From Verrucomicrobiaceae bacterium (GTDB lineage: Bacteria > Verrucomicrobiota > Verrucomicrobiia > Verrucomicrobiales > Akkermansiaceae): a stretch of DNA of 64,000 nucleotides. Position 1 is the stretch's first letter. Each line of letters opens with the position of its first letter. The translations under genes and the position numbers were made by a program. Where the stretch lies: NCBI GenBank assembly GCA_027491155.1, contig JAIXWR010000009.1, positions 62,001 through 126,000 of the forward strand, written 5' to 3'. Below the pieces are notes generated by a model. The model worked only from the letters and a program-made list of their open reading frames with translations. It made no database searches and was not told where the DNA came from. This document shows positions 1 through 64,000 of the stretch, piece by piece.

Positions 1-88
1 CCCTGTGAGGACTCCAGCCCGATGCCGCAACGAGCTTGATTTGAACCGACCCACCGACTGCAAAACCGCCGGAGGAAGCAGCCAGCCT

Positions 89-496
89 CTACCCGAGCCA
101 GTTCTCCACCCGGAGCCCCGGCACGCGGGAGAACTCCGTGAAATTGGCGGTCACCAGCGTCAGGTCCAGCGCCCGCGCGTGGGCGGCGATCAGCAAGTCG
201 TTCGGCCCGATGGGATCGCCGGCCGCTTCAAGGGAGTGGCGGATGGCGGCATAGTGAAGATCGGCCGGCGCCTCGAACGGAAGTACCGCGATGCTGTCCA
301 GAATGGCTTCGACGCGCTCGGTGAGTTTGGCGGAATCCCGCTTCCGCGCGCCGAAGCGCAGCTCCGCGGCGACGACGATGCTGAGGCACACGGTTTCTTC
401 ACCAAACCGGGCGATGCGGTCGTGGACGACGCCAGTCGGATTCCGGATCAGGTCCGACACGATGTTCGTATCCAGGAGGTAGCGGAACGCGGCCAT
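89..496 (-). CDS. vapC: VapC-family PIN-domain toxin (ribonuclease)
   Basis: This gene encodes a 135-residue PIN-domain protein, the usual size for a VapC toxin, a Mg-dependent endoribonuclease in the cytoplasm. The N-terminus carries YLLDTN with Asp9. Glu45 lies in VVAAELRFGA, Asp100 in GPNDLLIAAHA, and the C-terminal TANFTEF segment completes the acidic pocket. A longer open frame extends upstream to 592, but that part overlaps vapB. The ATG at 496 puts the first PIN motif at the usual distance from the N-terminus and lies 7 bp after the vapB stop, as expected for a co-transcribed antitoxin-toxin pair. The family call is strong. The RNA target cannot be told from sequence. Confidence 0.9.
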   Translation of the reverse strand: MAAFRYLLDTNIVSDLIRNPTGVVHDRIARFGEETVCLSIVVAAELRFGARKRDSAKLTERVEAILDSIAVLPFEAPADLHYAAIRHSLEAAGDPIGPNDLLIAAHARALDLTLVTANFTEFSRVPGLRVENWLG

Positions 497-503
497 GGGG
501 AAA

Positions 504-779
504 TCACAGCCGGATGTCGTCCAAGGGAAGTGTGTCCCCGTCGATGTCGGGAAACTCTTCATCCAGCGGATCGAATCCGGCCAGCACCGCAAGCAGCCCT
601 TTCTTCTCCTCCACCGGCTCGATGATCAAGCGGTCACCCTCGCGATGCAACAGCACCTCGTTTCCGGGCAGCTCGAAGGCCTTGGGAATGCGCAGTGCCT
701 GATTGCGACCGTTGCGGAACAGCGCCGCCCGGCGGGTCTCCTGTGACGCATCATCGACTTTCGGCATAGGCTGAAGCAT
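504..779 (-). CDS. vapB: VapB/AbrB-type antitoxin
   Basis: This is a 91-residue protein with a SpoVT/AbrB-like swapped-hairpin N-terminus, including the RNGRNQALRIPKAFELPG signature seen in VapB and MazE antitoxins. An acidic C-terminal tail (DPLDEEFPDIDGDTLPLDD) probably wraps around the toxin. It lies directly upstream of the PIN-domain toxin and is expected to bind its own promoter DNA as part of the toxin-antitoxin complex. The ATG at 779 is the longest start. An internal ATG at 767 (MPKVDD) would also give a typical antitoxin, so the first four residues are uncertain. Confidence 0.88.
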   Translation of the reverse strand: MLQPMPKVDDASQETRRAALFRNGRNQALRIPKAFELPGNEVLLHREGDRLIIEPVEEKKGLLAVLAGFDPLDEEFPDIDGDTLPLDDIRL

Positions 780-899
780 AGGCCATCAAGTTGCCGAGTC
801 AAGAAAGCAGACCCAGGTCAGTAGTATCCGGCCCGCCCCCGCAACCTTGACCCTCATCCGGTGGTTCTTCTTCGCGTCCCAACCCCGCCCCTTGAACCC

Positions 900-1727
900 A
901 TGATCCGACTTCTGCTTCTCCTGCTGCTTTCCCCGCTGGCTACCGCATTCGCCGACACGCCCGAGTTCAAGGACACTCGGGAAGAAGTCTATAAAACCGT
1001 CGGCGACACCAAGCTGAAGCTCCACATCTTCGGCGAGTCCGATGTCGCGAAACCGAAGCCGGCCATCGTTTTCTTCTTCGGCGGCGGCTGGACTTCGGGA
1101 ACCCCCGCTCAGTTTGAAAAGCAGGCCCGGCACTTCGCGGGGCGCGGCATGATCGCCATCACCGCCGACTACCGGGTGAAGTCCCGGCAGAATGCAAAAC
1201 CCGTCGATTGCGTGAGCGACGCCAAGTCGGCGGTGGCGTGGATCCGCGCGAATGCCGAACGCCTGGGCATCGATCCGCAGAAGATCGCGGCCGCCGGCGG
1301 CTCCGCGGGCGGCCACATCGCCGCCTGCACCGGCACCGTGAGCGGCTTCGGCAGCGACGAGCGCCCGAACGCGATGATCCTCTTCAACCCGGCCTGCACA
1401 CTGGCGGCCATAGACGGTTGGGAGCCCAAGGGCTTCGGGGCGCGGGTCGCAGAGGAACGCCTGGGAACGGATCCCGTCGCGATTTCCCCGAGCCATCACA
1501 TCGGCCCGCACACGCCGCCGACGCTGATCCTCCACGGCAAAAATGACACCACGGTCCCCTATGCCTCGGTCGAGGCCTTCGAGAAGCAGATGAAGAAGGC
1601 AGACCGTCCCTGCAAGCTGGTCGGCTACGAGGGCGAGGGCCACGGATTCTTCAACCGCGGCAAAGCCTTCGACGCCACCCTGGCCGAGGCCGACCGCTTT
1701 CTCGTCGGACTCGGGTGGATCCAGTAA
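900..1727 (+). CDS. Secreted alpha/beta hydrolase (BD-FAE-like esterase)
   Basis: This is a 275-residue secreted alpha/beta hydrolase. An N-terminal signal peptide (MIRLLLLLLLSPLATAFA) precedes the catalytic domain. The oxyanion-hole motif FFGGGW, the nucleophile elbow GGSAGG (Ser135), Asp216 in HGKNDTTVP and His248 in GEGHGFF form a complete triad. The layout resembles bifunctional feruloyl/acetyl-xylan esterase-type enzymes, which remove ester decorations from plant polysaccharides, but the substrate is not determined by sequence. The open frame extends to 861. The ATG at 900 is preferred because it starts exactly at the signal peptide. The DUF3293 gene follows after 5 bp and is probably co-transcribed. 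Confidence 0.85.
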   Translation: MIRLLLLLLLSPLATAFADTPEFKDTREEVYKTVGDTKLKLHIFGESDVAKPKPAIVFFFGGGWTSGTPAQFEKQARHFAGRGMIAITADYRVKSRQNAKPVDCVSDAKSAVAWIRANAERLGIDPQKIAAAGGSAGGHIAACTGTVSGFGSDERPNAMILFNPACTLAAIDGWEPKGFGARVAEERLGTDPVAISPSHHIGPHTPPTLILHGKNDTTVPYASVEAFEKQMKKADRPCKLVGYEGEGHGFFNRGKAFDATLAEADRFLVGLGWIQ

Positions 1728-1732
1728 GAGCC

Positions 1733-2125
1733 ATGTCCCTTCCTCCCGAATTCCTTTCGACCGTGTTCCTTCCTGTCGAAGCGGCGGATTCCCTGCCTGC
1801 CTCCTTCGCCATCATCACGGCATCGAATCCGGAAGGCGTGACGGCGGACCAAGTCCTTAATGAGATCGCCGACGAAGTGCTCCGCCGCGAGCTTGAAGAG
1901 CTCGGGCTCTCCCCGATCCGCGCCACCGGCTGCTCGCCCGATCTTTCACACCGGGAGCCCGGCTGGGCGGTCCCGGTATCCAAGGTGGAAGCGGTCGCCC
2001 TCGGCCGCCGTCACCGGCAGCTCGCGGTTTGGATGGTGCGGAACGACCAGCTCGACCTTGTCGATTGCGCGACCGGAGAGGAGATCCGGATCGGGAGCTT
2101 TTCGAGCCGGATCGTCGCCGGCTGA
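1733..2125 (+). CDS. DUF3293 family protein
   Basis: This is a 130-residue soluble protein with no signal peptide or membrane segment. It contains the ASFAIITASNPEG opening and a central SPIRATGCSPD stretch followed by HREPGWAV. A late region (ALGRRHRQLAVWMV) resembles the DUF3293 family, whose function is unknown. The ATG at 1733 sits 5 bp after the esterase stop. A frame extension to 1715 overlaps the esterase end and is less likely. Its place behind a secreted esterase suggests co-transcription, but no functional link can be drawn. Confidence 0.75.
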   Translation: MSLPPEFLSTVFLPVEAADSLPASFAIITASNPEGVTADQVLNEIADEVLRRELEELGLSPIRATGCSPDLSHREPGWAVPVSKVEAVALGRRHRQLAVWMVRNDQLDLVDCATGEEIRIGSFSSRIVAG

Positions 2126-2222
2126 ACTGCCCGAGGACGGCATTCCGCCTGCTCTGGTGACGGATCCGCCCCGGAAACGCCGGTTTGCAAATCGACGCGA
2201 TCCGTGGAGAATCGCCCCGCCC

Positions 2223-5200
2223 ATGTCCCGGCCCCTTTACCGGCTGCTGCTTCCATTCCTCGCCTCGCTGGCCGGGGCCGCACAGGCCGTGCCGTATTTC
2301 GAGAACGTCTGGCAACTCGGCGTGGACGACACGACGCCGAACGAATTCGGCGGGGCGACCTGGACCTCGAACGCGACCCCGGGATCGCCGACGGTGAAGG
2401 ACGACGACTTCTACCTCGCCGGCACCTATCCGGGCTTCGGCGCCATCGCCGGTGAAGCGCTGCCAAACTTCGAACGCGAGGTGACCGGCGGCGACCCTCG
2501 GAACCGCATCCACTTCCCGCTGACCGCGGCCCAGGCCTCGGCGGGCTCGCGGCTGAAGCTGACGGTCGACCTGATCTGGGGCGGCTGGTCGTCGCCGGGC
2601 TTCGGCACCCACAACCTCACCATCACGATGAACGGCCAGCCGGTGAAAAGCTTCACCGGCATCACCTGGAATCGCACGCTGGAGGTGACCTTTCCCGCGA
2701 CCTCGGTGAACGCCGTGACCGGCCCCAACGTGATCCAGATCGAACGGACCGGCGGCACCGCGGGCGGATGGATCGGCTTCGATTTCCTGAAGCTGGACCA
2801 CGATCCGACCGGCATGCAGGACGCGGACGGCGACGGCCTGCCGCGCTGGTATGAGGAAAGCTTCGGCCTCAGCGAAAGCAACGCCGCCGATGCCGCGGCC
2901 GACCCCGACGGCGACGGGCGGACGACGCTGGTCGAAATGCAGGCCGGCACCAATCCGACCGATGCCGATACCGACAACGACGGCATTTCCGATTCCGCGG
3001 AAATTACCTCGGGCACCAACCCGCTGCTCCGCGACACCGATGGCGACGGACTTCCCGACGGCGCGGAAACGGGCACCAATCCCCTGCTTGCCGACAGCGA
3101 CGGCGACGGTCATCCGGACAACATCGAACTCGAGCAGGGCACCAACCCCGCCTCCGCGGCCTCGGTGCCCTTCGACTTCCCCGGCGCGATCGGCCTCCAG
3201 TTCGTGGCGGAGTCGCTGCAATCTGCCGCCCTTCCCGCGATAGAGCCCGCCGGCTTCTTCCGCTTTCCGCACTGGAATGCCGCCACCCCCTTGCCCCAGT
3301 GGCGGCCGGACGGTGCCGTCACCAGCGGGACGGTGGCAGCCTTGAAGAACCATCGCGGCCAAGCGACCGCCGCCGGTGCGAGCTGGAGCTGCCACTTCGC
3401 CACCCCCGGCCTGCACAAGGGAAGCAGCGACGAACGCCTGCTCGCCGGCATGCTCCGCACCCAGCGGACCGGCACCATCAACTCGAACGGCGTCGTCACC
3501 ACCGCGATCAACACGCCGTCCTCCGTCACCCTGACCGGCATCCCCTACCCGGCTTACGACCTCATCGTCTACGCCGGCTACGTCTATCCGGGATCGCGCG
3601 CCGTCGTCTCCCGCCAGGGCGACGCGGGGAGCAACCGCTTCTTGATCTCCGCCTCCGAGCCCCCGTTCCGCGGCTTCCGCGAGGTCACCTCCACCTCCAC
3701 GCCCCGGCCCGGAAACTTCGTCCGCTACCGGAATCTCAGCGGCGCGAGCCAGACCATCACCTTGACCTCTCTGCCGCCGCTTCCTCCCGCCCCCGGCACC
3801 GGCGGCGCGCTGGTCACCGTGAACTATGCGACTTATGCGGGGATCCACGGCATCCAGATCATCGACAGCGGCACCGATACCGATGGCGACGGCTTGAAGG
3901 ACGCGGTGGAAATCGAACACCGCCTGAATCCCGCGCTCACCGATGCCGGCGCAGATGCCGACGGCGATGGAGTGACGAACGCCGCGGAAATCGCAGTTGG
4001 CACCGAGGTCCATCACCGCGACAGCGACCGCGACGGGATCGAAGACGGCAGCGACGCCGGCCCGCTCGATCCGGACCGCGACGACGACGGCCTGCTCGAT
4101 GGCGACGAAGTGAACGGCTCGCCTTTCGCCTCCCTGCCGGACGATGCCGACAGCGACAACGACGGCTACGACGACGCCATCGAGCGCAAGGCCGGCACCG
4201 ACCCGATGTCCGCCGCCAGCACGCCGCCGTCCGTGCCGACCTGGAACGCGACGACCCGCACCTGGACCTGGCGCATTGAGAACATCCGCCTGCTGTGGAA
4301 CCACCCGCAGTCGATGCTCGGCGCGGTGGACACCGACGACGCGATGCTGTGCGAAGCCGTGGCGCAGGTGAACCAGGGCGGCTGGAACAAATCGGTCGGC
4401 ATCGGCCTGCGTTACCGCGACGGCCGCGTGACCTACCGCTTCCGCTGCATCGAGGGCCTCTTTCATGTAAGCGGGCAGCCGGCCAGCGGTTTCTGGAACA
4501 GCGACTGGAACAATCCGCCCGCCGACCGCAAGGCGGACTTCGGCTTCAGCGGCCACGGCGATGCCGACGACTCCAAGCCGCTGCGGATGGAGTTCACCGC
4601 CACCCGGCCGAACACCTCCGTCAACTCGTGGACCCTCAATTTCCTCATCGCCGACCTGACGAATCCCGCCAGCCCGGTGACGATCGCCACCTACACGTGG
4701 AACAACGCCTTCGCCGCGGAACCCACGCTGTTGGACGGCTCGGCCGTCTGGACGAATGCCGACGGCATCCCGGGGGCCTTCGACGTGGAGCTGGAAACCG
4801 GCGTCGATGCCTGGATTTCCGCAGCTCCGCTCGGTCCCGCCGATGCCGATAGCGACGGCATGCCGGACGCATGGGAAAGCACCCACCTTTTCAATCCGGC
4901 CAGCGCCACCGACGCGCCGCTCGATGCCGACGGCGACGGGCTTTCGAATCTCCGCGAGTTCCTCGCCGGCACGCTTCCGCGCGATGCCGACAGCGACGAC
5001 GACGGGGCATCCGACGGCATCGAGCTCTACCATGGCGCGGACCCGCTTTCCGCGACGAGCGTGCCGGCGTGGTTCAGCTTCACCGGCAACGTCTCCGATC
5101 TCGATGGCGATGGACTTTCCGACGCATGGACGCTCTGGTCCGGTGGCACGCCCCGCGCACCGCTGGCCGACGACGATGGCGACGGCATGAGCAACCTCGA

Positions 5201-7247
5201 GGAAAGCGAGGCCGGCACCGATCCGGACGACGCCGCGTCGAAGATCGACCTCCACGCGTGGCGGCAGAACGGCGACCTCGTCCTGTCGTGGACCGACCTG
5301 CCATTGAAGGACTGGGACATCGCCACCAGCGCCACGCTGGACTCGTGGGTGGACGCCACGGGTTTGCCAGCCTCTAACGTCGTCGACGGCCGCCGCCGCC
5401 TCGTTCTCCCGGCCGCATCGTTGCCGCCCGGGAAGAACTTCTACCGCGCGGAAATCCTGCCGAAGGACAGCGACGGCGACGGCGTGGAAGACTGGGCGGA
5501 GAGCGAGGTGCTCGGCTCCTCCAACAGCAGCGCCGACACGCTCGCGCAGTCCATGGTCCGCTCGAACGGCCAGCCGCTTTCCGGGGATGCCGCCGCGCTG
5601 CTGGAAAGGATCCAGGGTTCTTCGCCTTCGGGCGGCCCGCCGGGCTCCAGCGCCCCCGCCGCGCCGTCGCCGGTGAATGCCTCCCGCTTCCTGATGCAGT
5701 CGACCTTCGGCCCGACGCCCGAGGACATCGCGCAAGTGCGCCAGCTCGGCTTCGAAGCGTGGATCGACGAACAACTCGCCCTGCCGCCGACCTTCCACAC
5801 GCCCTACATCCTGGAAGTGAAACGCGACGCCACCGGCCCGCAGATCGACCCGACCTACAACTTCAGCGATCAGGACCAGTTCCTCTTCGGCAACAACTCG
5901 ACCACGCCCTTCGCCCGCGCCGCCATCGCCGGGCCGGACCAGCTCCGCCAGCGCGTTGCCTTCGCCCTCTCGCAAATCCTCGTGGTTTCCCGCCGCGACG
6001 CGAACCTCGAGGAGAAGCCCGAGGGCATGACGAACTACTACGACATGCTGCTCCGCCACGCCCTCGGCAACTACGGCGAGCTGCTGCAGGATGTCGCCCT
6101 CCACCCGGCGATGGGCGCTTACCTCAGCCACGCCGGCAACCAGAAGGCCGATCCTTCGATCCCCCGCTATCCGGATGAAAACTTCGCCCGCGAGCTGATG
6201 CAGCTTTTCACCATCGGCCTGTGGGAACTGAACGCCGACGGCAGCCGCAAGCTCGATCCGCTGGGCGAGCCGATCCCGACCTACGACAACGGCGACATCA
6301 CCGAGATGGCCCGCGTTTTCACCGGGCTCTACTACGACTCGCCCTACGGCTGGGGTGGAGGCGGCTGGGCGGACGAGCATTTCACCAGGCCGATGGTGAT
6401 GCACGCCGACCGCCACGACTTCGAGGCGAAGCAGCTGCCGCGCGGCTTCGTCGTGCCGCCGCGCGAGCCGACCGAAAGCAACGGCCTGCAGGACATCCGC
6501 GATGCGGTGGACTCGCTGTTCCGCCACCCCAACACCCCGCCCTTCGTCTGCCGCCAGCTCATCCAGTTCCTCGTCACCGACAATCCATCGCCGGCTTACA
6601 TCCAGCGGGTTCAGGACGTGTTCGTGAACGACGGCAGCGGCGAGCGCGGCAACCTCGGCGCGGTGGTGAAGGCGATCCTGCTCGACCCCGAGGCCCGCCA
6701 GAAGCCGCTGTCCGACTCCTTCGGCAAGGTCCGCGAACCGGTGATCAAGACCATGCACCTCGGCCGGCTCTTCAAGCTCGCGGAAACCCACCCGGACTTC
6801 GTCTGGTGGAACTGGACCGAAACCTACTACGGATCCAGTAAACAGGAGCCGATGAACTCGCCCAGCGTCTTCAATTTCTACACGCCCGTCTATCAAGCCC
6901 CCGGCGAGATCCGCAACGCCGGCCTGGTCAGCCCCGGCTTCCAGATCGTCGACACCTACTCGTCGATCTCCTTCCCCAATCTCGTCTGGGACTACCTCCA
7001 CCGCGGCTTCCGTTCGTCCTACGACTGGTGGTATCCCCTCGACTATTCGGCCACCCTCTTGCTCGCCGAGAACCCCGCCGCGCTGGTCGATCACGTCAAC
7101 CTGCTGGTCTGCGCCGGCAGCATGACCGCCCGCACCCGCGGCCTGCTGCTGACCGCCCTTTCGAATCCCGCACTTGCCACCAAGGAACGCGTCGCCCTCG
7201 CGATCTGGACCGCCATGACCTGCCCGGAAGGGGCGGTGCAGCGGTAG
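2223..7247 (+). CDS. Giant secreted TSP3-repeat protein with C-terminal DUF1800 domain
   Basis: This is a 1674-residue exported protein with signal peptide MSRPLYRLLLPFLASLAGAAQA. A roughly 170-residue beta-rich N-terminal domain follows, resembling carbohydrate-binding modules. Next come several clusters of calcium-binding thrombospondin-type-3 repeats (DADGDGLP, DTDNDGISD, DSDGDGHPD) interspersed with uncharacterised beta domains. The final 500 residues, from about 1150 (NASRFLMQSTFGPT), match DUF1800, including ENFARELMQLFTIG and DITEMARVFTG. DUF1800 proteins are usually near 500 residues, so this one is about three times the usual size. It is followed 40 bp later by a DUF1501 gene, the standard partner. 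The ATG at 2223 begins the signal peptide; the open frame runs further upstream without support. The biochemical role of DUF1800 is unknown. Confidence 0.88.
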   Translation: MSRPLYRLLLPFLASLAGAAQAVPYFENVWQLGVDDTTPNEFGGATWTSNATPGSPTVKDDDFYLAGTYPGFGAIAGEALPNFEREVTGGDPRNRIHFPLTAAQASAGSRLKLTVDLIWGGWSSPGFGTHNLTITMNGQPVKSFTGITWNRTLEVTFPATSVNAVTGPNVIQIERTGGTAGGWIGFDFLKLDHDPTGMQDADGDGLPRWYEESFGLSESNAADAAADPDGDGRTTLVEMQAGTNPTDADTDNDGISDSAEITSGTNPLLRDTDGDGLPDGAETGTNPLLADSDGDGHPDNIELEQGTNPASAASVPFDFPGAIGLQFVAESLQSAALPAIEPAGFFRFPHWNAATPLPQWRPDGAVTSGTVAALKNHRGQATAAGASWSCHFATPGLHKGSSDERLLAGMLRTQRTGTINSNGVVTTAINTPSSVTLTGIPYPAYDLIVYAGYVYPGSRAVVSRQGDAGSNRFLISASEPPFRGFREVTSTSTPRPGNFVRYRNLSGASQTITLTSLPPLPPAPGTGGALVTVNYATYAGIHGIQIIDSGTDTDGDGLKDAVEIEHRLNPALTDAGADADGDGVTNAAEIAVGTEVHHRDSDRDGIEDGSDAGPLDPDRDDDGLLDGDEVNGSPFASLPDDADSDNDGYDDAIERKAGTDPMSAASTPPSVPTWNATTRTWTWRIENIRLLWNHPQSMLGAVDTDDAMLCEAVAQVNQGGWNKSVGIGLRYRDGRVTYRFRCIEGLFHVSGQPASGFWNSDWNNPPADRKADFGFSGHGDADDSKPLRMEFTATRPNTSVNSWTLNFLIADLTNPASPVTIATYTWNNAFAAEPTLLDGSAVWTNADGIPGAFDVELETGVDAWISAAPLGPADADSDGMPDAWESTHLFNPASATDAPLDADGDGLSNLREFLAGTLPRDADSDDDGASDGIELYHGADPLSATSVPAWFSFTGNVSDLDGDGLSDAWTLWSGGTPRAPLADDDGDGMSNLEESEAGTDPDDAASKIDLHAWRQNGDLVLSWTDLPLKDWDIATSATLDSWVDATGLPASNVVDGRRRLVLPAASLPPGKNFYRAEILPKDSDGDGVEDWAESEVLGSSNSSADTLAQSMVRSNGQPLSGDAAALLERIQGSSPSGGPPGSSAPAAPSPVNASRFLMQSTFGPTPEDIAQVRQLGFEAWIDEQLALPPTFHTPYILEVKRDATGPQIDPTYNFSDQDQFLFGNNSTTPFARAAIAGPDQLRQRVAFALSQILVVSRRDANLEEKPEGMTNYYDMLLRHALGNYGELLQDVALHPAMGAYLSHAGNQKADPSIPRYPDENFARELMQLFTIGLWELNADGSRKLDPLGEPIPTYDNGDITEMARVFTGLYYDSPYGWGGGGWADEHFTRPMVMHADRHDFEAKQLPRGFVVPPREPTESNGLQDIRDAVDSLFRHPNTPPFVCRQLIQFLVTDNPSPAYIQRVQDVFVNDGSGERGNLGAVVKAILLDPEARQKPLSDSFGKVREPVIKTMHLGRLFKLAETHPDFVWWNWTETYYGSSKQEPMNSPSVFNFYTPVYQAPGEIRNAGLVSPGFQIVDTYSSISFPNLVWDYLHRGFRSSYDWWYPLDYSATLLLAENPAALVDHVNLLVCAGSMTARTRGLLLTALSNPALATKERVALAIWTAMTCPEGAVQR

Positions 7248-7287
7248 GCTTCATTCCCGTCTTCACTCCGAATACCAGGACCCCATC

Positions 7288-8736
7288 ATGCGCACCCGCC
7301 GACAGTTCCTCGGAGAAGCCAGTTGCGCCGCGATCGGCTCGACTTCCGTTCTTTCGACGCTGCTCAACCTGACGATGGCGAACCACGCCGCCGCGCAGGG
7401 CGGCTTCGGGACGCAGCGCAAGACCCTCGTCTGCGTCTTCCTGTCCGGTGGCTGCGATACCTTCAACCTGCTGATCCCCCGCGGGGCGGGCTACGCCGAA
7501 TACGCCGCCGCCCGCTCGAACCTCGCGATCCCGGAGGCCCAGCTGCGGAACCTCGCCGGCACCAACTTCGGCCTCCATCCCTCCTGCCCGAAGCTCGCCG
7601 AGATGTTCAACGGCACCGGCGCCTTCACCGGCAAGAAGCGGGCCAGCCTGCTGGCGAACGTCGGCACGCTGATCGAGCCGATCCCGAACAAGGCCGCCTA
7701 CCTGAACGGCAGCGTCGCCGTGCCGAAGGCGCTCTTCTCCCACCGCGACCAGATCGAGCAATGGCAGACCTCCGTGCCGCAGGGCATGCAGGTCCTTTCC
7801 GGCTGGGGTGGACGCGCGGCCGACGTCATCCACTCGACGCTCAACACCGAGCAGACCGGCGGCTTCTACATGCCGATGAATTTCTCGATGGCCGGCAACT
7901 CCGCCTTCCAGATCGGCCAGAGCGAGGGCCAGTTCGTCATCACCGGCGGCGGCGCGCTGTCCTTCACCGGCGCGTCCGGCAACTCGGCGGTGCTCCAGGC
8001 GAAGCAGCAGCTTATCGAGGACAGCGTCGCCAGCCCGGTCGAGGAACACTACCGCAACCTCTTCCACCGCACCCACGCCCGCATCACCGCGAACTCGATG
8101 GCCCGCGGCGAGGAGTTCCAGCAGCACTTCGCCAACCCCGGCACGCTCAACAGCCAGAACGTGACGAACGTGGTCAACAACGCCGCGTTCCCGGACCACT
8201 GGATCTCCTCGCAGTTCCGCGCCGCGGTGAAAACCATCGCGATCCGCCAGCAGCTCAAGCTGATGCGCCAGACGATCTTCATCGAGTTTGGCGGCTGGGA
8301 CCACCACGCCGAACTGCTGCAGAACCACGGCACCATGCTGGGCGTGCTCGACGGCGCACTCCACGCCTTCCAGCAGTGCCTCGAAACGCTGGGCCTCGCC
8401 AACGACGTCATCACCTTCACCTGCTCCGACTTCGGCCGCACCCTGCGCTCGAACGGCCAGGGCACCGACCACGCCTGGTCCAGCAACCAGATCGTCATGG
8501 GCGGCCCGGTCGCAGGCGGGCAGATCCGCGGGACTTTCCCGTCGCTGGTCATCGAGGGCGCCGACGACGTCGGCCGCGGCGGCCGCATCTTCCCGCGGCT
8601 CTCCGCCGACGAGTATTTCTGCGAGCTCCTCCGCTGGTTCGGCGTCACCCCCGGCGACATGGACATGGTGCTGCCGAACATCGGGAACTTCTACGATCCC
8701 TCCAGTACTTCGAATCCGGTGGGCTTCCTCGTCTGA
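7288..8736 (+). CDS. DUF1501 family Tat-exported protein
   Basis: This is a 482-residue protein with a twin-arginine signal near the N-terminus (MRTRRQFLGEASCAAIGS), so it is probably exported folded. The mature part has the DUF1501 hallmarks: LVCVFLSGGCDTFNLLIPR near the start, FGGWDHHAEL in the middle and TFTCSDFGRTLRSNGQGTDH towards the end. DUF1501 is structurally related to the alkaline phosphatase/sulfatase superfamily, but no reaction is established. The gene lies 40 bp behind the DUF1800 gene, and the two families are almost always paired in Planctomycetes and Verrucomicrobia. A weak AGGA lies 7 bp before the ATG. Confidence 0.92.
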   Translation: MRTRRQFLGEASCAAIGSTSVLSTLLNLTMANHAAAQGGFGTQRKTLVCVFLSGGCDTFNLLIPRGAGYAEYAAARSNLAIPEAQLRNLAGTNFGLHPSCPKLAEMFNGTGAFTGKKRASLLANVGTLIEPIPNKAAYLNGSVAVPKALFSHRDQIEQWQTSVPQGMQVLSGWGGRAADVIHSTLNTEQTGGFYMPMNFSMAGNSAFQIGQSEGQFVITGGGALSFTGASGNSAVLQAKQQLIEDSVASPVEEHYRNLFHRTHARITANSMARGEEFQQHFANPGTLNSQNVTNVVNNAAFPDHWISSQFRAAVKTIAIRQQLKLMRQTIFIEFGGWDHHAELLQNHGTMLGVLDGALHAFQQCLETLGLANDVITFTCSDFGRTLRSNGQGTDHAWSSNQIVMGGPVAGGQIRGTFPSLVIEGADDVGRGGRIFPRLSADEYFCELLRWFGVTPGDMDMVLPNIGNFYDPSSTSNPVGFLV

Positions 8737-8738
8737 CC

Positions 8739-9251
8739 ATGAAATGGCACGGCTGGCTGGCGCTCGCCTTCATCCTTGCTTTGCTCGGCTGGATGTTCGT
8801 CAACCTCCACTCCGTCCCTCCCCGGACCGAGGCCGTTTCCCCGCCGGAATCTCAGTCGGTCGCGCCGAAGCCCGCGCCGCCTCTTCCCGCGGAAGCCCTC
8901 CTCGCCGGCTACGCCGACCCCGCCACCCCGCCGATCGCAGACCTGAAGAAACTCCACCGCGTGGTCACCGGCTACTTCTCCGTGGTGAAGGACTCCTCGA
9001 AGAACCCGATCGGCGGCAATGCCGACCTCGCCGCCGCCCTCCGCGGCGAGAACCCGAACCGGGAGATCCTCCTCCCCGCCGCGCACCCGGTCTTCTCCGC
9101 CGACGGCCTCCTGCTCGACCGCTGGAACACCCCGCTCATCGTCCATCCCGAGGCCTGGCGCGAACTCGAACTCCGCTCCGCAGGCCCGGACAAGACTCCC
9201 TATACCGCCGACGATCTGATCCTCCTGCAAAACGGCCATCAACCCCGCTGA
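8739..9251 (+). CDS. Small membrane-anchored protein with GspG-like C-terminus
   Basis: This is a 170-residue protein whose ATG falls 2 bp after the DUF1501 stop, so it belongs to the same operon. It has one N-terminal membrane segment (WLALAFILALLGWMF), a proline-rich linker, and a C-terminal region ending in LRSAGPDKTPYTADDLILLQ. That ending resembles the type II secretion major pseudopilin C-terminus (D-x-W-G-x-P, then SxGPDxxxxTxDDI). The pilin-type prepilin peptidase motif is not obvious at the N-terminus, so it is unlikely to be a true pilin. A role as an accessory to the DUF1800/DUF1501 pair is inferred only from linkage. Confidence 0.75.
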   Translation: MKWHGWLALAFILALLGWMFVNLHSVPPRTEAVSPPESQSVAPKPAPPLPAEALLAGYADPATPPIADLKKLHRVVTGYFSVVKDSSKNPIGGNADLAAALRGENPNREILLPAAHPVFSADGLLLDRWNTPLIVHPEAWRELELRSAGPDKTPYTADDLILLQNGHQPR

Positions 9252-9462
9252 GCGTGGTCATGCTTCGGAAGGGCATCACGAGACCCGAGCGAGTTCCGGG
9301 TGTCCAAAGGAATTCCGTTAACCATTGCCCTACCCGGGGAATGGAAGCGGGACCAAACCCAAGCCGCGCGGCCAATGCCCGCCTAACCGAATCCATGGCA
9401 GGAAGCACCGGAACGCTCCGTAGGCAGTTTGAGCGACGACCGCAACCCGCTCGACCTATCTC

Positions 9463-10872
9463 ATGAAACCCCTTCTCACCACCCTGACCGCCAGCCTTCT
9501 TTTCTCCGTTGCGCACGCCGAACACAGCGCCGACCCGGCGGACGAAACCCGGGAGAAGCCCAACTTCATCCTGATTTTCACCGATGACCAGGGCTACGGC
9601 GACCTCGGATGCTTCGGTTCCAAAACGATCCGGACGCCCAATCTCGACCGGCTCGCCGCCGAGGGCCGCAAGTTCACCAGCTTCATGTCCGCCTCCACGG
9701 TCTGCACCCCGTCCCGTGCAGGACTCCTCACCGGCAGCTACCCCAGGCGCCTGAGCATGGCCAAGGGCGTGCTCTTTCCCACCTCCACCACCGGCTTGCA
9801 CCCGGACGAGATCACCATCGCCGATCACTTGAAGCAGCATGGCTATGCCACCGCCTGCTTCGGAAAGTGGCACCTCGGCCACCATCCGGAAACCCTTCCG
9901 CGAGCCCAGGGCTTCGATGCCTACTTCGGCATCCCCTACTCGAACGACATGAACCACCCCGACAACGAGGGCCGGCCAAAAGGAGGCCCCGAGGGAATGG
10001 ACGTCCTTTGGAAGGACCCCGGATCGACCCTCACGAAGTGGCAGACCCCGCTGATGGACAACGAGAAGATCGTCGAACTCCCCGTCGATCAGCGCACCAT
10101 CACCCGCCGCTGCACCGACCGCGGCGTCGCCTTCATCAAGGAGAACCGGAAGCGCCCCTTCTTCCTGTACCTGCCCTACTCGATGCCGCACATCCCGCTC
10201 TACGTTCCCGACGAGGTCCGCGATCCCGATCCCAAGCGCGCCTACATCAATACCATCGAACATCTCGACACCGAGCTCGGTCGCGTCTTCGACACCCTGC
10301 GCGAACTCGATCTCGCGAAGAACACCTATGTCATCTTCACCACCGACAACGGCCCGTGGCTCACGTTCCAGCACCATGGCGGCAGCGCCGGCCCACTGCG
10401 CGACGGCAAGATGAGCACCTTCGAAGGCGGCCAACGGGTTCCAGCCATCTTCTGGGCACCTGGGCGCATCCCTGCCGGCACCACGACGGATGCCCTCGCC
10501 TCCACCATCGACATCCTCCCGACCATCGCCGCCCTTACCGGCACGACCCTGCCCGCCGGCCTCCCCATCGATGGCGTCGACATCTCACCTCTGCTCACCG
10601 GCGACAACAAGTCACCCCGCGAAGAATTCCTCTACTACGCCATGAGCGGCCGGCTCGACGGCATCCGTCAGGGCGACTGGAAGCTGCTGGTGCTGCCCCC
10701 GAAGGGTAAAGGCGAACCGGAGACGATGCTCTTCAACCTCGCCGAAGACATCGGCGAAAAGATGAACCTCGCGAAAGAGAAACCCGAGCTTGTCGAACGC
10801 CTCCGCAAGCGGATGGAGGAGCTCGACGCCGCGATCGCTACCGGCGTCCGCCCCCTTTGGGAGAAGCCCTGA
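9463..10872 (+). CDS. Secreted sulfatase (arylsulfatase family)
   Basis: This is a 469-residue sulfatase. Signal peptide MKPLLTTLTASLLFSVAHA is followed by the metal-binding start NFILIFTDDQGYGDLG. The active-site signature CTPSRAGLLTG has Cys81, which is expected to be converted to formylglycine. GKWHLGH and the TTDNGP metal site are also present. It should hydrolyse sulfate esters on carbohydrates outside the cytoplasm; the substrate is unknown. It needs a formylglycine-generating enzyme encoded elsewhere, since none is visible in this window. A 211-bp spacer separates it from the upstream DUF operon, so it probably has its own promoter. The next gene is convergent. Confidence 0.93.
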   Translation: MKPLLTTLTASLLFSVAHAEHSADPADETREKPNFILIFTDDQGYGDLGCFGSKTIRTPNLDRLAAEGRKFTSFMSASTVCTPSRAGLLTGSYPRRLSMAKGVLFPTSTTGLHPDEITIADHLKQHGYATACFGKWHLGHHPETLPRAQGFDAYFGIPYSNDMNHPDNEGRPKGGPEGMDVLWKDPGSTLTKWQTPLMDNEKIVELPVDQRTITRRCTDRGVAFIKENRKRPFFLYLPYSMPHIPLYVPDEVRDPDPKRAYINTIEHLDTELGRVFDTLRELDLAKNTYVIFTTDNGPWLTFQHHGGSAGPLRDGKMSTFEGGQRVPAIFWAPGRIPAGTTTDALASTIDILPTIAALTGTTLPAGLPIDGVDISPLLTGDNKSPREEFLYYAMSGRLDGIRQGDWKLLVLPPKGKGEPETMLFNLAEDIGEKMNLAKEKPELVERLRKRMEELDAAIATGVRPLWEKP

Positions 10873-10958
10873 CCGGACTATCGCGATTAACAAGGTCGCA
10901 AAGAAACTCCTCCCAATCCCGTCCTTCGTTTCGGAACGCTCAGGAGCTGGTTGTGCTT

Positions 10959-11915
10959 CTATCTCTCAAGGGCAAGACCGGGGCGAGCCCAGCCGACAAT
11001 CGCGCGGATATCCTCCGGGGAGGTCCGGCAGCATCCTCCGATGATCCGGGCTCCCTCCTCGCACCAGCGTTGGGCACCTTTGCTGAACGATCCTTCGCCA
11101 TGCGATCCGCCCCAGGTTTTGGTGCCGGCCTCGTAGGATTCGCCGCTGTTGGGGTAAACGATGACGGGTTTCGTGGAATTCCCTTTGATCTCGCGGATCA
11201 GGGACGCGATGTGCCGAGGAGCCGTGCAGTTGATGCCGATGGCGGCAATCTGTGCACAGGATTCCAGTTCTTTGGCACAGCCGGCCATCGGTTCGCCGTT
11301 GCTGATGTGTTTGCCGTCCTTCGCGCTGAAGCTCATCCAGGCAAAATGGCCGGGGAATTCACTTTGGAGCAGGCGGGCGATCGCCCGGGCTTCGCTCATG
11401 CAGGGGATCGTCTCGCAAGCGAGGAGATCGGCTCCGGCATCAAGGAGCGCCTTCATGCGGGGGTAGTGGAATCCGATCAGCTCCTCTTCGGAAATCCGAT
11501 AATCCCCACGATACTCCGAACCGTCGGCCAGGAATGCGCCGTAGGGACCAACGGAAGCGGCGACAAGGGGCTTTGGCCGGAGGGCTTGTTGAGTGCAGGA
11601 CCCCCAGAAGCGATCCCGCTCATTGACGGCAATCTCCACGGATCTGCCGATCAAGGCCAGCGCCTCGTTCTCGCTGAGCCCATGGTGCCGGAAGCCCTCG
11701 ACGGTTGCCTGATAGCTTGCCGTGATCACGCAGTCGGCTCCGGCGCTAAAGTAGTCGGCATGGACCTCGCCGATCATCTCCGGTGACTCCATCAGTATCT
11801 TGGCGGACCAAAGGCTATGGTTCAGGTCGCATCCCCGCTTCTCAAGCTCGGTGGCGAAGGCACCGTCCAAAATCATCAGCGGAAATCGATTCAGGATGTT
11901 CTGGATCGGATTCAT
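10959..11915 (-). CDS. mmuM: Homocysteine S-methyltransferase
   Basis: This is a 318-residue cytoplasmic enzyme of the Zn-dependent homocysteine S-methyltransferase family, the size of bacterial MmuM. It transfers a methyl group, typically from S-methylmethionine, to homocysteine to form methionine. Visible motifs are the N-terminal LDGAFATELEKRG, the first zinc Cys in GINCTAPRHI, and the paired zinc cysteines in GGCCRTSPEDI. It starts 7 bp after the stop of the upstream lipoprotein gene, so it forms the 3' end of the sigma-factor group, although a metabolic enzyme fits poorly with those envelope proteins. No S-methylmethionine permease (MmuP) is next to it. Confidence 0.9.
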   Translation of the reverse strand: MNPIQNILNRFPLMILDGAFATELEKRGCDLNHSLWSAKILMESPEMIGEVHADYFSAGADCVITASYQATVEGFRHHGLSENEALALIGRSVEIAVNERDRFWGSCTQQALRPKPLVAASVGPYGAFLADGSEYRGDYRISEEELIGFHYPRMKALLDAGADLLACETIPCMSEARAIARLLQSEFPGHFAWMSFSAKDGKHISNGEPMAGCAKELESCAQIAAIGINCTAPRHIASLIREIKGNSTKPVIVYPNSGESYEAGTKTWGGSHGEGSFSKGAQRWCEEGARIIGGCCRTSPEDIRAIVGWARPGLALER

Positions 11916-11922
11916 GGCATTC

Positions 11923-12516
11923 TCAGCAGCCGCTCACAAAGTCCGCCCACGATTCCGTTCTCTTGTCCCTGGTAGGGTCGTATTTCTCCTTGATCACAAA
12001 AGGAATGATGGAGCCGTTGCTCTTGATGAACCGTCCCTTGAGCAGGAGTGTGAAAGGCTCGTCGCGGCTGATGACGCCGGGGAACTCCGCCTGGATGATC
12101 CGCGACCTGGTGACAACGATGCCGTCTTCGCCCATGCTATTGTAGGATTCATGGATGGTGTGCTGCGAGCGCATGGGAAGCTTGAGCGCGGCGAGACCGG
12201 GATCAAGGGAGCCATCGGCATACGTCACCGTCACATTCGTGAACTCGGCGGAGTCAAAGGTCGAAGTGCCATCCATGTGGTAGGCCTGGATGTCGTAAGG
12301 CTTGTTGCTCTTCACGAAGCCTCCGAACAGGGTGGTGATGGAGATGTTGGTATCGATTTCGATCTTCGGAACCGGCGTCTTGGCAGCGGGCATCTTGCCA
12401 GCGGCGCCGAACGACACCGTGTCATGCCAGAAAGTGCACGAGGACATCAGGAGAGTGGTGACCAGCAGGATGGATGGGGCGGACAGGTTGGTGCGGAGGT
12501 TCATCGTGAGTGTCAT
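11923..12516 (-). CDS. Predicted lipoprotein of unknown function
   Basis: This is a 197-residue protein with a lipoprotein signal ending at LLMSSC (Cys27), so it should be anchored to a membrane after lipidation. The mature part is beta-rich with no domain I recognise. It contains an unremarkable threonine- and valine-rich core (FTNVTVTYADGS) and ends in SWADFVSGC. An internal ATG four residues in would give an equally good signal. The gene lies 36 bp behind the membrane-anchored gene upstream and 7 bp before mmuM, so it is part of the sigma-headed operon. No function can be assigned. Confidence 0.7.
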   Translation of the reverse strand: MTLTMNLRTNLSAPSILLVTTLLMSSCTFWHDTVSFGAAGKMPAAKTPVPKIEIDTNISITTLFGGFVKSNKPYDIQAYHMDGTSTFDSAEFTNVTVTYADGSLDPGLAALKLPMRSQHTIHESYNSMGEDGIVVTRSRIIQAEFPGVISRDEPFTLLLKGRFIKSNGSIIPFVIKEKYDPTRDKRTESWADFVSGC

Positions 12517-12552
12517 TGGGGATGGGTTGAAATGCTTCTGCGACCGTGGACC

Positions 12553-13485
12553 TTACCAAGCGGGCTCCGCCTCCAGGTGCTCGCGGTAGCGGGTGAGCTG
12601 GTCTTCATCGAGGATCGGCTGCAGGATGGAAAGCTGGTGCCCGATCCGCTCCGCCTTGTTGGCCTCGGTCCATTGTTGGTAGTGCGAACTGTCGATCTCG
12701 AAAGCGGGCATTTCGTCATTCAGGCCCGCGCTGACCATGTTGGCCAGACCACGGATGCTGGAGGAATCCACATCGGTCAACATCTGGCCGTAGTTGAGTG
12801 TCATGAAGGCGCGGGCGTCCGCTTCGTGCTCCACCCTTGCCGGAGCGCTCTTCATGAGGGCGGCGAGCACGGTTTGCTTCTGGTGGTCGGCCAACAGGAT
12901 CACGGCGTTGATGTCGGCCATCTCGCGGTAGGCGCGGGCCTCGATGGTTTCACGCTCACGATTTGCTTCGTTGGCATCAAAGGTTGCCAGTTTCTCCGCG
13001 GAAAGGACACCCGCCAGATCCTCACGCAGTCCCTTGTTGCGAAGCAGGCCGCAGATTTCCCTCATGGTTTCAACGTCATCCGCAGTCTCGCCGGAGTGCA
13101 TCCTGGCGAGCAGACCGCCAAGCTCTGCCTCCCGGCGGGCAAAGACTTCTGCAACTTCCGCCGTTTCCTCCGCGGACAGATTCAGATCCGCCACGAGACT
13201 CTTCAAAGTGAGGGCGAAACCGGCCGATGCGTTCTGCGACCAGAATGCCAACTGCTTCATTTTCACCTCCCGCACCAGATCTTCTCTTTCGTCTCTCGCC
13301 AGCCGTTCTTCCGTGGATTCCCCGGAGATGCCTTCCTGCTGCCGATCGGAGATCCGGGTTGGGCGCGATCCGGCGCCTGCATCCGGGGCAGGAGAAGGAT
13401 CCTGCTTGAGGAGGCTGAACGCCACGATGAGAGCCGCCATGACCACGAGGCTCAGGGCCAGGATCGATGATTTCTTTGGATTCAT
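12553..13485 (-). CDS. Membrane-anchored paralogue of the sigma-factor extracytoplasmic domain
   Basis: This is a 310-residue protein with one N-terminal membrane segment (residues about 8-26) and a long, charged, helical extracytoplasmic part. That part is clearly related to the C-terminal domain of the sigma-factor fusion encoded 1.2 kb upstream. Shared stretches include LREDLAGVLSAEKLATFD against LRDELAGILSEKQFATFD, then DARAFMTL against DARAFMAL, and LQPILDEDQLTRYREHL against LAPVLDPAQKQRYHDHL. The domain has no name that I recognise. Being tethered without the sigma part, it could compete for, or cooperate with, whatever the sigma-factor domain senses. That is inference from homology and operon position. 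Confidence 0.75.
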   Translation of the reverse strand: MNPKKSSILALSLVVMAALIVAFSLLKQDPSPAPDAGAGSRPTRISDRQQEGISGESTEERLARDEREDLVREVKMKQLAFWSQNASAGFALTLKSLVADLNLSAEETAEVAEVFARREAELGGLLARMHSGETADDVETMREICGLLRNKGLREDLAGVLSAEKLATFDANEANRERETIEARAYREMADINAVILLADHQKQTVLAALMKSAPARVEHEADARAFMTLNYGQMLTDVDSSSIRGLANMVSAGLNDEMPAFEIDSSHYQQWTEANKAERIGHQLSILQPILDEDQLTRYREHLEAEPAW

Positions 13486-13527
13486 GCCTGTAGCGCGTTG
13501 CGGCGAACGATTGCGGTGCGAACGTCA

Positions 13528-14706
13528 TCATTGGATCAGCTTTCCGGCCTCGATCATCCGCCGGACGAGATGCGGATCCTTGAAAACCCTTAGCTGCCAA
13601 TCAGGAACGGACGGGGTCCTGTCTTCGCCCGGCAGGGGGCTGATCCGGATGTTCTTCAGGCCATCCGTTGCCACTTCCGCGCTGATGATGCCGTTCACCT
13701 TGTCGTTGCCGGGTTCGTAGGCCGGCGTTTCAGCCATCAGTTTGCCCTCCTCTTTGAAGACCGTCACCGGTGTGTATTGATACGTGTTCACCAAATGAAC
13801 GAGATCGCCCGCCTTCACGGTTTCGTTATCGATGACCTCGACCGTGCCGGGCCTGGAGCGGGGAAAGGTCATCTGATCCAGATGAATGCCGCTCTTATCC
13901 GAGAAAATCTGGAATCCCGCTCCACTGTGCAGGATCAATTCGAACGATGCGACATCGTAGCCGGGCAGGTGCACGCCGCTCCGGTAGATTTTGGACGTGT
14001 CCTTTGCGATGAATGAATCCCCCATCACCTTGAAGACGATGGGATCGGCATCCGGGATCGGGGTTGAGCACCAATAGACTCTCTTACTGTCCGCATAGTA
14101 GCCGGAGCCGATGTGCTTGAAGGTGGCGGGATCAGCTCCTGCGATGGCGGCATACTGATAGAACACGGAGTTCTTGTCCTTGTAAACCGGGCCGCCCTCG
14201 ATGGGTTCGACGGTGGCGGCATCGACCGAGTCCTGGATCTCGTAGTTGTACCAGACCCGGCTCTTGTCCCGCGTCAGATTGCCCTCAAGCAATTCGAAGG
14301 ACGCCGGATCGGCCTCCGGCAGCACGATAACGAAAAACTCATCGTTGCTGACGACCTTGTAATAAACGCGGTTCTCGTCGCGGGTGTAGGTCTCGGACAT
14401 CACCTCGAAGCTGGCCACGTCGAGCCCTTCGGCGGTCTTGAAGGGGCCGAACTTGGAGTTCACGACCTTCCTGAGCAGCTGCGGCGAGGGCATGTCGATG
14501 CGGGTGGCGTTTGCGCCGGTGCCGGTGGTCCCGCCGCCTATGAAGTGAATGGCCCCGTCGCGACGGACATAGCCGTGGCCGAGGTCGGTATCGGTGGAGA
14601 GCGGTGGAGTAGGAGCGGTGCTGGTCGTTTCCTTTTTCTGGCAAGCCGTAATGGAGAGGAAAAGCAGCAGGCCGAGGGTGCGAGTGATCATGGCTCGTAT
14701 GTTCAT
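13528..14706 (-). CDS. DKNYY-repeat lipoprotein
   Basis: This is a 392-residue lipoprotein with signal MNIRAMITRTLGLLLFLSITAC and lipidation predicted at Cys22. The mature protein has at least four repeats of the DKNYY type, each built on D-x-(N/S)-x-V-(Y/F/W)-Y, for example TRDENRVYYKVV, TRDKSRVWYNYE, YKDKNSVFYQYA and YADSKRVYWCS. They are spaced roughly 35-40 residues apart by a D-P-A-(S/T)-F phrase. The function of the family is unknown. The ATG overlaps the TGA of the sigma-factor gene in an ATGA, which points to translational coupling and a stoichiometric partnership with that sigma factor. Confidence 0.82.
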   Translation of the reverse strand: MNIRAMITRTLGLLLFLSITACQKKETTSTAPTPPLSTDTDLGHGYVRRDGAIHFIGGGTTGTGANATRIDMPSPQLLRKVVNSKFGPFKTAEGLDVASFEVMSETYTRDENRVYYKVVSNDEFFVIVLPEADPASFELLEGNLTRDKSRVWYNYEIQDSVDAATVEPIEGGPVYKDKNSVFYQYAAIAGADPATFKHIGSGYYADSKRVYWCSTPIPDADPIVFKVMGDSFIAKDTSKIYRSGVHLPGYDVASFELILHSGAGFQIFSDKSGIHLDQMTFPRSRPGTVEVIDNETVKAGDLVHLVNTYQYTPVTVFKEEGKLMAETPAYEPGNDKVNGIISAEVATDGLKNIRISPLPGEDRTPSVPDWQLRVFKDPHLVRRMIEAGKLIQ

Positions 14707-16421
14707 TCTCCGGGAGTGGCGGGAAGTTCGATGCCGAACATGGGCAACATGCTCTTGCTGATGAGGTGGTCATGGTAGCGCTGTTTCTGCGCTGGGTCGA
14801 GGACCGGGGCGAGCAGTTCGACTTGTTTGCTGGTTTGTGTGATTACGAAATCGATCATCCGCTTTTTGAACTCGGGCGAGTCGGGAGGCAAGGCGTTGGG
14901 GCCGTCGATGATTTCGTAGAAAAAATCCGCATCCGCCATGCTGGTGAAGTCCACTTGGGTGGTTGTTTTGTTTTGCATCAATGCCATGAAGGCACGGGCA
15001 TCGCTGCTCTGCTTGAGATTCTCCGCAGAGGATGTTTGGAGAAGTTCGAAGACTTTGTCTTTTTGATCTTCCGTGAGTTTGAGAACGGGAGTGAGCTTGG
15101 AGAGTTCGAGATAGGACAGCGATTCTACCTGTGACAGTAGGGCTTTTTTCTCCCGCTCGTCGAAAGTGGCGAATTGTTTTTCGGAGAGGATACCTGCAAG
15201 TTCGTCACGCAAGCCGGCTCCGCGAATGAGACTGCCCGCCTTCGTGATCATCTCCTTCTCCCTTTGCTCGGGAGAGGCACCCGGCGCGGCTTCGGGATCG
15301 AGCGAGGCGCGAAAGTCTTTCAAGCGGGTATCGAGGACCTCCTTCACACCGGCCACCTGGGCGTCACTCAGGCCGAGTTCGCCGGTCAGATCCTTGAGCC
15401 ATTGCTCGTGCTTGACCGAAAGTCGCCGCGCCATCTCGTCCGGGCTCGGGTGCGGGCTCATCGCCTCCAGCTTCGCGAGTTCCTCATTCGGGGAGTAGGG
15501 CTTCGCTTCTGCCTCCGGAGTGGTATTGCTGCCCGTGCTTGTGGCCACGGTTCCTGCAGGAGACTGCGGAGCGGACGGGGCACCGGTTGCGGAGTTGGAT
15601 GGCGGGGAGGTGGATACGGTTCCCGGCGGTTTTCCGTTCTGGTTGGCGAAGAACGCAACGGCGCCTCCAAGCAAGACGATGCCCGCGACGACTGCGGTGA
15701 TTTTACCGGCGCTCATGGTGGCGATGACCGAGGTGGTGAAAAGGGATACCAGGCCCGAGGAAGCTGCCTTCCCGGCGATCTGCAGGCAAACGGCGGGCGC
15801 GGCCTCGGCACAGTGCTGGCTGATGCCGGCGGCCAGCGCGGTGGCCGAGACGGTCACGCCCGCCTTCCGCTTGAAGAACTGGTTCAAGCAGTCGAAGGCG
15901 CGGCTGGTGCGCTTCTGGGCGGCGTCCTCGCTGATCCCCAGCGCCTCGCCAATCCGACGGAAGTCCTGCCCCTCCAGGTATCGCCGGACGATGACCTCGC
16001 GGTCGCTTGCGCGAAGTTGATCGATCGCCTGATCGAGCAATGGAATCAGAGGCTGGAACGTCTCATCGTCGCTTTGGGAGGGAGTCTTCATGGGGTCGCT
16101 GGCGTAGGCCTGCTCTCTCTTTCTGATCCGGGTCTCCCGTCGTTGCAGTTTCGCGACCTCGAACTTCGTGGCCGTGTGGAGCCATCCGGAGAGGCTGCTT
16201 TCCCCCACCGCGAGCTTCCGCGCCTTCATGGACAGGCTAACCAGAACGTTCTGGGTGGCTTCCTCAGCCAACTGCCGGTCGCCCGAGCGCCGCAGGCTCA
16301 CGGAGAAAATCATGTCCACATGCCTGCCCGCGAGCGCTTCGAACGCCGCCTCGTCGCCGTCCCGGCCGAAAGCCGTGAGGAGATCGGTGTCGCTGCGTTC
16401 GTCGGAATTCATCGGGCCCAT
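14703..16421 (-). CDS. ECF-type sigma factor fused to a transmembrane segment and an extracytoplasmic domain
   Basis: This 572-residue protein begins with an ECF sigma factor (about residues 1-185). Region 2 contains EEATQNVLVSLSMKA; region 4 contains YLEGQDFRRIGEALGISEDAAQKRTSRAF, read in two parts. A linker is followed by one membrane helix (residues 240-259), a Pro/Ser/Thr-rich stretch and a roughly 280-residue helical domain on the far side of the membrane. Fusion makes the sigma factor membrane-bound, with a sensor in cis instead of a separate anti-sigma. The frame extends to 16688, but the sigma domain starts near MGPMNSDE (16421, or 16412 for the second Met). It heads a five-gene minus-strand group. 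Related sigma factors with long C-terminal extensions are known in Planctomycetes and Verrucomicrobia. Confidence 0.85.
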   Translation of the reverse strand: MGPMNSDERSDTDLLTAFGRDGDEAAFEALAGRHVDMIFSVSLRRSGDRQLAEEATQNVLVSLSMKARKLAVGESSLSGWLHTATKFEVAKLQRRETRIRKREQAYASDPMKTPSQSDDETFQPLIPLLDQAIDQLRASDREVIVRRYLEGQDFRRIGEALGISEDAAQKRTSRAFDCLNQFFKRKAGVTVSATALAAGISQHCAEAAPAVCLQIAGKAASSGLVSLFTTSVIATMSAGKITAVVAGIVLLGGAVAFFANQNGKPPGTVSTSPPSNSATGAPSAPQSPAGTVATSTGSNTTPEAEAKPYSPNEELAKLEAMSPHPSPDEMARRLSVKHEQWLKDLTGELGLSDAQVAGVKEVLDTRLKDFRASLDPEAAPGASPEQREKEMITKAGSLIRGAGLRDELAGILSEKQFATFDEREKKALLSQVESLSYLELSKLTPVLKLTEDQKDKVFELLQTSSAENLKQSSDARAFMALMQNKTTTQVDFTSMADADFFYEIIDGPNALPPDSPEFKKRMIDFVITQTSKQVELLAPVLDPAQKQRYHDHLISKSMLPMFGIELPATPGE

Positions 16422-16538
16422 GCGTTGGTGTCTTTGCAAAACTACACCCGCCCGGCGGTGCAATCCGACAGGAAATCTTCGCCCCGATTCCGCGATTGCG
16501 AGAATGACTTCCGTCGCGACAACGGTAATGTCCGCCCC

Positions 16539-18185
16539 ATGCCGAATCCCGCTTTCCTGCCTGCCGGTCTGGCAGCCCTTTGCGCCCTCGCTTTCACCGC
16601 ATCCGCGGCCGACGCAAAGAAGCCGAACGTCCTCCTGATCTGCGTGGACGACTTGAAACCGCTGCTGGGCTGCTATGGCGATCCGCACGCAAAGACCCCC
16701 AATCTCGACCGCCTTGCGAAGAGAGCCGTGGTCCTCGAAGCCGCCTACTGCAACCAGGCGATTTGCGCCCCTTCCCGGAACGCGCTCATGACCGGACTAA
16801 GACCCCAGACGCTGGGCATCTACGATCTGGGCACCAATTTCCGCAAGTCACGCCCCGACGCCTTGACGATGTCGCAACACTTCCAGAAGCAAGGCTACCG
16901 GACCGAGGCGATGGGGAAGATCTTCCACGTGGGACACGGCAATGGCGAGGATGCCGCATCGTGGGATGTGCCCCATTTTTCCCCATGGAAGGCCGGAATG
17001 TATCAAGCTCCGGAGAACCGTGCATCTGCGCGGGGCAAGGGAGCCAAGGGACCCGCCTTTGAAATCGCGGACGTCCCGGATGAAGCCTACCCCGACGGCC
17101 TCCTCGCCACGGAAGCGATCCGCCGGCTGGAGGAAGCCAAGGAGCGCGCCGACACCCCCTTCTTCATCGGCCTCGGCTTCACCAAGCCGCACCTGCCCTT
17201 CTGCGCCCCCAGGAAATACTGGGACCTTCATGATCCCGCCAAACTGCCGCTGGCCACGGTGACCGAGCCACCCGCGGGAGCACCCGGGTATGCGCCGCAG
17301 TTTGGCGGCGAGTTGCGCAGCTACGCCGGCATCCCGGCCAAGGGAGCCCTGCCGGTGGATCTGCAGCGCCAACTGGTCCACGGCTACTATGCCGCCACCA
17401 GCTACATGGATGCCCAACTCGGCCGCGTCTTGGACAAACTCGACGAGCTGAAACTGACGGAGAACACCATCATCGTCCTCTGGGGCGACCACGGTTGGCA
17501 CCTCGGCGACCACGGCATGTGGTGCAAGCACACCAATTACGAACAAGCCGCCCGCATCCCCCTGCTCGTCGCGGCCCCCGGCATTGCGCCAGCCCGCAGC
17601 TCCGCCCTGGTGGAAACGGTGGACATCTATCCGACGATCAGCGAGCTGGCAGGACTGCCCGCGCCGGGCGGACTCGACGGGCTCAGCTTCGCAAAGGCGC
17701 TCCGCAATCCCGGACAGCAGGTGCGGGACTCGATCATCCATGTCTATCCCCGCAACAAGCTGCTGGGCCGAGCGATCCGCACCGCCCGCCACCGGATGGT
17801 CGAATGGAAAGCCCCGGGAGCGGATACCTCCACGGCGGAATACGAGCTTTACGATTATCAGGAGGACCCGCTGGAAACTAGGAACCTCGCGGCATCCCAG
17901 CCGGAGATCCTTGATTCGCTGAAAGCGATCCTCGCAACTCACCCGGAGGCGAAGCCCCAAATCCGGTCAGCCAATCCACCGGCGGCGAAGCCTACGGGAA
18001 AGCAAAAGCAAGACCGTGGCGCCATGTTCGACCAGCGGGACAAGAACAAGGACCGCCAGTTGACCCGCGAGGAGTTTCTGGCCGGCCAGCCCGACCCCGA
18101 CGCCGCCCCCGCGAGATTCCTGCGGTTTGACAAAGACAAGAACGGCTCGTTGAGCCGGGAGGAGTTTATCAGCTCAGGAAACTGA
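16539..18185 (+). CDS. Secreted iduronate-2-sulfatase-like sulfatase with C-terminal EF-hands
   Basis: This is a 548-residue exported sulfatase with signal peptide MPNPAFLPAGLAALCALAFTASA. The metal-binding start NVLLICVDDLKPLLGCYGD is typical of iduronate-2-sulfatase-like enzymes. The active-site signature CAPSRNALMTG has Cys76 as the predicted formylglycine. GDHGWHLGDHGMWCKHT is the second metal region. The last 60 residues carry two EF-hand calcium loops (DKNKDRQLTREEF and DKDKNGSLSREEF), an add-on common in planctomycete and verrucomicrobial sulfatases. A long frame extension upstream runs antisense through the sigma gene and is rejected. The gene is divergent from the sigma-fusion operon across a 117-bp gap and converges with the GntR/LacI regulator. 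Confidence 0.92.
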   Translation: MPNPAFLPAGLAALCALAFTASAADAKKPNVLLICVDDLKPLLGCYGDPHAKTPNLDRLAKRAVVLEAAYCNQAICAPSRNALMTGLRPQTLGIYDLGTNFRKSRPDALTMSQHFQKQGYRTEAMGKIFHVGHGNGEDAASWDVPHFSPWKAGMYQAPENRASARGKGAKGPAFEIADVPDEAYPDGLLATEAIRRLEEAKERADTPFFIGLGFTKPHLPFCAPRKYWDLHDPAKLPLATVTEPPAGAPGYAPQFGGELRSYAGIPAKGALPVDLQRQLVHGYYAATSYMDAQLGRVLDKLDELKLTENTIIVLWGDHGWHLGDHGMWCKHTNYEQAARIPLLVAAPGIAPARSSALVETVDIYPTISELAGLPAPGGLDGLSFAKALRNPGQQVRDSIIHVYPRNKLLGRAIRTARHRMVEWKAPGADTSTAEYELYDYQEDPLETRNLAASQPEILDSLKAILATHPEAKPQIRSANPPAAKPTGKQKQDRGAMFDQRDKNKDRQLTREEFLAGQPDPDAAPARFLRFDKDKNGSLSREEFISSGN

Positions 18186-18244
18186 GGACCTGAAATCCAG
18201 GATCCCACCTGATTGGCATCAAACGGGCAGAAGCTGGACCCAAA

Positions 18245-19327
18245 TCAACTCGATTGCCGCCCTTTCGGCACCGGCCCGATCGTCCCGCCCTCGACGAACT
18301 TCGACTCCGTGCCGAATTTCCGGCGGTCTTCCTTTCCCGAGGCCACGTTCTTGGCCCAGCTCACCACATGGCGCACCACCGGCCGGTAGTCCCAGCGGAT
18401 GTGGGACGGAATCGGGGTGCACCAGGCGAAACTCGGATCATCGTCCGCGACCACAAGGGAGACATCCCGGGGCGCGATCATGCCTCGGTCGGCGAGATGG
18501 TAGCGCGTTGCTGCGAAAAGCTGGGCCTCCTGAAAGATCAGCGCCGTGGGCGGACTGAAACGAAAAAGCTCTTCAAGCAGGCTGCTCAATCCCTCCGGAC
18601 TTTCCACCCAGTCCGGCAGGTTGTAATCGCCGGTGGTGATTCCCGCGGCCTCGAGTTGATCGATGAAGATCTGCTCGGGCCGCGACAATTCCGGCTTGCG
18701 GCGTTCCTCGCGGGTCAGCATCACGATTCTCCTGTGCCCGAGGTCGATCAGACGCCGCACGGCCTCGTTCTGTCCGGGAATCATGACCGTATACGCCGCG
18801 GCGATCGGAAGCCCATGATGCCTGCCATACATCGCCAGTGCCGCAACCGGCTGCTCCGCAAACCATTCGAGGACTTCGCGAGACGCGGCGCTCACGACCC
18901 AGGCATCCGCCGGGTTCTGATTTACATAACGGGCCACCCGCCCGACATCCATCCCCAGGTCCTTGAGCGATCTTGACGAGAACTCGGCGTCGAACCCCGC
19001 CTCCAGGAGTTGGGCCAACAGGCTTGAGTTGTCGATGTCCGCACGGGCCTGCTTCTCGTAGAGGAAAATCCTCACCCGGATTCTACGGGTGGTGAAGGCA
19101 TCCCGGCTCATCACGATCTGCCGCCGTTTCCCTTGTCCTTGAGGTGCGAGCACCCCTTCTTCCTCCAGATGGGCCATCGCCGCCCTAACGGTGTCCCGCC
19201 CCACCTGGAAGTGGGTCACCATCCAGCTCTCGCCGGGCATCGTTCCGGTCCACGTCCGGCTCCGGATCTCCTCTTTCAGGAAATCCGCCAACTGCTCGGA
19301 TGCGGAACGAATGCGCAGGTTTCTCAT
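18245..19327 (-). CDS. GntR-type winged-helix regulator with LacI-type sensor domain
   Basis: This 360-residue regulator joins an N-terminal GntR-family winged helix (RSASEQLADFLKEEI, VGRDTVRAAMAHLEEEGVL) to a LacI/periplasmic-binding-like sugar-sensing domain. The sensor part includes IDLGHRRIVMLTREERR, PTALIFQEAQLFAATRYHLADRG (split) and DVSLVVADDDPSFAW. Such hybrids are common in Verrucomicrobia and control carbohydrate genes. The ATG at 19327 is chosen over 19369 because it directly precedes the DNA-binding domain. A decayed copy of its 5' end lies just upstream. Likely targets are the flanking sulfatase and the giant DUF6288 gene, by position only. Confidence 0.85.
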   Translation of the reverse strand: MRNLRIRSASEQLADFLKEEIRSRTWTGTMPGESWMVTHFQVGRDTVRAAMAHLEEEGVLAPQGQGKRRQIVMSRDAFTTRRIRVRIFLYEKQARADIDNSSLLAQLLEAGFDAEFSSRSLKDLGMDVGRVARYVNQNPADAWVVSAASREVLEWFAEQPVAALAMYGRHHGLPIAAAYTVMIPGQNEAVRRLIDLGHRRIVMLTREERRKPELSRPEQIFIDQLEAAGITTGDYNLPDWVESPEGLSSLLEELFRFSPPTALIFQEAQLFAATRYHLADRGMIAPRDVSLVVADDDPSFAWCTPIPSHIRWDYRPVVRHVVSWAKNVASGKEDRRKFGTESKFVEGGTIGPVPKGRQSS

Positions 19328-19356
19328 CGCCGGCAACTTGGGGCAATCCAGATCAG

Positions 19357-19369
19357 TTGCCAACGGCAA
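19357..19369. promoter_or_regulatory. Inverted repeat upstream of the regulator, possible operator
   Basis: A short inverted repeat, TTGCC-AAC-GGCAA, lies 30 bp upstream of the regulator's ATG. Its size and symmetry are compatible with an autoregulatory operator. It is short enough to arise by chance, and I see no second good copy in front of the neighbouring genes. Confidence 0.25.
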
Positions 19370-19382
19370 AGCTTTCTACTCA

Positions 19383-19515
19383 ATAGCGGGAGCGGTCATC
19401 CCGCGTTCGCCAAATCCTGACACCTGACTCGCCCTTCAGAAAGTTCGTCAACTGCCCGGAAGCAGAGCGGATGAGCAGGACTCTCGTGGACACCAGCTTG
19501 GGGCTTTCAAGATCA
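19383..19515 (-). pseudogene. Decayed duplicate of the regulator's 5' end
   Basis: This stretch, read on the minus strand, is a degenerate second copy of the upstream flank and first codons of the GntR/LacI regulator. The peptide IRSASGQLTNFLKGE corresponds to IRSASEQLADFLKEE, and ESPKL before it corresponds to DCPKL. The codon matching the regulator's ATG is ACG (19485-19487). Similarity dissolves after about 45 codons, so it cannot encode a protein. Together with neighbouring bases it accounts for most of the gap between the regulator and the giant gene at 19697. It may be a partial duplication or the remains of a second regulator replaced by the present arrangement. Confidence 0.7.
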
Positions 19516-19696
19516 GTTGAGGCCCTGAAATTCTTTTGTCGATCCGCGGATGAGGGGTATTCTCGGCCCGATCCGCCCAAGTGATCTGCCGCCCGGCAAC
19601 ACCAAACCCTCCTGCCTCCATCCCGACCCACCGATTCCTTACACGGACCCGATCTGCCCGGAGAAGCCCTGTTGCCCCCGCATCACTGCCAGAACC

Positions 19697-22600
19697 ATGA
19701 ATCCTGAGCATCCGAACTTCAATCTCCGTCCGCATGTTCGCAAGCATTCGCAGCATCTTCTGAGTTGCCTCGGAGCGCTTCTCCTTGGCCTCGTCGCCAC
19801 GACCCAAGCGACTCCTCCGGATCTCACCGCAGGCGGCGTCCCCGATAGCACCTACAACATCAACCTCGGCCCGACGGGCATGGAGGGATGGGTGTATGTC
19901 GAAGGTGGCAAGGGAACAACCGACGCCCGTCAAATCAAAGTGAATAAGGTGGACGCCGGCTCACCGGCCGATGGCATCCTGGCGGTGAATGACGTGATCC
20001 TCGGAGCGAGTGGAACCGGTGCCACTCCGTCGCCATTTTCCTGGGATGCTCGCTTTTCGCTGGCTCAAGCCATCAATCAGGCCGAGGGTCGCAATCCGGC
20101 CACCTTAGGGCTGATCCGCTGGCGCGCGGGAGTTACGACCACGGTCACCATCACCCTGGAATACTTGGGAGGCAGCTACACGGTCACCGCGCCGTTCAAT
20201 TGCCCCAAGTCTGCCGCCATCCTTGAGAAGGGTCTCAATTACATCATGAACAACGTGCCGGGTGCCGGTTACGGTGGATTCGGCACCAACGTGCTCATGG
20301 CGGCCAATGACCCCTCCAATCCGGCCAATGCCGCACGACAGGCGCGTGCCCAAACCGAGGCGCGTGCCCTCAACCTGACACAAGCCCAGATCGATTTCAG
20401 GATGTCCGGTGGTGTGGACCGCACCTTTTACGCACCATGGTCTCGCGGCCCGCAGCTGATCACGCAGGCCGAGTATTACTTGCAGACGGGAGACAGCACC
20501 GTGCTGCCCTCGATCCGCGCGCGGGCGATCGAGATCGCCAACGGCCAGAGCATGTTCGGCACGATGGGGCACAACTTTGCGCTGCGGAAGCCTGATGGGG
20601 GGAACAACGGTCCGTATGGGATCGGCTACGGCCCGGTGAATAACGCCGGCCTACCTTGTTTTATCGGCCTGGTTCTGGCTAACAAATGCGGCCTCACGGA
20701 TGCCCCGATCCTTGCCGGTATCGACCGCTCCGCGAAATTTTTCCAATACTACGCCGACCTCGGCGGCGTGCCGTACGGCGAAAACAAGGAGAACGTGAAT
20801 TTCATGTGCAACAACGGCAAGTCGGGACTGGCCGCCATCGCACTGGGGCTGCTCAACGGCTACGAAAGTCAGGTCAAGTATTTCGCCAAGCAATCGGTCT
20901 TCGGAGCCAACGAGCGCGACACCGGCCACACCGGACCCTACTTCAACCATCTGTGGACACCGCTCGGTGCCAACATGGGTGGTCAGGACGCCCTGGTCCG
21001 CTATTTCAACCGATGCTCCGCGCATTATGACCTGGCCCGCCGGTGGAATGGCGACTTTGTCTATCATGGCCAATCCATCGCGAGTTATGGAACGGATCAC
21101 CGCGCCTCGTGGACGATGCTTCTGACCTACGCCGCGCCACTGGCGAAACTCCACATCACCGGAAAAAGCGCCAATCCCGCACTGGCGCTGAACGCCACCG
21201 ACATGGCGGACATCAATCTCGCCTTGAGCTACAACCCGGCCTCACGGACGACGGCCCAGCTGGTCGAGGATCTGACGCATCCGCTTCCGCAAGTCCACTG
21301 GCGCGCATCCACTGAAATCAAGACCAACCGCGCGGCCGACCACGCCAGCATCCTTCCGACACTGACCAACATGGCGCAGAACGGCGCCACCTTCGCCGCG
21401 CAGCATGGGGCGCTCGAAGCGTTGAAAAGCATCGCCAATGACAGCACGGCACCCGTGCTTGCGGGGCTGCTGATGTCTCCCAACAGCAAGGTGCGCTACC
21501 AGGCGGCCGATGCGCTGAACAGCCTGTCGCTGGCCGCAAAGACCGCCCACCTTGCCACGATCGTCAACTCGCTCATTACCTATGACCGTCCGATCCTGCC
21601 ACTGGATCCCAACGATCCGATGCATGGCGAGAAGGCATCTTTCGGCTCCCTGTTGTTCGGTGCCAATGGCGTCTGGGGTAGCGGCCGGGTGGCAACGGCG
21701 AATCGCGCGCAGCTCTACCCGGCTTTCCGGATCATCGCCAGCGCACCGATGGGTGGAGCCCGCAATCAGGCTTTTGCCGTGGCGCCTTCCTTGACCAAAA
21801 CCGATGTGGAGAACCTCGCGGAGGTTCTTGTCAATGTGGGCTTGGAGCCGCCACCGGCGGAGAACCGGGAGAACAACAGCCGCAACGACGCGATTTCCGT
21901 GCTGCAGGCCAAGGATATTGCCGAGGGTGTGCCCTTGTCTGTCATCTCTTTCCTGGAGGCGTTCAATGACCATACGGTTCCTCTTGGCATCTTGAGGAAC
22001 TATGCCGCCTCGAGCCTTACCGTTCAGCCGGATCCAAAGGTGCCCGAGCTTTGCCAGTCTCTGGTGAAATCAGAACCTACGTATGCGCCCGACGCCCAGG
22101 CCATCCTCGATGCCATCGAGGCCGACCAGTTGCCGGACAAGTTGCCGAAGAAACTGACGACCTTCAAGCGCATCGACTGGATCGTCGCCGACAAGCCTTT
22201 GCTGAACTTGCCCGCCAAAAGCACGGTGCTGAGGGTTCAATCGACCGATCTTGCCAACGGCACACCCCTTTACACGTGGAGAAAAGTCCATGGCGCCGGC
22301 AACGTGACCTTCACGCCAAACGGCACGGGTGCCGCCAAGAATACCACCGTGGTTTTCGATGGCGCTCCTGGGGTGTATCTATTCGAGGTGAAGGTGTCGG
22401 ACTCGCGAGGTCTCACAGAAGTAACCAAAACGGTGCAAGTGACCCTGCGCGATTCAGGCGGATCACTGCCGCCGAACGCCCCGCCGACCGCAAGCAACCA
22501 GTCGCTTGCCGCCGATCAGGGAACCCCGACCCAGTTGATCCTGAACGCTTCGGATCCGGAGGGATATGCGCTCAACTATACGATCACCACCGAACCGGAA

Positions 22601-25600
22601 CATGGCTCCTTGTCCGGCACCGCGCCGAACCTTGTTTACACCCCTGCCGCCGACTACACGGGCCCGGATCGGATCACCTACAAGGTACAGGACAGTAATG
22701 GCCAGGTGGCCAGCGCCATGGTGGACATCACGGTAAATACCGCCGCACCCGTCGGCCTGGCGCTTTACGAGCCCTTCGACACGCTATCGGTCGGCAATCT
22801 CACTGGCACCGCAGGCTCCAGTTCCATCGGCTTCAGTGGATCATGGTCAACAGGTGTGCAGATCACCACCGAAGCAACCTCGCTCGGCTACGGCACCTTG
22901 CCCGTCACTGGCAACAAGGTGAAGAGCGTGTCCACAAATAGTCCCGGCGGTTCGCGGCGCATCAGCACTTCCGCCCTGGCTGGCAGGGGTTTGCTGGAAG
23001 ATGGAGCAACCGTCTGGATGAGCCTGTTGCTGCGAGGCACGGCCTATCCCGAGTCCGGAACGATCAGCATCGCCCTGGCCAACAACGGATTTACCTATGA
23101 TCCCAATATTCCCAACGACGGCACCCAGCCAGGCTCGGGACTTGGCATGACGGTGGCCGAAGGCGCGGTTTACGCGGCCCAGTATTACGCGGCAGCCGTC
23201 GGCACCCCGCTGCTTGGCAATAACGACAGCGCCGTCGCCGGAAGTGTGAACTACCACACTCCTCGCCTGCTGGTCGCCAAAATCACGTGGGGTGCCGCCA
23301 GCGATAAGATTGAGGTTTTCATGCCATGGGAAGACATGCTTCTGCCTGCTCCCACCTCGGTGCTGACGGCCAATGTCAATCAGTCCTTGTTCGACACCCT
23401 CACCTTTTCCCGCGGGCACAATGTCTTTCTCGATGAGATCCGTGTCGGCGCGACCTATCAGAGTGTCATCCAAGGCACGGTGGCGATGACCGATGACAAC
23501 GCGGCACCCACACCCGACCCGATGAGCTTCGCCGTGGCCCCGGCTCCCAGCGGCCCATCGTCGATCACCATGACCGCGAGCACGGCGCATGATTCCTTGG
23601 AAGTCGAATACTACTTCGACTGCACCGCCGGTGCCGGCGGCCACGACAGCGGTTGGCAGTCCAGCCGGGTTTACACCGATACCGGCCTTACACCCGGCGT
23701 CCCATACACCTACAGGGTCAAAGCCCGTGACAGGGTCCCCGGCCTCAACGAAACGGCTTTCTCCGCAGCCGCCTCGGCAACCATCGCGCCGTTGGGCACC
23801 GTGCCGGATGTGGTCGGGTTCGCCCAAGCCATTGCAGAGGACATGGTCGAGGCCGCCGGACTCTCGTTGGGCGGCATCACCAGCGCCTCCGGTTACAGCC
23901 CATATCCCGCAGGCCATGTCATCAGCCAGTCGCCTGCCGCCGGCACCGCCGCCTATGGCTCGCCGGTGAACCTTGTCATCTCCATCGGCCAGGATCCCGC
24001 GCTGCCAACGTTGGCACCGCTTCACATCGTTGATAACAAGAACGGCGGCCCGGTGGTGATCAACAACCCGATCACCTACACGCTGACCTTCAGCGAGGAC
24101 ATCCATGCGGCATCGCTCAACGCAACCGACTTTGTGAACGCCGGATCCGCGACAGTCACGATCGGCACGATCACGGAAATTTCGCCCGGCGTGGTGACCG
24201 TCGTTGTCACCCCGACGTCAACCGGCTTCATGCGCTTCGCGGTAGCCGCAGGAGCCTCGATTCTGGATGCCCAGGGCCAGGCCTACAATTCCACCAATAC
24301 GACGATTGATGACACCGTGATCACCATCAACTTGCCATCCGTCAGCGTGCCCAATGTGGTCCTGTTGTCACAATCGATTGCCACCTCGTCCATCAACTCC
24401 GCCAATCTTTTGGTAGGCACGGTCACCAGTGTGCATGATGCCGTGGTGCCCGCAGGCAAGGTCATCAGCCAGAGCCCGGCGGGTGGCACTTTCCTCCCCG
24501 GTCAGCATTCCGTGGACCTGGTGATTTCGCTCGGCCCTGTTCCCGAAAGAATCCACCCGCTGATCGCGAACAATTCCCCAGCCGACAACGCCGACAACGT
24601 GGCTGTCGGCGCAAACCTGGTAGCCACCTTCAGCGAGCCGATCGCACTAGGCACGGGTAACATCACGGTCAAAAACCTGACCAGCGGTTCCAGCGCGACC
24701 ATCCCGGTAACGGATGCCACCCAGGTCTCGATCTCCAATACGGTGCTGACGATCAATCCGACCGCACTTCTGCTCTCGGAGAGCAACTACGCGGTTCAGA
24801 TCGGCGCGAACGCGATCAAGGATCTGGCTGGCAACAACTTTGCGGGCATCACCGACAATATAACGTGGAATTTCAGAACCGCTGATATCACCCCGCCATC
24901 ACCCAACCCGATGAGATTTGCCGTGCAGCCCACGGTAGTCGGCGAAACCTCGATCACCATGACGGCCACCTCGGCCACCGATTCGAACGGCGTCCAATAC
25001 TTCTTCGAATGCACCGCCGGTGGCGGGAGCAGCAGCGGATGGCAGGACAGCCCCACCTACACTAACACCGGTCTCGCGTTCGAGACCCAGTATTCCTACC
25101 GCGTCCGCGCCCGAGACAAGAGCGCGGCCCAGACCGTCACGACCTGGTCGGCCATTTTCTCCGCCACCACACCCGTGCCGGACACCACCGCGCCCACACC
25201 CAATCCGATGTCCTTCGCCGTGCTGCCCAGAGTGCTCAGCGACACCTCGATCACCATGACGGCCGCCACGGCCACCGATCCGAGCGGCGTCCAATACTTC
25301 TTCGAATGCACCGCAGGTGGCGGGAGCAACAGCGTCTGGCAGGACAGCCCGACCTACACCGCCACCGGTCTGACAGCCAACACCCAGTATTCCTACCGCG
25401 TCCGCGCCCGCGACAAGAGCAACGCACAGAACCCCACCGCATGGTCGGCAGCGGCCTCGGCCACCACATGGGCCACATCCAGAAACCTCTTCTCCGCCGG
25501 TGGGATAACCTGGAACACCACCACCGCCAATTGGGGAACCGTCACCGCAGGCCCCTACAACACCGCCACCTGGGGCAATGGCGACAATGCCAACTTTGAG

Positions 25601-28600
25601 GGCTCGGTCGGCACCGTCACACTAGGCGAGGCGATCTCCATCAAGAACCTGAATTTCACACATGCCACTGGCACTTACACCATCACTGGCAGCGCGTTGA
25701 ACTTCACGGGCGGGACGATCACTGCATCAGCCCAAACCACCACCAGCGCCGTCGCTGCGATCATTTCTTCCAACATCACCGGTGCACCCGCCATCAATGT
25801 AACGCCTATGGATGGTGATGAGCAAGTCACACTCAATCCGGTCAGTGGCGGCAGCATGAGCATCGGGACAGTCAGTGGCAGCGCGGGCTCCGGGTCGGAA
25901 AAACTCAATCTTCAGGGTGGCATAGGCAGCAGTGGAACGATCGCCGCTGCCAACGGTGTCAAGCTGATCCAAACCGCGGGTTCTTGGACGCTGGGTACTG
26001 GCTTTGGCTATGGCCACTCGATCACCGGAGGCACTCTTACCCTCAATGGGAATTTTAATGCGACTCATCGTTCGGTGATTCTATCCGGGACGGGCGTTCT
26101 CAACTACAACGCTGCCAACGCGGTTTCAGTTACCGCAGCCACTTCGGCGTCTGGCACCGACAACGGACTCCGGCTTCAAACAGGCGCAACCCTCAATCAA
26201 ACCAGCGGTGCCGCAATCACCACCTCGACGACCAATCCAAGCATGACTTGGGAGGGTAACTGGACTTTCACTGGCAGTGGCGGGGCTCTTAGCAACCTGA
26301 ACTTGGGAACAGGCAATGTTTTCCTGAAAGCCGCCAATCCGCTGGTAACGGTGACAAACTCGGCCACTACTTTGACCATTGGCGGGGTGATTGCAAATGA
26401 TGCTACCCCGGGTCGCGGCGTGATCAAAGCCGGTTCCGGAACACTGGAACTGCGCGGTGCCAACACCTACACCGGAGCGACCACCGTCAGCGCCGGCACG
26501 CTCGTCATCAACGGCAATCAAAGCGGCGCCACCGGGAATGTCAGCGTCGCCGCTGGAGCCACTCTCGGCGGCACCGGAACTCTCGGCGGAAACACCACGA
26601 TTGCGGCCAACGGCAGGCTCGAGTTCAACCTCAGCACCTCCGCCGACAGTCACGACAAACTCGAACTGGCCGCCGGAAGGACCCTGACCTTCTCCGGTGC
26701 CTCCGTGCTCACCATCAACAGCAGCAACGGAGCCTCACCCGGCACCTATACCCTGCTCACCGCACCCGGCGGCATCACCGGTGCGATCCCCGCCACCGTC
26801 AATCTGCCCGCCGATTGGGTCGCCACGCTAGCCATCGTCGGCAACGACCTGGTTCTCGACGTCACCTCCGTCGATAGCACCGCGCCGACACTCGTTGGCA
26901 TCGTTGACGACAAGGGAGGCAACACCATCGACGGAAACACCATTGTCAACTACACGGTCACCTTCAGTGAGGACATCAATGCCGCCTCGGTCAGTGCCGC
27001 TGACTTCGGCAACGCCGGCACGTCCGCGGTGACCTTCGGCGCCATCACCGAAACCAGCCCGGGCGTATTTGCCGTGGCAGTGACGCCGACCAGCGCCGGA
27101 ACCCTGCAACTGCGGGTGAACGCCGGAGCCACCATCAATGATATCGCTGGCATCGAGCTTAACACCACCTCGGCCATCCCCGACAACACCACCATCAACG
27201 TCAATCCGCCCAATGTCCCGCCGGTATGGTCGGGCAATCCGGTGACTGAAATGGCGGCCACCGAGGAAACCGCCTACACTTCGAGCGTGGCCGACAATGC
27301 CACGGACGCCAACGGCAACACCCTTGCGTTCGCCAAGCTCAGCGGCCCGGCCTGGCTATCCGTCTCCATCAATGGCACGCTCTCCGGCACGCCCTCCAAC
27401 AGCGATGTGGGACTGAACACCTTCACGGTGAGCGTGAGCGACAGTTTGACACCTGAGGTGCCGGTCACGCTTAACATCACGGTCACCAACACCAACGACG
27501 CGCCGGTCTTCGCGGTCAACCCGATCTCTCGCCCCAATGCCGCCCAGAACCTGTCCTACACCGGAACCCTCGCGGCAACCGCTTCCGACATGGATGCCGG
27601 TGCCACCCTGACCTATGCCAAAGTCAGCGGCCCGGCCTGGCTATCCATCGCCGCCAATGGAGCGTTCTCCGGCACGCCCACCAGCAGCGATCTCGGACTG
27701 AACACCTTCACGGTCAGCGTGAGCGACGGCATCGCACCGGCGGTGACCGCCACTCTTAACCTCACGGTTGTCGTCTCCAGAACGCTCTTCTCCTCAGGAA
27801 GCATAGCCTGGAACACGACCGCCACCAATTGGGGAACCGTCACCGCCGGCCCCTACAACACCGCCGCCTGGAGCGGTGGCGACAGCGCCATCTTGGAGGG
27901 CACGGCAGGCACGCTCACTCTGGGCGAGGCGATCCTGATCAGGAACCTGAACTTCACCAATACCGCAGGCCTGTACACCGTCACCGGCAGTACCCTCAAC
28001 TTCACAGCGGGAACGATCACTGCACCCAATCCGTCAGGCACCGGCAGCCTTGGCGCTAGAATTGATTCCAACATCACTGGTGTTCCAGCCATCAACATGT
28101 CCTCTGTGGGTCCCGATGAATCGTTCACGCTCAGACCCGCCGCCAACGGCAGCATGAGCATAGGGGCGGTTACGGGCAACTCCGGCAGCGGCTCATCCAG
28201 ACTCACTCTTGAGGGCGGGGCAGGGAGTTCCGGAACCATAGCCAGCTCGAGCGGTCCCAAGGTGATAGTCACGGCGGGCTCATGGACGCTGAGCGGCGCT
28301 TCCAATGGCCGTGACCATTCTGTCAGCGGAGGCACTCTCACCCTCAATGCCAATCTGACTGCCACCGCCCGCGGGGTGATTCTATCCGGGACGGGCGTTC
28401 TCAACTACAACGTGGCCAACGCGGTTTCAGCTACCGCAGCCACCAATGCTTCAACCGACAACGGATTCCGGATCACAGGCGGAACCCTCGATCAAACCAG
28501 CGGTGCCCCCATCAACACCAACCCTGGCACCACCCACATTGACCTGGGTGGCAACCTGACATTCCTCGGAAGTAACGGAGCCAACAGCAATCTTCACCTC

Positions 28601-29557
28601 GGAAGCGGCCCTGTTTGGCTGAAAGATGGCAATCGGCAGATCACCGTCACAAACTCAGCCGCAACCTTGATCATTGGCGGAGTGATTCAAAATGATGACA
28701 CCCCGGGTCGCGGCCTGGCCAAGGCCGGAGCAGGCACATTGGAACTCCGGGGCGCCAGCACCTACACCGGAGCCACCACGGTCAACGCGGGCACGCTGAA
28801 ACTCGGCGCGAACCAGGTCATTCCGAACGCTTCCAATGTCACCATCGGCACCGCCACCCTCGACGCGGACACCCGCACGGACAGCATGGGAACGCTGGAT
28901 GTGAACGGCGACGCGGTGATCAACCTCGGCAACGGGGCGGCCCTCTCCTTCGCTGACAGCAAGGCCGTGGCATGGGTCGGCACGCTCAACATCACCGGCA
29001 CCCTGGGAGCCACTTCGCTGCGCTTCGGCGACAGTGCCGACGACCTCACTTCCGGCCCAGGCGGCCAACTCTCCCGAATCACCGTCAACGGCGGCGGACT
29101 AGGCACCTACGTCCTCGATCCGAACGGCTATCTCGTCCAATCTGGCGTCCCCAGTGCCTACGTCAACTGGTCCTCGATCAACTCCCCGGGCAGCGACCCC
29201 GACGACGACTTCGACAGCGACGGCTTGCCCAACGCCATCGAGTTCGTGCTCGGCGGCGACAAGGACACCAAGGACCTCGGCAGACTCCCCGCCGTCGCCA
29301 CAAGCGGCGGCAACATGACCTTCACCTTCATCCGCGACCGGGATTCGGTCGATGCCAGCGTGAATGTCACCCTCGAAGTCGGCACCGGCCTCGGTATCTG
29401 GCCGGATGTGTTCACGGTCGGAGCAGACACCGCCGGCTCGTCCGCCGGAGTCGCTGTCAGCGATAACGGCGATGGCACCGACACCGTCACCCTTACCGTT
29501 CCCAGAGCGATAGACACCCGAAAGTTCGCCCGTCTCAAGGTGGTTATCATGGAATAA
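19697..29557 (+). CDS. Giant exported DUF6288 / PASTA / Ig-like / beta-strand-repeat protein
   Basis: This is a 3286-residue exported protein. A signal peptide (LLSCLGALLLGLVATTQA) leads into a PDZ-containing DUF6288 domain (PTGMEGWVYVEGGKGTTDAR; later RDTGHTGPYFNHLW) and HEAT-like helices up to about residue 850. After that come a cadherin/Ig-like domain, three fibronectin-III-like units, and PASTA-like domains near residues 1369-1434 and 1551-1617. An SbsA-like Ig domain, two long autotransporter-associated beta-strand blocks, each containing GTLELRGA(N/S)TYTGATTV, and two putative-Ig repeats follow. The C-terminal module (DDDFDSDGLPNAIEFVLGG ... RKFARLKVVIME) recurs in other proteins here. 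PASTA units suggest cell-wall contact. No enzymatic site is visible. It is more likely a surface scaffold or adhesin than a true autotransporter, because no translocating barrel is present. The ATG at 19697 precedes the signal peptide. Confidence 0.85.
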   Translation: MNPEHPNFNLRPHVRKHSQHLLSCLGALLLGLVATTQATPPDLTAGGVPDSTYNINLGPTGMEGWVYVEGGKGTTDARQIKVNKVDAGSPADGILAVNDVILGASGTGATPSPFSWDARFSLAQAINQAEGRNPATLGLIRWRAGVTTTVTITLEYLGGSYTVTAPFNCPKSAAILEKGLNYIMNNVPGAGYGGFGTNVLMAANDPSNPANAARQARAQTEARALNLTQAQIDFRMSGGVDRTFYAPWSRGPQLITQAEYYLQTGDSTVLPSIRARAIEIANGQSMFGTMGHNFALRKPDGGNNGPYGIGYGPVNNAGLPCFIGLVLANKCGLTDAPILAGIDRSAKFFQYYADLGGVPYGENKENVNFMCNNGKSGLAAIALGLLNGYESQVKYFAKQSVFGANERDTGHTGPYFNHLWTPLGANMGGQDALVRYFNRCSAHYDLARRWNGDFVYHGQSIASYGTDHRASWTMLLTYAAPLAKLHITGKSANPALALNATDMADINLALSYNPASRTTAQLVEDLTHPLPQVHWRASTEIKTNRAADHASILPTLTNMAQNGATFAAQHGALEALKSIANDSTAPVLAGLLMSPNSKVRYQAADALNSLSLAAKTAHLATIVNSLITYDRPILPLDPNDPMHGEKASFGSLLFGANGVWGSGRVATANRAQLYPAFRIIASAPMGGARNQAFAVAPSLTKTDVENLAEVLVNVGLEPPPAENRENNSRNDAISVLQAKDIAEGVPLSVISFLEAFNDHTVPLGILRNYAASSLTVQPDPKVPELCQSLVKSEPTYAPDAQAILDAIEADQLPDKLPKKLTTFKRIDWIVADKPLLNLPAKSTVLRVQSTDLANGTPLYTWRKVHGAGNVTFTPNGTGAAKNTTVVFDGAPGVYLFEVKVSDSRGLTEVTKTVQVTLRDSGGSLPPNAPPTASNQSLAADQGTPTQLILNASDPEGYALNYTITTEPEHGSLSGTAPNLVYTPAADYTGPDRITYKVQDSNGQVASAMVDITVNTAAPVGLALYEPFDTLSVGNLTGTAGSSSIGFSGSWSTGVQITTEATSLGYGTLPVTGNKVKSVSTNSPGGSRRISTSALAGRGLLEDGATVWMSLLLRGTAYPESGTISIALANNGFTYDPNIPNDGTQPGSGLGMTVAEGAVYAAQYYAAAVGTPLLGNNDSAVAGSVNYHTPRLLVAKITWGAASDKIEVFMPWEDMLLPAPTSVLTANVNQSLFDTLTFSRGHNVFLDEIRVGATYQSVIQGTVAMTDDNAAPTPDPMSFAVAPAPSGPSSITMTASTAHDSLEVEYYFDCTAGAGGHDSGWQSSRVYTDTGLTPGVPYTYRVKARDRVPGLNETAFSAAASATIAPLGTVPDVVGFAQAIAEDMVEAAGLSLGGITSASGYSPYPAGHVISQSPAAGTAAYGSPVNLVISIGQDPALPTLAPLHIVDNKNGGPVVINNPITYTLTFSEDIHAASLNATDFVNAGSATVTIGTITEISPGVVTVVVTPTSTGFMRFAVAAGASILDAQGQAYNSTNTTIDDTVITINLPSVSVPNVVLLSQSIATSSINSANLLVGTVTSVHDAVVPAGKVISQSPAGGTFLPGQHSVDLVISLGPVPERIHPLIANNSPADNADNVAVGANLVATFSEPIALGTGNITVKNLTSGSSATIPVTDATQVSISNTVLTINPTALLLSESNYAVQIGANAIKDLAGNNFAGITDNITWNFRTADITPPSPNPMRFAVQPTVVGETSITMTATSATDSNGVQYFFECTAGGGSSSGWQDSPTYTNTGLAFETQYSYRVRARDKSAAQTVTTWSAIFSATTPVPDTTAPTPNPMSFAVLPRVLSDTSITMTAATATDPSGVQYFFECTAGGGSNSVWQDSPTYTATGLTANTQYSYRVRARDKSNAQNPTAWSAAASATTWATSRNLFSAGGITWNTTTANWGTVTAGPYNTATWGNGDNANFEGSVGTVTLGEAISIKNLNFTHATGTYTITGSALNFTGGTITASAQTTTSAVAAIISSNITGAPAINVTPMDGDEQVTLNPVSGGSMSIGTVSGSAGSGSEKLNLQGGIGSSGTIAAANGVKLIQTAGSWTLGTGFGYGHSITGGTLTLNGNFNATHRSVILSGTGVLNYNAANAVSVTAATSASGTDNGLRLQTGATLNQTSGAAITTSTTNPSMTWEGNWTFTGSGGALSNLNLGTGNVFLKAANPLVTVTNSATTLTIGGVIANDATPGRGVIKAGSGTLELRGANTYTGATTVSAGTLVINGNQSGATGNVSVAAGATLGGTGTLGGNTTIAANGRLEFNLSTSADSHDKLELAAGRTLTFSGASVLTINSSNGASPGTYTLLTAPGGITGAIPATVNLPADWVATLAIVGNDLVLDVTSVDSTAPTLVGIVDDKGGNTIDGNTIVNYTVTFSEDINAASVSAADFGNAGTSAVTFGAITETSPGVFAVAVTPTSAGTLQLRVNAGATINDIAGIELNTTSAIPDNTTINVNPPNVPPVWSGNPVTEMAATEETAYTSSVADNATDANGNTLAFAKLSGPAWLSVSINGTLSGTPSNSDVGLNTFTVSVSDSLTPEVPVTLNITVTNTNDAPVFAVNPISRPNAAQNLSYTGTLAATASDMDAGATLTYAKVSGPAWLSIAANGAFSGTPTSSDLGLNTFTVSVSDGIAPAVTATLNLTVVVSRTLFSSGSIAWNTTATNWGTVTAGPYNTAAWSGGDSAILEGTAGTLTLGEAILIRNLNFTNTAGLYTVTGSTLNFTAGTITAPNPSGTGSLGARIDSNITGVPAINMSSVGPDESFTLRPAANGSMSIGAVTGNSGSGSSRLTLEGGAGSSGTIASSSGPKVIVTAGSWTLSGASNGRDHSVSGGTLTLNANLTATARGVILSGTGVLNYNVANAVSATAATNASTDNGFRITGGTLDQTSGAPINTNPGTTHIDLGGNLTFLGSNGANSNLHLGSGPVWLKDGNRQITVTNSAATLIIGGVIQNDDTPGRGLAKAGAGTLELRGASTYTGATTVNAGTLKLGANQVIPNASNVTIGTATLDADTRTDSMGTLDVNGDAVINLGNGAALSFADSKAVAWVGTLNITGTLGATSLRFGDSADDLTSGPGGQLSRITVNGGGLGTYVLDPNGYLVQSGVPSAYVNWSSINSPGSDPDDDFDSDGLPNAIEFVLGGDKDTKDLGRLPAVATSGGNMTFTFIRDRDSVDASVNVTLEVGTGLGIWPDVFTVGADTAGSSAGVAVSDNGDGTDTVTLTVPRAIDTRKFARLKVVIME
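24890..25483 (+). repeat. Tandem 297-bp repeat encoding fibronectin-III-like units
   Basis: Two adjacent copies, 99 codons each, encode nearly the same unit; both contain GVQYFFECTAGGGS and QYSYRVRARDKS. A third, more diverged copy lies upstream at about 23506-23790 (EVEYYFDCTAGAGG, TYRVKARDR). The exact multiple of three keeps the reading frame, so copy number could change by recombination without breaking the gene. Confidence 0.85.
25479..26512 (+). repeat. Beta-strand-repeat block, copy 1 of a 1-kb internal duplication
   Basis: This block encodes an autotransporter-associated beta-strand module. It is duplicated at 27779-28803, with many identical DNA stretches such as the phrase around 26080-26100 that reappears around 28380-28400. 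It starts with RNLFSAGGITWNTTTANWGT and ends with TYTGATTVSAGTL. The two copies are separated by Ig-like domains. Confidence 0.8.
27779..28803 (+). repeat. Beta-strand-repeat block, copy 2 of a 1-kb internal duplication
   Basis: This is the second copy of the block at 25479-26512, about 2.3 kb downstream in the same reading frame. It starts with RTLFSSGSIAWNTTATNWGT and ends with TYTGATTVNAGTL. Synonymous and replacement differences show that the copies have been diverging for some time. Confidence 0.8.
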
Positions 29558-29750
29558 TCGCCCGGAGAATCGACACCTGCCCCATGAAGAGGTTACGCAT
29601 CGTTCAAGAAACATCACTTCACGGCGGGGACGGCGACATGCCGCCCTCCAGGCTTCACCAGAGCTACGGCCGGCAGGACGACCCGACTCGACAGCTGTTT
29701 CAGAATCCTTCCACCGCGAGCAATTTTCCAGCAGCCAGCAGTCCGAGATC

Positions 29751-32700
29751 ATGACTTCCCCGACGTTCATCACGGCTCTCGCCGCTTGCCTGGCGGTCGC
29801 CCCCCTCACTGCCCAGACCAATCGGCTGGTTTCCTTGCCCTCAAAAGCCGCCGATTCCGAAATCGACCCCACCATCCTGCGCGACAAGGCGATGCAGGTC
29901 ATGGAGGCGCACTGCTTCTCCTGCCACGGCGCAAAGAAGCAAGAGGGCGACATCCGCTTCGATGCGCTGGAGGCCATCGATCCGGTCGATCTGCAAAAAC
30001 TGTTCGCGGAGTCCAAGGAGCAGGTGCATTTCGGCGACATGCCGCCCGAGGAGGCCAAAAGCCACCCCAGCAAGGAAGAACGCGAGCTGCTGATCCAATG
30101 GCTGGATACCCAGGTCAGCGGCGATGTGGCCAAGGCTCTGGCGGAAAAGTTGAAGCGCTTCGAGTACGGCAACGCCGTCGATCACGAAGAACTGTTTTCG
30201 GGCAAGCACGCCGGGCTACCCGGCTACACCACGGACCGCCGCTGGCTGGTCAGCGAGTTCATTTTCAACGAGAAGGTGAACCGCCTGCTCGATTATCATC
30301 CGACCCGGACGATCTACGGCAAGCAATTCGCCGTCCGCGGTGACAGCGGCATCCACTGGAGTCCCAAGACCGAGCAAGGCAACAAGTTCCGCCGCACCAT
30401 CACCAACCCCTTCCTGCTGCCGAAGAAGGTCGGCGTCCGCTACTCGGCGAGCGATTCCCTCACCGCCGGACACCTGCTCACGATGCTCAGCAACGCCAAA
30501 CGCATCGCCGGCTACATGTCCGCCGATGCGACCATCAAGAAGCATTACCCGGCGATGCACAAGCTGATGGAAACCGAGTTCCAGCACCGCGACATCCTGG
30601 CATCACGCGAGCGTTTCCTCACCACCCACTCCTACATGGAGCGGTTGCTCGAGGACATCTACGCCGGGAAGAACGAGGAATTGATGCCAGAATTCAAGCG
30701 GGTCAGCGTGCCCGACCCGCAGCCCATGATGAGGAACGGCCAGATCAGGATCGAAACCAATCTCGGCCTCCTCGATCGACTCGACAACATCGACCTCACC
30801 GCGGTCTTCCAAGGCCTTCATGCCTACCACAAGGAAGGAGTGGAGTACGACCGCGTCATCGAGCAGAGCGAGCGCGACTGGTTCATGGAAGGCGTGGTGG
30901 AATCGAGGATTCTCAACCGTGTCGGGATGATGAAGGCCTTCAAGGTCAACTGGGACATCCAGGGCATCATCCGGAAATCCGCCGACAAACGCTACGCCCG
31001 ACCCGCCTATAGTCCCCGAAACGAGGCCGAGATGCAGGTCATCATCGCAGCCATCAGGAAACACCGCAAGCAAGGCGACAGCTACCAGGCCATCATCGAC
31101 AAGTGCATGGCGGATTGGGAAGCCACTCTGAAGGCCGAGCGCGACGCCATGCCCCCGCCTGACAACGCTCTTCTAGCCGATCTGGTGAATCAGCTTTACG
31201 AAAAGGTCTTCGAGCGCCGACCGGCACCGGCGGAACTGGAGAAGAACATCGGCGTCCTCACTTCCTTTATGGCCAAGCTCGACCGGCAATCCGCCTTCGC
31301 CAAGTACATCGAGTCGCTGATCCTAAACACCGAATTCGTCTATCGGAATGAATTCGGCCACGGGGATCCCGACGCGCATGGCCGCCGCATGATGTCGCCA
31401 ACCGATGCCAGCCATGCCCTCGCCTATGCGCTCACGGATTCCAGCCCGGATGCGGACCTTGCCAAGGCCGCCGCGGAAGGCCGCCTGAATACCCGGGCCG
31501 ACTATGAGCGTGAAATCCGGAGGATGCTCGCCCGCCGCGATCACTGGACTCTCATCGACGAGGGCGTCCAAGCCGCAAACCTCAACGCCAGCGTCACCAA
31601 CCAACCGATCCGCAAGCTCCGCTTCTTCCGCGATTTCTTCGGCTACCCCAAGGCCATGGAGGTCTTCAAGGACGACGCGCGCTTCGGTGCCGGCAGCAAC
31701 GAAGCCGCGGCCAGCAGGCTCGTCGACGAGGCGGACTTGCTCGTGGAATACATCCTACAACAGGACCGGGACGTCTTCGAGACGCTGCTCACCACCGACA
31801 AGTTTTATGTCTATCACAACGGCGACAACGCCGCGATGGAGGCAGCCTCCGCGACCTACAAGGAGAACTACGAGTACTTCAAGAAACTGGACTGGAAGAA
31901 CTTCAAACCCGAAGACCTCGCGCAGCACGCTTCCTTCATGCTCACGAGGGGCCTCAAGGAGCTGAAGGAATATCGTCCCGGCAACGAGAAGAAGACCCTC
32001 GACCTCCTCGTCCGTTTCATGAAGACGGCGGAGAACCAGTTCAGCGCCGGGCAGAAGAACCCCATGCCCTTCATGTTTGTCGGCTACGGCTTCTGGGCCG
32101 GCGGACCCGTCCTCGGGCGCACCGGGCAGCAAATGCGCGGCGAACAGGTGACCTCGTATTGGAACATCGACTGGCGCACCTGGGACTACCCCGCCCACCA
32201 ACCCGCGAAGATCCCCAACCGCAAAGGCCTCCTCACCCACCCCGCATGGCTGCTCGCCCATGCGCAAAACCTTGAGACCGACCCCATCCACCGCGGCAAG
32301 TGGGTTCGCGAGAAGCTCCTCGCCGGCACCATTCCGGACGTGCCCATCACCGTCGATGCCGTGATCCCCCCCGATCACACCAGAACCATGCGCCAACGCA
32401 TGGAAGACCGCACCGGTGCCGAGGCATGCTGGCGCTGCCACCAGAAGATGGACCCTCTCGGTTTTCCCTTCGAACTCTACGACGACTTCGGCCGCTACCG
32501 CATCCAGGAGTTCCTCGAGCATCCCGACAACCTCATCAAGAAGGCCCCGGCCCCTTACGGCCCGATTGAAGAACTCACCTTCGGCGCCATGCTCCCCGTC
32601 TACAAATCCCTCCCCGTGGATCCCCGCGGCGCGCTCAGCGGCACCGGCGATTCCAAACTCGACGGCGAGGTCAAAGACCCGTTCGATCTCATCGACCGCT

Positions 32701-32906
32701 TTGCGAAGTCGCAGAAGGTCCGTCAATCCATCATCCGGCATGCCTTCCGATTCTTCATGGGGCGCAACGAAGCCCTCTCCGACTCCAAAACCCTGATCGA
32801 TGCCGAGAAGGCCTACCTCGATTCCAAAGGCAGCTTCGACGAAGTCATCGTCTCCCTGCTTACCTCCGACTCCTTCATCTACCGAAAATCGAATACCCGG
32901 GAATAA
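29751..32906 (+). CDS. Secreted cytochrome-like DUF1592/DUF1588/DUF1585 protein
   Basis: This is a 1051-residue exported protein of the planctomycete-cytochrome type. After the signal peptide, a heme c motif CFSCH (Cys55, Cys58, His59) sits in a cytochrome domain. The long central region corresponds to DUF1592. The DUF1588 part (KGLLTHPAWLLAHAQNLE, then a second heme-type CWRCH at Cys893 and MDPLGFPFELYDDFGRYR) and the DUF1585 C-terminus (RHAFRFFMGRNEA) follow. The family is thought to be involved in extracytoplasmic redox or polymer metabolism, but no reaction is proven. Its stop is 3 bp before the DUF1552 gene, its standard partner, so the two are one transcription unit. Confidence 0.9.
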   Translation: MTSPTFITALAACLAVAPLTAQTNRLVSLPSKAADSEIDPTILRDKAMQVMEAHCFSCHGAKKQEGDIRFDALEAIDPVDLQKLFAESKEQVHFGDMPPEEAKSHPSKEERELLIQWLDTQVSGDVAKALAEKLKRFEYGNAVDHEELFSGKHAGLPGYTTDRRWLVSEFIFNEKVNRLLDYHPTRTIYGKQFAVRGDSGIHWSPKTEQGNKFRRTITNPFLLPKKVGVRYSASDSLTAGHLLTMLSNAKRIAGYMSADATIKKHYPAMHKLMETEFQHRDILASRERFLTTHSYMERLLEDIYAGKNEELMPEFKRVSVPDPQPMMRNGQIRIETNLGLLDRLDNIDLTAVFQGLHAYHKEGVEYDRVIEQSERDWFMEGVVESRILNRVGMMKAFKVNWDIQGIIRKSADKRYARPAYSPRNEAEMQVIIAAIRKHRKQGDSYQAIIDKCMADWEATLKAERDAMPPPDNALLADLVNQLYEKVFERRPAPAELEKNIGVLTSFMAKLDRQSAFAKYIESLILNTEFVYRNEFGHGDPDAHGRRMMSPTDASHALAYALTDSSPDADLAKAAAEGRLNTRADYEREIRRMLARRDHWTLIDEGVQAANLNASVTNQPIRKLRFFRDFFGYPKAMEVFKDDARFGAGSNEAAASRLVDEADLLVEYILQQDRDVFETLLTTDKFYVYHNGDNAAMEAASATYKENYEYFKKLDWKNFKPEDLAQHASFMLTRGLKELKEYRPGNEKKTLDLLVRFMKTAENQFSAGQKNPMPFMFVGYGFWAGGPVLGRTGQQMRGEQVTSYWNIDWRTWDYPAHQPAKIPNRKGLLTHPAWLLAHAQNLETDPIHRGKWVREKLLAGTIPDVPITVDAVIPPDHTRTMRQRMEDRTGAEACWRCHQKMDPLGFPFELYDDFGRYRIQEFLEHPDNLIKKAPAPYGPIEELTFGAMLPVYKSLPVDPRGALSGTGDSKLDGEVKDPFDLIDRFAKSQKVRQSIIRHAFRFFMGRNEALSDSKTLIDAEKAYLDSKGSFDEVIVSLLTSDSFIYRKSNTRE

Positions 32907-32909
32907 GCC

Positions 32910-34319
32910 ATGAACTTCAATCGCCGCGAATTCTTCAAGACGAGCGCTCTCGGGACCGCCGGACTCGCCCTCTCTCCATCCTTCAGCCACCTCATGGCCG
33001 CACCCGACGGCGCCGCCGCGGCACCCGCGGCAGGAGGCTTTCCCCACCGCTTCATCTTCATCCGCAAGTCCAACGGCAACCTGCCCGAACAATTCGGCCT
33101 GCCTTCCTTCTCCCCGGAACAGCAGAAAATGCACAAGGAGAAGCAGACATTCGAGGTCGATCTCGACCGACACGAACTCCCCGCGTGGCTGCGCGGCTTG
33201 GAGAGCCACAAGGAGAACATGACCATTCTGCACGGCATCTCCATGTGCGTTTCCGGCGGCGGTCATTACTCCTACTCCGGCTGCATGGGCGCCTTCAAGG
33301 CGGGGCGCGACATCCTCAGCAACATCAAATGGGCCACCGTGGACTTCGAGCTGGCGAAGCTTTTCCCCTCACCCTTCGGCCACGTCGAGATGTCGCTCGC
33401 CGTCCCCCATGGCCGCGAGTTCCGCACCGGCATCGTCTCCGGTTACTCCGCGCCCGGCGCGCAGCAGCGCAACTACTGCTACGCCGACCCCATGACCGCC
33501 TACAACGAACTCTTCAAGTCCGTCACCGACCAAAACGCCGTAGAGTCTGACAACTCCCTCCTCGACTACCTGCGCGACGAGGAATCCGCCCGACTCAAGA
33601 ACCTCGACGGCGAAGAACGCCTCAAAATCGACAACCAGGTCCGCGCCCTGCAAGCAACCCGCGAGCGGAACCAGAAGGTCGCCACCCTCGGCGATACCAT
33701 CAGGAAGCACCTGCCCGAACTCGACCCCATCCATGAGAACGGCGGCCTCGACGCCACCTTGCTTCAAAAACAAGGCGCCTTCACCGACGTCATCGTCGCC
33801 GCACTCGCCTCCGGCCTCACCAACGTCGTCACCTACACCATCGACGACCTCGGCACCGACATCGCCACCCTGCCCGAGAACGAAGCCAAAACCAGCATCC
33901 ACGCCATCGGCCACGCGGCCGATGATGGAGCCCTCGCCATGCGCGCCGCCATGCAGGCGCACCACATGAAGCAGATCGAAACCATGGTCACCCGGCTCAA
34001 GGCCATCCCCGAAGGCAAGGGCACGATGTTTGACAACACCACGATCATTTACCTGCCCGAGACCGGTGCCGGCCACCACAGCCCGGATACCGAGGCGCCG
34101 ATGGTCGTGATGTCCGGCAGGAACTCGAAGCTCGACCTTGCCGGCCGCTACATCCGCCTGCCCTTCCACGGCACCGAAGGCCACAAGACTCTGAGCAACT
34201 GGTACACCACCCTGCTGAACGCCTACGGCAATCCGATCAAGCACTACGGCGACCTGGACATGGTGATGCAGCGCAACCGGCTCGACCAAACAGGGGCGAT
34301 CCAACGCTTCCTGGCCTGA
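32910..34319 (+). CDS. DUF1552 family Tat-exported protein
   Basis: This is a 469-residue protein with a twin-arginine signal (MNFNRREFFKTSALGTAGL) and a mature region typical of DUF1552: FPHRFIFIRKSNGN at the start, SGGGHYSYSGCMGAF, then IYLPETGAGHHSPDTEAPM and the closing GDLDMVMQ. Its function is unknown; like DUF1501 it occurs with a large partner, here the DUF1592 protein 3 bp upstream. The pair mirrors the DUF1800/DUF1501 pair at 2.2-8.7 kb: a big secreted partner followed by a smaller Tat-exported one. Confidence 0.92.
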   Translation: MNFNRREFFKTSALGTAGLALSPSFSHLMAAPDGAAAAPAAGGFPHRFIFIRKSNGNLPEQFGLPSFSPEQQKMHKEKQTFEVDLDRHELPAWLRGLESHKENMTILHGISMCVSGGGHYSYSGCMGAFKAGRDILSNIKWATVDFELAKLFPSPFGHVEMSLAVPHGREFRTGIVSGYSAPGAQQRNYCYADPMTAYNELFKSVTDQNAVESDNSLLDYLRDEESARLKNLDGEERLKIDNQVRALQATRERNQKVATLGDTIRKHLPELDPIHENGGLDATLLQKQGAFTDVIVAALASGLTNVVTYTIDDLGTDIATLPENEAKTSIHAIGHAADDGALAMRAAMQAHHMKQIETMVTRLKAIPEGKGTMFDNTTIIYLPETGAGHHSPDTEAPMVVMSGRNSKLDLAGRYIRLPFHGTEGHKTLSNWYTTLLNAYGNPIKHYGDLDMVMQRNRLDQTGAIQRFLA

Positions 34320-34418
34320 CAAGCAGAGGCCCGGCCAGCCCCGGAGGTTCCTCGTTGCGGGATCGATCAGAGTCAGCCCGAGTGAAGCCACGCGATTCTT
34401 CAGCCCTCCTATCCGGCT

Positions 34419-36455
34419 TCACAGACCCGTATCGCGCTGGACGCGATAAAATAATCGCGTCGTGCCGGGGGTCGGGTCGGTCAGGATCAATTGACCGTCG
34501 GACTCGGTGAGGACCGCATTCGTCACCTCTTGCCAAGAGCCCCCGGCAAGGTTGTTGGATTTCCACAGAATGAAATCATGGCCGGGTTGGGCTGGGATGG
34601 CCACAGAGAATTGACTCCCGTGACGCTCGAACGAGTTCACGCGCAGCAGAGCCGGATCGTAGGGATTGAGGGTTTCTGCCAGGTCGATCACATAGGAGGT
34701 GATCGAGTTCTTGTAGATCAATTGATCATTCGCGACGTTCACGGCCCCGAGCGACTGGTAAGGAGAGCTTCCGATATTGAACTGCCTTGTCCGGAAAGCG
34801 GTGACCGACGCGACGGGTAGGCCGGGAAAACGGAGTGAAATCGTATCGTCCGTGCCGCCTGTGTTGAGGACGATGAGAGTGAGCTGGTTGCCTGCGGGGT
34901 TGATGTAGCCGGAAGCGCGCAGGTTGGTATTGGTGCCGGAATTCGTCACCTCGAACCGCTGATGGCCGCTTGAGATGTGTTTCGCGTAGTGCTTCACGGC
35001 ATAAAACGAATTCTGGACCTGGTATTGCCCATTCTCCACACCGATCATCGCCCATACCTGACCCGTATTATTGCCATGAACCATTCTCCACGCAAGGTAG
35101 GCCGAGGCATCCGCCCCAACCAGCGTGTCGTGAATATTCGCCGCGAGAAGCAACCAGTTCTCCAGAATCCCAGGGTCCGCAGTGGTACCATCTTTCCCCC
35201 ATTCCGTCATCCATCCCCTATTGCCATTGTAGTCCGCCTTCACCCCGGAAAAGTTATTTGATCCGTAGTTGTGGAATCCCAGGTGATTCACATAGGACAG
35301 CCCCGAAACCGTCGGGGCAATTGAATCAAAAGCTGAGTGCGTTTCAGCGTCCACCGCGACAAGTTGCGGCTTCTTCGCTTCATTCTTGATTCTGTTGTAA
35401 ACGGCCTCCAAGGCCAACCTGTAGCTGGCAGAACCGCTCGCTGTTGCGGGAACGCTCTCGTTCGCGAAGAAGCGGCAGGTTTCCTTGTCGCCGGGATCGT
35501 AACTCGGCTCGTTCTGGATCGAGATGAAGTCGTGGGTCCAGTTGGACGCCGCGAGCCTATCGTACCACCAATTCGCGAATCCGGCGTAATCGTACTTCCC
35601 TGATACGATTCTAAGGGTGCCACTTACGATACTATTATTGCTTTTGAGGGATGCCGGCGGCGACCAACAAGTTAATAGCGTTTTGGCACCATTCCTCTGG
35701 GCCCTCATAGCCAACTCGTTGTTCAACGTATCCGAGTTGCCTGTTCGAAGGCGGACGATATCGATGCCGCAATTGACGTAAAGCAGGTTCTCGATCTCGT
35801 TCTTCTTCGTGGCGCTCAAGGCTTCATAGTCCGGCGTATTAAACGCGATCGAGCCACCGATACCGTCCATCATCTGATGGCGGATCGATGGATCGCAAGA
35901 AATGCGAGTGGTGGTCCCCGGTCCGGGATTTTCCACGACCGAGACTTCATCGATCCAGACGGTTCCCGTGGAGCGATACTGGAATTTGAACTGCGGGCTG
36001 TCTTGGATCGTCGTGTGGTTCCATGTGTAAAAGGCCCAGGAGGTCGACAAGGTGAACGCTTGGGCCCTGTAGGTGCCTGATCCGTTCTGGAACGCGGCGT
36101 TGAGTATGGCTCCAGCCGTCGTTGCACGGGCACGGAAAGTCACGGTGAGGGATTTACCCGTGCCAAGACCGGTGAAGATGGGAGCACGTGACTCCACATT
36201 CCAGTTATCAGCGCCGGGATTGCTGACAACGGTCTTCAGGGCATTCGCGCCTGCGTATTGCAGGCTGGATTCCAGCGAGAAGGACGCGCTTCCGGAACCG
36301 CTTCTCGCATTGGTCCATCCGGTCAACCCGCTCTCAAACCCGCCGTTCGGCACAAGATTCTGCGCGTGAACCAGTGTCGCTCCCGCCACGAACAAGGCGG
36401 CAGCGGCCCGACGAATGAATCGACCGGTCGTTCGTTGGATACGGCACTGGGGCAT
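34419..36455 (-). CDS. Secreted GH30-family glycoside hydrolase with N-terminal CBM
   Basis: This is a 678-residue exported glycosidase. The signal peptide ends near ATLVHAQ. A carbohydrate-binding module of the CBM4/9 fold follows at about residues 33-178 (NLVPNGGFESGLTGW). Then comes a GH30 catalytic barrel and beta domain at about 183-600, with acid/base Glu316 in ISIQNEPSYD and nucleophile Glu418 in GWMTEWGKDG. GH30 enzymes include glucuronoxylanases, glucosylceramidases and other beta-glycosidases. The layout favours a xylan-type substrate, but this is not proven. The C-terminus ends in TTRLFYRVQ, reminiscent of the shared terminal module. The ATG at 36455 is chosen because it starts the signal peptide; the frame extends to 36632. 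Confidence 0.88.
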   Translation of the reverse strand: MPQCRIQRTTGRFIRRAAAALFVAGATLVHAQNLVPNGGFESGLTGWTNARSGSGSASFSLESSLQYAGANALKTVVSNPGADNWNVESRAPIFTGLGTGKSLTVTFRARATTAGAILNAAFQNGSGTYRAQAFTLSTSWAFYTWNHTTIQDSPQFKFQYRSTGTVWIDEVSVVENPGPGTTTRISCDPSIRHQMMDGIGGSIAFNTPDYEALSATKKNEIENLLYVNCGIDIVRLRTGNSDTLNNELAMRAQRNGAKTLLTCWSPPASLKSNNSIVSGTLRIVSGKYDYAGFANWWYDRLAASNWTHDFISIQNEPSYDPGDKETCRFFANESVPATASGSASYRLALEAVYNRIKNEAKKPQLVAVDAETHSAFDSIAPTVSGLSYVNHLGFHNYGSNNFSGVKADYNGNRGWMTEWGKDGTTADPGILENWLLLAANIHDTLVGADASAYLAWRMVHGNNTGQVWAMIGVENGQYQVQNSFYAVKHYAKHISSGHQRFEVTNSGTNTNLRASGYINPAGNQLTLIVLNTGGTDDTISLRFPGLPVASVTAFRTRQFNIGSSPYQSLGAVNVANDQLIYKNSITSYVIDLAETLNPYDPALLRVNSFERHGSQFSVAIPAQPGHDFILWKSNNLAGGSWQEVTNAVLTESDGQLILTDPTPGTTRLFYRVQRDTGL

Positions 36456-36876
36456 GGCGGTTGATTGGATCGTAACCAAAAGTAATCCGAAGTCTCCCGG
36501 CGACAATAGGTGAAGGACGGATCCGGGGTCAATCGGGCGTTCCGATGGCTCTCGAGGCGTGCTGCTGATTGCGTTTTGAAGGCATTCCCAGGTGCGGGAA
36601 GTGCCCTCGGATTGATGATTCCAAGGGAGCACGGCCGGTTAACGGAAATCGGTGGGTAGCCGAAGAACCAGGCTTTCCCGGAGCCGGACCTTGATGGTCG
36701 GGCGGAATCTGGGACAGTGGCCTCAGCAGAGTTTCAACTCCCCTCTCATAGCAGCAAGCAAGCGACCAGAAATCCTCCTCTTCAGCCGTTGTCTCATGCC
36801 ACCGACCTGGAACTCAGCAAGCTCCCCACCCTGCCGCCCTCGCGACTTTTTCCGCGATCGTCTCGAAGGACGAGTC
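36456..36876. other. Divergent intergenic region between the GH30 and phytase-like genes
   Basis: This 421-bp gap separates two divergently transcribed genes and should hold both promoters. Both genes have open-frame extensions into it, but neither adds a recognisable domain. An 11-base phrase, GGTTAACGGAA (36637-36647), also occurs on the opposite strand upstream of the sulfatase at 9463. Otherwise I see no RNA gene, terminator or repeat in it. Confidence 0.5.
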
Positions 36877-38295
36877 ATGCAGCGGGCTTCTACCACCGGC
36901 CGACCGGCCCGGAAGGCTCTCTCCCGAACCCCATGCGGGCGGCATCTGATGGCGGTTGCCTTGATGGCCGCCGTCCTACCGCGCATGGCGTGGGCCCAGT
37001 CCGAAATGCGCGCCGAGCTTCTGGGCCACGCCATCCTGCCTGCGAAGACCTTTCTGCAGCCACCGTGGGACGCGCCCCGCGACGCCCTGCTATCGGGCAA
37101 GTTCACCGGACCGGGCAACCTGCGGGAGGATCGCCCCGGCACCATCATGGGCCGCACCGGCCCGGAACCGCAGGGTCGTGAGACCGGCCTCGCGCTGCCT
37201 TTTGTCGGTCAGGCGGTGCAGGGCTTCTCTTCGATGAAGGACGCCGACAACGGTGCCTGGTGGTTGCTCACCGACAACGGGTTCGGCAACCAACGCAACA
37301 GCCCCGATGCGCTCCTGATGTGGCACCGCGCGCGACCCGACTTCGCCAGCGGCCGCGTCGTCATCGAAGCCACCACCTTCTTGCGCGACCCGGACGGCAA
37401 GGTTCCCTTCCGCATCACCTATCAAGGCACAGCCGAGCGCTACCTGACCGGTGCCGATTTCGACGTGGAGAGCATGGTCGTGATCGGCGAAACGGTCTGG
37501 CTGGGCGACGAGTTCGGCCCATACCTGATCCGCGCCGACCTGTCCGGCCGGATCACCGGCTTCTTCGAGACCGATCTCGCGGGAGTCCGCCTGCGCGCCC
37601 CCGAGCACCATAGCCTGCAAATGCCCGCAACGCCGGCCGCGGTGGCATTCGAGGTGGCCCGCAGCGGCGGCTTCGAGGGCATGGCGGCCACGCCGGACGG
37701 CTCGCGCATCTGGGCAATGCTCGAAAAGCCGTTGCTGGATGCCAACGGCCGCCCCGAGGGCCGCTTCGTGCACTTGCTGGCCTTCGACCCGGCCGCGGCC
37801 CGATGGACCGGCGCGAGCGTGAAATACGCGCTCGAGGATGGAGCCACCTCGATCGGCGATTTCAACATGATCGATGCGACGCGGGCCCTCGTGATCGAGC
37901 GCGACGACGGCCAGGGCGACCCTGCCCGCGCCTGTCCGCCGGGTGCCAGCCCGCCCGGCTGTTTCGAAAACCCGGCCCGCTTCAAGCGCGTCCATGTCGT
38001 GGATCTCGCACGGGTCGATGCCAACGGATTTGCCAAAAAGCTTGGCTACATCGACCTCATGAACATTCACGATCCCGAAGGCCGCGCCCGCCAGACGGGG
38101 GACCGCGGCGAGGACCGGCAGGGCCGCTTCACCTTTCCGTTCTTCACAATCGAAACGGTGGCAAAGGTGGATGCCACCACCATCATGATCGGAAATGACA
38201 ACAACCTGCCGTTCAGTGCCGGACGGTTCCTTCAACGTCCCGACGACAGCGAGTTCATTCTCCTGAGCGTGCCGGAACTGCTCAACGCCCGCTGA
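36877..38295 (+). CDS. Secreted esterase-like protein of the phytase family
   Basis: This 472-residue exported protein matches the esterase-like/phytase-like beta-propeller family. Visible phrases are GFSSMKDADNGAWWLLTDNGFG, FDVESMVVIGETVWLGDEFGPYL (split), GGFEGMAATPDGSRIWAMLEKP, and TIMIGNDNNLPFSAGR near the end. Members are secreted phosphoesterase-like proteins, and the reaction is usually unproven. The ATG at 36877 gives an Arg-rich n-region and the hydrophobic segment LMAVALMAAVLPRMAWA; an ATG at 36949 is the alternative. The family is better known from Proteobacteria than from Verrucomicrobia, so transfer is possible, though nothing in base composition shows it clearly. Confidence 0.83.
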   Translation: MQRASTTGRPARKALSRTPCGRHLMAVALMAAVLPRMAWAQSEMRAELLGHAILPAKTFLQPPWDAPRDALLSGKFTGPGNLREDRPGTIMGRTGPEPQGRETGLALPFVGQAVQGFSSMKDADNGAWWLLTDNGFGNQRNSPDALLMWHRARPDFASGRVVIEATTFLRDPDGKVPFRITYQGTAERYLTGADFDVESMVVIGETVWLGDEFGPYLIRADLSGRITGFFETDLAGVRLRAPEHHSLQMPATPAAVAFEVARSGGFEGMAATPDGSRIWAMLEKPLLDANGRPEGRFVHLLAFDPAAARWTGASVKYALEDGATSIGDFNMIDATRALVIERDDGQGDPARACPPGASPPGCFENPARFKRVHVVDLARVDANGFAKKLGYIDLMNIHDPEGRARQTGDRGEDRQGRFTFPFFTIETVAKVDATTIMIGNDNNLPFSAGRFLQRPDDSEFILLSVPELLNAR

Positions 38296-38387
38296 TGACC
38301 GCCTCTTTGCCCTTTGCCGGGGCCGGTGCATCCCCGAACTGCGGGATTCGGCCTTCGCTTCCTCATCCCTGTTGGTAGCTTCGGCCC

Positions 38388-38858
38388 ATGGAGAAACCAA
38401 CCATCGTGATCAGACCGGCGGGTGCGGGCGATGTCGGGACGATTGCGGAATTCAATGTCGCCCTGTGCCGCGAAACCGAGGGACGCGAACTGGATCCCGC
38501 GACGGTCACGGAAGGCGTGCGGCGCTTTGTTTCCGAACCGGCGAGGGGCCGCTACTTTGTCGCGCTGATCGGGGCCGAAGTGGCGGGACAAACGGCACAT
38601 ACCTTCGAGTGGAGCGACTGGCGAAACGGCGAGATCTGGTGGATCCAGAGCGTTTATGTGCATCCTCGCCATCGAGGCAAAGGAGTGTTCCGGGCACTCC
38701 TCGCCCGCGTCCGGGAGCTGGGAGAACAGGATCCCGAATGCTGCGGGATCCGGCTCTACATGGAGCGCGACAACAGGACGGCGCGTCAGAGTTATCTGAG
38801 TCTCGGCTTCAGGGAAACGGGCTACGAGGTGCTGGAGCTGCTGTTCGCGGGGGAATGA
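38388..38858 (+). CDS. GNAT family N-acetyltransferase
   Basis: This is a 156-residue cytoplasmic protein with a complete GNAT fold. The N-terminus IVIRPAGAGDVGTIAEFN is followed by the central beta strands (WWIQSVYVHP) and the acetyl-CoA pyrophosphate-binding loop RHRGKGVFRALL. The final LYMERDNRTARQSYLSLGF is the usual motif 3. It transfers an acetyl group from acetyl-CoA to an unknown amine. It stands alone between the phytase-like esterase and a convergent sulfatase, with no visible substrate partner. Confidence 0.9.
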   Translation: MEKPTIVIRPAGAGDVGTIAEFNVALCRETEGRELDPATVTEGVRRFVSEPARGRYFVALIGAEVAGQTAHTFEWSDWRNGEIWWIQSVYVHPRHRGKGVFRALLARVRELGEQDPECCGIRLYMERDNRTARQSYLSLGFRETGYEVLELLFAGE

Positions 38859-38930
38859 CTCAATGGCGGCATTGCCAAAGAAGCCCGTCTTTCCCCGATC
38901 AGGAAATACTCGTGCTTGGTGGACCGGGAG

Positions 38931-41900
38931 TCAGTTCCGGGTGACCCGGGCACGGAGGAAGAGACGTGACAGGGCTCCGCTGGCAGTAGCGGTGACGGTC
39001 GTGTTGCCTTGGGACGAACCGGGCACGATGTTCACCGTCGGGCCGCCGGGCGGTCCGGCGATGCCATTTCCGGGATACCAGTTCACCATGTCGGTGGACC
39101 ATTCGTAGGCGCCTGTCAGATCGGCCGGTGCCCGGGGATTGCGCGGATGACGGAAGGTGGTGGTCAGGCCATTGGTGGTGACTTCCACCAGGCCCGGATT
39201 GGAATAGCGCGGGTCGGTGCCGAACCAGGCTTCGACGCCGTTGGACAGTCCGTCGCCGTCGGGATCGAGATCGAAGCCGCGGCTGGCGGGAGCGATGGCA
39301 AGCGCGGCATCGCCGATCCATAAGTCGTAGTCGTTGGGCTGGGGCGAGTACCAGTTGACGATCTCCATGGTCAGCTCGTTGACGAGCTGCGGGTTGCCGG
39401 CGGCGATGTTGTTCGTCTCGTGCGGATCGACCGGAGTGGCGCCGTTGTAGAGGCGGTAAAGTTCCTTGGTGCCGGAGGTGTTGAGGATGAGCTTCCAGCC
39501 GTTGCGCACCGCCCAGCGGTTCTCCAGCGACTCCGTGGGGTCGCTGAGGGTGAGGATTTCCACATCGTGATCCGAACCGCAGATCGTCCCGCGAGCGGCG
39601 ACGGCAGCGGGATCGAGCAGGTTGATGCCCTGCATTTCCGGAGGCACCGGCAGACCGAGCGCGTGGTGAACGGTCGGCGCCATGTCCACCATGTGGACGG
39701 GAGTGCGGATGATCTGCGGTTCGATCGGGCCGCCCGGCTTGATGCGGTCCGGCCAGCGGACGATGATCGGGGTGCGGGCACCGCTGTCATACGGCGAGGT
39801 TTTCCCATCCGTGTTGGGAGTGTTGAACTGGCGACCGTTGTCGCAAATGAACATGACGATGGTGTTCTCCGCGATGCCCTTGGTGTCGAGATGGTCGAGG
39901 AGCGCACCGACTCCGCCGTCGAGGCGCTCGATGTTCGCGTAGAAATTCGCATCGGTGGAGTTCAGGCCGAGGGCGGTGTATTGGGCAAGCAGTCCGGCAG
40001 GAGGATCGAAAGGATCGTGCGGAAGATACGGGGAATACCAGAGGAAGAACGGCTGGTCCGCGGCGACCTGGGTGTTGATGAAGTCGGTCGCGGTCTTGAT
40101 GGTGTTGGCGTAAGGGATCGGGTGGGCCGGCGCGGCGATGCCGTTCACATAATCGACCCGGCCGGTCATCAGTCCCCAGTCGCCCTGGCGGGCGCGGATG
40201 TAACTGGGCGCGCTTCCGGCCCATTGGGGCGGCCTGGTGGAAAGGGCGATGCTGTCCCGGGTGTCGCCGAGGGTGAAGCCGCCGTTCGCGAAGTCGCCTT
40301 CCCACCACTTTCCGGTCTGGAAGCTGGTGTAGCCGAGCTGGTTGGCGAGGGTGCGGGTCAGCGGGTTGAACGAGAGAATGCGGTTCTCGAGGGGGGTGTC
40401 GTCGATCCGCGCGGCTTGCCCCTGCCCTCTCGCGCTGACGAGGTCGTTGCCAACGATCCAGTGCTGATGGAGGTGGGTTCCGGTGATGATCGACATCAGG
40501 GTCGGGCGGCAGACCGGAGCGGTATAGCCGTGGGTGAAGGCGAGGCCTTCGTCGGCGAGGCGGTCGATCGCGGGAGTCTTGGCGAACTGCGGAATGTCCG
40601 TGTTCGACCGGGTTTTCATGTTGATGGCCGCCTGGTCCACGTTGGCCCGCCGCATGAAGCTGTAGTCATACCAGGATTGGTCGTCGGCGAGCATGAAGAT
40701 CACGTTCGGGGTGGTGGCCCGGGTCTGGAAATTCCAGGTGACGTCGTCATTCGAGGGAATGCCGGCGAAGCCAACGTCGCTGAAATTCTTCACCGCCCCC
40801 GCGGCAATCTGGACCGCGTAGTTCTTCCCGGCAGCGAGGGGAATGGACGGGTCGATGGTGAGCTGGTTGCCGCTGATGGTCACCCGTGCGGTGTCGGTGA
40901 CGGGGAGGACCTGCGTGGTGGAGCCATCGGTGAGATCCTTGAGGGTGATGTTGCCGCTGCCGGCGACGATGGCGTCATCGAAGGTAGCGACGATGTTGGC
41001 GGCACGCGAAACGTTGGTCGCATTGTCGAGCGGCGACCTGAGCGTGATGGCCGGCGCTGTTAGATCCTGCGCGGCGGTGCTGAAGGTCCAGGTGGCATCG
41101 TTGTTGATGCCAGGGAAGGCGTTGGCGGGGCTGGCGGAGTCTTCGACCGCATCCGCACTGATCCGCACGCCGAAGCTGGTGCCGAATGGCAGGTTGGCCG
41201 TGGGGTTGATGACGAGATTGCGGCCGGAGATAGTGGCTTGGGCGTTGGGCAGGGTGAGGACAAGGTCGGAGTTGCCCGAAGGATCGCCAAGGTTGCGGAG
41301 GGTGATCGTGCCGCCGGCTTTGAGCACGATGTCCTCGCTGAATGTCGCGACGAGGTTGGTGCCTGGATAGACGCCCGGTGTGGCGTCCGGCACCTTGGCG
41401 AGGATCGCTGGGGCAATCGAGTCCCCCCCATTGTAGTTCTGGGCTCCAGAGTTGCGCGCGTGGTTGATCTGGGAGGGATTCAGCACCCCGCTGAAGACCG
41501 CCACGTCGTCGATCCGTCCGTCGAAGGGATTCGGCGATCCGGTCTGCGGGTTGTTGCCGATGTTGAAAACCGTGGTCGCGGCGGTGTGGGTCGTTCGGGT
41601 CGGGTTGGTGCCAACCGGGGTGCCATCGAGGTAAAGGGTGGTGCCGTTGGAGCTGTGCACCGTGTAGGCGACATGGTGCCAGGCGCCGGTCGAGATCGAG
41701 GCGGCAGGCGACTCGGTGATGGAGTTCCCTTGACCGCCATTGGGCAGGAGGTTGAGGAACAGGATCCGGTCGCTGCCATCGGCGGCCTTGCCCATGGTGA
41801 AGGTCTCGCCGCTGGTTCCGGAGTTTTGTCCACCGGCGATGTAGCCGCGGTTGCCATTGGCCCCGTCCCAGAAGACCCATGCCATGAGGGTGTAGTCGGT

Positions 41901-42845
41901 GTCGGGGAGGATGACGTTTCCGGCGGTTGGAGTGGAGATGAAGTCATCCACGCCATCGAGACTCACGGCCTGGCCGAAGCGACCCGGGGCATAGCCCGCG
42001 CCGCCCTGGGCCGTGCCGTTTGCCGTGCCGACCGAGTCGGCGGCGTTGCCATCCAGCTTCCAGTGGTGGATCAGCGCCGTGGCAACCGGAGCGAGCGAGG
42101 TCAGCTTGAAGCTCTCGACGGCGCCGCCGGTGCCGGAGGTCGGGTGAGTGCTGGAAGCAGCGATGCCGACCGAGGTGTAGTTGGCGGCCGCATGGGGAAC
42201 GGTCGTCGTGGCACCGACCAGCGTGTAGCTGCCCGAGGCGGGGAGCTTGGCATACCAGGTGGCGGTCCAGGCACCGGTGCCGCCGGTCGTGTCGAGCACG
42301 ATGCGCAGGTCGATGGCACCGCCTTCCAGATCGCCAAGGGTGGAGTCGAGCCAGTCCACGGGAGCCGCCGCGGCGAGACCGCGCTGGATCTTGTTGCCGT
42401 TGGTCGCCAGCGGAGCGGGAGTGGCACCCCGGAAAATCATCCAAGTCGCGCCGGTCACGGTTGGACCGACAAAGCGGTCACTCGTCGTACTGGTGGCCGA
42501 CTGGCCGTTCGCGAAGCCAAAGCCGAGCCAGTCGGTGTCGCCGGTGACGCCCGAGAAAGAGACATCTAGCGTGTAGATGAACCCGTTGGCGGGCACGAAC
42601 GGCAGCGTCATGCTGCCCTGGTTGCTGCTGGTCGGTCGATCCACCGAACCATCGGCGTTGAAGACCGTCGAGGCGGTCCAGGTTTCGCTGCCGGGACGGA
42701 CATCGGGAGGCAGCGTGCCGATGTTGCCGCTGCTCCCGCTGAAGTCGTCGGAGTAAATCGTCGTCTGGGCGGTAGCGAGGGAAATGCCAAGCCCGGCAAG
42801 GATAGCTAGAGCTGCGGGAAGGACTCGGGACGGGTTGGGGACCAT
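38931..42845 (-). CDS. Giant secreted sulfatase with LamG and Ig-like domains and a non-canonical active-site motif
   Basis: This is a 1304-residue exported protein. Signal peptide MVPNPSRVLPAALAILAGLG is followed by a roughly 210-residue N-terminal module (about residues 28-245), a LamG/concanavalin-like domain and two SbsA-like Ig domains (NLVATFSEDI; NIVATFDDAI). The sulfatase domain begins NVIFMLADDQSWYDYSF near residue 715. At the active site is VCRPTLMSIITG with Cys779, where the usual CxPSR arginine is a leucine. The C-terminus (DPDGDGLSNGVEAWFG ... RLFLRARVTRN) resembles the shared terminal module. The N-terminal module is related to the insert in the FecR anti-sigma at 50129 and to the N-terminus of the SGNH hydrolase. 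Its substrate is presumably a sulfated polysaccharide. Confidence 0.88.
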   Translation of the reverse strand: MVPNPSRVLPAALAILAGLGISLATAQTTIYSDDFSGSSGNIGTLPPDVRPGSETWTASTVFNADGSVDRPTSSNQGSMTLPFVPANGFIYTLDVSFSGVTGDTDWLGFGFANGQSATSTTSDRFVGPTVTGATWMIFRGATPAPLATNGNKIQRGLAAAAPVDWLDSTLGDLEGGAIDLRIVLDTTGGTGAWTATWYAKLPASGSYTLVGATTTVPHAAANYTSVGIAASSTHPTSGTGGAVESFKLTSLAPVATALIHHWKLDGNAADSVGTANGTAQGGAGYAPGRFGQAVSLDGVDDFISTPTAGNVILPDTDYTLMAWVFWDGANGNRGYIAGGQNSGTSGETFTMGKAADGSDRILFLNLLPNGGQGNSITESPAASISTGAWHHVAYTVHSSNGTTLYLDGTPVGTNPTRTTHTAATTVFNIGNNPQTGSPNPFDGRIDDVAVFSGVLNPSQINHARNSGAQNYNGGDSIAPAILAKVPDATPGVYPGTNLVATFSEDIVLKAGGTITLRNLGDPSGNSDLVLTLPNAQATISGRNLVINPTANLPFGTSFGVRISADAVEDSASPANAFPGINNDATWTFSTAAQDLTAPAITLRSPLDNATNVSRAANIVATFDDAIVAGSGNITLKDLTDGSTTQVLPVTDTARVTISGNQLTIDPSIPLAAGKNYAVQIAAGAVKNFSDVGFAGIPSNDDVTWNFQTRATTPNVIFMLADDQSWYDYSFMRRANVDQAAINMKTRSNTDIPQFAKTPAIDRLADEGLAFTHGYTAPVCRPTLMSIITGTHLHQHWIVGNDLVSARGQGQAARIDDTPLENRILSFNPLTRTLANQLGYTSFQTGKWWEGDFANGGFTLGDTRDSIALSTRPPQWAGSAPSYIRARQGDWGLMTGRVDYVNGIAAPAHPIPYANTIKTATDFINTQVAADQPFFLWYSPYLPHDPFDPPAGLLAQYTALGLNSTDANFYANIERLDGGVGALLDHLDTKGIAENTIVMFICDNGRQFNTPNTDGKTSPYDSGARTPIIVRWPDRIKPGGPIEPQIIRTPVHMVDMAPTVHHALGLPVPPEMQGINLLDPAAVAARGTICGSDHDVEILTLSDPTESLENRWAVRNGWKLILNTSGTKELYRLYNGATPVDPHETNNIAAGNPQLVNELTMEIVNWYSPQPNDYDLWIGDAALAIAPASRGFDLDPDGDGLSNGVEAWFGTDPRYSNPGLVEVTTNGLTTTFRHPRNPRAPADLTGAYEWSTDMVNWYPGNGIAGPPGGPTVNIVPGSSQGNTTVTATASGALSRLFLRARVTRN

Positions 42846-42979
42846 GACGAAGATCTAGAAAAGCGTGGATGATCGAAGCGAACGAGGCAAGACCACAAGA
42901 AAGGCGGCGGACATCGCGTCCGCCGCCAGAAAACCAACCCTTTCCCTTCGGACCGGCGGCTCGTTCGAAAAGACCAAAG

Positions 42980-44536
42980 TCAGCGACGGCGGCGAAGCAG
43001 GGCGAGCAATCCAAGGCCACCAAGCAGAGCAGCACGTGGCTCGGGGACGGCGGTGAAGTTCAGTATGAGGTCGTTGGAATTGGCAGTTAAGTTGAAACTG
43101 CCACCACCCAGAGCGTTCTGGAAACCGCCGGTGCCATTGTTCGCGCCCACATTCAGCAGGAAGTCTGCGGCGTCGAAACCGGTGATGCCGCCCGTGGTGG
43201 TGAGGATCGTCCAGGACTGGTTGATGGCATTGTTGAAGTTGAGGGCGTTGCCATTGACGTCCGGACCGGTGCTCGCGAGGCTCCACAGGTTGACCGAGAA
43301 GCCGCCCGAGGTGAGGCTGTTCAGATCGAGCGTCCCGGTGATCTGGATCTGATCGAAACCGGTGCCGGCCGCTGCAGTGGCATCGAGCATCTGGAAATTG
43401 TAGTCGGCACCGTTCACCCATGTCTGGCTACCGGTCGTCAAAATGCCCGGGCTGCTGCCAGGGGAGAGTGTCCCGGCGACGGTCATGGCACCCGTCACCG
43501 TGCCACCTCCGGTCAGCGTTTGACCAGAACCGAGGCTGTAGCCGCCCGTCACCCCGGACACGTCCAAAGTCGTGGAAGCGCCCACGATGATGCTGGTGCT
43601 GGCGATGGCCCCGGATCCGCTCAAGGCCAGGGTGCCGCCGCTGATGGTGGTCGCACCGCTGTAGGTGTTTGCTGCCGACAGCGTGGCGGTTCCGGCGCCC
43701 GACTTCGTCAAAGCGCCCGTCCCGCCCAGCACCGCGCTGACAGTTCCCTCGTTCGTCAAAGAGTAGGAAGATCCGGTGAGCACCGCCGCTCCGGTCCGGC
43801 TGATCGTCCCGCTCGAAAGAGTGACGGCCCCCACGGTGTCGGTCTCACCCACCCGGTAGTTGCCCCCGTCCACGGTCACGGATCCGGTGTCCGCCATCGT
43901 GGTGTTCACGATGAGCAGTCCGGCCGAAACCTTGGTGCCCCCGGTGTAGGTATTCCCGGTATCGGACCCGCCGGAAATGCCGCTCAACGTCAGAGTCCCG
44001 GCGCCCGTCTTGGTGAGTTCCTTGGCACTGCCCGCGGTTTCTGCAATCCTTCCATGGACGGTCAATCCACCGGCACCCACGCTCCAGGTTTGGGACGCAG
44101 CCAGATTCACCGGGACCCCGTTGACCGAAGGAGAATTCCTGCCGATCACCACGGCGCCGTCTCCGGTGGTGATCCCGGTACCACCACTCGCGTTGATCGT
44201 CAGAAACCGGTCGGCCGCACTACTGTTCGAGAGCGTAACCGAATTGGTGGGGTTGGTGAAGGTGAGGGAATTGACCGGAAGGCTGTTGTTGAAGTTAATG
44301 GTGAGCGCCGCGGAAGCGGCATTGCCAATGCCCAGGATGGTGGCGTTCGTTGCCCCCCCTGGAACCCCGCTGGGGGTCCAGTTGCCGGCCGTGTTCCAGA
44401 CGCCGGCGGAAGCACCCGTCCAGGACGATTGAGCCATGAGATCGGAAGGGGCGGCGAAGAGACAAATCGCAATCGTTGCCAAGCCTCCGGACCTCAGACC
44501 CGGAAGGACGGCGGGCTTTGAACTTGTCACCGGCAT
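42980..44536 (-). CDS. PEP-CTERM protein with autotransporter-associated beta-strand repeats
   Basis: This is an exported beta-helical protein of about 518 residues. A signal peptide (LATIAICLFAAPSDLMAQ) is followed by beta-strand repeats (KTGAGTLTLSGISGG; KSGAGTATLSAANTYSGATT). The end is a clear PEP-CTERM sorting signal: VPEPRAALLGGLGLLALLRRRR, whose parts are the PEP motif, a hydrophobic helix and an Arg cluster. It should be cleaved by an exosortase and moved to the cell surface or exopolysaccharide. No exosortase is in the window. The frame is open to 44635; the ATG at 44536 starts closer to the hydrophobic core, but the longer start is possible. Confidence 0.85.
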   Translation of the reverse strand: MPVTSSKPAVLPGLRSGGLATIAICLFAAPSDLMAQSSWTGASAGVWNTAGNWTPSGVPGGATNATILGIGNAASAALTINFNNSLPVNSLTFTNPTNSVTLSNSSAADRFLTINASGGTGITTGDGAVVIGRNSPSVNGVPVNLAASQTWSVGAGGLTVHGRIAETAGSAKELTKTGAGTLTLSGISGGSDTGNTYTGGTKVSAGLLIVNTTMADTGSVTVDGGNYRVGETDTVGAVTLSSGTISRTGAAVLTGSSYSLTNEGTVSAVLGGTGALTKSGAGTATLSAANTYSGATTISGGTLALSGSGAIASTSIIVGASTTLDVSGVTGGYSLGSGQTLTGGGTVTGAMTVAGTLSPGSSPGILTTGSQTWVNGADYNFQMLDATAAAGTGFDQIQITGTLDLNSLTSGGFSVNLWSLASTGPDVNGNALNFNNAINQSWTILTTTGGITGFDAADFLLNVGANNGTGGFQNALGGGSFNLTANSNDLILNFTAVPEPRAALLGGLGLLALLRRRR

Positions 44537-44740
44537 CAGGTCTTCGCCCACGATCTGAATTGGCGGACTTTCTTGAAGTTTCGAGGGAAGGCAGTTGAAC
44601 GAAGCTGCGCCGGACGGGTTCTTTTTCACTCTCATGGATTGAATCCGGAAATGGGGTTGGGGGACTCATCAAGGCCAAGCTTCCGAGTGGCAGAGGCAGT
44701 TCAGGAGCATGATGACTTCGCCAAATTCCAACGGGGAGAG

Positions 44741-44754
44741 ATCGGTTAACCGAT
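44741..44754. promoter_or_regulatory. Perfect 14-bp palindrome upstream of the PEP-CTERM gene
   Basis: The sequence ATCGGTTAACCGAT is a perfect palindrome about 200 bp upstream of the PEP-CTERM start and about 90 bp after the SGNH gene's stop. It resembles an operator for a dimeric regulator of the LacI or GntR type. The rest of this roughly 300-bp gap shows no gene. A palindrome of this length is expected by chance a few times in 64 kb, so the call is tentative. Confidence 0.3.
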
Positions 44755-44840
44755 TTCGTGATTTTTTTTGAGCAGACCCTCCCATCGAAGAATCCGCCCC
44801 CACGAAGTCGCGCGGCAAGGCCCTCCCGGCGGTGGACGAT

Positions 44841-46712
44841 TCAGTCCTCCGTCACCTTCACCCGCAGGAAAAGCCGGTCGCACGGGGTGCCAGTAACGAT
44901 GGCCGTCACGGTGGTAATCCCCGGCCCGGGAGTATTGGCCTGGATGGTGAAACCGACGGTGGTGCCGGCACCATCGCTTGCCAGATCGCCGCGGTAGCTT
45001 TGAAGGTCCTTGGACCACTGGTAGGCGGCGGCCAGATCCCCGGCCGGCACGCCCTGCGGGTGGGTGAAGGTGAAGGTGCCTTGGGCGGGATTGACTGTTC
45101 CGACGGCGATGCCCGGCGAGGGCGCGTCCGGTGCGGTGCCGAAGAAGTTCTCGACGCCGTTCTTCACGCCGTCGCCATCGGGGTCGTCCTCGAGGCCGGT
45201 CTGTGCGCCGACCGGCGGGAATCCACGGATCCAATTGGCATAGGTTCCCGCCCCGATTCCCAGCGCCTCGATCCCGTCGAACCAAACCTGTGCCATTTTC
45301 TCATAGCCCGGATTGCTGGGATGATTGATCGCGTTGGAGAAAAGCGACTGATCGATGGAAGTGAGGTCGGCGGGATTGATGAGAAAGGGGGCGTATTGAT
45401 CGACCACCTTGACCTTCCGGCCCAAGGCCTGCTGGCCTGGCACCAGGGTGTCGCGAATCCAGGCGTTGTAGTTCACGACTTCCTGGACATAGGTGTATCG
45501 CGGCATGATCTGCGCGAGGATCAGATGGCAGCCGGGTTTGGTGGTGGTGATGGTATTGACCAGCGCTTGAAGGTCGGCACGGTCGGACTGCTGATAGCCG
45601 TTCGTGCCGATTTTCAGCAGGATGATGTCCGGGTCCTGGCTGGCGAGCCATGAGGAGATTCCCCCGTTGAGGAAAGCCGCGTCCTTTCCGGCATACCCAT
45701 TGTTTCCATCCTGCCCGAGTGCCGCCAGATCGAGCGCGGGCGGCCATGCAGGGTCGGTGGTCCGGGGATCGCGGAACGTCCAGGGTTCGGTGGAATTGCC
45801 GACGAAACGGAAACGGTAGCCTGCACTGGACAGGAGCTTGTAGAGACCGCTGCGATACCCGAATTCAAAGGCACCTCCGGTCCAGTCGGCATTGGTATAG
45901 CCGACGGTGATGGAGTCCCCCATCGGCATGATGCGCAGCGGATTGGGGGTGTCGCCACCCGCCACGCTGAGTTCGAAGGACTGGAAGCGGGCGGTTCCAT
46001 CGGCGTTATAGACCGCGATACCCGCGCTTCCGATGGTGACGGCGTTCAAGTCCGCAACGGAAGCTAGGCGGGTAAATCCTCCCGAACCGTTTCCGACGTG
46101 GTAGGTGGCCGACCAGTTGCCGCTGCCGCCGGTGGTGTCGAGCGTGATCCGGAGGGTCGATGGCGCAGTCGGGTCCTCCACCGTGGTGGGGATGGCATTC
46201 CTGCTCCCCGCGCCACCGGTCAGATTGTAGTGGGCGACCTGATCGTCGGAACCGGAATCTCCAGGCCGGGTCAAGGCCCATACGCCGGCACCGGTGGAGG
46301 AATTGATGTTGCCGGTGAAGCCGGACGTTTCAAAAAAGCCCGCAGCATGGAAGGCGGCTTCGGCGGGGTTGGGAAGCTGGGTGAAGCCCGTGGTGACCGT
46401 CAGGTGATAGACATTCCCGTCCCGAGGGGTGAACGGAAGCGTGGCACTGGCCCGGTTCGCCGCGGAGTTGTAGGCCCCGGATTCCGCAAAAGACCCATCC
46501 GCCTTGAAGGCGCTGGCGGCGGACCAGGAGGCGGAGGCGCTGGTTCCGTATTGGGCGTGCTGGGCACCCGTGGCCCCGGAAGTATCCACAGCCTGGCCGT
46601 TGAGATTGGCGCCGGATAATCCGCCGAAGCCACTGGAGTAAAGAACAACGTCGGCATTGGCCTTCATGACGACCAGCGCGACGAAGGCGATCCGGAGAAG
46701 TTTGAGGGACAT
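44841..46712 (-). CDS. Secreted SGNH/GDSL hydrolase with shared N-terminal module
   Basis: This is a 623-residue exported protein. The signal peptide ends at MKANA; a roughly 230-residue beta-rich module follows, related to the N-terminus of the sulfatase at 38931 and to the insert in the FecR anti-sigma. The SGNH esterase/lipase domain begins at PMGDSITVGY (nucleophile Ser267), with Asn371 in KIGTNGYQQ and His464 in NHPSNPGY. The position three residues before His464, where these enzymes usually carry Asp, is Ala. The C-terminus (DDPDGDGVKNGVENFFG ... RLFLRVKVTED) is the shared terminal module. It probably deacetylates or de-esterifies polysaccharide. The ATG at 46712 starts the signal peptide; the frame extends to 46817. 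Confidence 0.86.
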   Translation of the reverse strand: MSLKLLRIAFVALVVMKANADVVLYSSGFGGLSGANLNGQAVDTSGATGAQHAQYGTSASASWSAASAFKADGSFAESGAYNSAANRASATLPFTPRDGNVYHLTVTTGFTQLPNPAEAAFHAAGFFETSGFTGNINSSTGAGVWALTRPGDSGSDDQVAHYNLTGGAGSRNAIPTTVEDPTAPSTLRITLDTTGGSGNWSATYHVGNGSGGFTRLASVADLNAVTIGSAGIAVYNADGTARFQSFELSVAGGDTPNPLRIMPMGDSITVGYTNADWTGGAFEFGYRSGLYKLLSSAGYRFRFVGNSTEPWTFRDPRTTDPAWPPALDLAALGQDGNNGYAGKDAAFLNGGISSWLASQDPDIILLKIGTNGYQQSDRADLQALVNTITTTKPGCHLILAQIMPRYTYVQEVVNYNAWIRDTLVPGQQALGRKVKVVDQYAPFLINPADLTSIDQSLFSNAINHPSNPGYEKMAQVWFDGIEALGIGAGTYANWIRGFPPVGAQTGLEDDPDGDGVKNGVENFFGTAPDAPSPGIAVGTVNPAQGTFTFTHPQGVPAGDLAAAYQWSKDLQSYRGDLASDGAGTTVGFTIQANTPGPGITTVTAIVTGTPCDRLFLRVKVTED

Positions 46713-46856
46713 CGTCGAAAGGTTCTGGGGCTTTTGATCCGCGCGACGCCGAATGAGTGCGAAAACCCCGGTTCCTGCGCCACTCCAAAAGCCCGACCCG
46801 GCAGACCTCCCCGACAAAGAAGCGGACGCACGGGCGGATGCGCGGTGATGGGGAGA

Positions 46857-49301
46857 TCAGGGAGTGATCACCACCTTGAGCCGTGCGAACTTCCTGGCGT
46901 CCGGAGTTTGAGCCACGGTGAGGGTGACGGTGTCAGTGCCTGGAGCGGGACTGTCCGCATCGACGGTGACACCGGGATTGATGACTCCACCCGTATCGGC
47001 ATCGGGAACGGAGTAGGGCGAGGGCAGGGTGTTCCAGTTCACCAGATCGGTGCTGACTTCGATCGACAGGGAGGTTTTCGGGTCGATGGAGGACCGGTCG
47101 CGCTTGAAGGTGAGGGTCACGCTCGTGCCGTCGGCGTCAATCACCGGCAACTTGGCGAGGTCGCTGGTGGTCGCGAGGCCGCCGAGTACGAACTCCACCG
47201 CGTTGGAGACGCCATCGGCATCGAAGTCATCGTCGGGACCGCCGGTGGGGGCGTTGGCAGCCGCCCATGTGGCATAAGCGGAGCCGCCCGTGGAAGTGAC
47301 GACGAGTTCGAGGCTGTTGCCGTTGGCTTGGAGCTTTCCATTGAAGCCCGGGGCGATGGGAGCGGTGGCGCCGTCCACGGTGCCGGTGAGCCCGCTGCTG
47401 GAAATCAGGGTGTACGTGCCGGCTCCCAGGCCGCCCAGGTTGGTGACGGCGAGGTCGTCCAGCGCGAGGGTGCCCAGCGCCAGTGAGCCGCCGACAACGA
47501 TCCGGTCATTGGTGCCGGCGAGGGCATCGAGTTCGAAGTTGAGTTTGCCCGCGCCGGACGCCATGGCCGAGATGTCGAGGTTGCCGGTGATATTGAGCGT
47601 TCCTGCCGTGACTCCGGGGGAGAGATTTCCCGCCGCAGCGACGGTGACGTTTCCGCCCACCGTGCCGGTGCCGCCGAGTTCTCCGCCATTCACGGTGACG
47701 GCACTGGACGCTGTCGTGGTGCCCGTGGAAGAAAGGATGAGCGAGCCTTCATTGACGGTGGTGGCGCCGGTGTAGGTGTTGATCCCGGAGAGCGTCATCG
47801 TGCCCGGGCCTGTTTTGATGAGCCTGCCCACGTTGAGAGGATTGCCGAAGTTGGCCAGCACGCCCGTGACGTTCAGGTCGCTGCCGCTGACCGCGTCAGC
47901 CACATTGAAGATCGTGCCAGCGGTGAGCAGGCCGATTTGCCCGTTGGTGCCGCTCGTGCTGATCGTCGAAGCCGCGCTGCCGCCGACAGTGACCTCCCCG
48001 TTGAGGGTGAAAGAAGGGAACAATCCGCCGCCGCCGAATGAACTGAGGGTGCCGCCATTGAGTTCCACCGGACCCAGCATGTTGAAGATATTGCCCGTGT
48101 TCCGGATCGTTCCGCCATTGGCGATGAGCTTGAGTTTCGGTGTGGAACCGCCCCCTCCCATGACGTTCGCAGCCGTGAAATTCAAGGTGGCGCCGCTGCC
48201 AACGGTAACCGTGCGGCCCGTCGCTTGCGCATTGCCAAGCGCTCCCGCCACAGGGTTGTTGGTCGTATTTGACACGTTCGCGTGCAGCGAGCCCGCCGTG
48301 ATCGAGATGTTACCGGTGAAAGTGTTGAGACCGGAGAGGATGAGTCGGGAATTCGCGCTGTTCTGGGTGACTCCGGTGACACTGGTGCCGATTACGGAGC
48401 TGATGGTCGTGTCGATGTTGCCCACGGTGGTGGTACTGCCGGTGCCGCTGTTGGTGATGCTGCCCGTCATGTCGATCGAGCCTGTCTGAAAGAGGATCCT
48501 GGAGGAGTTGGCCGCCGTGTTGGCATTGCTCTGGAGGACGAGATTTCCCGTTCCGGTCACCCCGCCGCCAAAGGTCAGGTTGCTCCCGCCCGCATTGCTG
48601 GAAACCACGGTGAGGTTCCGGCCCAAAGTGATCGGGCCGTTCAGGGTTTGATTCCAGCCGATGATGTTGATGGAGGCGGTGCCGGTTCCGACGACAGAGA
48701 TGGGATTCGTGGACGTGAAGTTCCCCCCACGGAAGGTCAAGGCGGCGGCGGCACCGGTATTGGCGTCGTCACCAATCGTGACGCTGCCGGTGCCCAGGAA
48801 ATTGCCACCGGTGCCCGTGTTGAAATTCCTTACGGTTCCGGCCTTGATGACCAGTCCTCCCGAGAACGTATTCGTTCCTTTGAGGGACAAGGTACCACCG
48901 CCGGATTTCTGCATGCCGTCACTGCCTGCAACGATGCTTTCAATGGTCAGCTCGCGGCTTGGGACCACTTCGATCCCCGGCACACCACTCGCGCGGTCGA
49001 GCGTGAGGGTATCCCCGGTGAGGGTGAAGTTATGGCTCGTGTCCGAAGCGGTGATGTTGCCGATCGTCCGATTGCCGTTCAGCGTGATGGTGGTGGCCAC
49101 CGTGATCACATTGCCGAATGTGGCCGTGAAATCCGCACCATTGGCGATGAGTCCGTCCGTCCACTTGGTTCCATCCGTCCAGTCGCCGGCGGAGTCTCCG
49201 AGCCACGAGCCGTCCTGGTCTTGAGCGTGGGACTGGGAAATGGCGAACAGCGAACTGGCGGCGAGGATGAGGCGTTGGCGGAGGGAGGAATTCATTTTCA
49301 A
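46857..49301 (-). CDS. Autotransporter-associated beta-strand-repeat protein with shared C-terminal module
   Basis: This is an 814-residue exported protein with signal peptide MKMNSSLRQRLILAASSLFAISQSHA, split here by its two possible Met starts. The body is a long beta-helical array with phrases such as KSGGGTLSLKGTNTFSGGL and KTGPGTMTLSGINTYTGATT. The C-terminus (DDDFDADGVSNAVEFVLGG ... RKFARLKVVITP) is nearly the same as that of the giant protein at 19697. It lacks a PEP-CTERM signal and an autotransporter barrel, so attachment would rely on the C-terminal module or simple secretion. It is divergent from the ECF sigma gene across 297 bp and is the first gene of the minus-strand cluster. 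Confidence 0.85.
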   Translation of the reverse strand: MKMNSSLRQRLILAASSLFAISQSHAQDQDGSWLGDSAGDWTDGTKWTDGLIANGADFTATFGNVITVATTITLNGNRTIGNITASDTSHNFTLTGDTLTLDRASGVPGIEVVPSRELTIESIVAGSDGMQKSGGGTLSLKGTNTFSGGLVIKAGTVRNFNTGTGGNFLGTGSVTIGDDANTGAAAALTFRGGNFTSTNPISVVGTGTASINIIGWNQTLNGPITLGRNLTVVSSNAGGSNLTFGGGVTGTGNLVLQSNANTAANSSRILFQTGSIDMTGSITNSGTGSTTTVGNIDTTISSVIGTSVTGVTQNSANSRLILSGLNTFTGNISITAGSLHANVSNTTNNPVAGALGNAQATGRTVTVGSGATLNFTAANVMGGGGSTPKLKLIANGGTIRNTGNIFNMLGPVELNGGTLSSFGGGGLFPSFTLNGEVTVGGSAASTISTSGTNGQIGLLTAGTIFNVADAVSGSDLNVTGVLANFGNPLNVGRLIKTGPGTMTLSGINTYTGATTVNEGSLILSSTGTTTASSAVTVNGGELGGTGTVGGNVTVAAAGNLSPGVTAGTLNITGNLDISAMASGAGKLNFELDALAGTNDRIVVGGSLALGTLALDDLAVTNLGGLGAGTYTLISSSGLTGTVDGATAPIAPGFNGKLQANGNSLELVVTSTGGSAYATWAAANAPTGGPDDDFDADGVSNAVEFVLGGLATTSDLAKLPVIDADGTSVTLTFKRDRSSIDPKTSLSIEVSTDLVNWNTLPSPYSVPDADTGGVINPGVTVDADSPAPGTDTVTLTVAQTPDARKFARLKVVITP

Positions 49302-49598
49302 GGTGGTCTGACTGGTTGTGATATCGCGGGAGCAGCGGGGACTCCGCGTGGTCCGGAAAGAGGCGAGCGAGGGATCGATTCAACGACGCGGATGATCACA
49401 GACCCTCGTCACTCGACCCTCCGCCGAAGTGATTCCAACGGAGACTCGTCGGTTACTCTGAATCTTCGGATGTACTGGTTCCGGCCGGAAAACTTGGCGA
49501 TCCCTGTCCGGGGTCTCGATGTCTTTCCCCAAGGATCCGGATTTTCCGCCTTACCATCCGGCAACTGGCGGAATAGGGTGGTGAGGAGCATGGCAACC

Positions 49599-50132
49599 AT
49601 GAAGCCCGACCCCGAACAGACCTTCGTGCAACTGGTGGTGAACCACCAGCCGGCTTTGCGTGCTTTTGTACTGTCGTTGCTTCCAGGCAGCCCGGAGGTG
49701 GACGATGTGATCCAGGAAACCAATGCCGAGATCTGGGTGAAGCGCGGGGATTTCAGGATCGGGACGAATTTCAAGTCGTGGATGTTCTCGGTCGCAAAGT
49801 TCAAGGTGATGTCGGTCTGGCGCGACCACCAGCGGCAGAAGGTCTGGGCCGTGCCCGAGGAGACACTGGCGATGCTGGTCGAGCGAATCGAAGCCGGTGC
49901 GCTCGCCGACACGGATTCGCGCCACGAGGCATTGCGCATTTGCCTCGACCGCCTGCGTGCCGAGGACCGGATGCTGATCCTCAACCGCTACATCGCAGAC
50001 CAGAACCTCGACCGGCTGGCACGCGAGTCGGGCAGGAAGAAAGACAGCTTGAAGGTTTCGCTTCACCGCATCCGCGCGGTGTTGAAGGCATGCATGAATC
50101 GGAGAATCCAACCCGGACAGGAGTTCGCATGA
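49599..50132 (+). CDS. ECF sigma factor (Rhodopirellula/Verrucomicrobium family)
   Basis: This is a 177-residue ECF sigma factor. Region 2 is visible as VDDVIQETNAEIWVKRGDF with FKSWMFSVAKFKVMS. Region 4 is LAEDR-type: LRAEDRMLILNRYIADQNL followed by the helix-turn-helix RLARESGRKKDSLKVSLHR. This is the family typical of Planctomycetes and Verrucomicrobia that pairs with FecR-domain anti-sigmas. The ATG at 49599 has GAGGAG ten bases upstream; an ATG at 49590 is too close to that site. A longer frame runs upstream antisense to the beta-strand-repeat gene and is rejected. Its stop overlaps the anti-sigma start in ATGA. Confidence 0.93.
   Translation: MKPDPEQTFVQLVVNHQPALRAFVLSLLPGSPEVDDVIQETNAEIWVKRGDFRIGTNFKSWMFSVAKFKVMSVWRDHQRQKVWAVPEETLAMLVERIEAGALADTDSRHEALRICLDRLRAEDRMLILNRYIADQNLDRLARESGRKKDSLKVSLHRIRAVLKACMNRRIQPGQEFA
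50119..50123 (+). promoter_or_regulatory. Shine-Dalgarno site for the anti-sigma gene
   Basis: AGGAG lies five bases before the ATG at 50129, inside the end of the sigma gene. It is one of few clear Shine-Dalgarno sites in the window, and it supports this start together with the ATGA overlap. Confidence 0.7.
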
Positions 50133-52369
50133 GCGGATACGAGACCAAGGACGGCAGGCTCGATCTCACGAAGTTCGAGCTGGCGCTGCAGGAACTGGAA
50201 GACGGAACGCTCGACCCGGTCGAACGCGACGATCTGATGGCTCTCATCGCCCGTTCACCCGCGGCGCAGCGAACCTATCTGAGCCACTTCGAGATTTCCT
50301 CGATGCTTCAGGCGGAGGCCGCGACCCATGCCGAGCAGGGAGATCTGCCGAAGATCGCCCGCTTTGATCCGCCCTCACGCTTGTTCCGCCGCTCGCTCCT
50401 GGCAGCGGCAGCGGTGCTGGTGCTTGCTGCGGCGGTCGCGGCACTCATCCGGGTCGCCCGGCCCCAGATACCGGAGCTTGTCCTCGCTGCGGCCCCGGAC
50501 ACCCGCTGGTCGGTGACCGGCAAGTCGAGGGACGCCGAAGACCAAATGACCAGCGTCCGCGAAGGCTCCACGTTGCGGGTGACTTCCGGCACCTTGGAGC
50601 TGCGTCTCGAATCCGGTGCCAGGATGGTGGTCCAAGGACCAGCCCACGTCTCCTTTCCGAAGCTGGAAGGACCGGTGCTGAAGAGCGGATGGCTGTGGAT
50701 CGACTCGGCCGGATCCGGCGAAAAGTTCGAACTGACCACGCCGGACCTGCGGGTCCGCAACCTCGGAACGCGTTTCGGCGTGAGGGTTCCCGCCGAAGGC
50801 CCCGCGGAGGTCCACCTCATCCAAGGGAAGCTCGAGGTTTCCTCCGAATCGGCCCCCGGAAGAGTCCTTGAACTCGTCCCTGAAGAGAGCGGACTCGCCA
50901 TTCACCCCCACGGCGAGCCGACCCCGGTGACGCTGGCTCGCGATCCATTCCCGGAGATCGCCGGTTTGCTGGCAGCGCCCGCGAGTTATCCCAACACGGT
51001 GCGCGGCCAGAATCCGGTGTCCTACTGGCGGCTCGATGACGCGCCCGGTTCGCCCTTGCAGAACGAAGTGACCGGCGAAGCCGCTGGGCGGACCAGGCCG
51101 GGAGTATCAATTGATGCCGGCCCCCGCGCGGAAGATGAGTTCGCCGGTTTCGGCACATCAAACCAAGCCGCACGACTGGACGGCAAGACAGCCGATTCCG
51201 GGCTCTCGCTGGGTGCCGCGCCGCCGCGTCATCAGGGGGTTCTTTTTCACGATGCTTTCGATGGCGAGGGCCCACTTCACCAGCGCACACCTCAAGTCAC
51301 CCGCGATGAGATCCGATGGGTGTCGGCACACCACTTCCGGGCGAACGGCTGGATCTCCTCCGGCACTGCCAGCGCAACGCTTCCCTTTCAGCCGGTGGAC
51401 GGGGTGGTTTACACCTTGGACGGATCCTTTCGCGGCATCAGCTCGCCGTTTGGAGACTCCCCCTGGGTGGCGCTCGGTTTTGCCAGCGGCCAGTCGACCG
51501 GCACCAGGAGGGGAGATCGATTTGTCGCGGGCACGGTCACAGGCCGGGCGTGGATGCTGTTCCGTGGCACGGGTCCGGAGCTTGAAAACACAACCCTGGA
51601 CGTGGGCAGTTCCAACCAGAACCCATGGGAGAACTGGAGCCGCGGAGTCGGCGGGGACATCGACATGCGCATCGTCCTCGACACCACCCGAGGGTATGGG
51701 AACTGGACCGCCACATGGTTCGCGCGCCGCCCCGGCACCGGTCCCTTCTTGAAAGTCGGATCCACCCGAACCCTGCCCAACGAGGCGATCCGCTCGGTCG
51801 GCATCGCCGTGTCAGGGAGCAAGATCCAGGCGCGGATCACGAACTTCGCGCTCCGTGCCGATGCGGAAGTGGAGCACCAGGCGTCCGGCGTCCGCGCCGA
51901 CGGACCCGCGAGGCTCAACCAGAGCGCAGGCACCGTCTCTTGCTGGGTGCGTCGCGAACCCGGAAGCGGACCAAGGACCGTCCTGTGGTCCGCGGGACGG
52001 GATGCGGCGGACGACTCCATTCACCTCCGCCTTGAGAGCAACGAACGGATCGGATTCTTCATGGAGAACGGGCGTTACGACGTTCTGCTCACTTCCGAAG
52101 AGACGCTTGACGAAGACAGCTGGCACCACCTTGTCGCGAGCTGGAGTTCGTCAACGGTGGACCTCTTCCTCGACGGCCGGCGTGTCGCATGGCTGCGCGA
52201 ACCCCTTGGCCTTGCGCCCGACATCCTGCCCGACTTCCGTGTGGGCGGGGGCCAGAGCCTGAGCGGCACCCAGCCCTTCGCAGGGCACATCGATGAAGTC
52301 GCGGTCTGGAACCGGTCGCTCACGCCCGTCGAGGTCGAACAACAGTTCCGCTCGGCGCGGGGTGAGTGA
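50129..52369 (+). CDS. FecR-domain anti-sigma factor with LamG ectodomain and an inserted module
   Basis: This is a 746-residue membrane protein. The cytoplasmic N-terminus (residues 1-86) would hold the ECF sigma factor. A membrane helix at about 87-108 and a FecR domain at roughly 135-260 (VREGSTLRVTSGTLELRLES) follow. An ectodomain begins with a LamG start (PVSYWRLDD, AARLDG). Between about residues 366 and 585 lies an extra module (GVLFHDAFDG ... WTATWFARRPG) that interrupts the LamG part before it resumes with GTVSCWVRRE and FAGHIDEVAVWNRSL. That module is related to the N-termini of the sulfatase at 38931 and the SGNH hydrolase at 44841. The protein should sense an outside ligand and release the sigma factor. 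Confidence 0.88.
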   Translation: MSGYETKDGRLDLTKFELALQELEDGTLDPVERDDLMALIARSPAAQRTYLSHFEISSMLQAEAATHAEQGDLPKIARFDPPSRLFRRSLLAAAAVLVLAAAVAALIRVARPQIPELVLAAAPDTRWSVTGKSRDAEDQMTSVREGSTLRVTSGTLELRLESGARMVVQGPAHVSFPKLEGPVLKSGWLWIDSAGSGEKFELTTPDLRVRNLGTRFGVRVPAEGPAEVHLIQGKLEVSSESAPGRVLELVPEESGLAIHPHGEPTPVTLARDPFPEIAGLLAAPASYPNTVRGQNPVSYWRLDDAPGSPLQNEVTGEAAGRTRPGVSIDAGPRAEDEFAGFGTSNQAARLDGKTADSGLSLGAAPPRHQGVLFHDAFDGEGPLHQRTPQVTRDEIRWVSAHHFRANGWISSGTASATLPFQPVDGVVYTLDGSFRGISSPFGDSPWVALGFASGQSTGTRRGDRFVAGTVTGRAWMLFRGTGPELENTTLDVGSSNQNPWENWSRGVGGDIDMRIVLDTTRGYGNWTATWFARRPGTGPFLKVGSTRTLPNEAIRSVGIAVSGSKIQARITNFALRADAEVEHQASGVRADGPARLNQSAGTVSCWVRREPGSGPRTVLWSAGRDAADDSIHLRLESNERIGFFMENGRYDVLLTSEETLDEDSWHHLVASWSSSTVDLFLDGRRVAWLREPLGLAPDILPDFRVGGGQSLSGTQPFAGHIDEVAVWNRSLTPVEVEQQFRSARGE

Positions 52370-52530
52370 CATTCACTGGTTCTCCCGCTCCCGGGACGCA
52401 ATCCGTGCGCGAGCTGCTTCAGGGCTCAACTCTGTTGCCTCCACCTCCTCCGGTTACGGTTCTGTAACAATCCGCGCCGCGAGGCGAAATGGCGGATCGC
52501 TAGGCTCGCAAGCCTTCGCGCCTTGCCTCC

Positions 52531-54000
52531 ATGTCTTCCCCCAGCAGTCGCCACCCCCTGAAAACCATCCTCCGGGAGGTCGCCGTTCCGCTCGCCGGGC
52601 TCGCGCTGGTCGCCATTCTCGATCACCAGCAGGCGGGTGGCTATCTCAGCCGGGAGGATCTGGATAAAGTCGTCGCCGTCGCCTACCTGCTGCTCGGCTT
52701 CTCGCTCGCCTACCGCCTGTTCTGCACGGTCGTCCTCGACCTCCTCGTCGCCGGCGCGAAAGGCCGGCCGGTCCCGCGGATCCTCAAGCACATGATCGGC
52801 ATCGCCGCCGCCATCGCGGCCCTGCTGCTCTCGGCGAACGTCCTGTTCAGCGGCGCCTTCACGGGCCTGCTCACCCTCTCCAGCGTCATCGCCGTGGTCA
52901 TCGGCCTCGCCCTGCGGCCCATCATCCTCGACGTCTTTTCCGGTCTCAGCGCCAACCTCGACTCCGCCTTTCACATCGGCGATTGGATCGAGATCGCCCG
53001 CCGCGGCGGGGGCACCACGCAGACCGGATGGGTCGAGGAGATCAACTGGCGCACCACCCATCTGCGGACCCGCTCGGGAAACCTCGTGATCTGCCCCAAC
53101 AGCACGCTGAGCACCGCCATCATCACCAATTTCTCCCGACCCTCGCACCTCAGCCGCTTCGACCTGAAGGTGAAGCTCCCGCCGGAGCTCGATCCCGACC
53201 GCGCCCGCCAGGTTCTAACCGCCGCCGTGCGGGCGACTCTCGACCGCTCCCATGGCCCGTCCGCGGACAAGCAACCCGACGTCCTCATCACCGGCATGGA
53301 AGCCTCCGGAGTCCAGTATTGGATCCGCTTCTGGTTGAATCCCGCCGAAAGCTCCGCCGACACCGTCATCGACACCGTGGCGCACAGCGTCCTGCGCCAC
53401 CTCCAGCTCGCCGGCATCCCGCTGTCCGAGAAGGTCGTGCTTCACCGCGAAAAGCGTGCGCTGCTCGACACCGGCACCGCCGCCGCCCGCGCCGCGGTGT
53501 TCGGACAACTTCCTCTCTTCCACGGCGTTCCCGCCGGCACCGTCGAACGTCTGGCCGAGACCGCCGCGCCGTTCCGCTTCGCGGAGGGCGACACGCTCAT
53601 CCGCCAGGGAAACGACGACAACGACATGTTCCTGCTGGTCGAAGGTGCGGTGAACGTGCTCGTGACCGTCGATGGCAAGGAGCTGCTCGTCGCCGCCATG
53701 CAGGCCGGCGACTACTTCGGCGAAATGTCCCTGCTCACCGGAGAACCGAGGACCGCGACGATCCGTGCGGCCACCTCCGGTGCCGCCTACCGGATCAGCC
53801 GGGACTCGATCGCCCCGCTGATCGGCTCCGACCTCGAATTGATGCACCTGCTCAGCCGCAATCTGGCCGAGCGCAATCTCCGCCGCCAGGAGAAGGCCGC
53901 CGCGACCGTGCAGGGAAGCCACGAGGAGAAGCAGGCCAGCCTTGCCGGCGCGCTCCTCAGCAAGATGAGGGGCATCTTCCGCTCCGGCCGGGCTGCGTGA
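52531..54000 (+). CDS. Cyclic-nucleotide-gated MscS-type channel
   Basis: This is a 489-residue membrane protein. N-terminal membrane helices include SGAFTGLLTLSSVIAVVIGL, and an MscS beta domain follows (HIGDWIEIARRGG; VEEINWRTTHLRTRSGN; PNSTLSTAIITNFSRP). The C-terminal cyclic-nucleotide-binding domain at about residues 330-445 keeps the phosphate-binding cassette GDYFGEMSLLTGEPRTATIRA with the conserved Glu and Arg. This is the bacterial CNG (bCNG) architecture, where nucleotide rather than tension may gate the pore. It converges with an adenylate cyclase gene only 30 bp away. The gene shows no clear ribosome-binding site. Confidence 0.92.
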   Translation: MSSPSSRHPLKTILREVAVPLAGLALVAILDHQQAGGYLSREDLDKVVAVAYLLLGFSLAYRLFCTVVLDLLVAGAKGRPVPRILKHMIGIAAAIAALLLSANVLFSGAFTGLLTLSSVIAVVIGLALRPIILDVFSGLSANLDSAFHIGDWIEIARRGGGTTQTGWVEEINWRTTHLRTRSGNLVICPNSTLSTAIITNFSRPSHLSRFDLKVKLPPELDPDRARQVLTAAVRATLDRSHGPSADKQPDVLITGMEASGVQYWIRFWLNPAESSADTVIDTVAHSVLRHLQLAGIPLSEKVVLHREKRALLDTGTAAARAAVFGQLPLFHGVPAGTVERLAETAAPFRFAEGDTLIRQGNDDNDMFLLVEGAVNVLVTVDGKELLVAAMQAGDYFGEMSLLTGEPRTATIRAATSGAAYRISRDSIAPLIGSDLELMHLLSRNLAERNLRRQEKAAATVQGSHEEKQASLAGALLSKMRGIFRSGRAA

Positions 54001-54003
54001 ACC

Positions 54004-54027
54004 GGGCCTCGGCGAAACCGCGAGCCC
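54004..54027. terminator. GC-rich hairpin between convergent channel and cyclase genes
   Basis: A GC-rich imperfect hairpin with GGGCCTC on the left and CGAGCCC on the right, around a CGAAA loop, fills the 30-bp gap between the two convergent genes. It could end transcription from both sides. There is no long U-run, so this is a weak call. Confidence 0.35.
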
Positions 54028-54030
54028 TTG

Positions 54031-56106
54031 TCACTTCGAATCCAAAGCCACCTCACCCCGCCACGTCGCCGGGTCGAAAGGAGCCGCACCGGCAGCGGCG
54101 ATGGCATCGAGGAAAAGCCGCGACGCCGGGTCTTCCGGCAGCCGGTCGTGCAGTTTGAGCGAACGGCCGAAACAGTCGGCGGCGCCCCACAGGTCGCCGC
54201 CTTGAAATGCAACGAGACCTTCCTGATAGATGCGCAGGTAGTCCTCGCTCCGCTCACGCACCGCACCCGCCGGGTCGTCACGGCGGCCCAGGATCTCGAA
54301 GACCTCGATCCCCTGCGTCTTGCCCTTCAGCACGAAACTGCCCATCCGCCGCGAAAGATAGCGGTCCGAACCTTCGCAGCGGTCGAGCACGGCGCGGGTC
54401 ACCAGGATCGAGGTGCCGAGCATCTTGTTCAGCCCTTCCAGCCGCGCCGCCGTGTTCACGCTGTCGCCGACCACCGTGTAGTCGAAGCGGCGACTGCTGC
54501 CGAGATTGCCGGCGAGGACCAGGCCGTGGTTGATGCCGACGCGGGTCTCCAGCACTTGTTCGATGTTCCCGTTGTCGGTCTCCAGCGTCACCGGGGCGCG
54601 GGCCGCGACCTGCATCTGGATCGCCGCGTCGATCGCCCGGCCCGCCTTGCGGTCGGTCTTCAGCGGAGCACCCCAGGTGGCGAGCACGGCATCGCCGATG
54701 TATTTGATGATGGTTCCGTTGTTGTTGAGGATGCCTTCGGTCGCCGACTCGAAATAGGCGATCAGCGCCTTCGCCAGCGCCTGCGGCGGCAGGCCTTCCG
54801 ACATCGAGGTGAAGCCGGCGAGATCGCTGAACATCACGGTCACCTCGATCTCCTTGCCGCCGGGCTCGAGGCTCAGGTCGTCCTCGTCGATCTGCCGCGC
54901 CTGCTCGTCGGACATGTAGGACTTGAAGGCACGCCGCAGCTTCCAGCGGGCGGAGTATTCGATCCGGTAGTGCGCGCCGAGCGCCAACACCGCGATCAGC
55001 GGCATCTGCGCGAAGGCGGGAATCGTCCACGGGAAATTGAAGCCGGCGCTTTGCTGCGAGAGAATGCCGGCAAGCGCGACGGCCCCGCCGAGCACGGCGC
55101 AGAGCAGGATGCCGCGCAAGGGCGGCAACAGGCAGGCGGCAAAGGCAAAGACAAAGGCCGCAAGCGCGATCCCGGCGAATTCGATCCCCTGCCCCGCCCG
55201 GATGATGCGCCGGCTCTCTAACAGCGATGAGATCAGCGTCGCCTGGATCTCCATTCCGGGAGTGAATTGCTGTGACTTGTTGCCGTCGGCATCCTCGATC
55301 GGGAAGGGCAAGTAGGGCGTGGGATAGACATCCTTCCCAGCGTCCGAAAGGCCGGTGTTCGGACGGGCCCCGACAATGACGATCTTGTCCAGGAAACCGC
55401 CCTTCGTTCCTTCCCGGCCTTGAAGGACGCTGGAATAGGAATGGCCCGGGATAGTCCCCGCCGGACCGTAGTAGTTGATCCATTGCTCCCCGTCGTAGGT
55501 GTTCGGCCCTTCGCCGGTGGCGCGCTGACGAACGAACTCGCTCAAGCTCGGTTTTTCGCCGAAATCCGTCGGAATCCAGTGGCGGACACGGCGGACCACG
55601 CCGTCCGGATCGATCCCCACCTCGGTCAGGCCCCAGCCGACGGCCGCCCGTCGCAGCGCCGGGGCCGCGAGCAAGAGGCTGGTCCGTTGATCGGCCTCGC
55701 TCTCGGTGCGAACCAGTTCGGCGGCCAGAACCACGTTGCCATGCTTCCGCATCGCGGCAGCGAAGGCTTCGTCCTGCTCGGGGTTATCTTCCAGAAACAA
55801 AATGTCAAAGACAATGACCCGCGCGCCTTCCCTTGTCAGCTTCTCGACGAGCTGCGCGTGCAGCCGCCGGTCCCAGGGCTCGGAAAGGGGCTGGTCGAGA
55901 TCCGTGTGCGAGGCCTCGTCGAGATAAACCAGCACCACATCTCCCGGCGGTACCTGTTTGGCTAACAGGAAGGGCAAGTCGTAGCTAGCAAACCGCAGGC
56001 CTTGCGCCCTTTGCAGGAGCAGCAGTCCTAACAAGAGCCCGGCCAGTCCGATGACGAGCGCGGCGGCGAGCCGTTTCCGGCGCTTGGTCCAGCGGGTCTT
56101 GCTCAC
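54031..56106 (-). CDS. CHASE2-domain class III adenylate cyclase
   Basis: This is a 691-residue membrane receptor cyclase. One membrane helix (about 13-31) precedes an extracytoplasmic CHASE2 domain (about 35-305); three more helices lie at about 308-380. The class III cyclase domain spans about 418-610. Metal ligands are Asp428 (VMFSDLAGFTSMSE) and Asp472 (IIKYIGDAVLATWG). Lys468 and Asp542 (RFDYTVVGDSVNTAARLE) are the pair that selects ATP over GTP, and Asn551 and Arg555 stabilise the transition state, so the product should be cAMP. The start is GTG at 56106, overlapping the stop of the upstream gene by 4 bp. The C-terminus may contain TPR-like helices. Confidence 0.93.
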   Translation of the reverse strand: MSKTRWTKRRKRLAAALVIGLAGLLLGLLLLQRAQGLRFASYDLPFLLAKQVPPGDVVLVYLDEASHTDLDQPLSEPWDRRLHAQLVEKLTREGARVIVFDILFLEDNPEQDEAFAAAMRKHGNVVLAAELVRTESEADQRTSLLLAAPALRRAAVGWGLTEVGIDPDGVVRRVRHWIPTDFGEKPSLSEFVRQRATGEGPNTYDGEQWINYYGPAGTIPGHSYSSVLQGREGTKGGFLDKIVIVGARPNTGLSDAGKDVYPTPYLPFPIEDADGNKSQQFTPGMEIQATLISSLLESRRIIRAGQGIEFAGIALAAFVFAFAACLLPPLRGILLCAVLGGAVALAGILSQQSAGFNFPWTIPAFAQMPLIAVLALGAHYRIEYSARWKLRRAFKSYMSDEQARQIDEDDLSLEPGGKEIEVTVMFSDLAGFTSMSEGLPPQALAKALIAYFESATEGILNNNGTIIKYIGDAVLATWGAPLKTDRKAGRAIDAAIQMQVAARAPVTLETDNGNIEQVLETRVGINHGLVLAGNLGSSRRFDYTVVGDSVNTAARLEGLNKMLGTSILVTRAVLDRCEGSDRYLSRRMGSFVLKGKTQGIEVFEILGRRDDPAGAVRERSEDYLRIYQEGLVAFQGGDLWGAADCFGRSLKLHDRLPEDPASRLFLDAIAAAGAAPFDPATWRGEVALDSK

Positions 56107-59100
56107 GGTCCGGTGGAGAGGCTGCGGTCATGGGTGATCTCGACCCAGGCGAAGCGCCGGGGCGAAGCGCTCCGTGGCTGGCTGTCGACCACCCGCTTGT
56201 AGCCGTTCGTCCCGTCGGCCTTGGTGAAGGTGGCGAGCGTCGCGATGTTCGTCGGCGGCAAGGTGTCCGACGCCTTTACCTCGTAGCGGATGCCGCCGGC
56301 GGTCGAGCTGACGAAGACCTCGAACTCGGCGTTCACGCTTTGCAAGGGATTCGCAGACATCCGGATCGGCACGGGGTCGGAGCCGCGATCGGGATCGCCG
56401 TTGAGCGCGTATTCGATCAAGGCGTTGCGTCCGTCCTTGTCGCGGTCGTCCTCGTCACTGCTGATCCCATTCGATTGCTTCCAGAGATCGAAGCCGGACA
56501 CCGGTTCATAGACCACGTTGCCGATCGTCAGCACCGCGCCGGGCGGAACCTGCGAGTTGAGCAGCCTGATCGATGGCGGCGTGATGTAGCCCGGCACCGC
56601 GCTGAACGACACCGTCACGCTGGCCCAACTGTTGCTGAAGCCGACACGCTGCGTCGGTGTGAGATTGGTGTAGATGGTGCCGACATTCGGCCGCACCGCC
56701 CAGCGCGCGGTCGAGAGCACCGCCGGGGTGACGATGCCGACTTGCAGCGCCCGCAGCCCGCTGCCGCCGTAGGTCACCAGCGAGAAGTTGTTGTTCAGCA
56801 CCTCGGCGTTGCCGCTCGCCGCGTCCTGCGCGTCCTGGATCATGCGGCCCACGTCGCTGTCGATCACGCGGTAAACCGCACGGTCCTGCCCGGCCAGCAG
56901 GATGGCCGCCGGGTAGTAGCCCGTCACGCCCTGCGGCTGGACGAAGAGCGCGCTGCCGCTGGCCCCGCCGTCGCCGAACAGCTCGCCGCTTTCGTAGAGC
57001 TTCGGTAGCGGACCCGCATCGATCGCGCCCAACGGCGCCGTGAACGCCTTGCCGAAGATCATCCCCCGCTGCTCGTACGGCTGGCTGCGTTGGGCGTAGC
57101 CGACCGCGTGCTTGTTCTCGGTGCCGGTCAGCCAGTTCCGCTCGGCGGTGCTTTGGAGGTAATTCGCCGAGCCCCCTTCCCAATCGCCCGCGCCGCTGAA
57201 ATAGAGCACCGCGAAGTCCGCCTCCTTCTTGTCGGCGGGCACGGTCGCCACCGGGTTCTGCACGGAGTCCGGTGCCACGATCTGCGCGTAGGCCGTCTGA
57301 TAGAGAATGCCGCGCGGCGCGATCGGCGGCGCCTGCCGCTCGCCATGCTGCTGGCGCGGGAACCACTGCGTGTCCGCCCACTGGAGGCCGGTGGAGTCGA
57401 AGAACAAGTGCGCTGCGGTCAGCACGACGCGCTCCGCGACCACGGTGCCGGTCCCGCGGCCGAGCGGCGTGCGGATCATGCCGACATACTGGTAGGGATC
57501 GCCGCCGAGGTTCGGCGATGGCACGGCGCTGAAGGTCTTGGCGAGGTCGAAGTTGTCGATCCGCTGGTAGTCGTTCCAGTTCAACGCAAGCGTCTGGCCC
57601 GGCAGGATCGTCACCAGTTGCGAGGCCGGCGTGGCGTAGCCGCTCACCGGCTTGTAGTCGATGATCAGCTCGCCCGTCGTGAGGGTCGCCTCGATCAACT
57701 CATCGAAGGCGTCGCCGTCGTCCAGCACGTTGCGCCACGTCGGCTCACCGCGCAGCCGCCAGGCGAAGCCCTGGGCGGTCTCCGGAAAACTGATGGTTCC
57801 CGTTGCCACGGGAGGAAGTGGCAGGATCAGAGTCAGGTTGGCGACGGTGTTCGCCGAGCTGATCGTCGCGAAGGTCGTCACCGTTTCTGCCGAACCGGGG
57901 AAGCCGAGGATCTCGATCTGATACGTTTGGCCGAGCACCACGTCGTCCGCGCTTTCCCCGCTGCCGTGCCAGAGGAACTCGGAGGACAAGCGCCACTTCG
58001 CCCCGGGAACGGGAAGGTTCACCGTGAGCGTGCTATTGGATCCCGGAAGCACGGCGGGCGGATCCTGTGCGAGCGCCACGGTCACGTTCACGGTGTCCGA
58101 GTTCACAATGCCTTTGTCATCCCTGACCGTCAGCGTCAGCACCGTCGTGCCCACCGGGAAGCGCGCTTGCACCGTGACACCGCTCGCGCTGCCGCCCGGC
58201 CAGCTCCACTCGCGGGAAACGATGGCGTTCTCCTGATCGCTCGATGCCGAAGCGTCGAGCGTCACCATCTCGGAGCCGGATGGCTCGGTGATGAGATAAG
58301 CCGGCGCGGGCCCGCGAACGATCGTGTCGTTCACGGCGATGTCCGCACCCGCATTTGCCAGCGGCTCGTAGTTCGCGCCGACATTGAGTGCTGCGTAGTT
58401 GCGGTAGATGTAGGCCTTGCCGGACTGCACCCCGGAGCTGTTCCGCGCCCGCGGCAAACCCACGATCAAGTCCTTGCCGTCATGAGCCACGGAATGACCG
58501 TATTCCGGATCCTCGATGATGTGAGGGTCCAGCGTTCCATTCGGCCACACGCTTCCCACCTGCTGCCAATTCCCACCCGTGAGGTGGAAGATGAAAACAT
58601 TCCCCGGGATGTAATCGGGATCCAGCCAACTCCTGCCGAAGTCGTCGGGATAGGAACCGATCGCCAGCACGCCATCGAGCAGGGCCAGGCTGTTGCCCGA
58701 CTTGGGGATCGAACCGTTGCGCGTCCAGTCGGACCCGGACCGGGTGTAGCGGAACACGATGCCATCCCGATTCGAGCCGATCAGCAACTCGTCTTGATTC
58801 ATGGCCAGCGCGATGCCGTAGTAGAGACCCTCGGTGTTCGGACCGCGGCTCTGAGGAGGCCTGGGAATATCGGCTTCGAACTTGTAACGGAAGGTCCATG
58901 ACGAAGCGATCTTCTCGTAAACAAACACCGCGCTGTTCGAAGCAAAGCCCGGCTGGGAAACGGCGAGGAAGCTCCCGTGGATGGCAACCCTCGCTCCGAA
59001 GTCATCGCCAAAGAAGGTCGGAGGATCCGGCGTGACGATCTTTTGCACCTCATTCCACATTCCGGCGCTCAGATCGAAAACGTAGATGGCTCCGGTCGTC

Positions 59101-61433
59101 GCTCCAAAAACCCCGGTTCTCGGCGCACCGATGACCAACGTATTCCCGCTGCGGGCAATCGAGTGGCCGAAGCCGGATCCTTCGGGATCACCGGGAACGA
59201 GTGTCTGCGAGACGACCCATGAACCGCCGACGTTCTTGTAAACGACCACCGCACCGGTGGATTGAAACCCCGCGCCGACGAAGGCGAATTCCCCATCGAT
59301 CAGCACCGCTTGTCCCCGCTTGTCGGACGAAGCAAAGGAATACTGGAGCCACTCGTCGTTGATGTTCTCCGCGAAGTATGTGCCGTTGCTGGTCTTGAAC
59401 GGTGCCCCGGTGAGAGAGACCCCTTCGTGGATCCCCACGGCCCACCCGTAGCGGTCGAGCGATACCCCGTCCACCGGCTCGACGATGTCCGGGGCGGGAT
59501 CGGGCTTGAGCAGATCGAAGGTGAAACTGGTGGTGCTCAGCAACCCCGCGGAGTCGATGACTTCCAGGGTGATCGGTTTGCCATCGGCATCCGGCCCGAG
59601 GGTGAGCACGCCCGATTGACCGCTGAAAGTCCCTCCCGGCCAGCGCCAGTTCCACGAAACGATGGGATGGCTCTGCGAAACGATGATCGGATTCACCCGC
59701 AATCGGATGAGCCCGTCGCCATCGGAATCCGCGACGGCCATGCTGGTCCCTGGATCGATCACCGGCGGCCTTTTGATGTTGGTGTTGAGCGTATCCCGGG
59801 AGATCGCGGCTTTGCTATCGGTCACCGTGAGCGTGATGGTGGTGACGCTCGCAGGAATCATGGCGAAAGTCTGCAGGCCAGTGGCCGTGCCGCCGGTCCA
59901 CGACCAGACCGCGGTGAGGGTTTCGTTGGCGCTGGCGTCGGAGCTCAGTCCGCCGTTGAGGAACAGCCGCACCGGATTGCCATCGAAGCTGGTGGTGGAG
60001 ATGTCCGCACCGGCGTTGGCGATGGGCTCGGCGTTGGTGGTGTCGAAGGGCGCGTTCTTATCAAGAATGCGGACGACGCCGTTCACGGAGTCCGAGAGCA
60101 CGATCTTGCCGCCGGAGAACTCGGTGCAGAGGAGCCGGTTGCCACCGAACATGCCGGTGATCGGGAGTTGGCGCTGGGTGACCGTCGCGGTGGACCAGTT
60201 CGCGGAGATGGCATCCTTCTGATAGAGGATGAAACGGCCGGATTGATCGTAGGCGACGAAGGATTGCCCGTCGTCATCCATCTCCAGGCCGAAGTAGCCG
60301 CCGAACGGGATCAAGGGCGAGATGGGCAACTTGGTTTGAACCCAGCCCGACCCGTTGAACTCGATGACGAACAGGGCGTAGGGCGACTCTCGCTGGACGA
60401 CCACCACGCCGTTGCCCACCGCGACGATGCCGCTGTAGTAGGACTGCGGGAATCCGCCGGGTTCGACGGGCGGGGCAAGCGAAACCTGATGGGTCCAGGT
60501 TCCCGTCTTCTTGAAGATCTTGAGATTGGGAACGGCCGATGAGCCGGACCCGTCGGTCACCGCGGTGGTCGTGCCGTCGGTATCGATGCCCTCGCCCCAG
60601 CGTTTGCCGGAACTGAAGCCTTCCGGCGGCAGCAGCTCGGTGTGCGTCCAGGTGTTGCCGGACCAGTCATAGACGAAGGCCCGGCCGGCGTTGTTGAAGT
60701 AGGTATCATCAAACGAGTCCGAGCTGGCGACGGCCGCCGCTTCATAGGCATTGTCCTGAATACGACGGCCGGGCGGCGGGATGGAAACGCTTTGGGAGCT
60801 GGCGACCCAATTGCCGGAAACAAAACGATGGGCGGTGAAGGCATTCCCCGAAGCGATGTTTCCACTCAGCAGCGTGTCCGCATCGATGGCCCGTATGTCG
60901 GCCACACTGGCGGTGAAGGGCGAAGGCGTCCAGCTCCCGGCGCTGAAGCGATAGACCTCCGGGACGCCCGACCCCTTCGGATCGATGACCAGCGTGTCTC
61001 CCCGCAAGCTTCCGATGACCCGCGAATCATACGGGCTGAATTCCGTGCTGATCCCCGAGTAGGTCGCCTTCTTGAAGTCGGTGAACAGCCCGGCCTGCTG
61101 GGTGAAGGCCGCGACCGTCAAGGTGTCCACGGAACTGCCACTGGTCGCATCGGTCACCGTGAGGGTGACGGTGACGGGCGAGTTCGACACCGGAAAGACG
61201 ACCTCGGGCGTGACGCCGCTGGCACTGCCGCCGGACCAGGTCCAGGCGTATGATGTGATGTTGCCATCCGGGTCGCTTGAAGCAGTGCCGTTGAGGGAAA
61301 AGGTGACAAAGCCATCGTTGTTGGTGTCGGCGATGGTCACGTCCGGCCCGGCATGGGCGACGGGGTCCGCGGCGCGGACCTCCGGGATGGCGATCGCCAT
61401 GAAGAGAAAGAGGAGGATGCCGAGGTGTTTCAT
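56103..61433 (-). CDS. Giant secreted protein with PKD, integrin-type repeats and a trypsin-like protease domain
   Basis: This is a 1776-residue exported protein. Signal peptide MKHLGILLFLFMAIAIPEVRA is followed by several PKD-type domains (SYAWTWSGGSASGVTPEV) and FG-GAP/propeller-like repeats (GFGHSIARSGNTLVIGAPRTG). A trypsin-like domain occupies about 1320-1560, with His1342 (VLTAAHLFF), Asp1406 (EADFAVLYF) and Ser1492 in GDGGASGSALF, so the triad is complete although GDSGG is replaced by GASGS. The C-terminus has an EF-like DRDKDGRNALIEYALNGDP and ends in a PRRFAWVEIT phrase like the shared terminal module. It is translationally coupled to the CHASE2 cyclase. The ATG at 61433 starts the signal peptide; the frame extends upstream to a GTG at 61472, directly after the neighbouring stop. 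Confidence 0.85.
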   Translation of the reverse strand: MKHLGILLFLFMAIAIPEVRAADPVAHAGPDVTIADTNNDGFVTFSLNGTASSDPDGNITSYAWTWSGGSASGVTPEVVFPVSNSPVTVTLTVTDATSGSSVDTLTVAAFTQQAGLFTDFKKATYSGISTEFSPYDSRVIGSLRGDTLVIDPKGSGVPEVYRFSAGSWTPSPFTASVADIRAIDADTLLSGNIASGNAFTAHRFVSGNWVASSQSVSIPPPGRRIQDNAYEAAAVASSDSFDDTYFNNAGRAFVYDWSGNTWTHTELLPPEGFSSGKRWGEGIDTDGTTTAVTDGSGSSAVPNLKIFKKTGTWTHQVSLAPPVEPGGFPQSYYSGIVAVGNGVVVVQRESPYALFVIEFNGSGWVQTKLPISPLIPFGGYFGLEMDDDGQSFVAYDQSGRFILYQKDAISANWSTATVTQRQLPITGMFGGNRLLCTEFSGGKIVLSDSVNGVVRILDKNAPFDTTNAEPIANAGADISTTSFDGNPVRLFLNGGLSSDASANETLTAVWSWTGGTATGLQTFAMIPASVTTITLTVTDSKAAISRDTLNTNIKRPPVIDPGTSMAVADSDGDGLIRLRVNPIIVSQSHPIVSWNWRWPGGTFSGQSGVLTLGPDADGKPITLEVIDSAGLLSTTSFTFDLLKPDPAPDIVEPVDGVSLDRYGWAVGIHEGVSLTGAPFKTSNGTYFAENINDEWLQYSFASSDKRGQAVLIDGEFAFVGAGFQSTGAVVVYKNVGGSWVVSQTLVPGDPEGSGFGHSIARSGNTLVIGAPRTGVFGATTGAIYVFDLSAGMWNEVQKIVTPDPPTFFGDDFGARVAIHGSFLAVSQPGFASNSAVFVYEKIASSWTFRYKFEADIPRPPQSRGPNTEGLYYGIALAMNQDELLIGSNRDGIVFRYTRSGSDWTRNGSIPKSGNSLALLDGVLAIGSYPDDFGRSWLDPDYIPGNVFIFHLTGGNWQQVGSVWPNGTLDPHIIEDPEYGHSVAHDGKDLIVGLPRARNSSGVQSGKAYIYRNYAALNVGANYEPLANAGADIAVNDTIVRGPAPAYLITEPSGSEMVTLDASASSDQENAIVSREWSWPGGSASGVTVQARFPVGTTVLTLTVRDDKGIVNSDTVNVTVALAQDPPAVLPGSNSTLTVNLPVPGAKWRLSSEFLWHGSGESADDVVLGQTYQIEILGFPGSAETVTTFATISSANTVANLTLILPLPPVATGTISFPETAQGFAWRLRGEPTWRNVLDDGDAFDELIEATLTTGELIIDYKPVSGYATPASQLVTILPGQTLALNWNDYQRIDNFDLAKTFSAVPSPNLGGDPYQYVGMIRTPLGRGTGTVVAERVVLTAAHLFFDSTGLQWADTQWFPRQQHGERQAPPIAPRGILYQTAYAQIVAPDSVQNPVATVPADKKEADFAVLYFSGAGDWEGGSANYLQSTAERNWLTGTENKHAVGYAQRSQPYEQRGMIFGKAFTAPLGAIDAGPLPKLYESGELFGDGGASGSALFVQPQGVTGYYPAAILLAGQDRAVYRVIDSDVGRMIQDAQDAASGNAEVLNNNFSLVTYGGSGLRALQVGIVTPAVLSTARWAVRPNVGTIYTNLTPTQRVGFSNSWASVTVSFSAVPGYITPPSIRLLNSQVPPGAVLTIGNVVYEPVSGFDLWKQSNGISSDEDDRDKDGRNALIEYALNGDPDRGSDPVPIRMSANPLQSVNAEFEVFVSSTAGGIRYEVKASDTLPPTNIATLATFTKADGTNGYKRVVDSQPRSASPRRFAWVEITHDRSLSTGP

Positions 61434-61472
61434 GGTGCGGCGTGGGTAAGAATGGGTTTCGAAACGGGTCAC

Positions 61473-64000
61473 TCAAAGGTCGATGCGCATCTCCATGAAG
61501 AAGACGCGTTCGCGGGGAGATTCGGGAAGGGTGAGCAGCGGATTGAAGCGGTAGTCGTCGCCGGTGAGGTTCAGCACGCCGAACTCGAGCGATCCGCGGT
61601 TGTCGAGGAAGCGCTTGCCGACCGAGAAATCCAGTTGTGTCCACGAATCACCGGGCCGGGCGGGCGTGTAGCCGGAGTTGTCCTGCGAGAAGAAGCGGGC
61701 GTTCAAGCGGCTGAACCAACCGCTCGTGTGGTTCCAGATCAGATAACTCTCCGCTTGATGCAGATCCGACGACTCGGCGGACGAAAAGCCCGCAACGGCG
61801 TCCGCCGCCAGTTCCGGGAAGCCGCGGTCGAGGTCCGCGCTGGTGTAAGTGTAGCGTGCGCCGAGCGCCCACGCATCGCCGAGAAGCTGGTTCACGTAGG
61901 CGGACCCACCCCATTCCTCGTAGTCGAGTTCCTCGCGGAGCTGGAAGCTGCCGTCGTAGAGGAAGGTCCCGGTGTCCACCGCCAGCACGCCGACGCCTTT
62001 CGTCGCGCTCGCGGTGCGGACGAATCCTTCCGCGCCGAGATAGGTGTCGGTCGGCAGCTTGTAGGAAATGCTCGCCCCGCCGATGTCGAACAGCGGTGCG
62101 GATAGTCCGCCGACCAGCGATTCGTTGATCAGCGTGCGGAACGATTGGGTGAAGCCCGCGACCTGCGTCGGCTCCAGCCGCACGCTCTCGTCGAAAGTCG
62201 CGCCGGCCTGCGATCGCGCATAGCCCAGCCGCAGCGTGAGCGTGTCCGCCGGAGTCCAAACGAACCCCGCTTTCGGCAGCCACTCGGAGCTTTCCTCCCG
62301 CGCATCCGATGCCGGAGGCACGCTGCTGTTCAGCGGATACTCCTGCCAGTCATACGCGAGGCCGGCCGTCGCCCAGAAGCCGTGCCACAACTCGCGGGAG
62401 TAGTAGACATAGGCCACCCAGCGATCGTAGTCGGGATCGGCGGTGAGAACGAAGGGATCGCTCGGCAAGACCCCGCCGATCCCTTGGTTCACCAGAGTGT
62501 TGACGGTCGGGAAGCTACCGGTGTCGAAGCGCGCGCCGGCCAGCAGCGTCTGCCGCCCGTCGCTCCAGATCTGCTGCACCTCACCGAAATAGACCTCTGT
62601 TTCCCGCTCCTGCAGCACATCCGCATTGAAGGCCACCGGAGCCTGGAGGTCGGGCACGGCGGGATCGACCAGCATCGCCAGCACGCTTCCCGACGGATCG
62701 CGGACGCTCAGCTTGTCTCTCAAAGCCCCGCCGAGCATCAGCGTGCGACTTTCCGGCGACCACTCGTGCTGGTAGCCGACGATCGTCACCGGCGCCTGCG
62801 TTTGCTCGCCGCGGAAATCGGGATCGAAGGTTGTGGGATCGTAGAGCTGCCGCAGGTCGCCGCTTTCCAGCTCCTCGAACTTGAGGTTGAGATAAATGCT
62901 GTCCTTCGCGGTGAGCGCGTGCTTCACCTGAAAGTAAGCGGTGTAGCGCTCGCTGTCCTGGTTCGGGCGATAGCCGTCGGCGGTGAAGATGTCGTAGTCG
63001 AGCGCCACGCTGGTCCGCTCGGTGCGCGCCATGGCCGTGCCGGAGGAAAGGAATTCGCCGTCGCCGCGGACTTTCGTGCGGTTGCTGAAGCCGAACTGCT
63101 TCGTGTCGAAGAGCGCGGCGTATTCCTGCTGCGAGACGTTCTGCGGCAGCAAGGCAGTGCCGGCCGGCGAGAGCAGGTTGGCGAGCAGGAGTTCGTTGAA
63201 CCACGGCGTCTCCTGCCGCAGCTCGACCCGCCGCGGGTCGCGCAGGGCGTTGACGCTGTTAGAAAGGAAGAGGTGAGCCGAGGGATTGAGGTAATCGCTC
63301 ACCACCGAGCGCCGTGCTTCCTCCAGGCTGACCTCGGTCATGCCGGCGTTCTCGTAAAGCGCCGCCAGGTTCGCCTCGCGCACGGCACGATCCTTGTCGA
63401 GCAGGAAGCCGGAACGGTAGATCGAGCGGTTGTCGTTCAGCGCGATCGATTCCTCCAGGTTCGCGATGCCCTTGTTGTAGGCATTGCCACGCTGGTCGAG
63501 CAGCGCCTGATAGAGCAGAGGCGTCGGGTCGCCGGGATCGAGCCGACGCGCCAGACCGAGTTCGTGCGCCGCGCGGCCGTCCTTATCCGACTCCGCGAAG
63601 GCCTTGCCGAGATAGCTGCGAAGGAAAGCGCGGTTCGGCTCCACCGCGGCGGCGATGGTGATCGACCGCAGACCTTCCTCGCGGTCCCGCAACTGAAAGT
63701 TCGCCAGCCCCTGCCCCAGCCACGCGTTGCCGAGCGCGGGATCGATGGCGATGGCCTCCGCGAAAAACCTCCGCGCCTCGGGGATGCGGTTCCGCCCCAG
63801 TTCCAGGTAGCCCTTCAGCGAAATCGCCTGCGCGTTCCTCGGGGAAATCGCCAGCGCCTTGTCGACCGTTGCGATCGCTTCCTCGTTCCGCCCGAAACTG
63901 AACTCCAGCTCCGCCACCCGCGCCCAGCCGAGCCCGAAGTCCGGCGACGCGGCCACCGCTTCCATCGCCGCCGCCAACGCGCCTTCCAAATCGCCGCGCG
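61473..64000 (-). CDS. TPR protein with outer-membrane (TonB-receptor-like) barrel, 5' end outside the window
   Basis: The visible 840 or so residues are the C-terminal part of a larger protein whose start lies beyond the right edge. The first 200 residues are tetratricopeptide repeats (AKAL-type: AIATVDKALAISPRNAQAIS; EARRFFAEAIAIDPALGNAW). The rest is a beta barrel of TonB-dependent-receptor type (RTERTSVALDYDIFTADGYR; WLPKAGFVWTPADTLTLRLGY; NSGYTPARPGDSWTQLDFSV). Such TPR-barrel fusions sit in the outer membrane with the TPR part in the periplasm. The stop lies about 40 bp before the start of the PKD/trypsin-like gene, and that gene overlaps the cyclase, so the three form one operon. Confidence 0.85.
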   Translation of the reverse strand, partial: RGDLEGALAAAMEAVAASPDFGLGWARVAELEFSFGRNEEAIATVDKALAISPRNAQAISLKGYLELGRNRIPEARRFFAEAIAIDPALGNAWLGQGLANFQLRDREEGLRSITIAAAVEPNRAFLRSYLGKAFAESDKDGRAAHELGLARRLDPGDPTPLLYQALLDQRGNAYNKGIANLEESIALNDNRSIYRSGFLLDKDRAVREANLAALYENAGMTEVSLEEARRSVVSDYLNPSAHLFLSNSVNALRDPRRVELRQETPWFNELLLANLLSPAGTALLPQNVSQQEYAALFDTKQFGFSNRTKVRGDGEFLSSGTAMARTERTSVALDYDIFTADGYRPNQDSERYTAYFQVKHALTAKDSIYLNLKFEELESGDLRQLYDPTTFDPDFRGEQTQAPVTIVGYQHEWSPESRTLMLGGALRDKLSVRDPSGSVLAMLVDPAVPDLQAPVAFNADVLQERETEVYFGEVQQIWSDGRQTLLAGARFDTGSFPTVNTLVNQGIGGVLPSDPFVLTADPDYDRWVAYVYYSRELWHGFWATAGLAYDWQEYPLNSSVPPASDAREESSEWLPKAGFVWTPADTLTLRLGYARSQAGATFDESVRLEPTQVAGFTQSFRTLINESLVGGLSAPLFDIGGASISYKLPTDTYLGAEGFVRTASATKGVGVLAVDTGTFLYDGSFQLREELDYEEWGGSAYVNQLLGDAWALGARYTYTSADLDRGFPELAADAVAGFSSAESSDLHQAESYLIWNHTSGWFSRLNARFFSQDNSGYTPARPGDSWTQLDFSVGKRFLDNRGSLEFGVLNLTGDDYRFNPLLTLPESPRERVFFMEMRIDL

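Follow-up and report, generated by a model that had tools for sequence, protein, structure and literature searches.

Organization of the Sigma Factor and Anti-sigma Factor Locus

The window, which is the whole stretch of 64,000 nucleotides that was analyzed, contains a gene for an ECF-type sigma factor directly upstream of a gene for a FecR/LamG-type anti-sigma factor, the end of the former (50132) overlapping the start of the latter (50129). A cluster encoding two PATR beta-strand-repeat proteins, an SGNH/GDSL hydrolase, and a secreted sulfatase is arranged divergently on the opposite strand, and a CBM_4_9 gene and a second sulfatase gene are also present in the window. The features are as follows.

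49590..50132, + strand: ECF-type sigma factor (TIGR02989, 125 bits against a cut-off of 124.55; Sigma70_r2, E 4.5e-12)
50129..52369, + strand: anti-sigma factor of the FecR/LamG type, 746 aa, containing the lectin-like insert; a stop-free open frame
50129..50455, + strand: its N-terminus (about residues 1–109), presumably in the cytoplasm up to a single transmembrane helix, assigned by eye
51236..51859, + strand: lectin-like inserted module, residues 370–577, about 208 residues (homology, alignment, predicted fold)
51887..52336, + strand: main C-terminal portion of LamG, which the insert interrupts (PF13385, 587–736; alignment with insert-less relatives)
46857..49301, − strand: PATR protein 1, a secreted beta-strand-repeat protein and the leading gene of the divergent unit (PF12951, TIGR02601)
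44841..46817, − strand: SGNH/GDSL hydrolase with N-terminal module, start probably 46712 (PF13472, 33.0 bits against 32.9)
45960..46649, − strand: lectin-like module of the SGNH hydrolase (BLASTP, profile–profile)
42980..44635, − strand: PATR beta-strand-repeat protein 2 (PF12951; PEP-CTERM-like C-terminus below the cut-off)
42903..42927, − strand: terminator-like hairpin with an 11-pair stem, in the gap between PATR protein 2 and the sulfatase
38931..42845, − strand: secreted sulfatase composed of module, LamG, Big_5, sulfatase, and C-terminal domain (orthologs with the module in L057 and L058)
42096..42764, − strand: lectin-like module of the sulfatase (BLASTP, profile–profile)
34419-36632, − strand: CBM_4_9 gene, probably starting near 36455 (its C-terminal GH30 match stays below the cut-off)
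9463-10872, + strand: second sulfatase gene (PF00884, E 1e-62)

A Pfam scan of the anti-sigma factor identified Laminin_G_3 (PF13385) at residues 587–736 (E 1e-21) and detected no RsgI domain; its sigma partner matches ECF models. The FecR match (PF04773, residues 184–235) scores 20.0 bits, below the 24-bit Pfam cut-off, and reaches 24.6 bits when neighbors in the frame are included; the anti-sigma orthologs score 22.5, 26.4, and 25.8 bits. The transmembrane helix corresponds to a hydrophobic stretch at about residues 88–109, judged by eye from the sequence. The coordinates given for the sulfatase (38931–42845) and the SGNH hydrolase (44841–46712) in a preliminary description of this DNA hold, the start of the hydrolase being at about 46712 or at 46817, and SGNH hydrolase orthologs carrying the module occur in L156 and L161. 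The hairpin at 42903..42927 argues against simple co-transcription of the sulfatase.

A Module Common to the Anti-sigma Factor and Two Enzymes

The preliminary description stated that an insert in the anti-sigma factor, placed at about residues 366–585 (the limits used here, 370–577, are slightly narrower), shares a module with the sulfatase and the SGNH hydrolase, and this was borne out. In BLASTP comparisons of the cut-out modules, the insert is 42% identical to the sulfatase module over 205 columns (E 2e-42) and 32% identical to the SGNH module over 168 columns (E 5e-13), and the two enzyme modules are 29% identical to each other over 196 columns (E 5e-8). Local alignment of the same pairs scored 363, 168, and 162, as against means of 41, 40, and 49 and maxima of 70, 69, and 92 in 500 shuffles per module pair. 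The profile–profile comparison that had been proposed was likewise significant, hhalign giving a probability of 100% (E 2.5e-45) for the anti-sigma against the sulfatase modules and 98.7% (E 4e-16) for the anti-sigma against the SGNH modules. By all of these scores, the homology is far beyond chance.

The module constitutes a family without a name, and its predicted fold is of the L-type lectin kind. Of 19 modules, one had a Pfam match, and no NCBIfam family matched more than one; all of these matches were weak (E 0.04 or worse) and of unrelated kinds, none being to a lectin family. No sequence relative was found in the PDB, where the best match reached only E about 1. An AlphaFold model of the insert (pLDDT 87.5, pTM 0.88) yielded 160 Foldseek matches in the PDB at E ≤ 0.001, and the best 50 of the 160 comprise legume lectins, ERGIC-53, Emp46p, calreticulin, and one “carbohydrate-binding domain” (4gky), with E-values from 7e-7 to 1.3e-5, TM-scores by query length of 0.41–0.58, and high rmsd values of 5.4–11.9. 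Model and matches agree on a ConA-like beta-sandwich of the L-type lectin kind, as a prediction and not a structure. The insert thus resembles the L-type lectins (legume lectins, ERGIC-53, calreticulin) in predicted fold but differs from them in having neither a sequence match to the lectin families of Pfam and NCBIfam nor a sequence relative in the PDB. The earlier interpretation is supported insofar as L-type lectins, whose fold the module is predicted to have, bind sugars.

A Probable Single Insertion into LamG

That the insert interrupts the LamG region is confirmed by an alignment of five insert-bearing anti-sigma factors with the ten insert-less ones that score above 200 bits, out of a set with many weaker members, in which the insertion is clean. 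The interruption is read from this alignment because the model of the whole ectodomain is poor (pLDDT 43.6, four sequences). In a tree of the host proteins with the insert removed, the five insert-bearing anti-sigma factors form one clade (support 100/99), all five members of which carry the insert; in a tree of the modules, the inserts again form one clade (support 92/93), and the sulfatase and SGNH modules of the window fall in other, well supported groups. The grouping of the five hosts suggests one ancestral insertion of the module, in the ancestor of the five known systems.

The physical closeness of the genes and the phrases they have in common might also be explained if the insert were a recent recombination copy of a neighboring enzyme's module. 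Both trees disfavor such copying, given that the inserts of five species group together and away from the enzyme modules, and the window insert is 66–67% identical to the inserts of L054 and G029 as against 42% and 32% to the enzymes; recent copying is therefore highly improbable.

A Conserved Predicted Promoter Motif and the Putative Regulon

Each of the five insert-bearing systems has an equally spaced two-block motif upstream of the sigma factor gene, and in four of them (the window, L054, Haloferula rosea, and G235) the similar form TWACC-N14-GGAAT lies 5′ of neighboring genes. The predicted sigma promoters of the window were ranked with position weight matrices (PWMs) built from sites outside it.

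49551..49574, + strand: TTACC-N14-GGAAT, 5′ of the sigma factor gene (rank 1 in the window, PWM from the other four orthologs)
49432..49455, − strand: TAACC-N14-GGAAT, 5′ of PATR protein 1 (rank 5, PWM of 8 non-window sites)
44725..44748, − strand: site 5′ of PATR protein 2 (rank 2, same PWM of 8 sites)
36618..36641, − strand: site 5′ of the CBM_4_9 gene (rank 1, same PWM of 8 sites)
9319..9342, + strand: site 5′ of the second sulfatase (rank 4, same PWM of 8 sites), fitting the strict pattern only and not the looser form with C or T before GGWAT

Under the matrix built from 8 sites outside the window, all five sites score 15.4 bits or more and take ranks 1–5; the site at rank 6 scores 11.6. 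The motif was first spotted by eye and was widened from TTAC to TWACC after the divergent genes had been inspected; with a PWM from the sigma sites alone, the sites at 49455 and 44748 lie outside the top 25, so that the wider form is needed. Five of the eight TWACC-N14-GGAAT matches in the 5.73-Mb genome fall in the window, as against none for a reversed-pattern control, and 40 simulated windows contained on average 0.025 matches, compared with the 5 of the real one. The genomic matches on contigs C28 and C35 sit inside open reading frames and are probably due to chance; that on C14 is located between frames, before a Big_5 protein. Looser TWACH matches occur elsewhere in other genomes (for example, among the matches listed, 20 in G029 and 17 in G235), and CAACY-N14-GGTAT precedes the sigma gene in two of nine insert-less paralogs checked, the other seven having no such pattern. 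Ordinary sigma-70 promoters in the region 34000–52500 were uninformative (3 found, 2.2 expected).

The proposal that the divergent cluster is the regulon, with promoters before four named gene starts, was upheld in part. The motif precedes two of these genes (49301 and 44536), as well as the sigma, CBM_4_9, and second sulfatase genes; no direct site was found before the SGNH hydrolase (46712) or the sulfatase (42845). Because a conserved two-block motif stands before the sigma gene, 49301, and 44536, the cluster probably belongs to the sigma regulon.

Distribution of the Module and Its Relation to the Sensor

The module was found in 32 of 386 genomes of the order, and many secreted proteins of the group have it, so that its sharing here may be due to chance; its carriers include stand-alone PEP-CTERM-like proteins (named by eye from their C-termini), BNR_4 proteins, sulfatases, and SGNH hydrolases (these three groups domain-scanned), an FAD oxidoreductase, and a fucosidase-like protein. 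The module had been taken as a mark of specific pairing between receptor and enzymes, and several results tell against this. A BNR_4 protein encoded on a different contig of the same genome has a module that aligns with the window insert at a score of 400, higher than the 363 of the cluster sulfatase, and the inserts form a clade apart from the enzyme modules of the window. Module enzymes adjoin only one of the five insert-bearing loci. At the loci of H. rosea, G029, and G235, six-frame genome searches found the insert-bearing anti-sigma factor and no other module nearby; these searches were relied on because the gene calls outside the window, being greedy open frames, can miss genes. The L054 locus, on a short contig, has a broken SGNH gene and a motif-bearing PATR-like gene beside the sigma gene. 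Apart from the window's own genome, H. rosea is the sole insert-bearing one with a close relative of the sulfatase (54% identity, beyond the sigma gene), and an intact close relative of the SGNH hydrolase was found in none of the four. The gene order at L054 and the position of the H. rosea sulfatase nevertheless speak for the proposed regulon. The proteins of the H. rosea cluster have a different module in common, which its anti-sigma factor lacks. Since the sensor in related species adjoins genes without the module, the sharing is no fixed rule across them, and, on these comparisons, a special link between sensor and enzymes is weakened.

These results lend some probability, though the lesser share, to the possibility that the module is a generic beta-sandwich for surface or matrix attachment, the regulon being real, the modules of the neighbors a coincidence, and the insert not pairing the sensor with enzymes. 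The variety of carriers, the lack of any greater closeness of the insert to the cluster enzymes than to other modules, and the different module of the H. rosea cluster would fit this, as would the module enzymes of genomes G327, G146, G355, and G369 (81–97% complete), in which a search at E 1e-40 did not recover the sigma factor. However, the module is predicted to fold as sugar-binding lectins do, the insert occurs throughout its clade, and module enzymes lie near motif sites only where the sigma factor is present: no motif was found near those of L057, L058, L156, L157, or L161 (only 148 bases upstream in L161).

It is also conceivable that the insert senses the enzymes instead of a sugar, the modules binding each other or competing for a surface ligand so as to give feedback on enzyme display. 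A stand-alone module is nearly identical to that of the adjacent enzyme in G002 and very close in G017, which makes module–module or common-anchor roles imaginable; yet in three of the five genomes with the insert, the anti-sigma locus has no further module nearby, and such sensing appears improbable.

Proposed Mechanism and Comparison with Known Systems

The reading we favor, with reasonable though not high confidence, is that the ECF sigma factor and its FecR-like anti-sigma factor act as a one-component surface sensor for a polysaccharide, probably a sulfated one, through the lectin-like insert, and control their own operon and a small regulon. The anti-sigma factor would tether its partner to the membrane; outside, it would consist of a probable FecR domain and LamG, with an L-type-lectin-like domain inserted once in a LamG loop. 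Binding of the ligand to the inserted domain, perhaps together with LamG, may change the anti-sigma factor or expose it to proteolysis, and the freed sigma factor would then transcribe, from TWACC-N14-GGAAT promoters, its own operon and the genes for secreted sulfatases, the SGNH esterase, the CBM_4_9 protein, and the PATR surface proteins. It is doubtful whether the sensor and the enzymes recognize a common sugar, as the preliminary description suggested.

The pair resembles FecI–FecR in that an ECF sigma factor and a FecR-like anti-sigma factor with a single apparent transmembrane helix (by eye) are encoded in one operon. The signal in the classical FecI–FecR system comes from an outer-membrane receptor, whereas here the ectodomain of the anti-sigma factor itself contains LamG and the lectin-like insert. 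An anti-sigma ectodomain that resembles modules of the controlled enzymes is a principle already known from RsgI of Clostridium thermocellum: RsgI, a membrane anti-sigma factor with an outward carbohydrate-binding module, regulates its own operon as well as secreted enzymes that degrade polysaccharides, and the GH10 module of RsgI6 is 57% identical to Xyn10D, whose promoter is activated by sigma-I6 (PMC4711584). In the window, too, the sensor module is related to modules of enzymes, but control of these enzymes is only predicted, and three of the other four insert-bearing loci have no module nearby. The two differ in the sigma factor (sigma-I as against ECF, TIGR02989) and in the anti-sigma domain (RsgI as against FecR-like), and the module of RsgI is at the C-terminus and that described here is inside another lectin-like domain, of another module family and in another phylum. 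The anti-sigma factor RsiV of Bacillus subtilis itself senses lysozyme, and ligand binding leads to its cleavage (PMC4183432); the anti-sigma factor is the sensor there, as proposed here, but the ligand is a protein and the organism a different one.

A literature search on sulfatases and sigma factors found no description of how Verrucomicrobiota sense sulfated polysaccharides or switch on their many sulfatases, the papers it yielded being on Zobellia and on North Sea bacterioplankton. We suggest tentatively, as a plausible but somewhat uncertain extension, that a FecR-type anti-sigma factor became a direct glycan receptor by acquiring an L-type-lectin domain in LamG, which would allow Verrucomicrobiota to detect sulfated polysaccharides with one component, without a separate receptor, and to switch on a dispersed regulon of sulfatase, esterase, and surface-protein genes through TWACC-N14-GGAAT, and that the insert-less paralogs may sense other ligands by LamG alone. 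The family of lectin-like domains without a name is now defined, with insert-bearing and insert-less relatives available for comparison, and Haloferula rosea KCTC 22201 is a named strain with the same system. For the control of sulfatases in Verrucomicrobiota, the analysis thereby puts forward candidates for the receptor and the promoter, together with a small set of likely target genes, all of which are directly testable.

Module shared by the anti-sigma factor and two enzymes

The preliminary description proposed that a FecR/LamG-type anti-sigma factor carries a module also found in two enzymes encoded in the divergent gene cluster. The features concerned are:

49590..50132 (+), ECF-type sigma factor
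50129..52369 (+), anti-sigma factor with a lectin-like insert at residues 370-577
38931..42845 (-), sulfatase with an N-terminal module
44841..46817 (-), SGNH hydrolase with an N-terminal module, probable start 46712
46857..49301 (-), PATR1, secreted beta-strand-repeat protein
42980..44635 (-), PATR2, secreted beta-strand-repeat protein

The anti-sigma frame (50129-52369) is uninterrupted, and all three modules exist. When the cut-out modules were compared, the insert showed 42% identity to the sulfatase module over 205 columns (E 2e-42) and 32% identity to the SGNH module over 168 columns (E 5e-13). The best scores from 500 shuffles (70 and 69, respectively) were less than half of those observed (363 and 168), and the two enzyme modules scored 162 against each other, with a best shuffled score of 92 (500 shuffles). 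Profile-profile comparison using orthologous modules gave E values of 2.5e-45 and 4e-16, so the modules match significantly at the profile level as well, and the proposed likeness is confirmed by identities, shuffles and profiles alike. Four copies exist in the window's genome: besides these three, a BNR_4 protein encoded on contig C45 carries one.

Searches of Pfam (1 of 19 modules matched, E 0.048) and NCBIfam (at most 1 of 19 per family, E 0.04 or worse) returned only families unrelated in kind, and a PDB sequence search gave a best E of only 0.95. AlphaFold, run on 14 rows, predicted a confident beta-sandwich (pLDDT 87.5, pTM 0.88), and a Foldseek search of the PDB with this model yielded 160 matches at E <=0.001, the best 50 of which are all legume lectins, ERGIC-53, Emp46p or calreticulin, apart from one entry whose title reads carbohydrate-binding domain. 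Across these 50, TM normalised by query length is 0.41-0.58, identity 9-15% and rmsd 5.4-11.9. On these results, the module is a new family by sequence, for which an L-type-lectin fold is predicted.

At E 1e-4, 32 of the 386 genomes sampled from the order contain the module, as do 15 of 387 sampled from the phylum at E 1e-6, the two samples overlapping. The carriers examined comprise sulfatases, SGNH hydrolases, BNR_4 proteins, Big_5 proteins, an FAD oxidoreductase and a fucosidase-like protein, as well as stand-alone proteins that end in a PEP-CTERM-like sequence. In two stretches from relatives, such a stand-alone module lies next to a BNR_4 enzyme whose own module is nearly identical to it in L038 and very close in L039, which points to recent duplication or conversion. 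L056, a contig assigned to an Acidimicrobiales MAG, encodes two lectin-like modules accompanied by Big_5-like stretches; they are close to their verrucomicrobial counterparts, and the contig is possibly mis-binned or transferred.

Insertion into the LamG domain

A profile of the anti-sigma part ahead of the insert (length 370) was searched against 260 genomes of the family. Five anti-sigma factors, from the window and from genomes G372, G029, G014 (Haloferula rosea) and G235, match to the profile end and bear the insert. Ten others exceed 200 bits (five in G002, two in G017, and one each in G235, G329 and G250), their matches stopping at position 358-359 of 370; all ten were aligned (frames of 503-599 residues), and none contains the insert. 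At E 1e-60, a search across the order (386 genomes) returned the same fifteen proteins and no more. In the alignment with the ten insert-less relatives, the LamG domain runs straight across the gap, bearing out the earlier claim that the insert interrupts this region.

In a tree of the host proteins with the insert columns removed, the five insert-bearing anti-sigma factors form one clade (support 100/99), and the five inserts likewise cluster in the module tree, built from 32 sequences (92/93; recovered in 94% of 200 bootstrap replicates). In that tree, the sulfatase modules from the window, L057 and L058 belong together (100/100), with a fourth sulfatase module, from G369, falling outside, and a separate group (96/95) unites the SGNH modules from the window, G146 and G327. 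On these trees, a single insertion in the common ancestor of the five is the simplest reading. The inserts of G014 and G235 may have been replaced later, since the G014 insert is a long branch in the module tree and both score equally or better against some modules outside anti-sigma factors. The insertion of a lectin-like module into this FecR/LamG anti-sigma factor is itself real and old.

Candidate promoter motif

The pattern TTACN-N14-GGWAT, spotted by eye and confirmed by pattern search, lies upstream of all five sigma genes of the insert-bearing systems. Counted by hand, its end is 14-21 bases from the likely ATG (window 49590, L054 1337, L042 9705, L048 11150, L145 8526); GTG or TTG codons lie nearer to the motif in three of the five. 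A matrix built from the other four sites ranked the window's sigma site first on both strands of the 64 kb.

In the window, similar sites (TAACC-N14-GGAAT) occur ahead of both PATR1 and PATR2; H. rosea has them ahead of a LamG/Big_5 gene and of a PEP-CTERM-like gene, G235 has one ahead of a PEP-CTERM-like gene, and L054 (a contig of G372) has one ahead of a PATR-like gene. G029 has only a weaker site (TAACT), ~400 bases ahead of an M60-like/Big_5 gene. Beyond a third H. rosea site (stretch L189) lie a short sulfatase-like frame (1396-1746, 116 aa, probably truncated) and an alpha-L-rhamnosidase (1789-4173). With a matrix from eight non-window sites, the top five positions in the window all score >=15.4 bits, the sixth scoring 11.6 bits, and each of the five lies no more than ~190 bases ahead of a probable start:

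36641, CBM_4_9 protein
44748, PATR2
49551, sigma factor
9319, second sulfatase
49455, PATR1

The strict pattern has eight matches in the 5.73-Mb genome, five of them in the window, versus none for the reversed pattern and a mean of 0.025 in 40 simulated windows. The pattern was widened only after the divergent genes had been inspected, and a matrix from the sigma sites alone does not place 49455 and 44748 among its top 25. The looser TWACH form gave 4 to 48 matches in each of 13 genomes; single matches elsewhere are probably mostly chance, because the reversed control gave 1 to 38. Among nine of the ten insert-less paralogs, two have CAACY-N14-GGTAT ahead of the sigma gene and seven do not. 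A match distant from the window (C14, 51976-51999; L177) precedes a Big_5 gene (divergent from a SelO gene), a possible unlinked regulon member. The window also contains an overlong frame with a second sigma-70-family protein (14703-16688, -) and a 3335-residue protein that combines DUF6288, cadherin-like, PASTA, PATR and Ig-like domains (19550-29557, +).

Distribution of the sensor-enzyme sharing

Several observations weigh against a special link between the sensor and these enzymes. Compared with the window insert, the sulfatase module of the window reaches a score of 363, whereas the BNR_4 module on C45 reaches 400, a sulfatase module from G369 418 and a BNR_4 module from G268 422. Module-bearing enzymes adjoin an insert-bearing anti-sigma gene at one of the five loci, that of the window. 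L054, a 4.8-kb contig, has a broken SGNH gene and the PATR-like gene beside sigma, and its genome yields one module match in all; at 947-1396 (-) and 4145-4774 (-), the SGNH remnant lies beside sigma, with a transposase-like fragment (DDE_3) on the other side. H. rosea has one module in its genome, and the related sulfatase beside its sigma gene (54% identity) is without it. G029 and G235 carry other modules elsewhere, away from the anti-sigma locus. Close sulfatase relatives were not found in G372, G029 or G235 (E 1e-60); for the SGNH catalytic part as a whole, 14 other genomes yielded close relatives in just two, G327 and G146. A ~130-residue C-terminal domain common to the ends of the SGNH hydrolase (44841-45275, residues ~515-658), the sulfatase and PATR1 has no Pfam domain of its own; a query including it gave matches in all 15 genomes searched, mostly over that part, and it is possibly a sorting or anchoring signal of secreted proteins.

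Module-bearing sulfatases or SGNH hydrolases occur in G327, G355, G369 and G146, where no close sigma relative was detected at E 1e-40 (genomes 81-97% complete) and no motif was found near these genes within the stretches examined. The divergent motif-bearing cluster of H. rosea (L059, 1238-7951) encodes a 256-aa PEP-CTERM-like protein, a 987-aa sulfatase and a 907-aa Big_5/LamG protein with a common second accessory module of ~190-220 residues (pairwise identity 68%, 49%, 42%), which is absent from the H. rosea anti-sigma factor and from the window. Accessory modules common to the proteins of one cluster can occur, and inclusion of the sensor was seen once; a module common to sensor and enzymes is a feature of the window's genome, but the system as a whole does not conserve it.

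The principle of an anti-sigma outer module related to modules of the controlled enzymes is already described for Clostridium thermocellum RsgI proteins: the GH10 module of RsgI6 shares 57% identity with Xyn10D, sigma-I6 activates the Xyn10D promoter, and other RsgI proteins bear CBM3 or PA14 modules (PMC4711584). RsiV is an anti-sigma factor that itself acts as receptor (PMC4183432). The window system differs from these in sigma family, anti-sigma family, module position, module family and phylum. Literature searches, with most subscription journals outside coverage, returned no relevant work on FecR/LamG sigma systems of Verrucomicrobi- or Planctomycet-, none on extracytoplasmic function sigma/anti-sigma with Verrucomicrobi- sulfatase, and other subjects only for sigma factor, sulfatase and polysaccharide utilization in Verrucomicrobi-; the examined text of a 2026 paper on Akkermansiaceae glycan use does not mention "sigma" or "FecR".

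Putative regulon

Of the four places where promoter mapping had been proposed near the divergent genes, two have the candidate motif, ahead of PATR1 and PATR2; no site was found ahead of the SGNH hydrolase (46712) or the sulfatase (42845), which would therefore need read-through from PATR1 and PATR2, respectively. A terminator-like hairpin of 11 pairs (42927-42903) lies between PATR2 and the sulfatase. A small putative polysaccharide-degradation regulon under the candidate motif has good computational support. The H. rosea neighbourhood encodes a GH106-type alpha-L-rhamnosidase and another alpha-L-rhamnosidase besides the sulfatase; as a hint at the sugar, this set of enzymes would suit a sulfated polymer that contains rhamnose.
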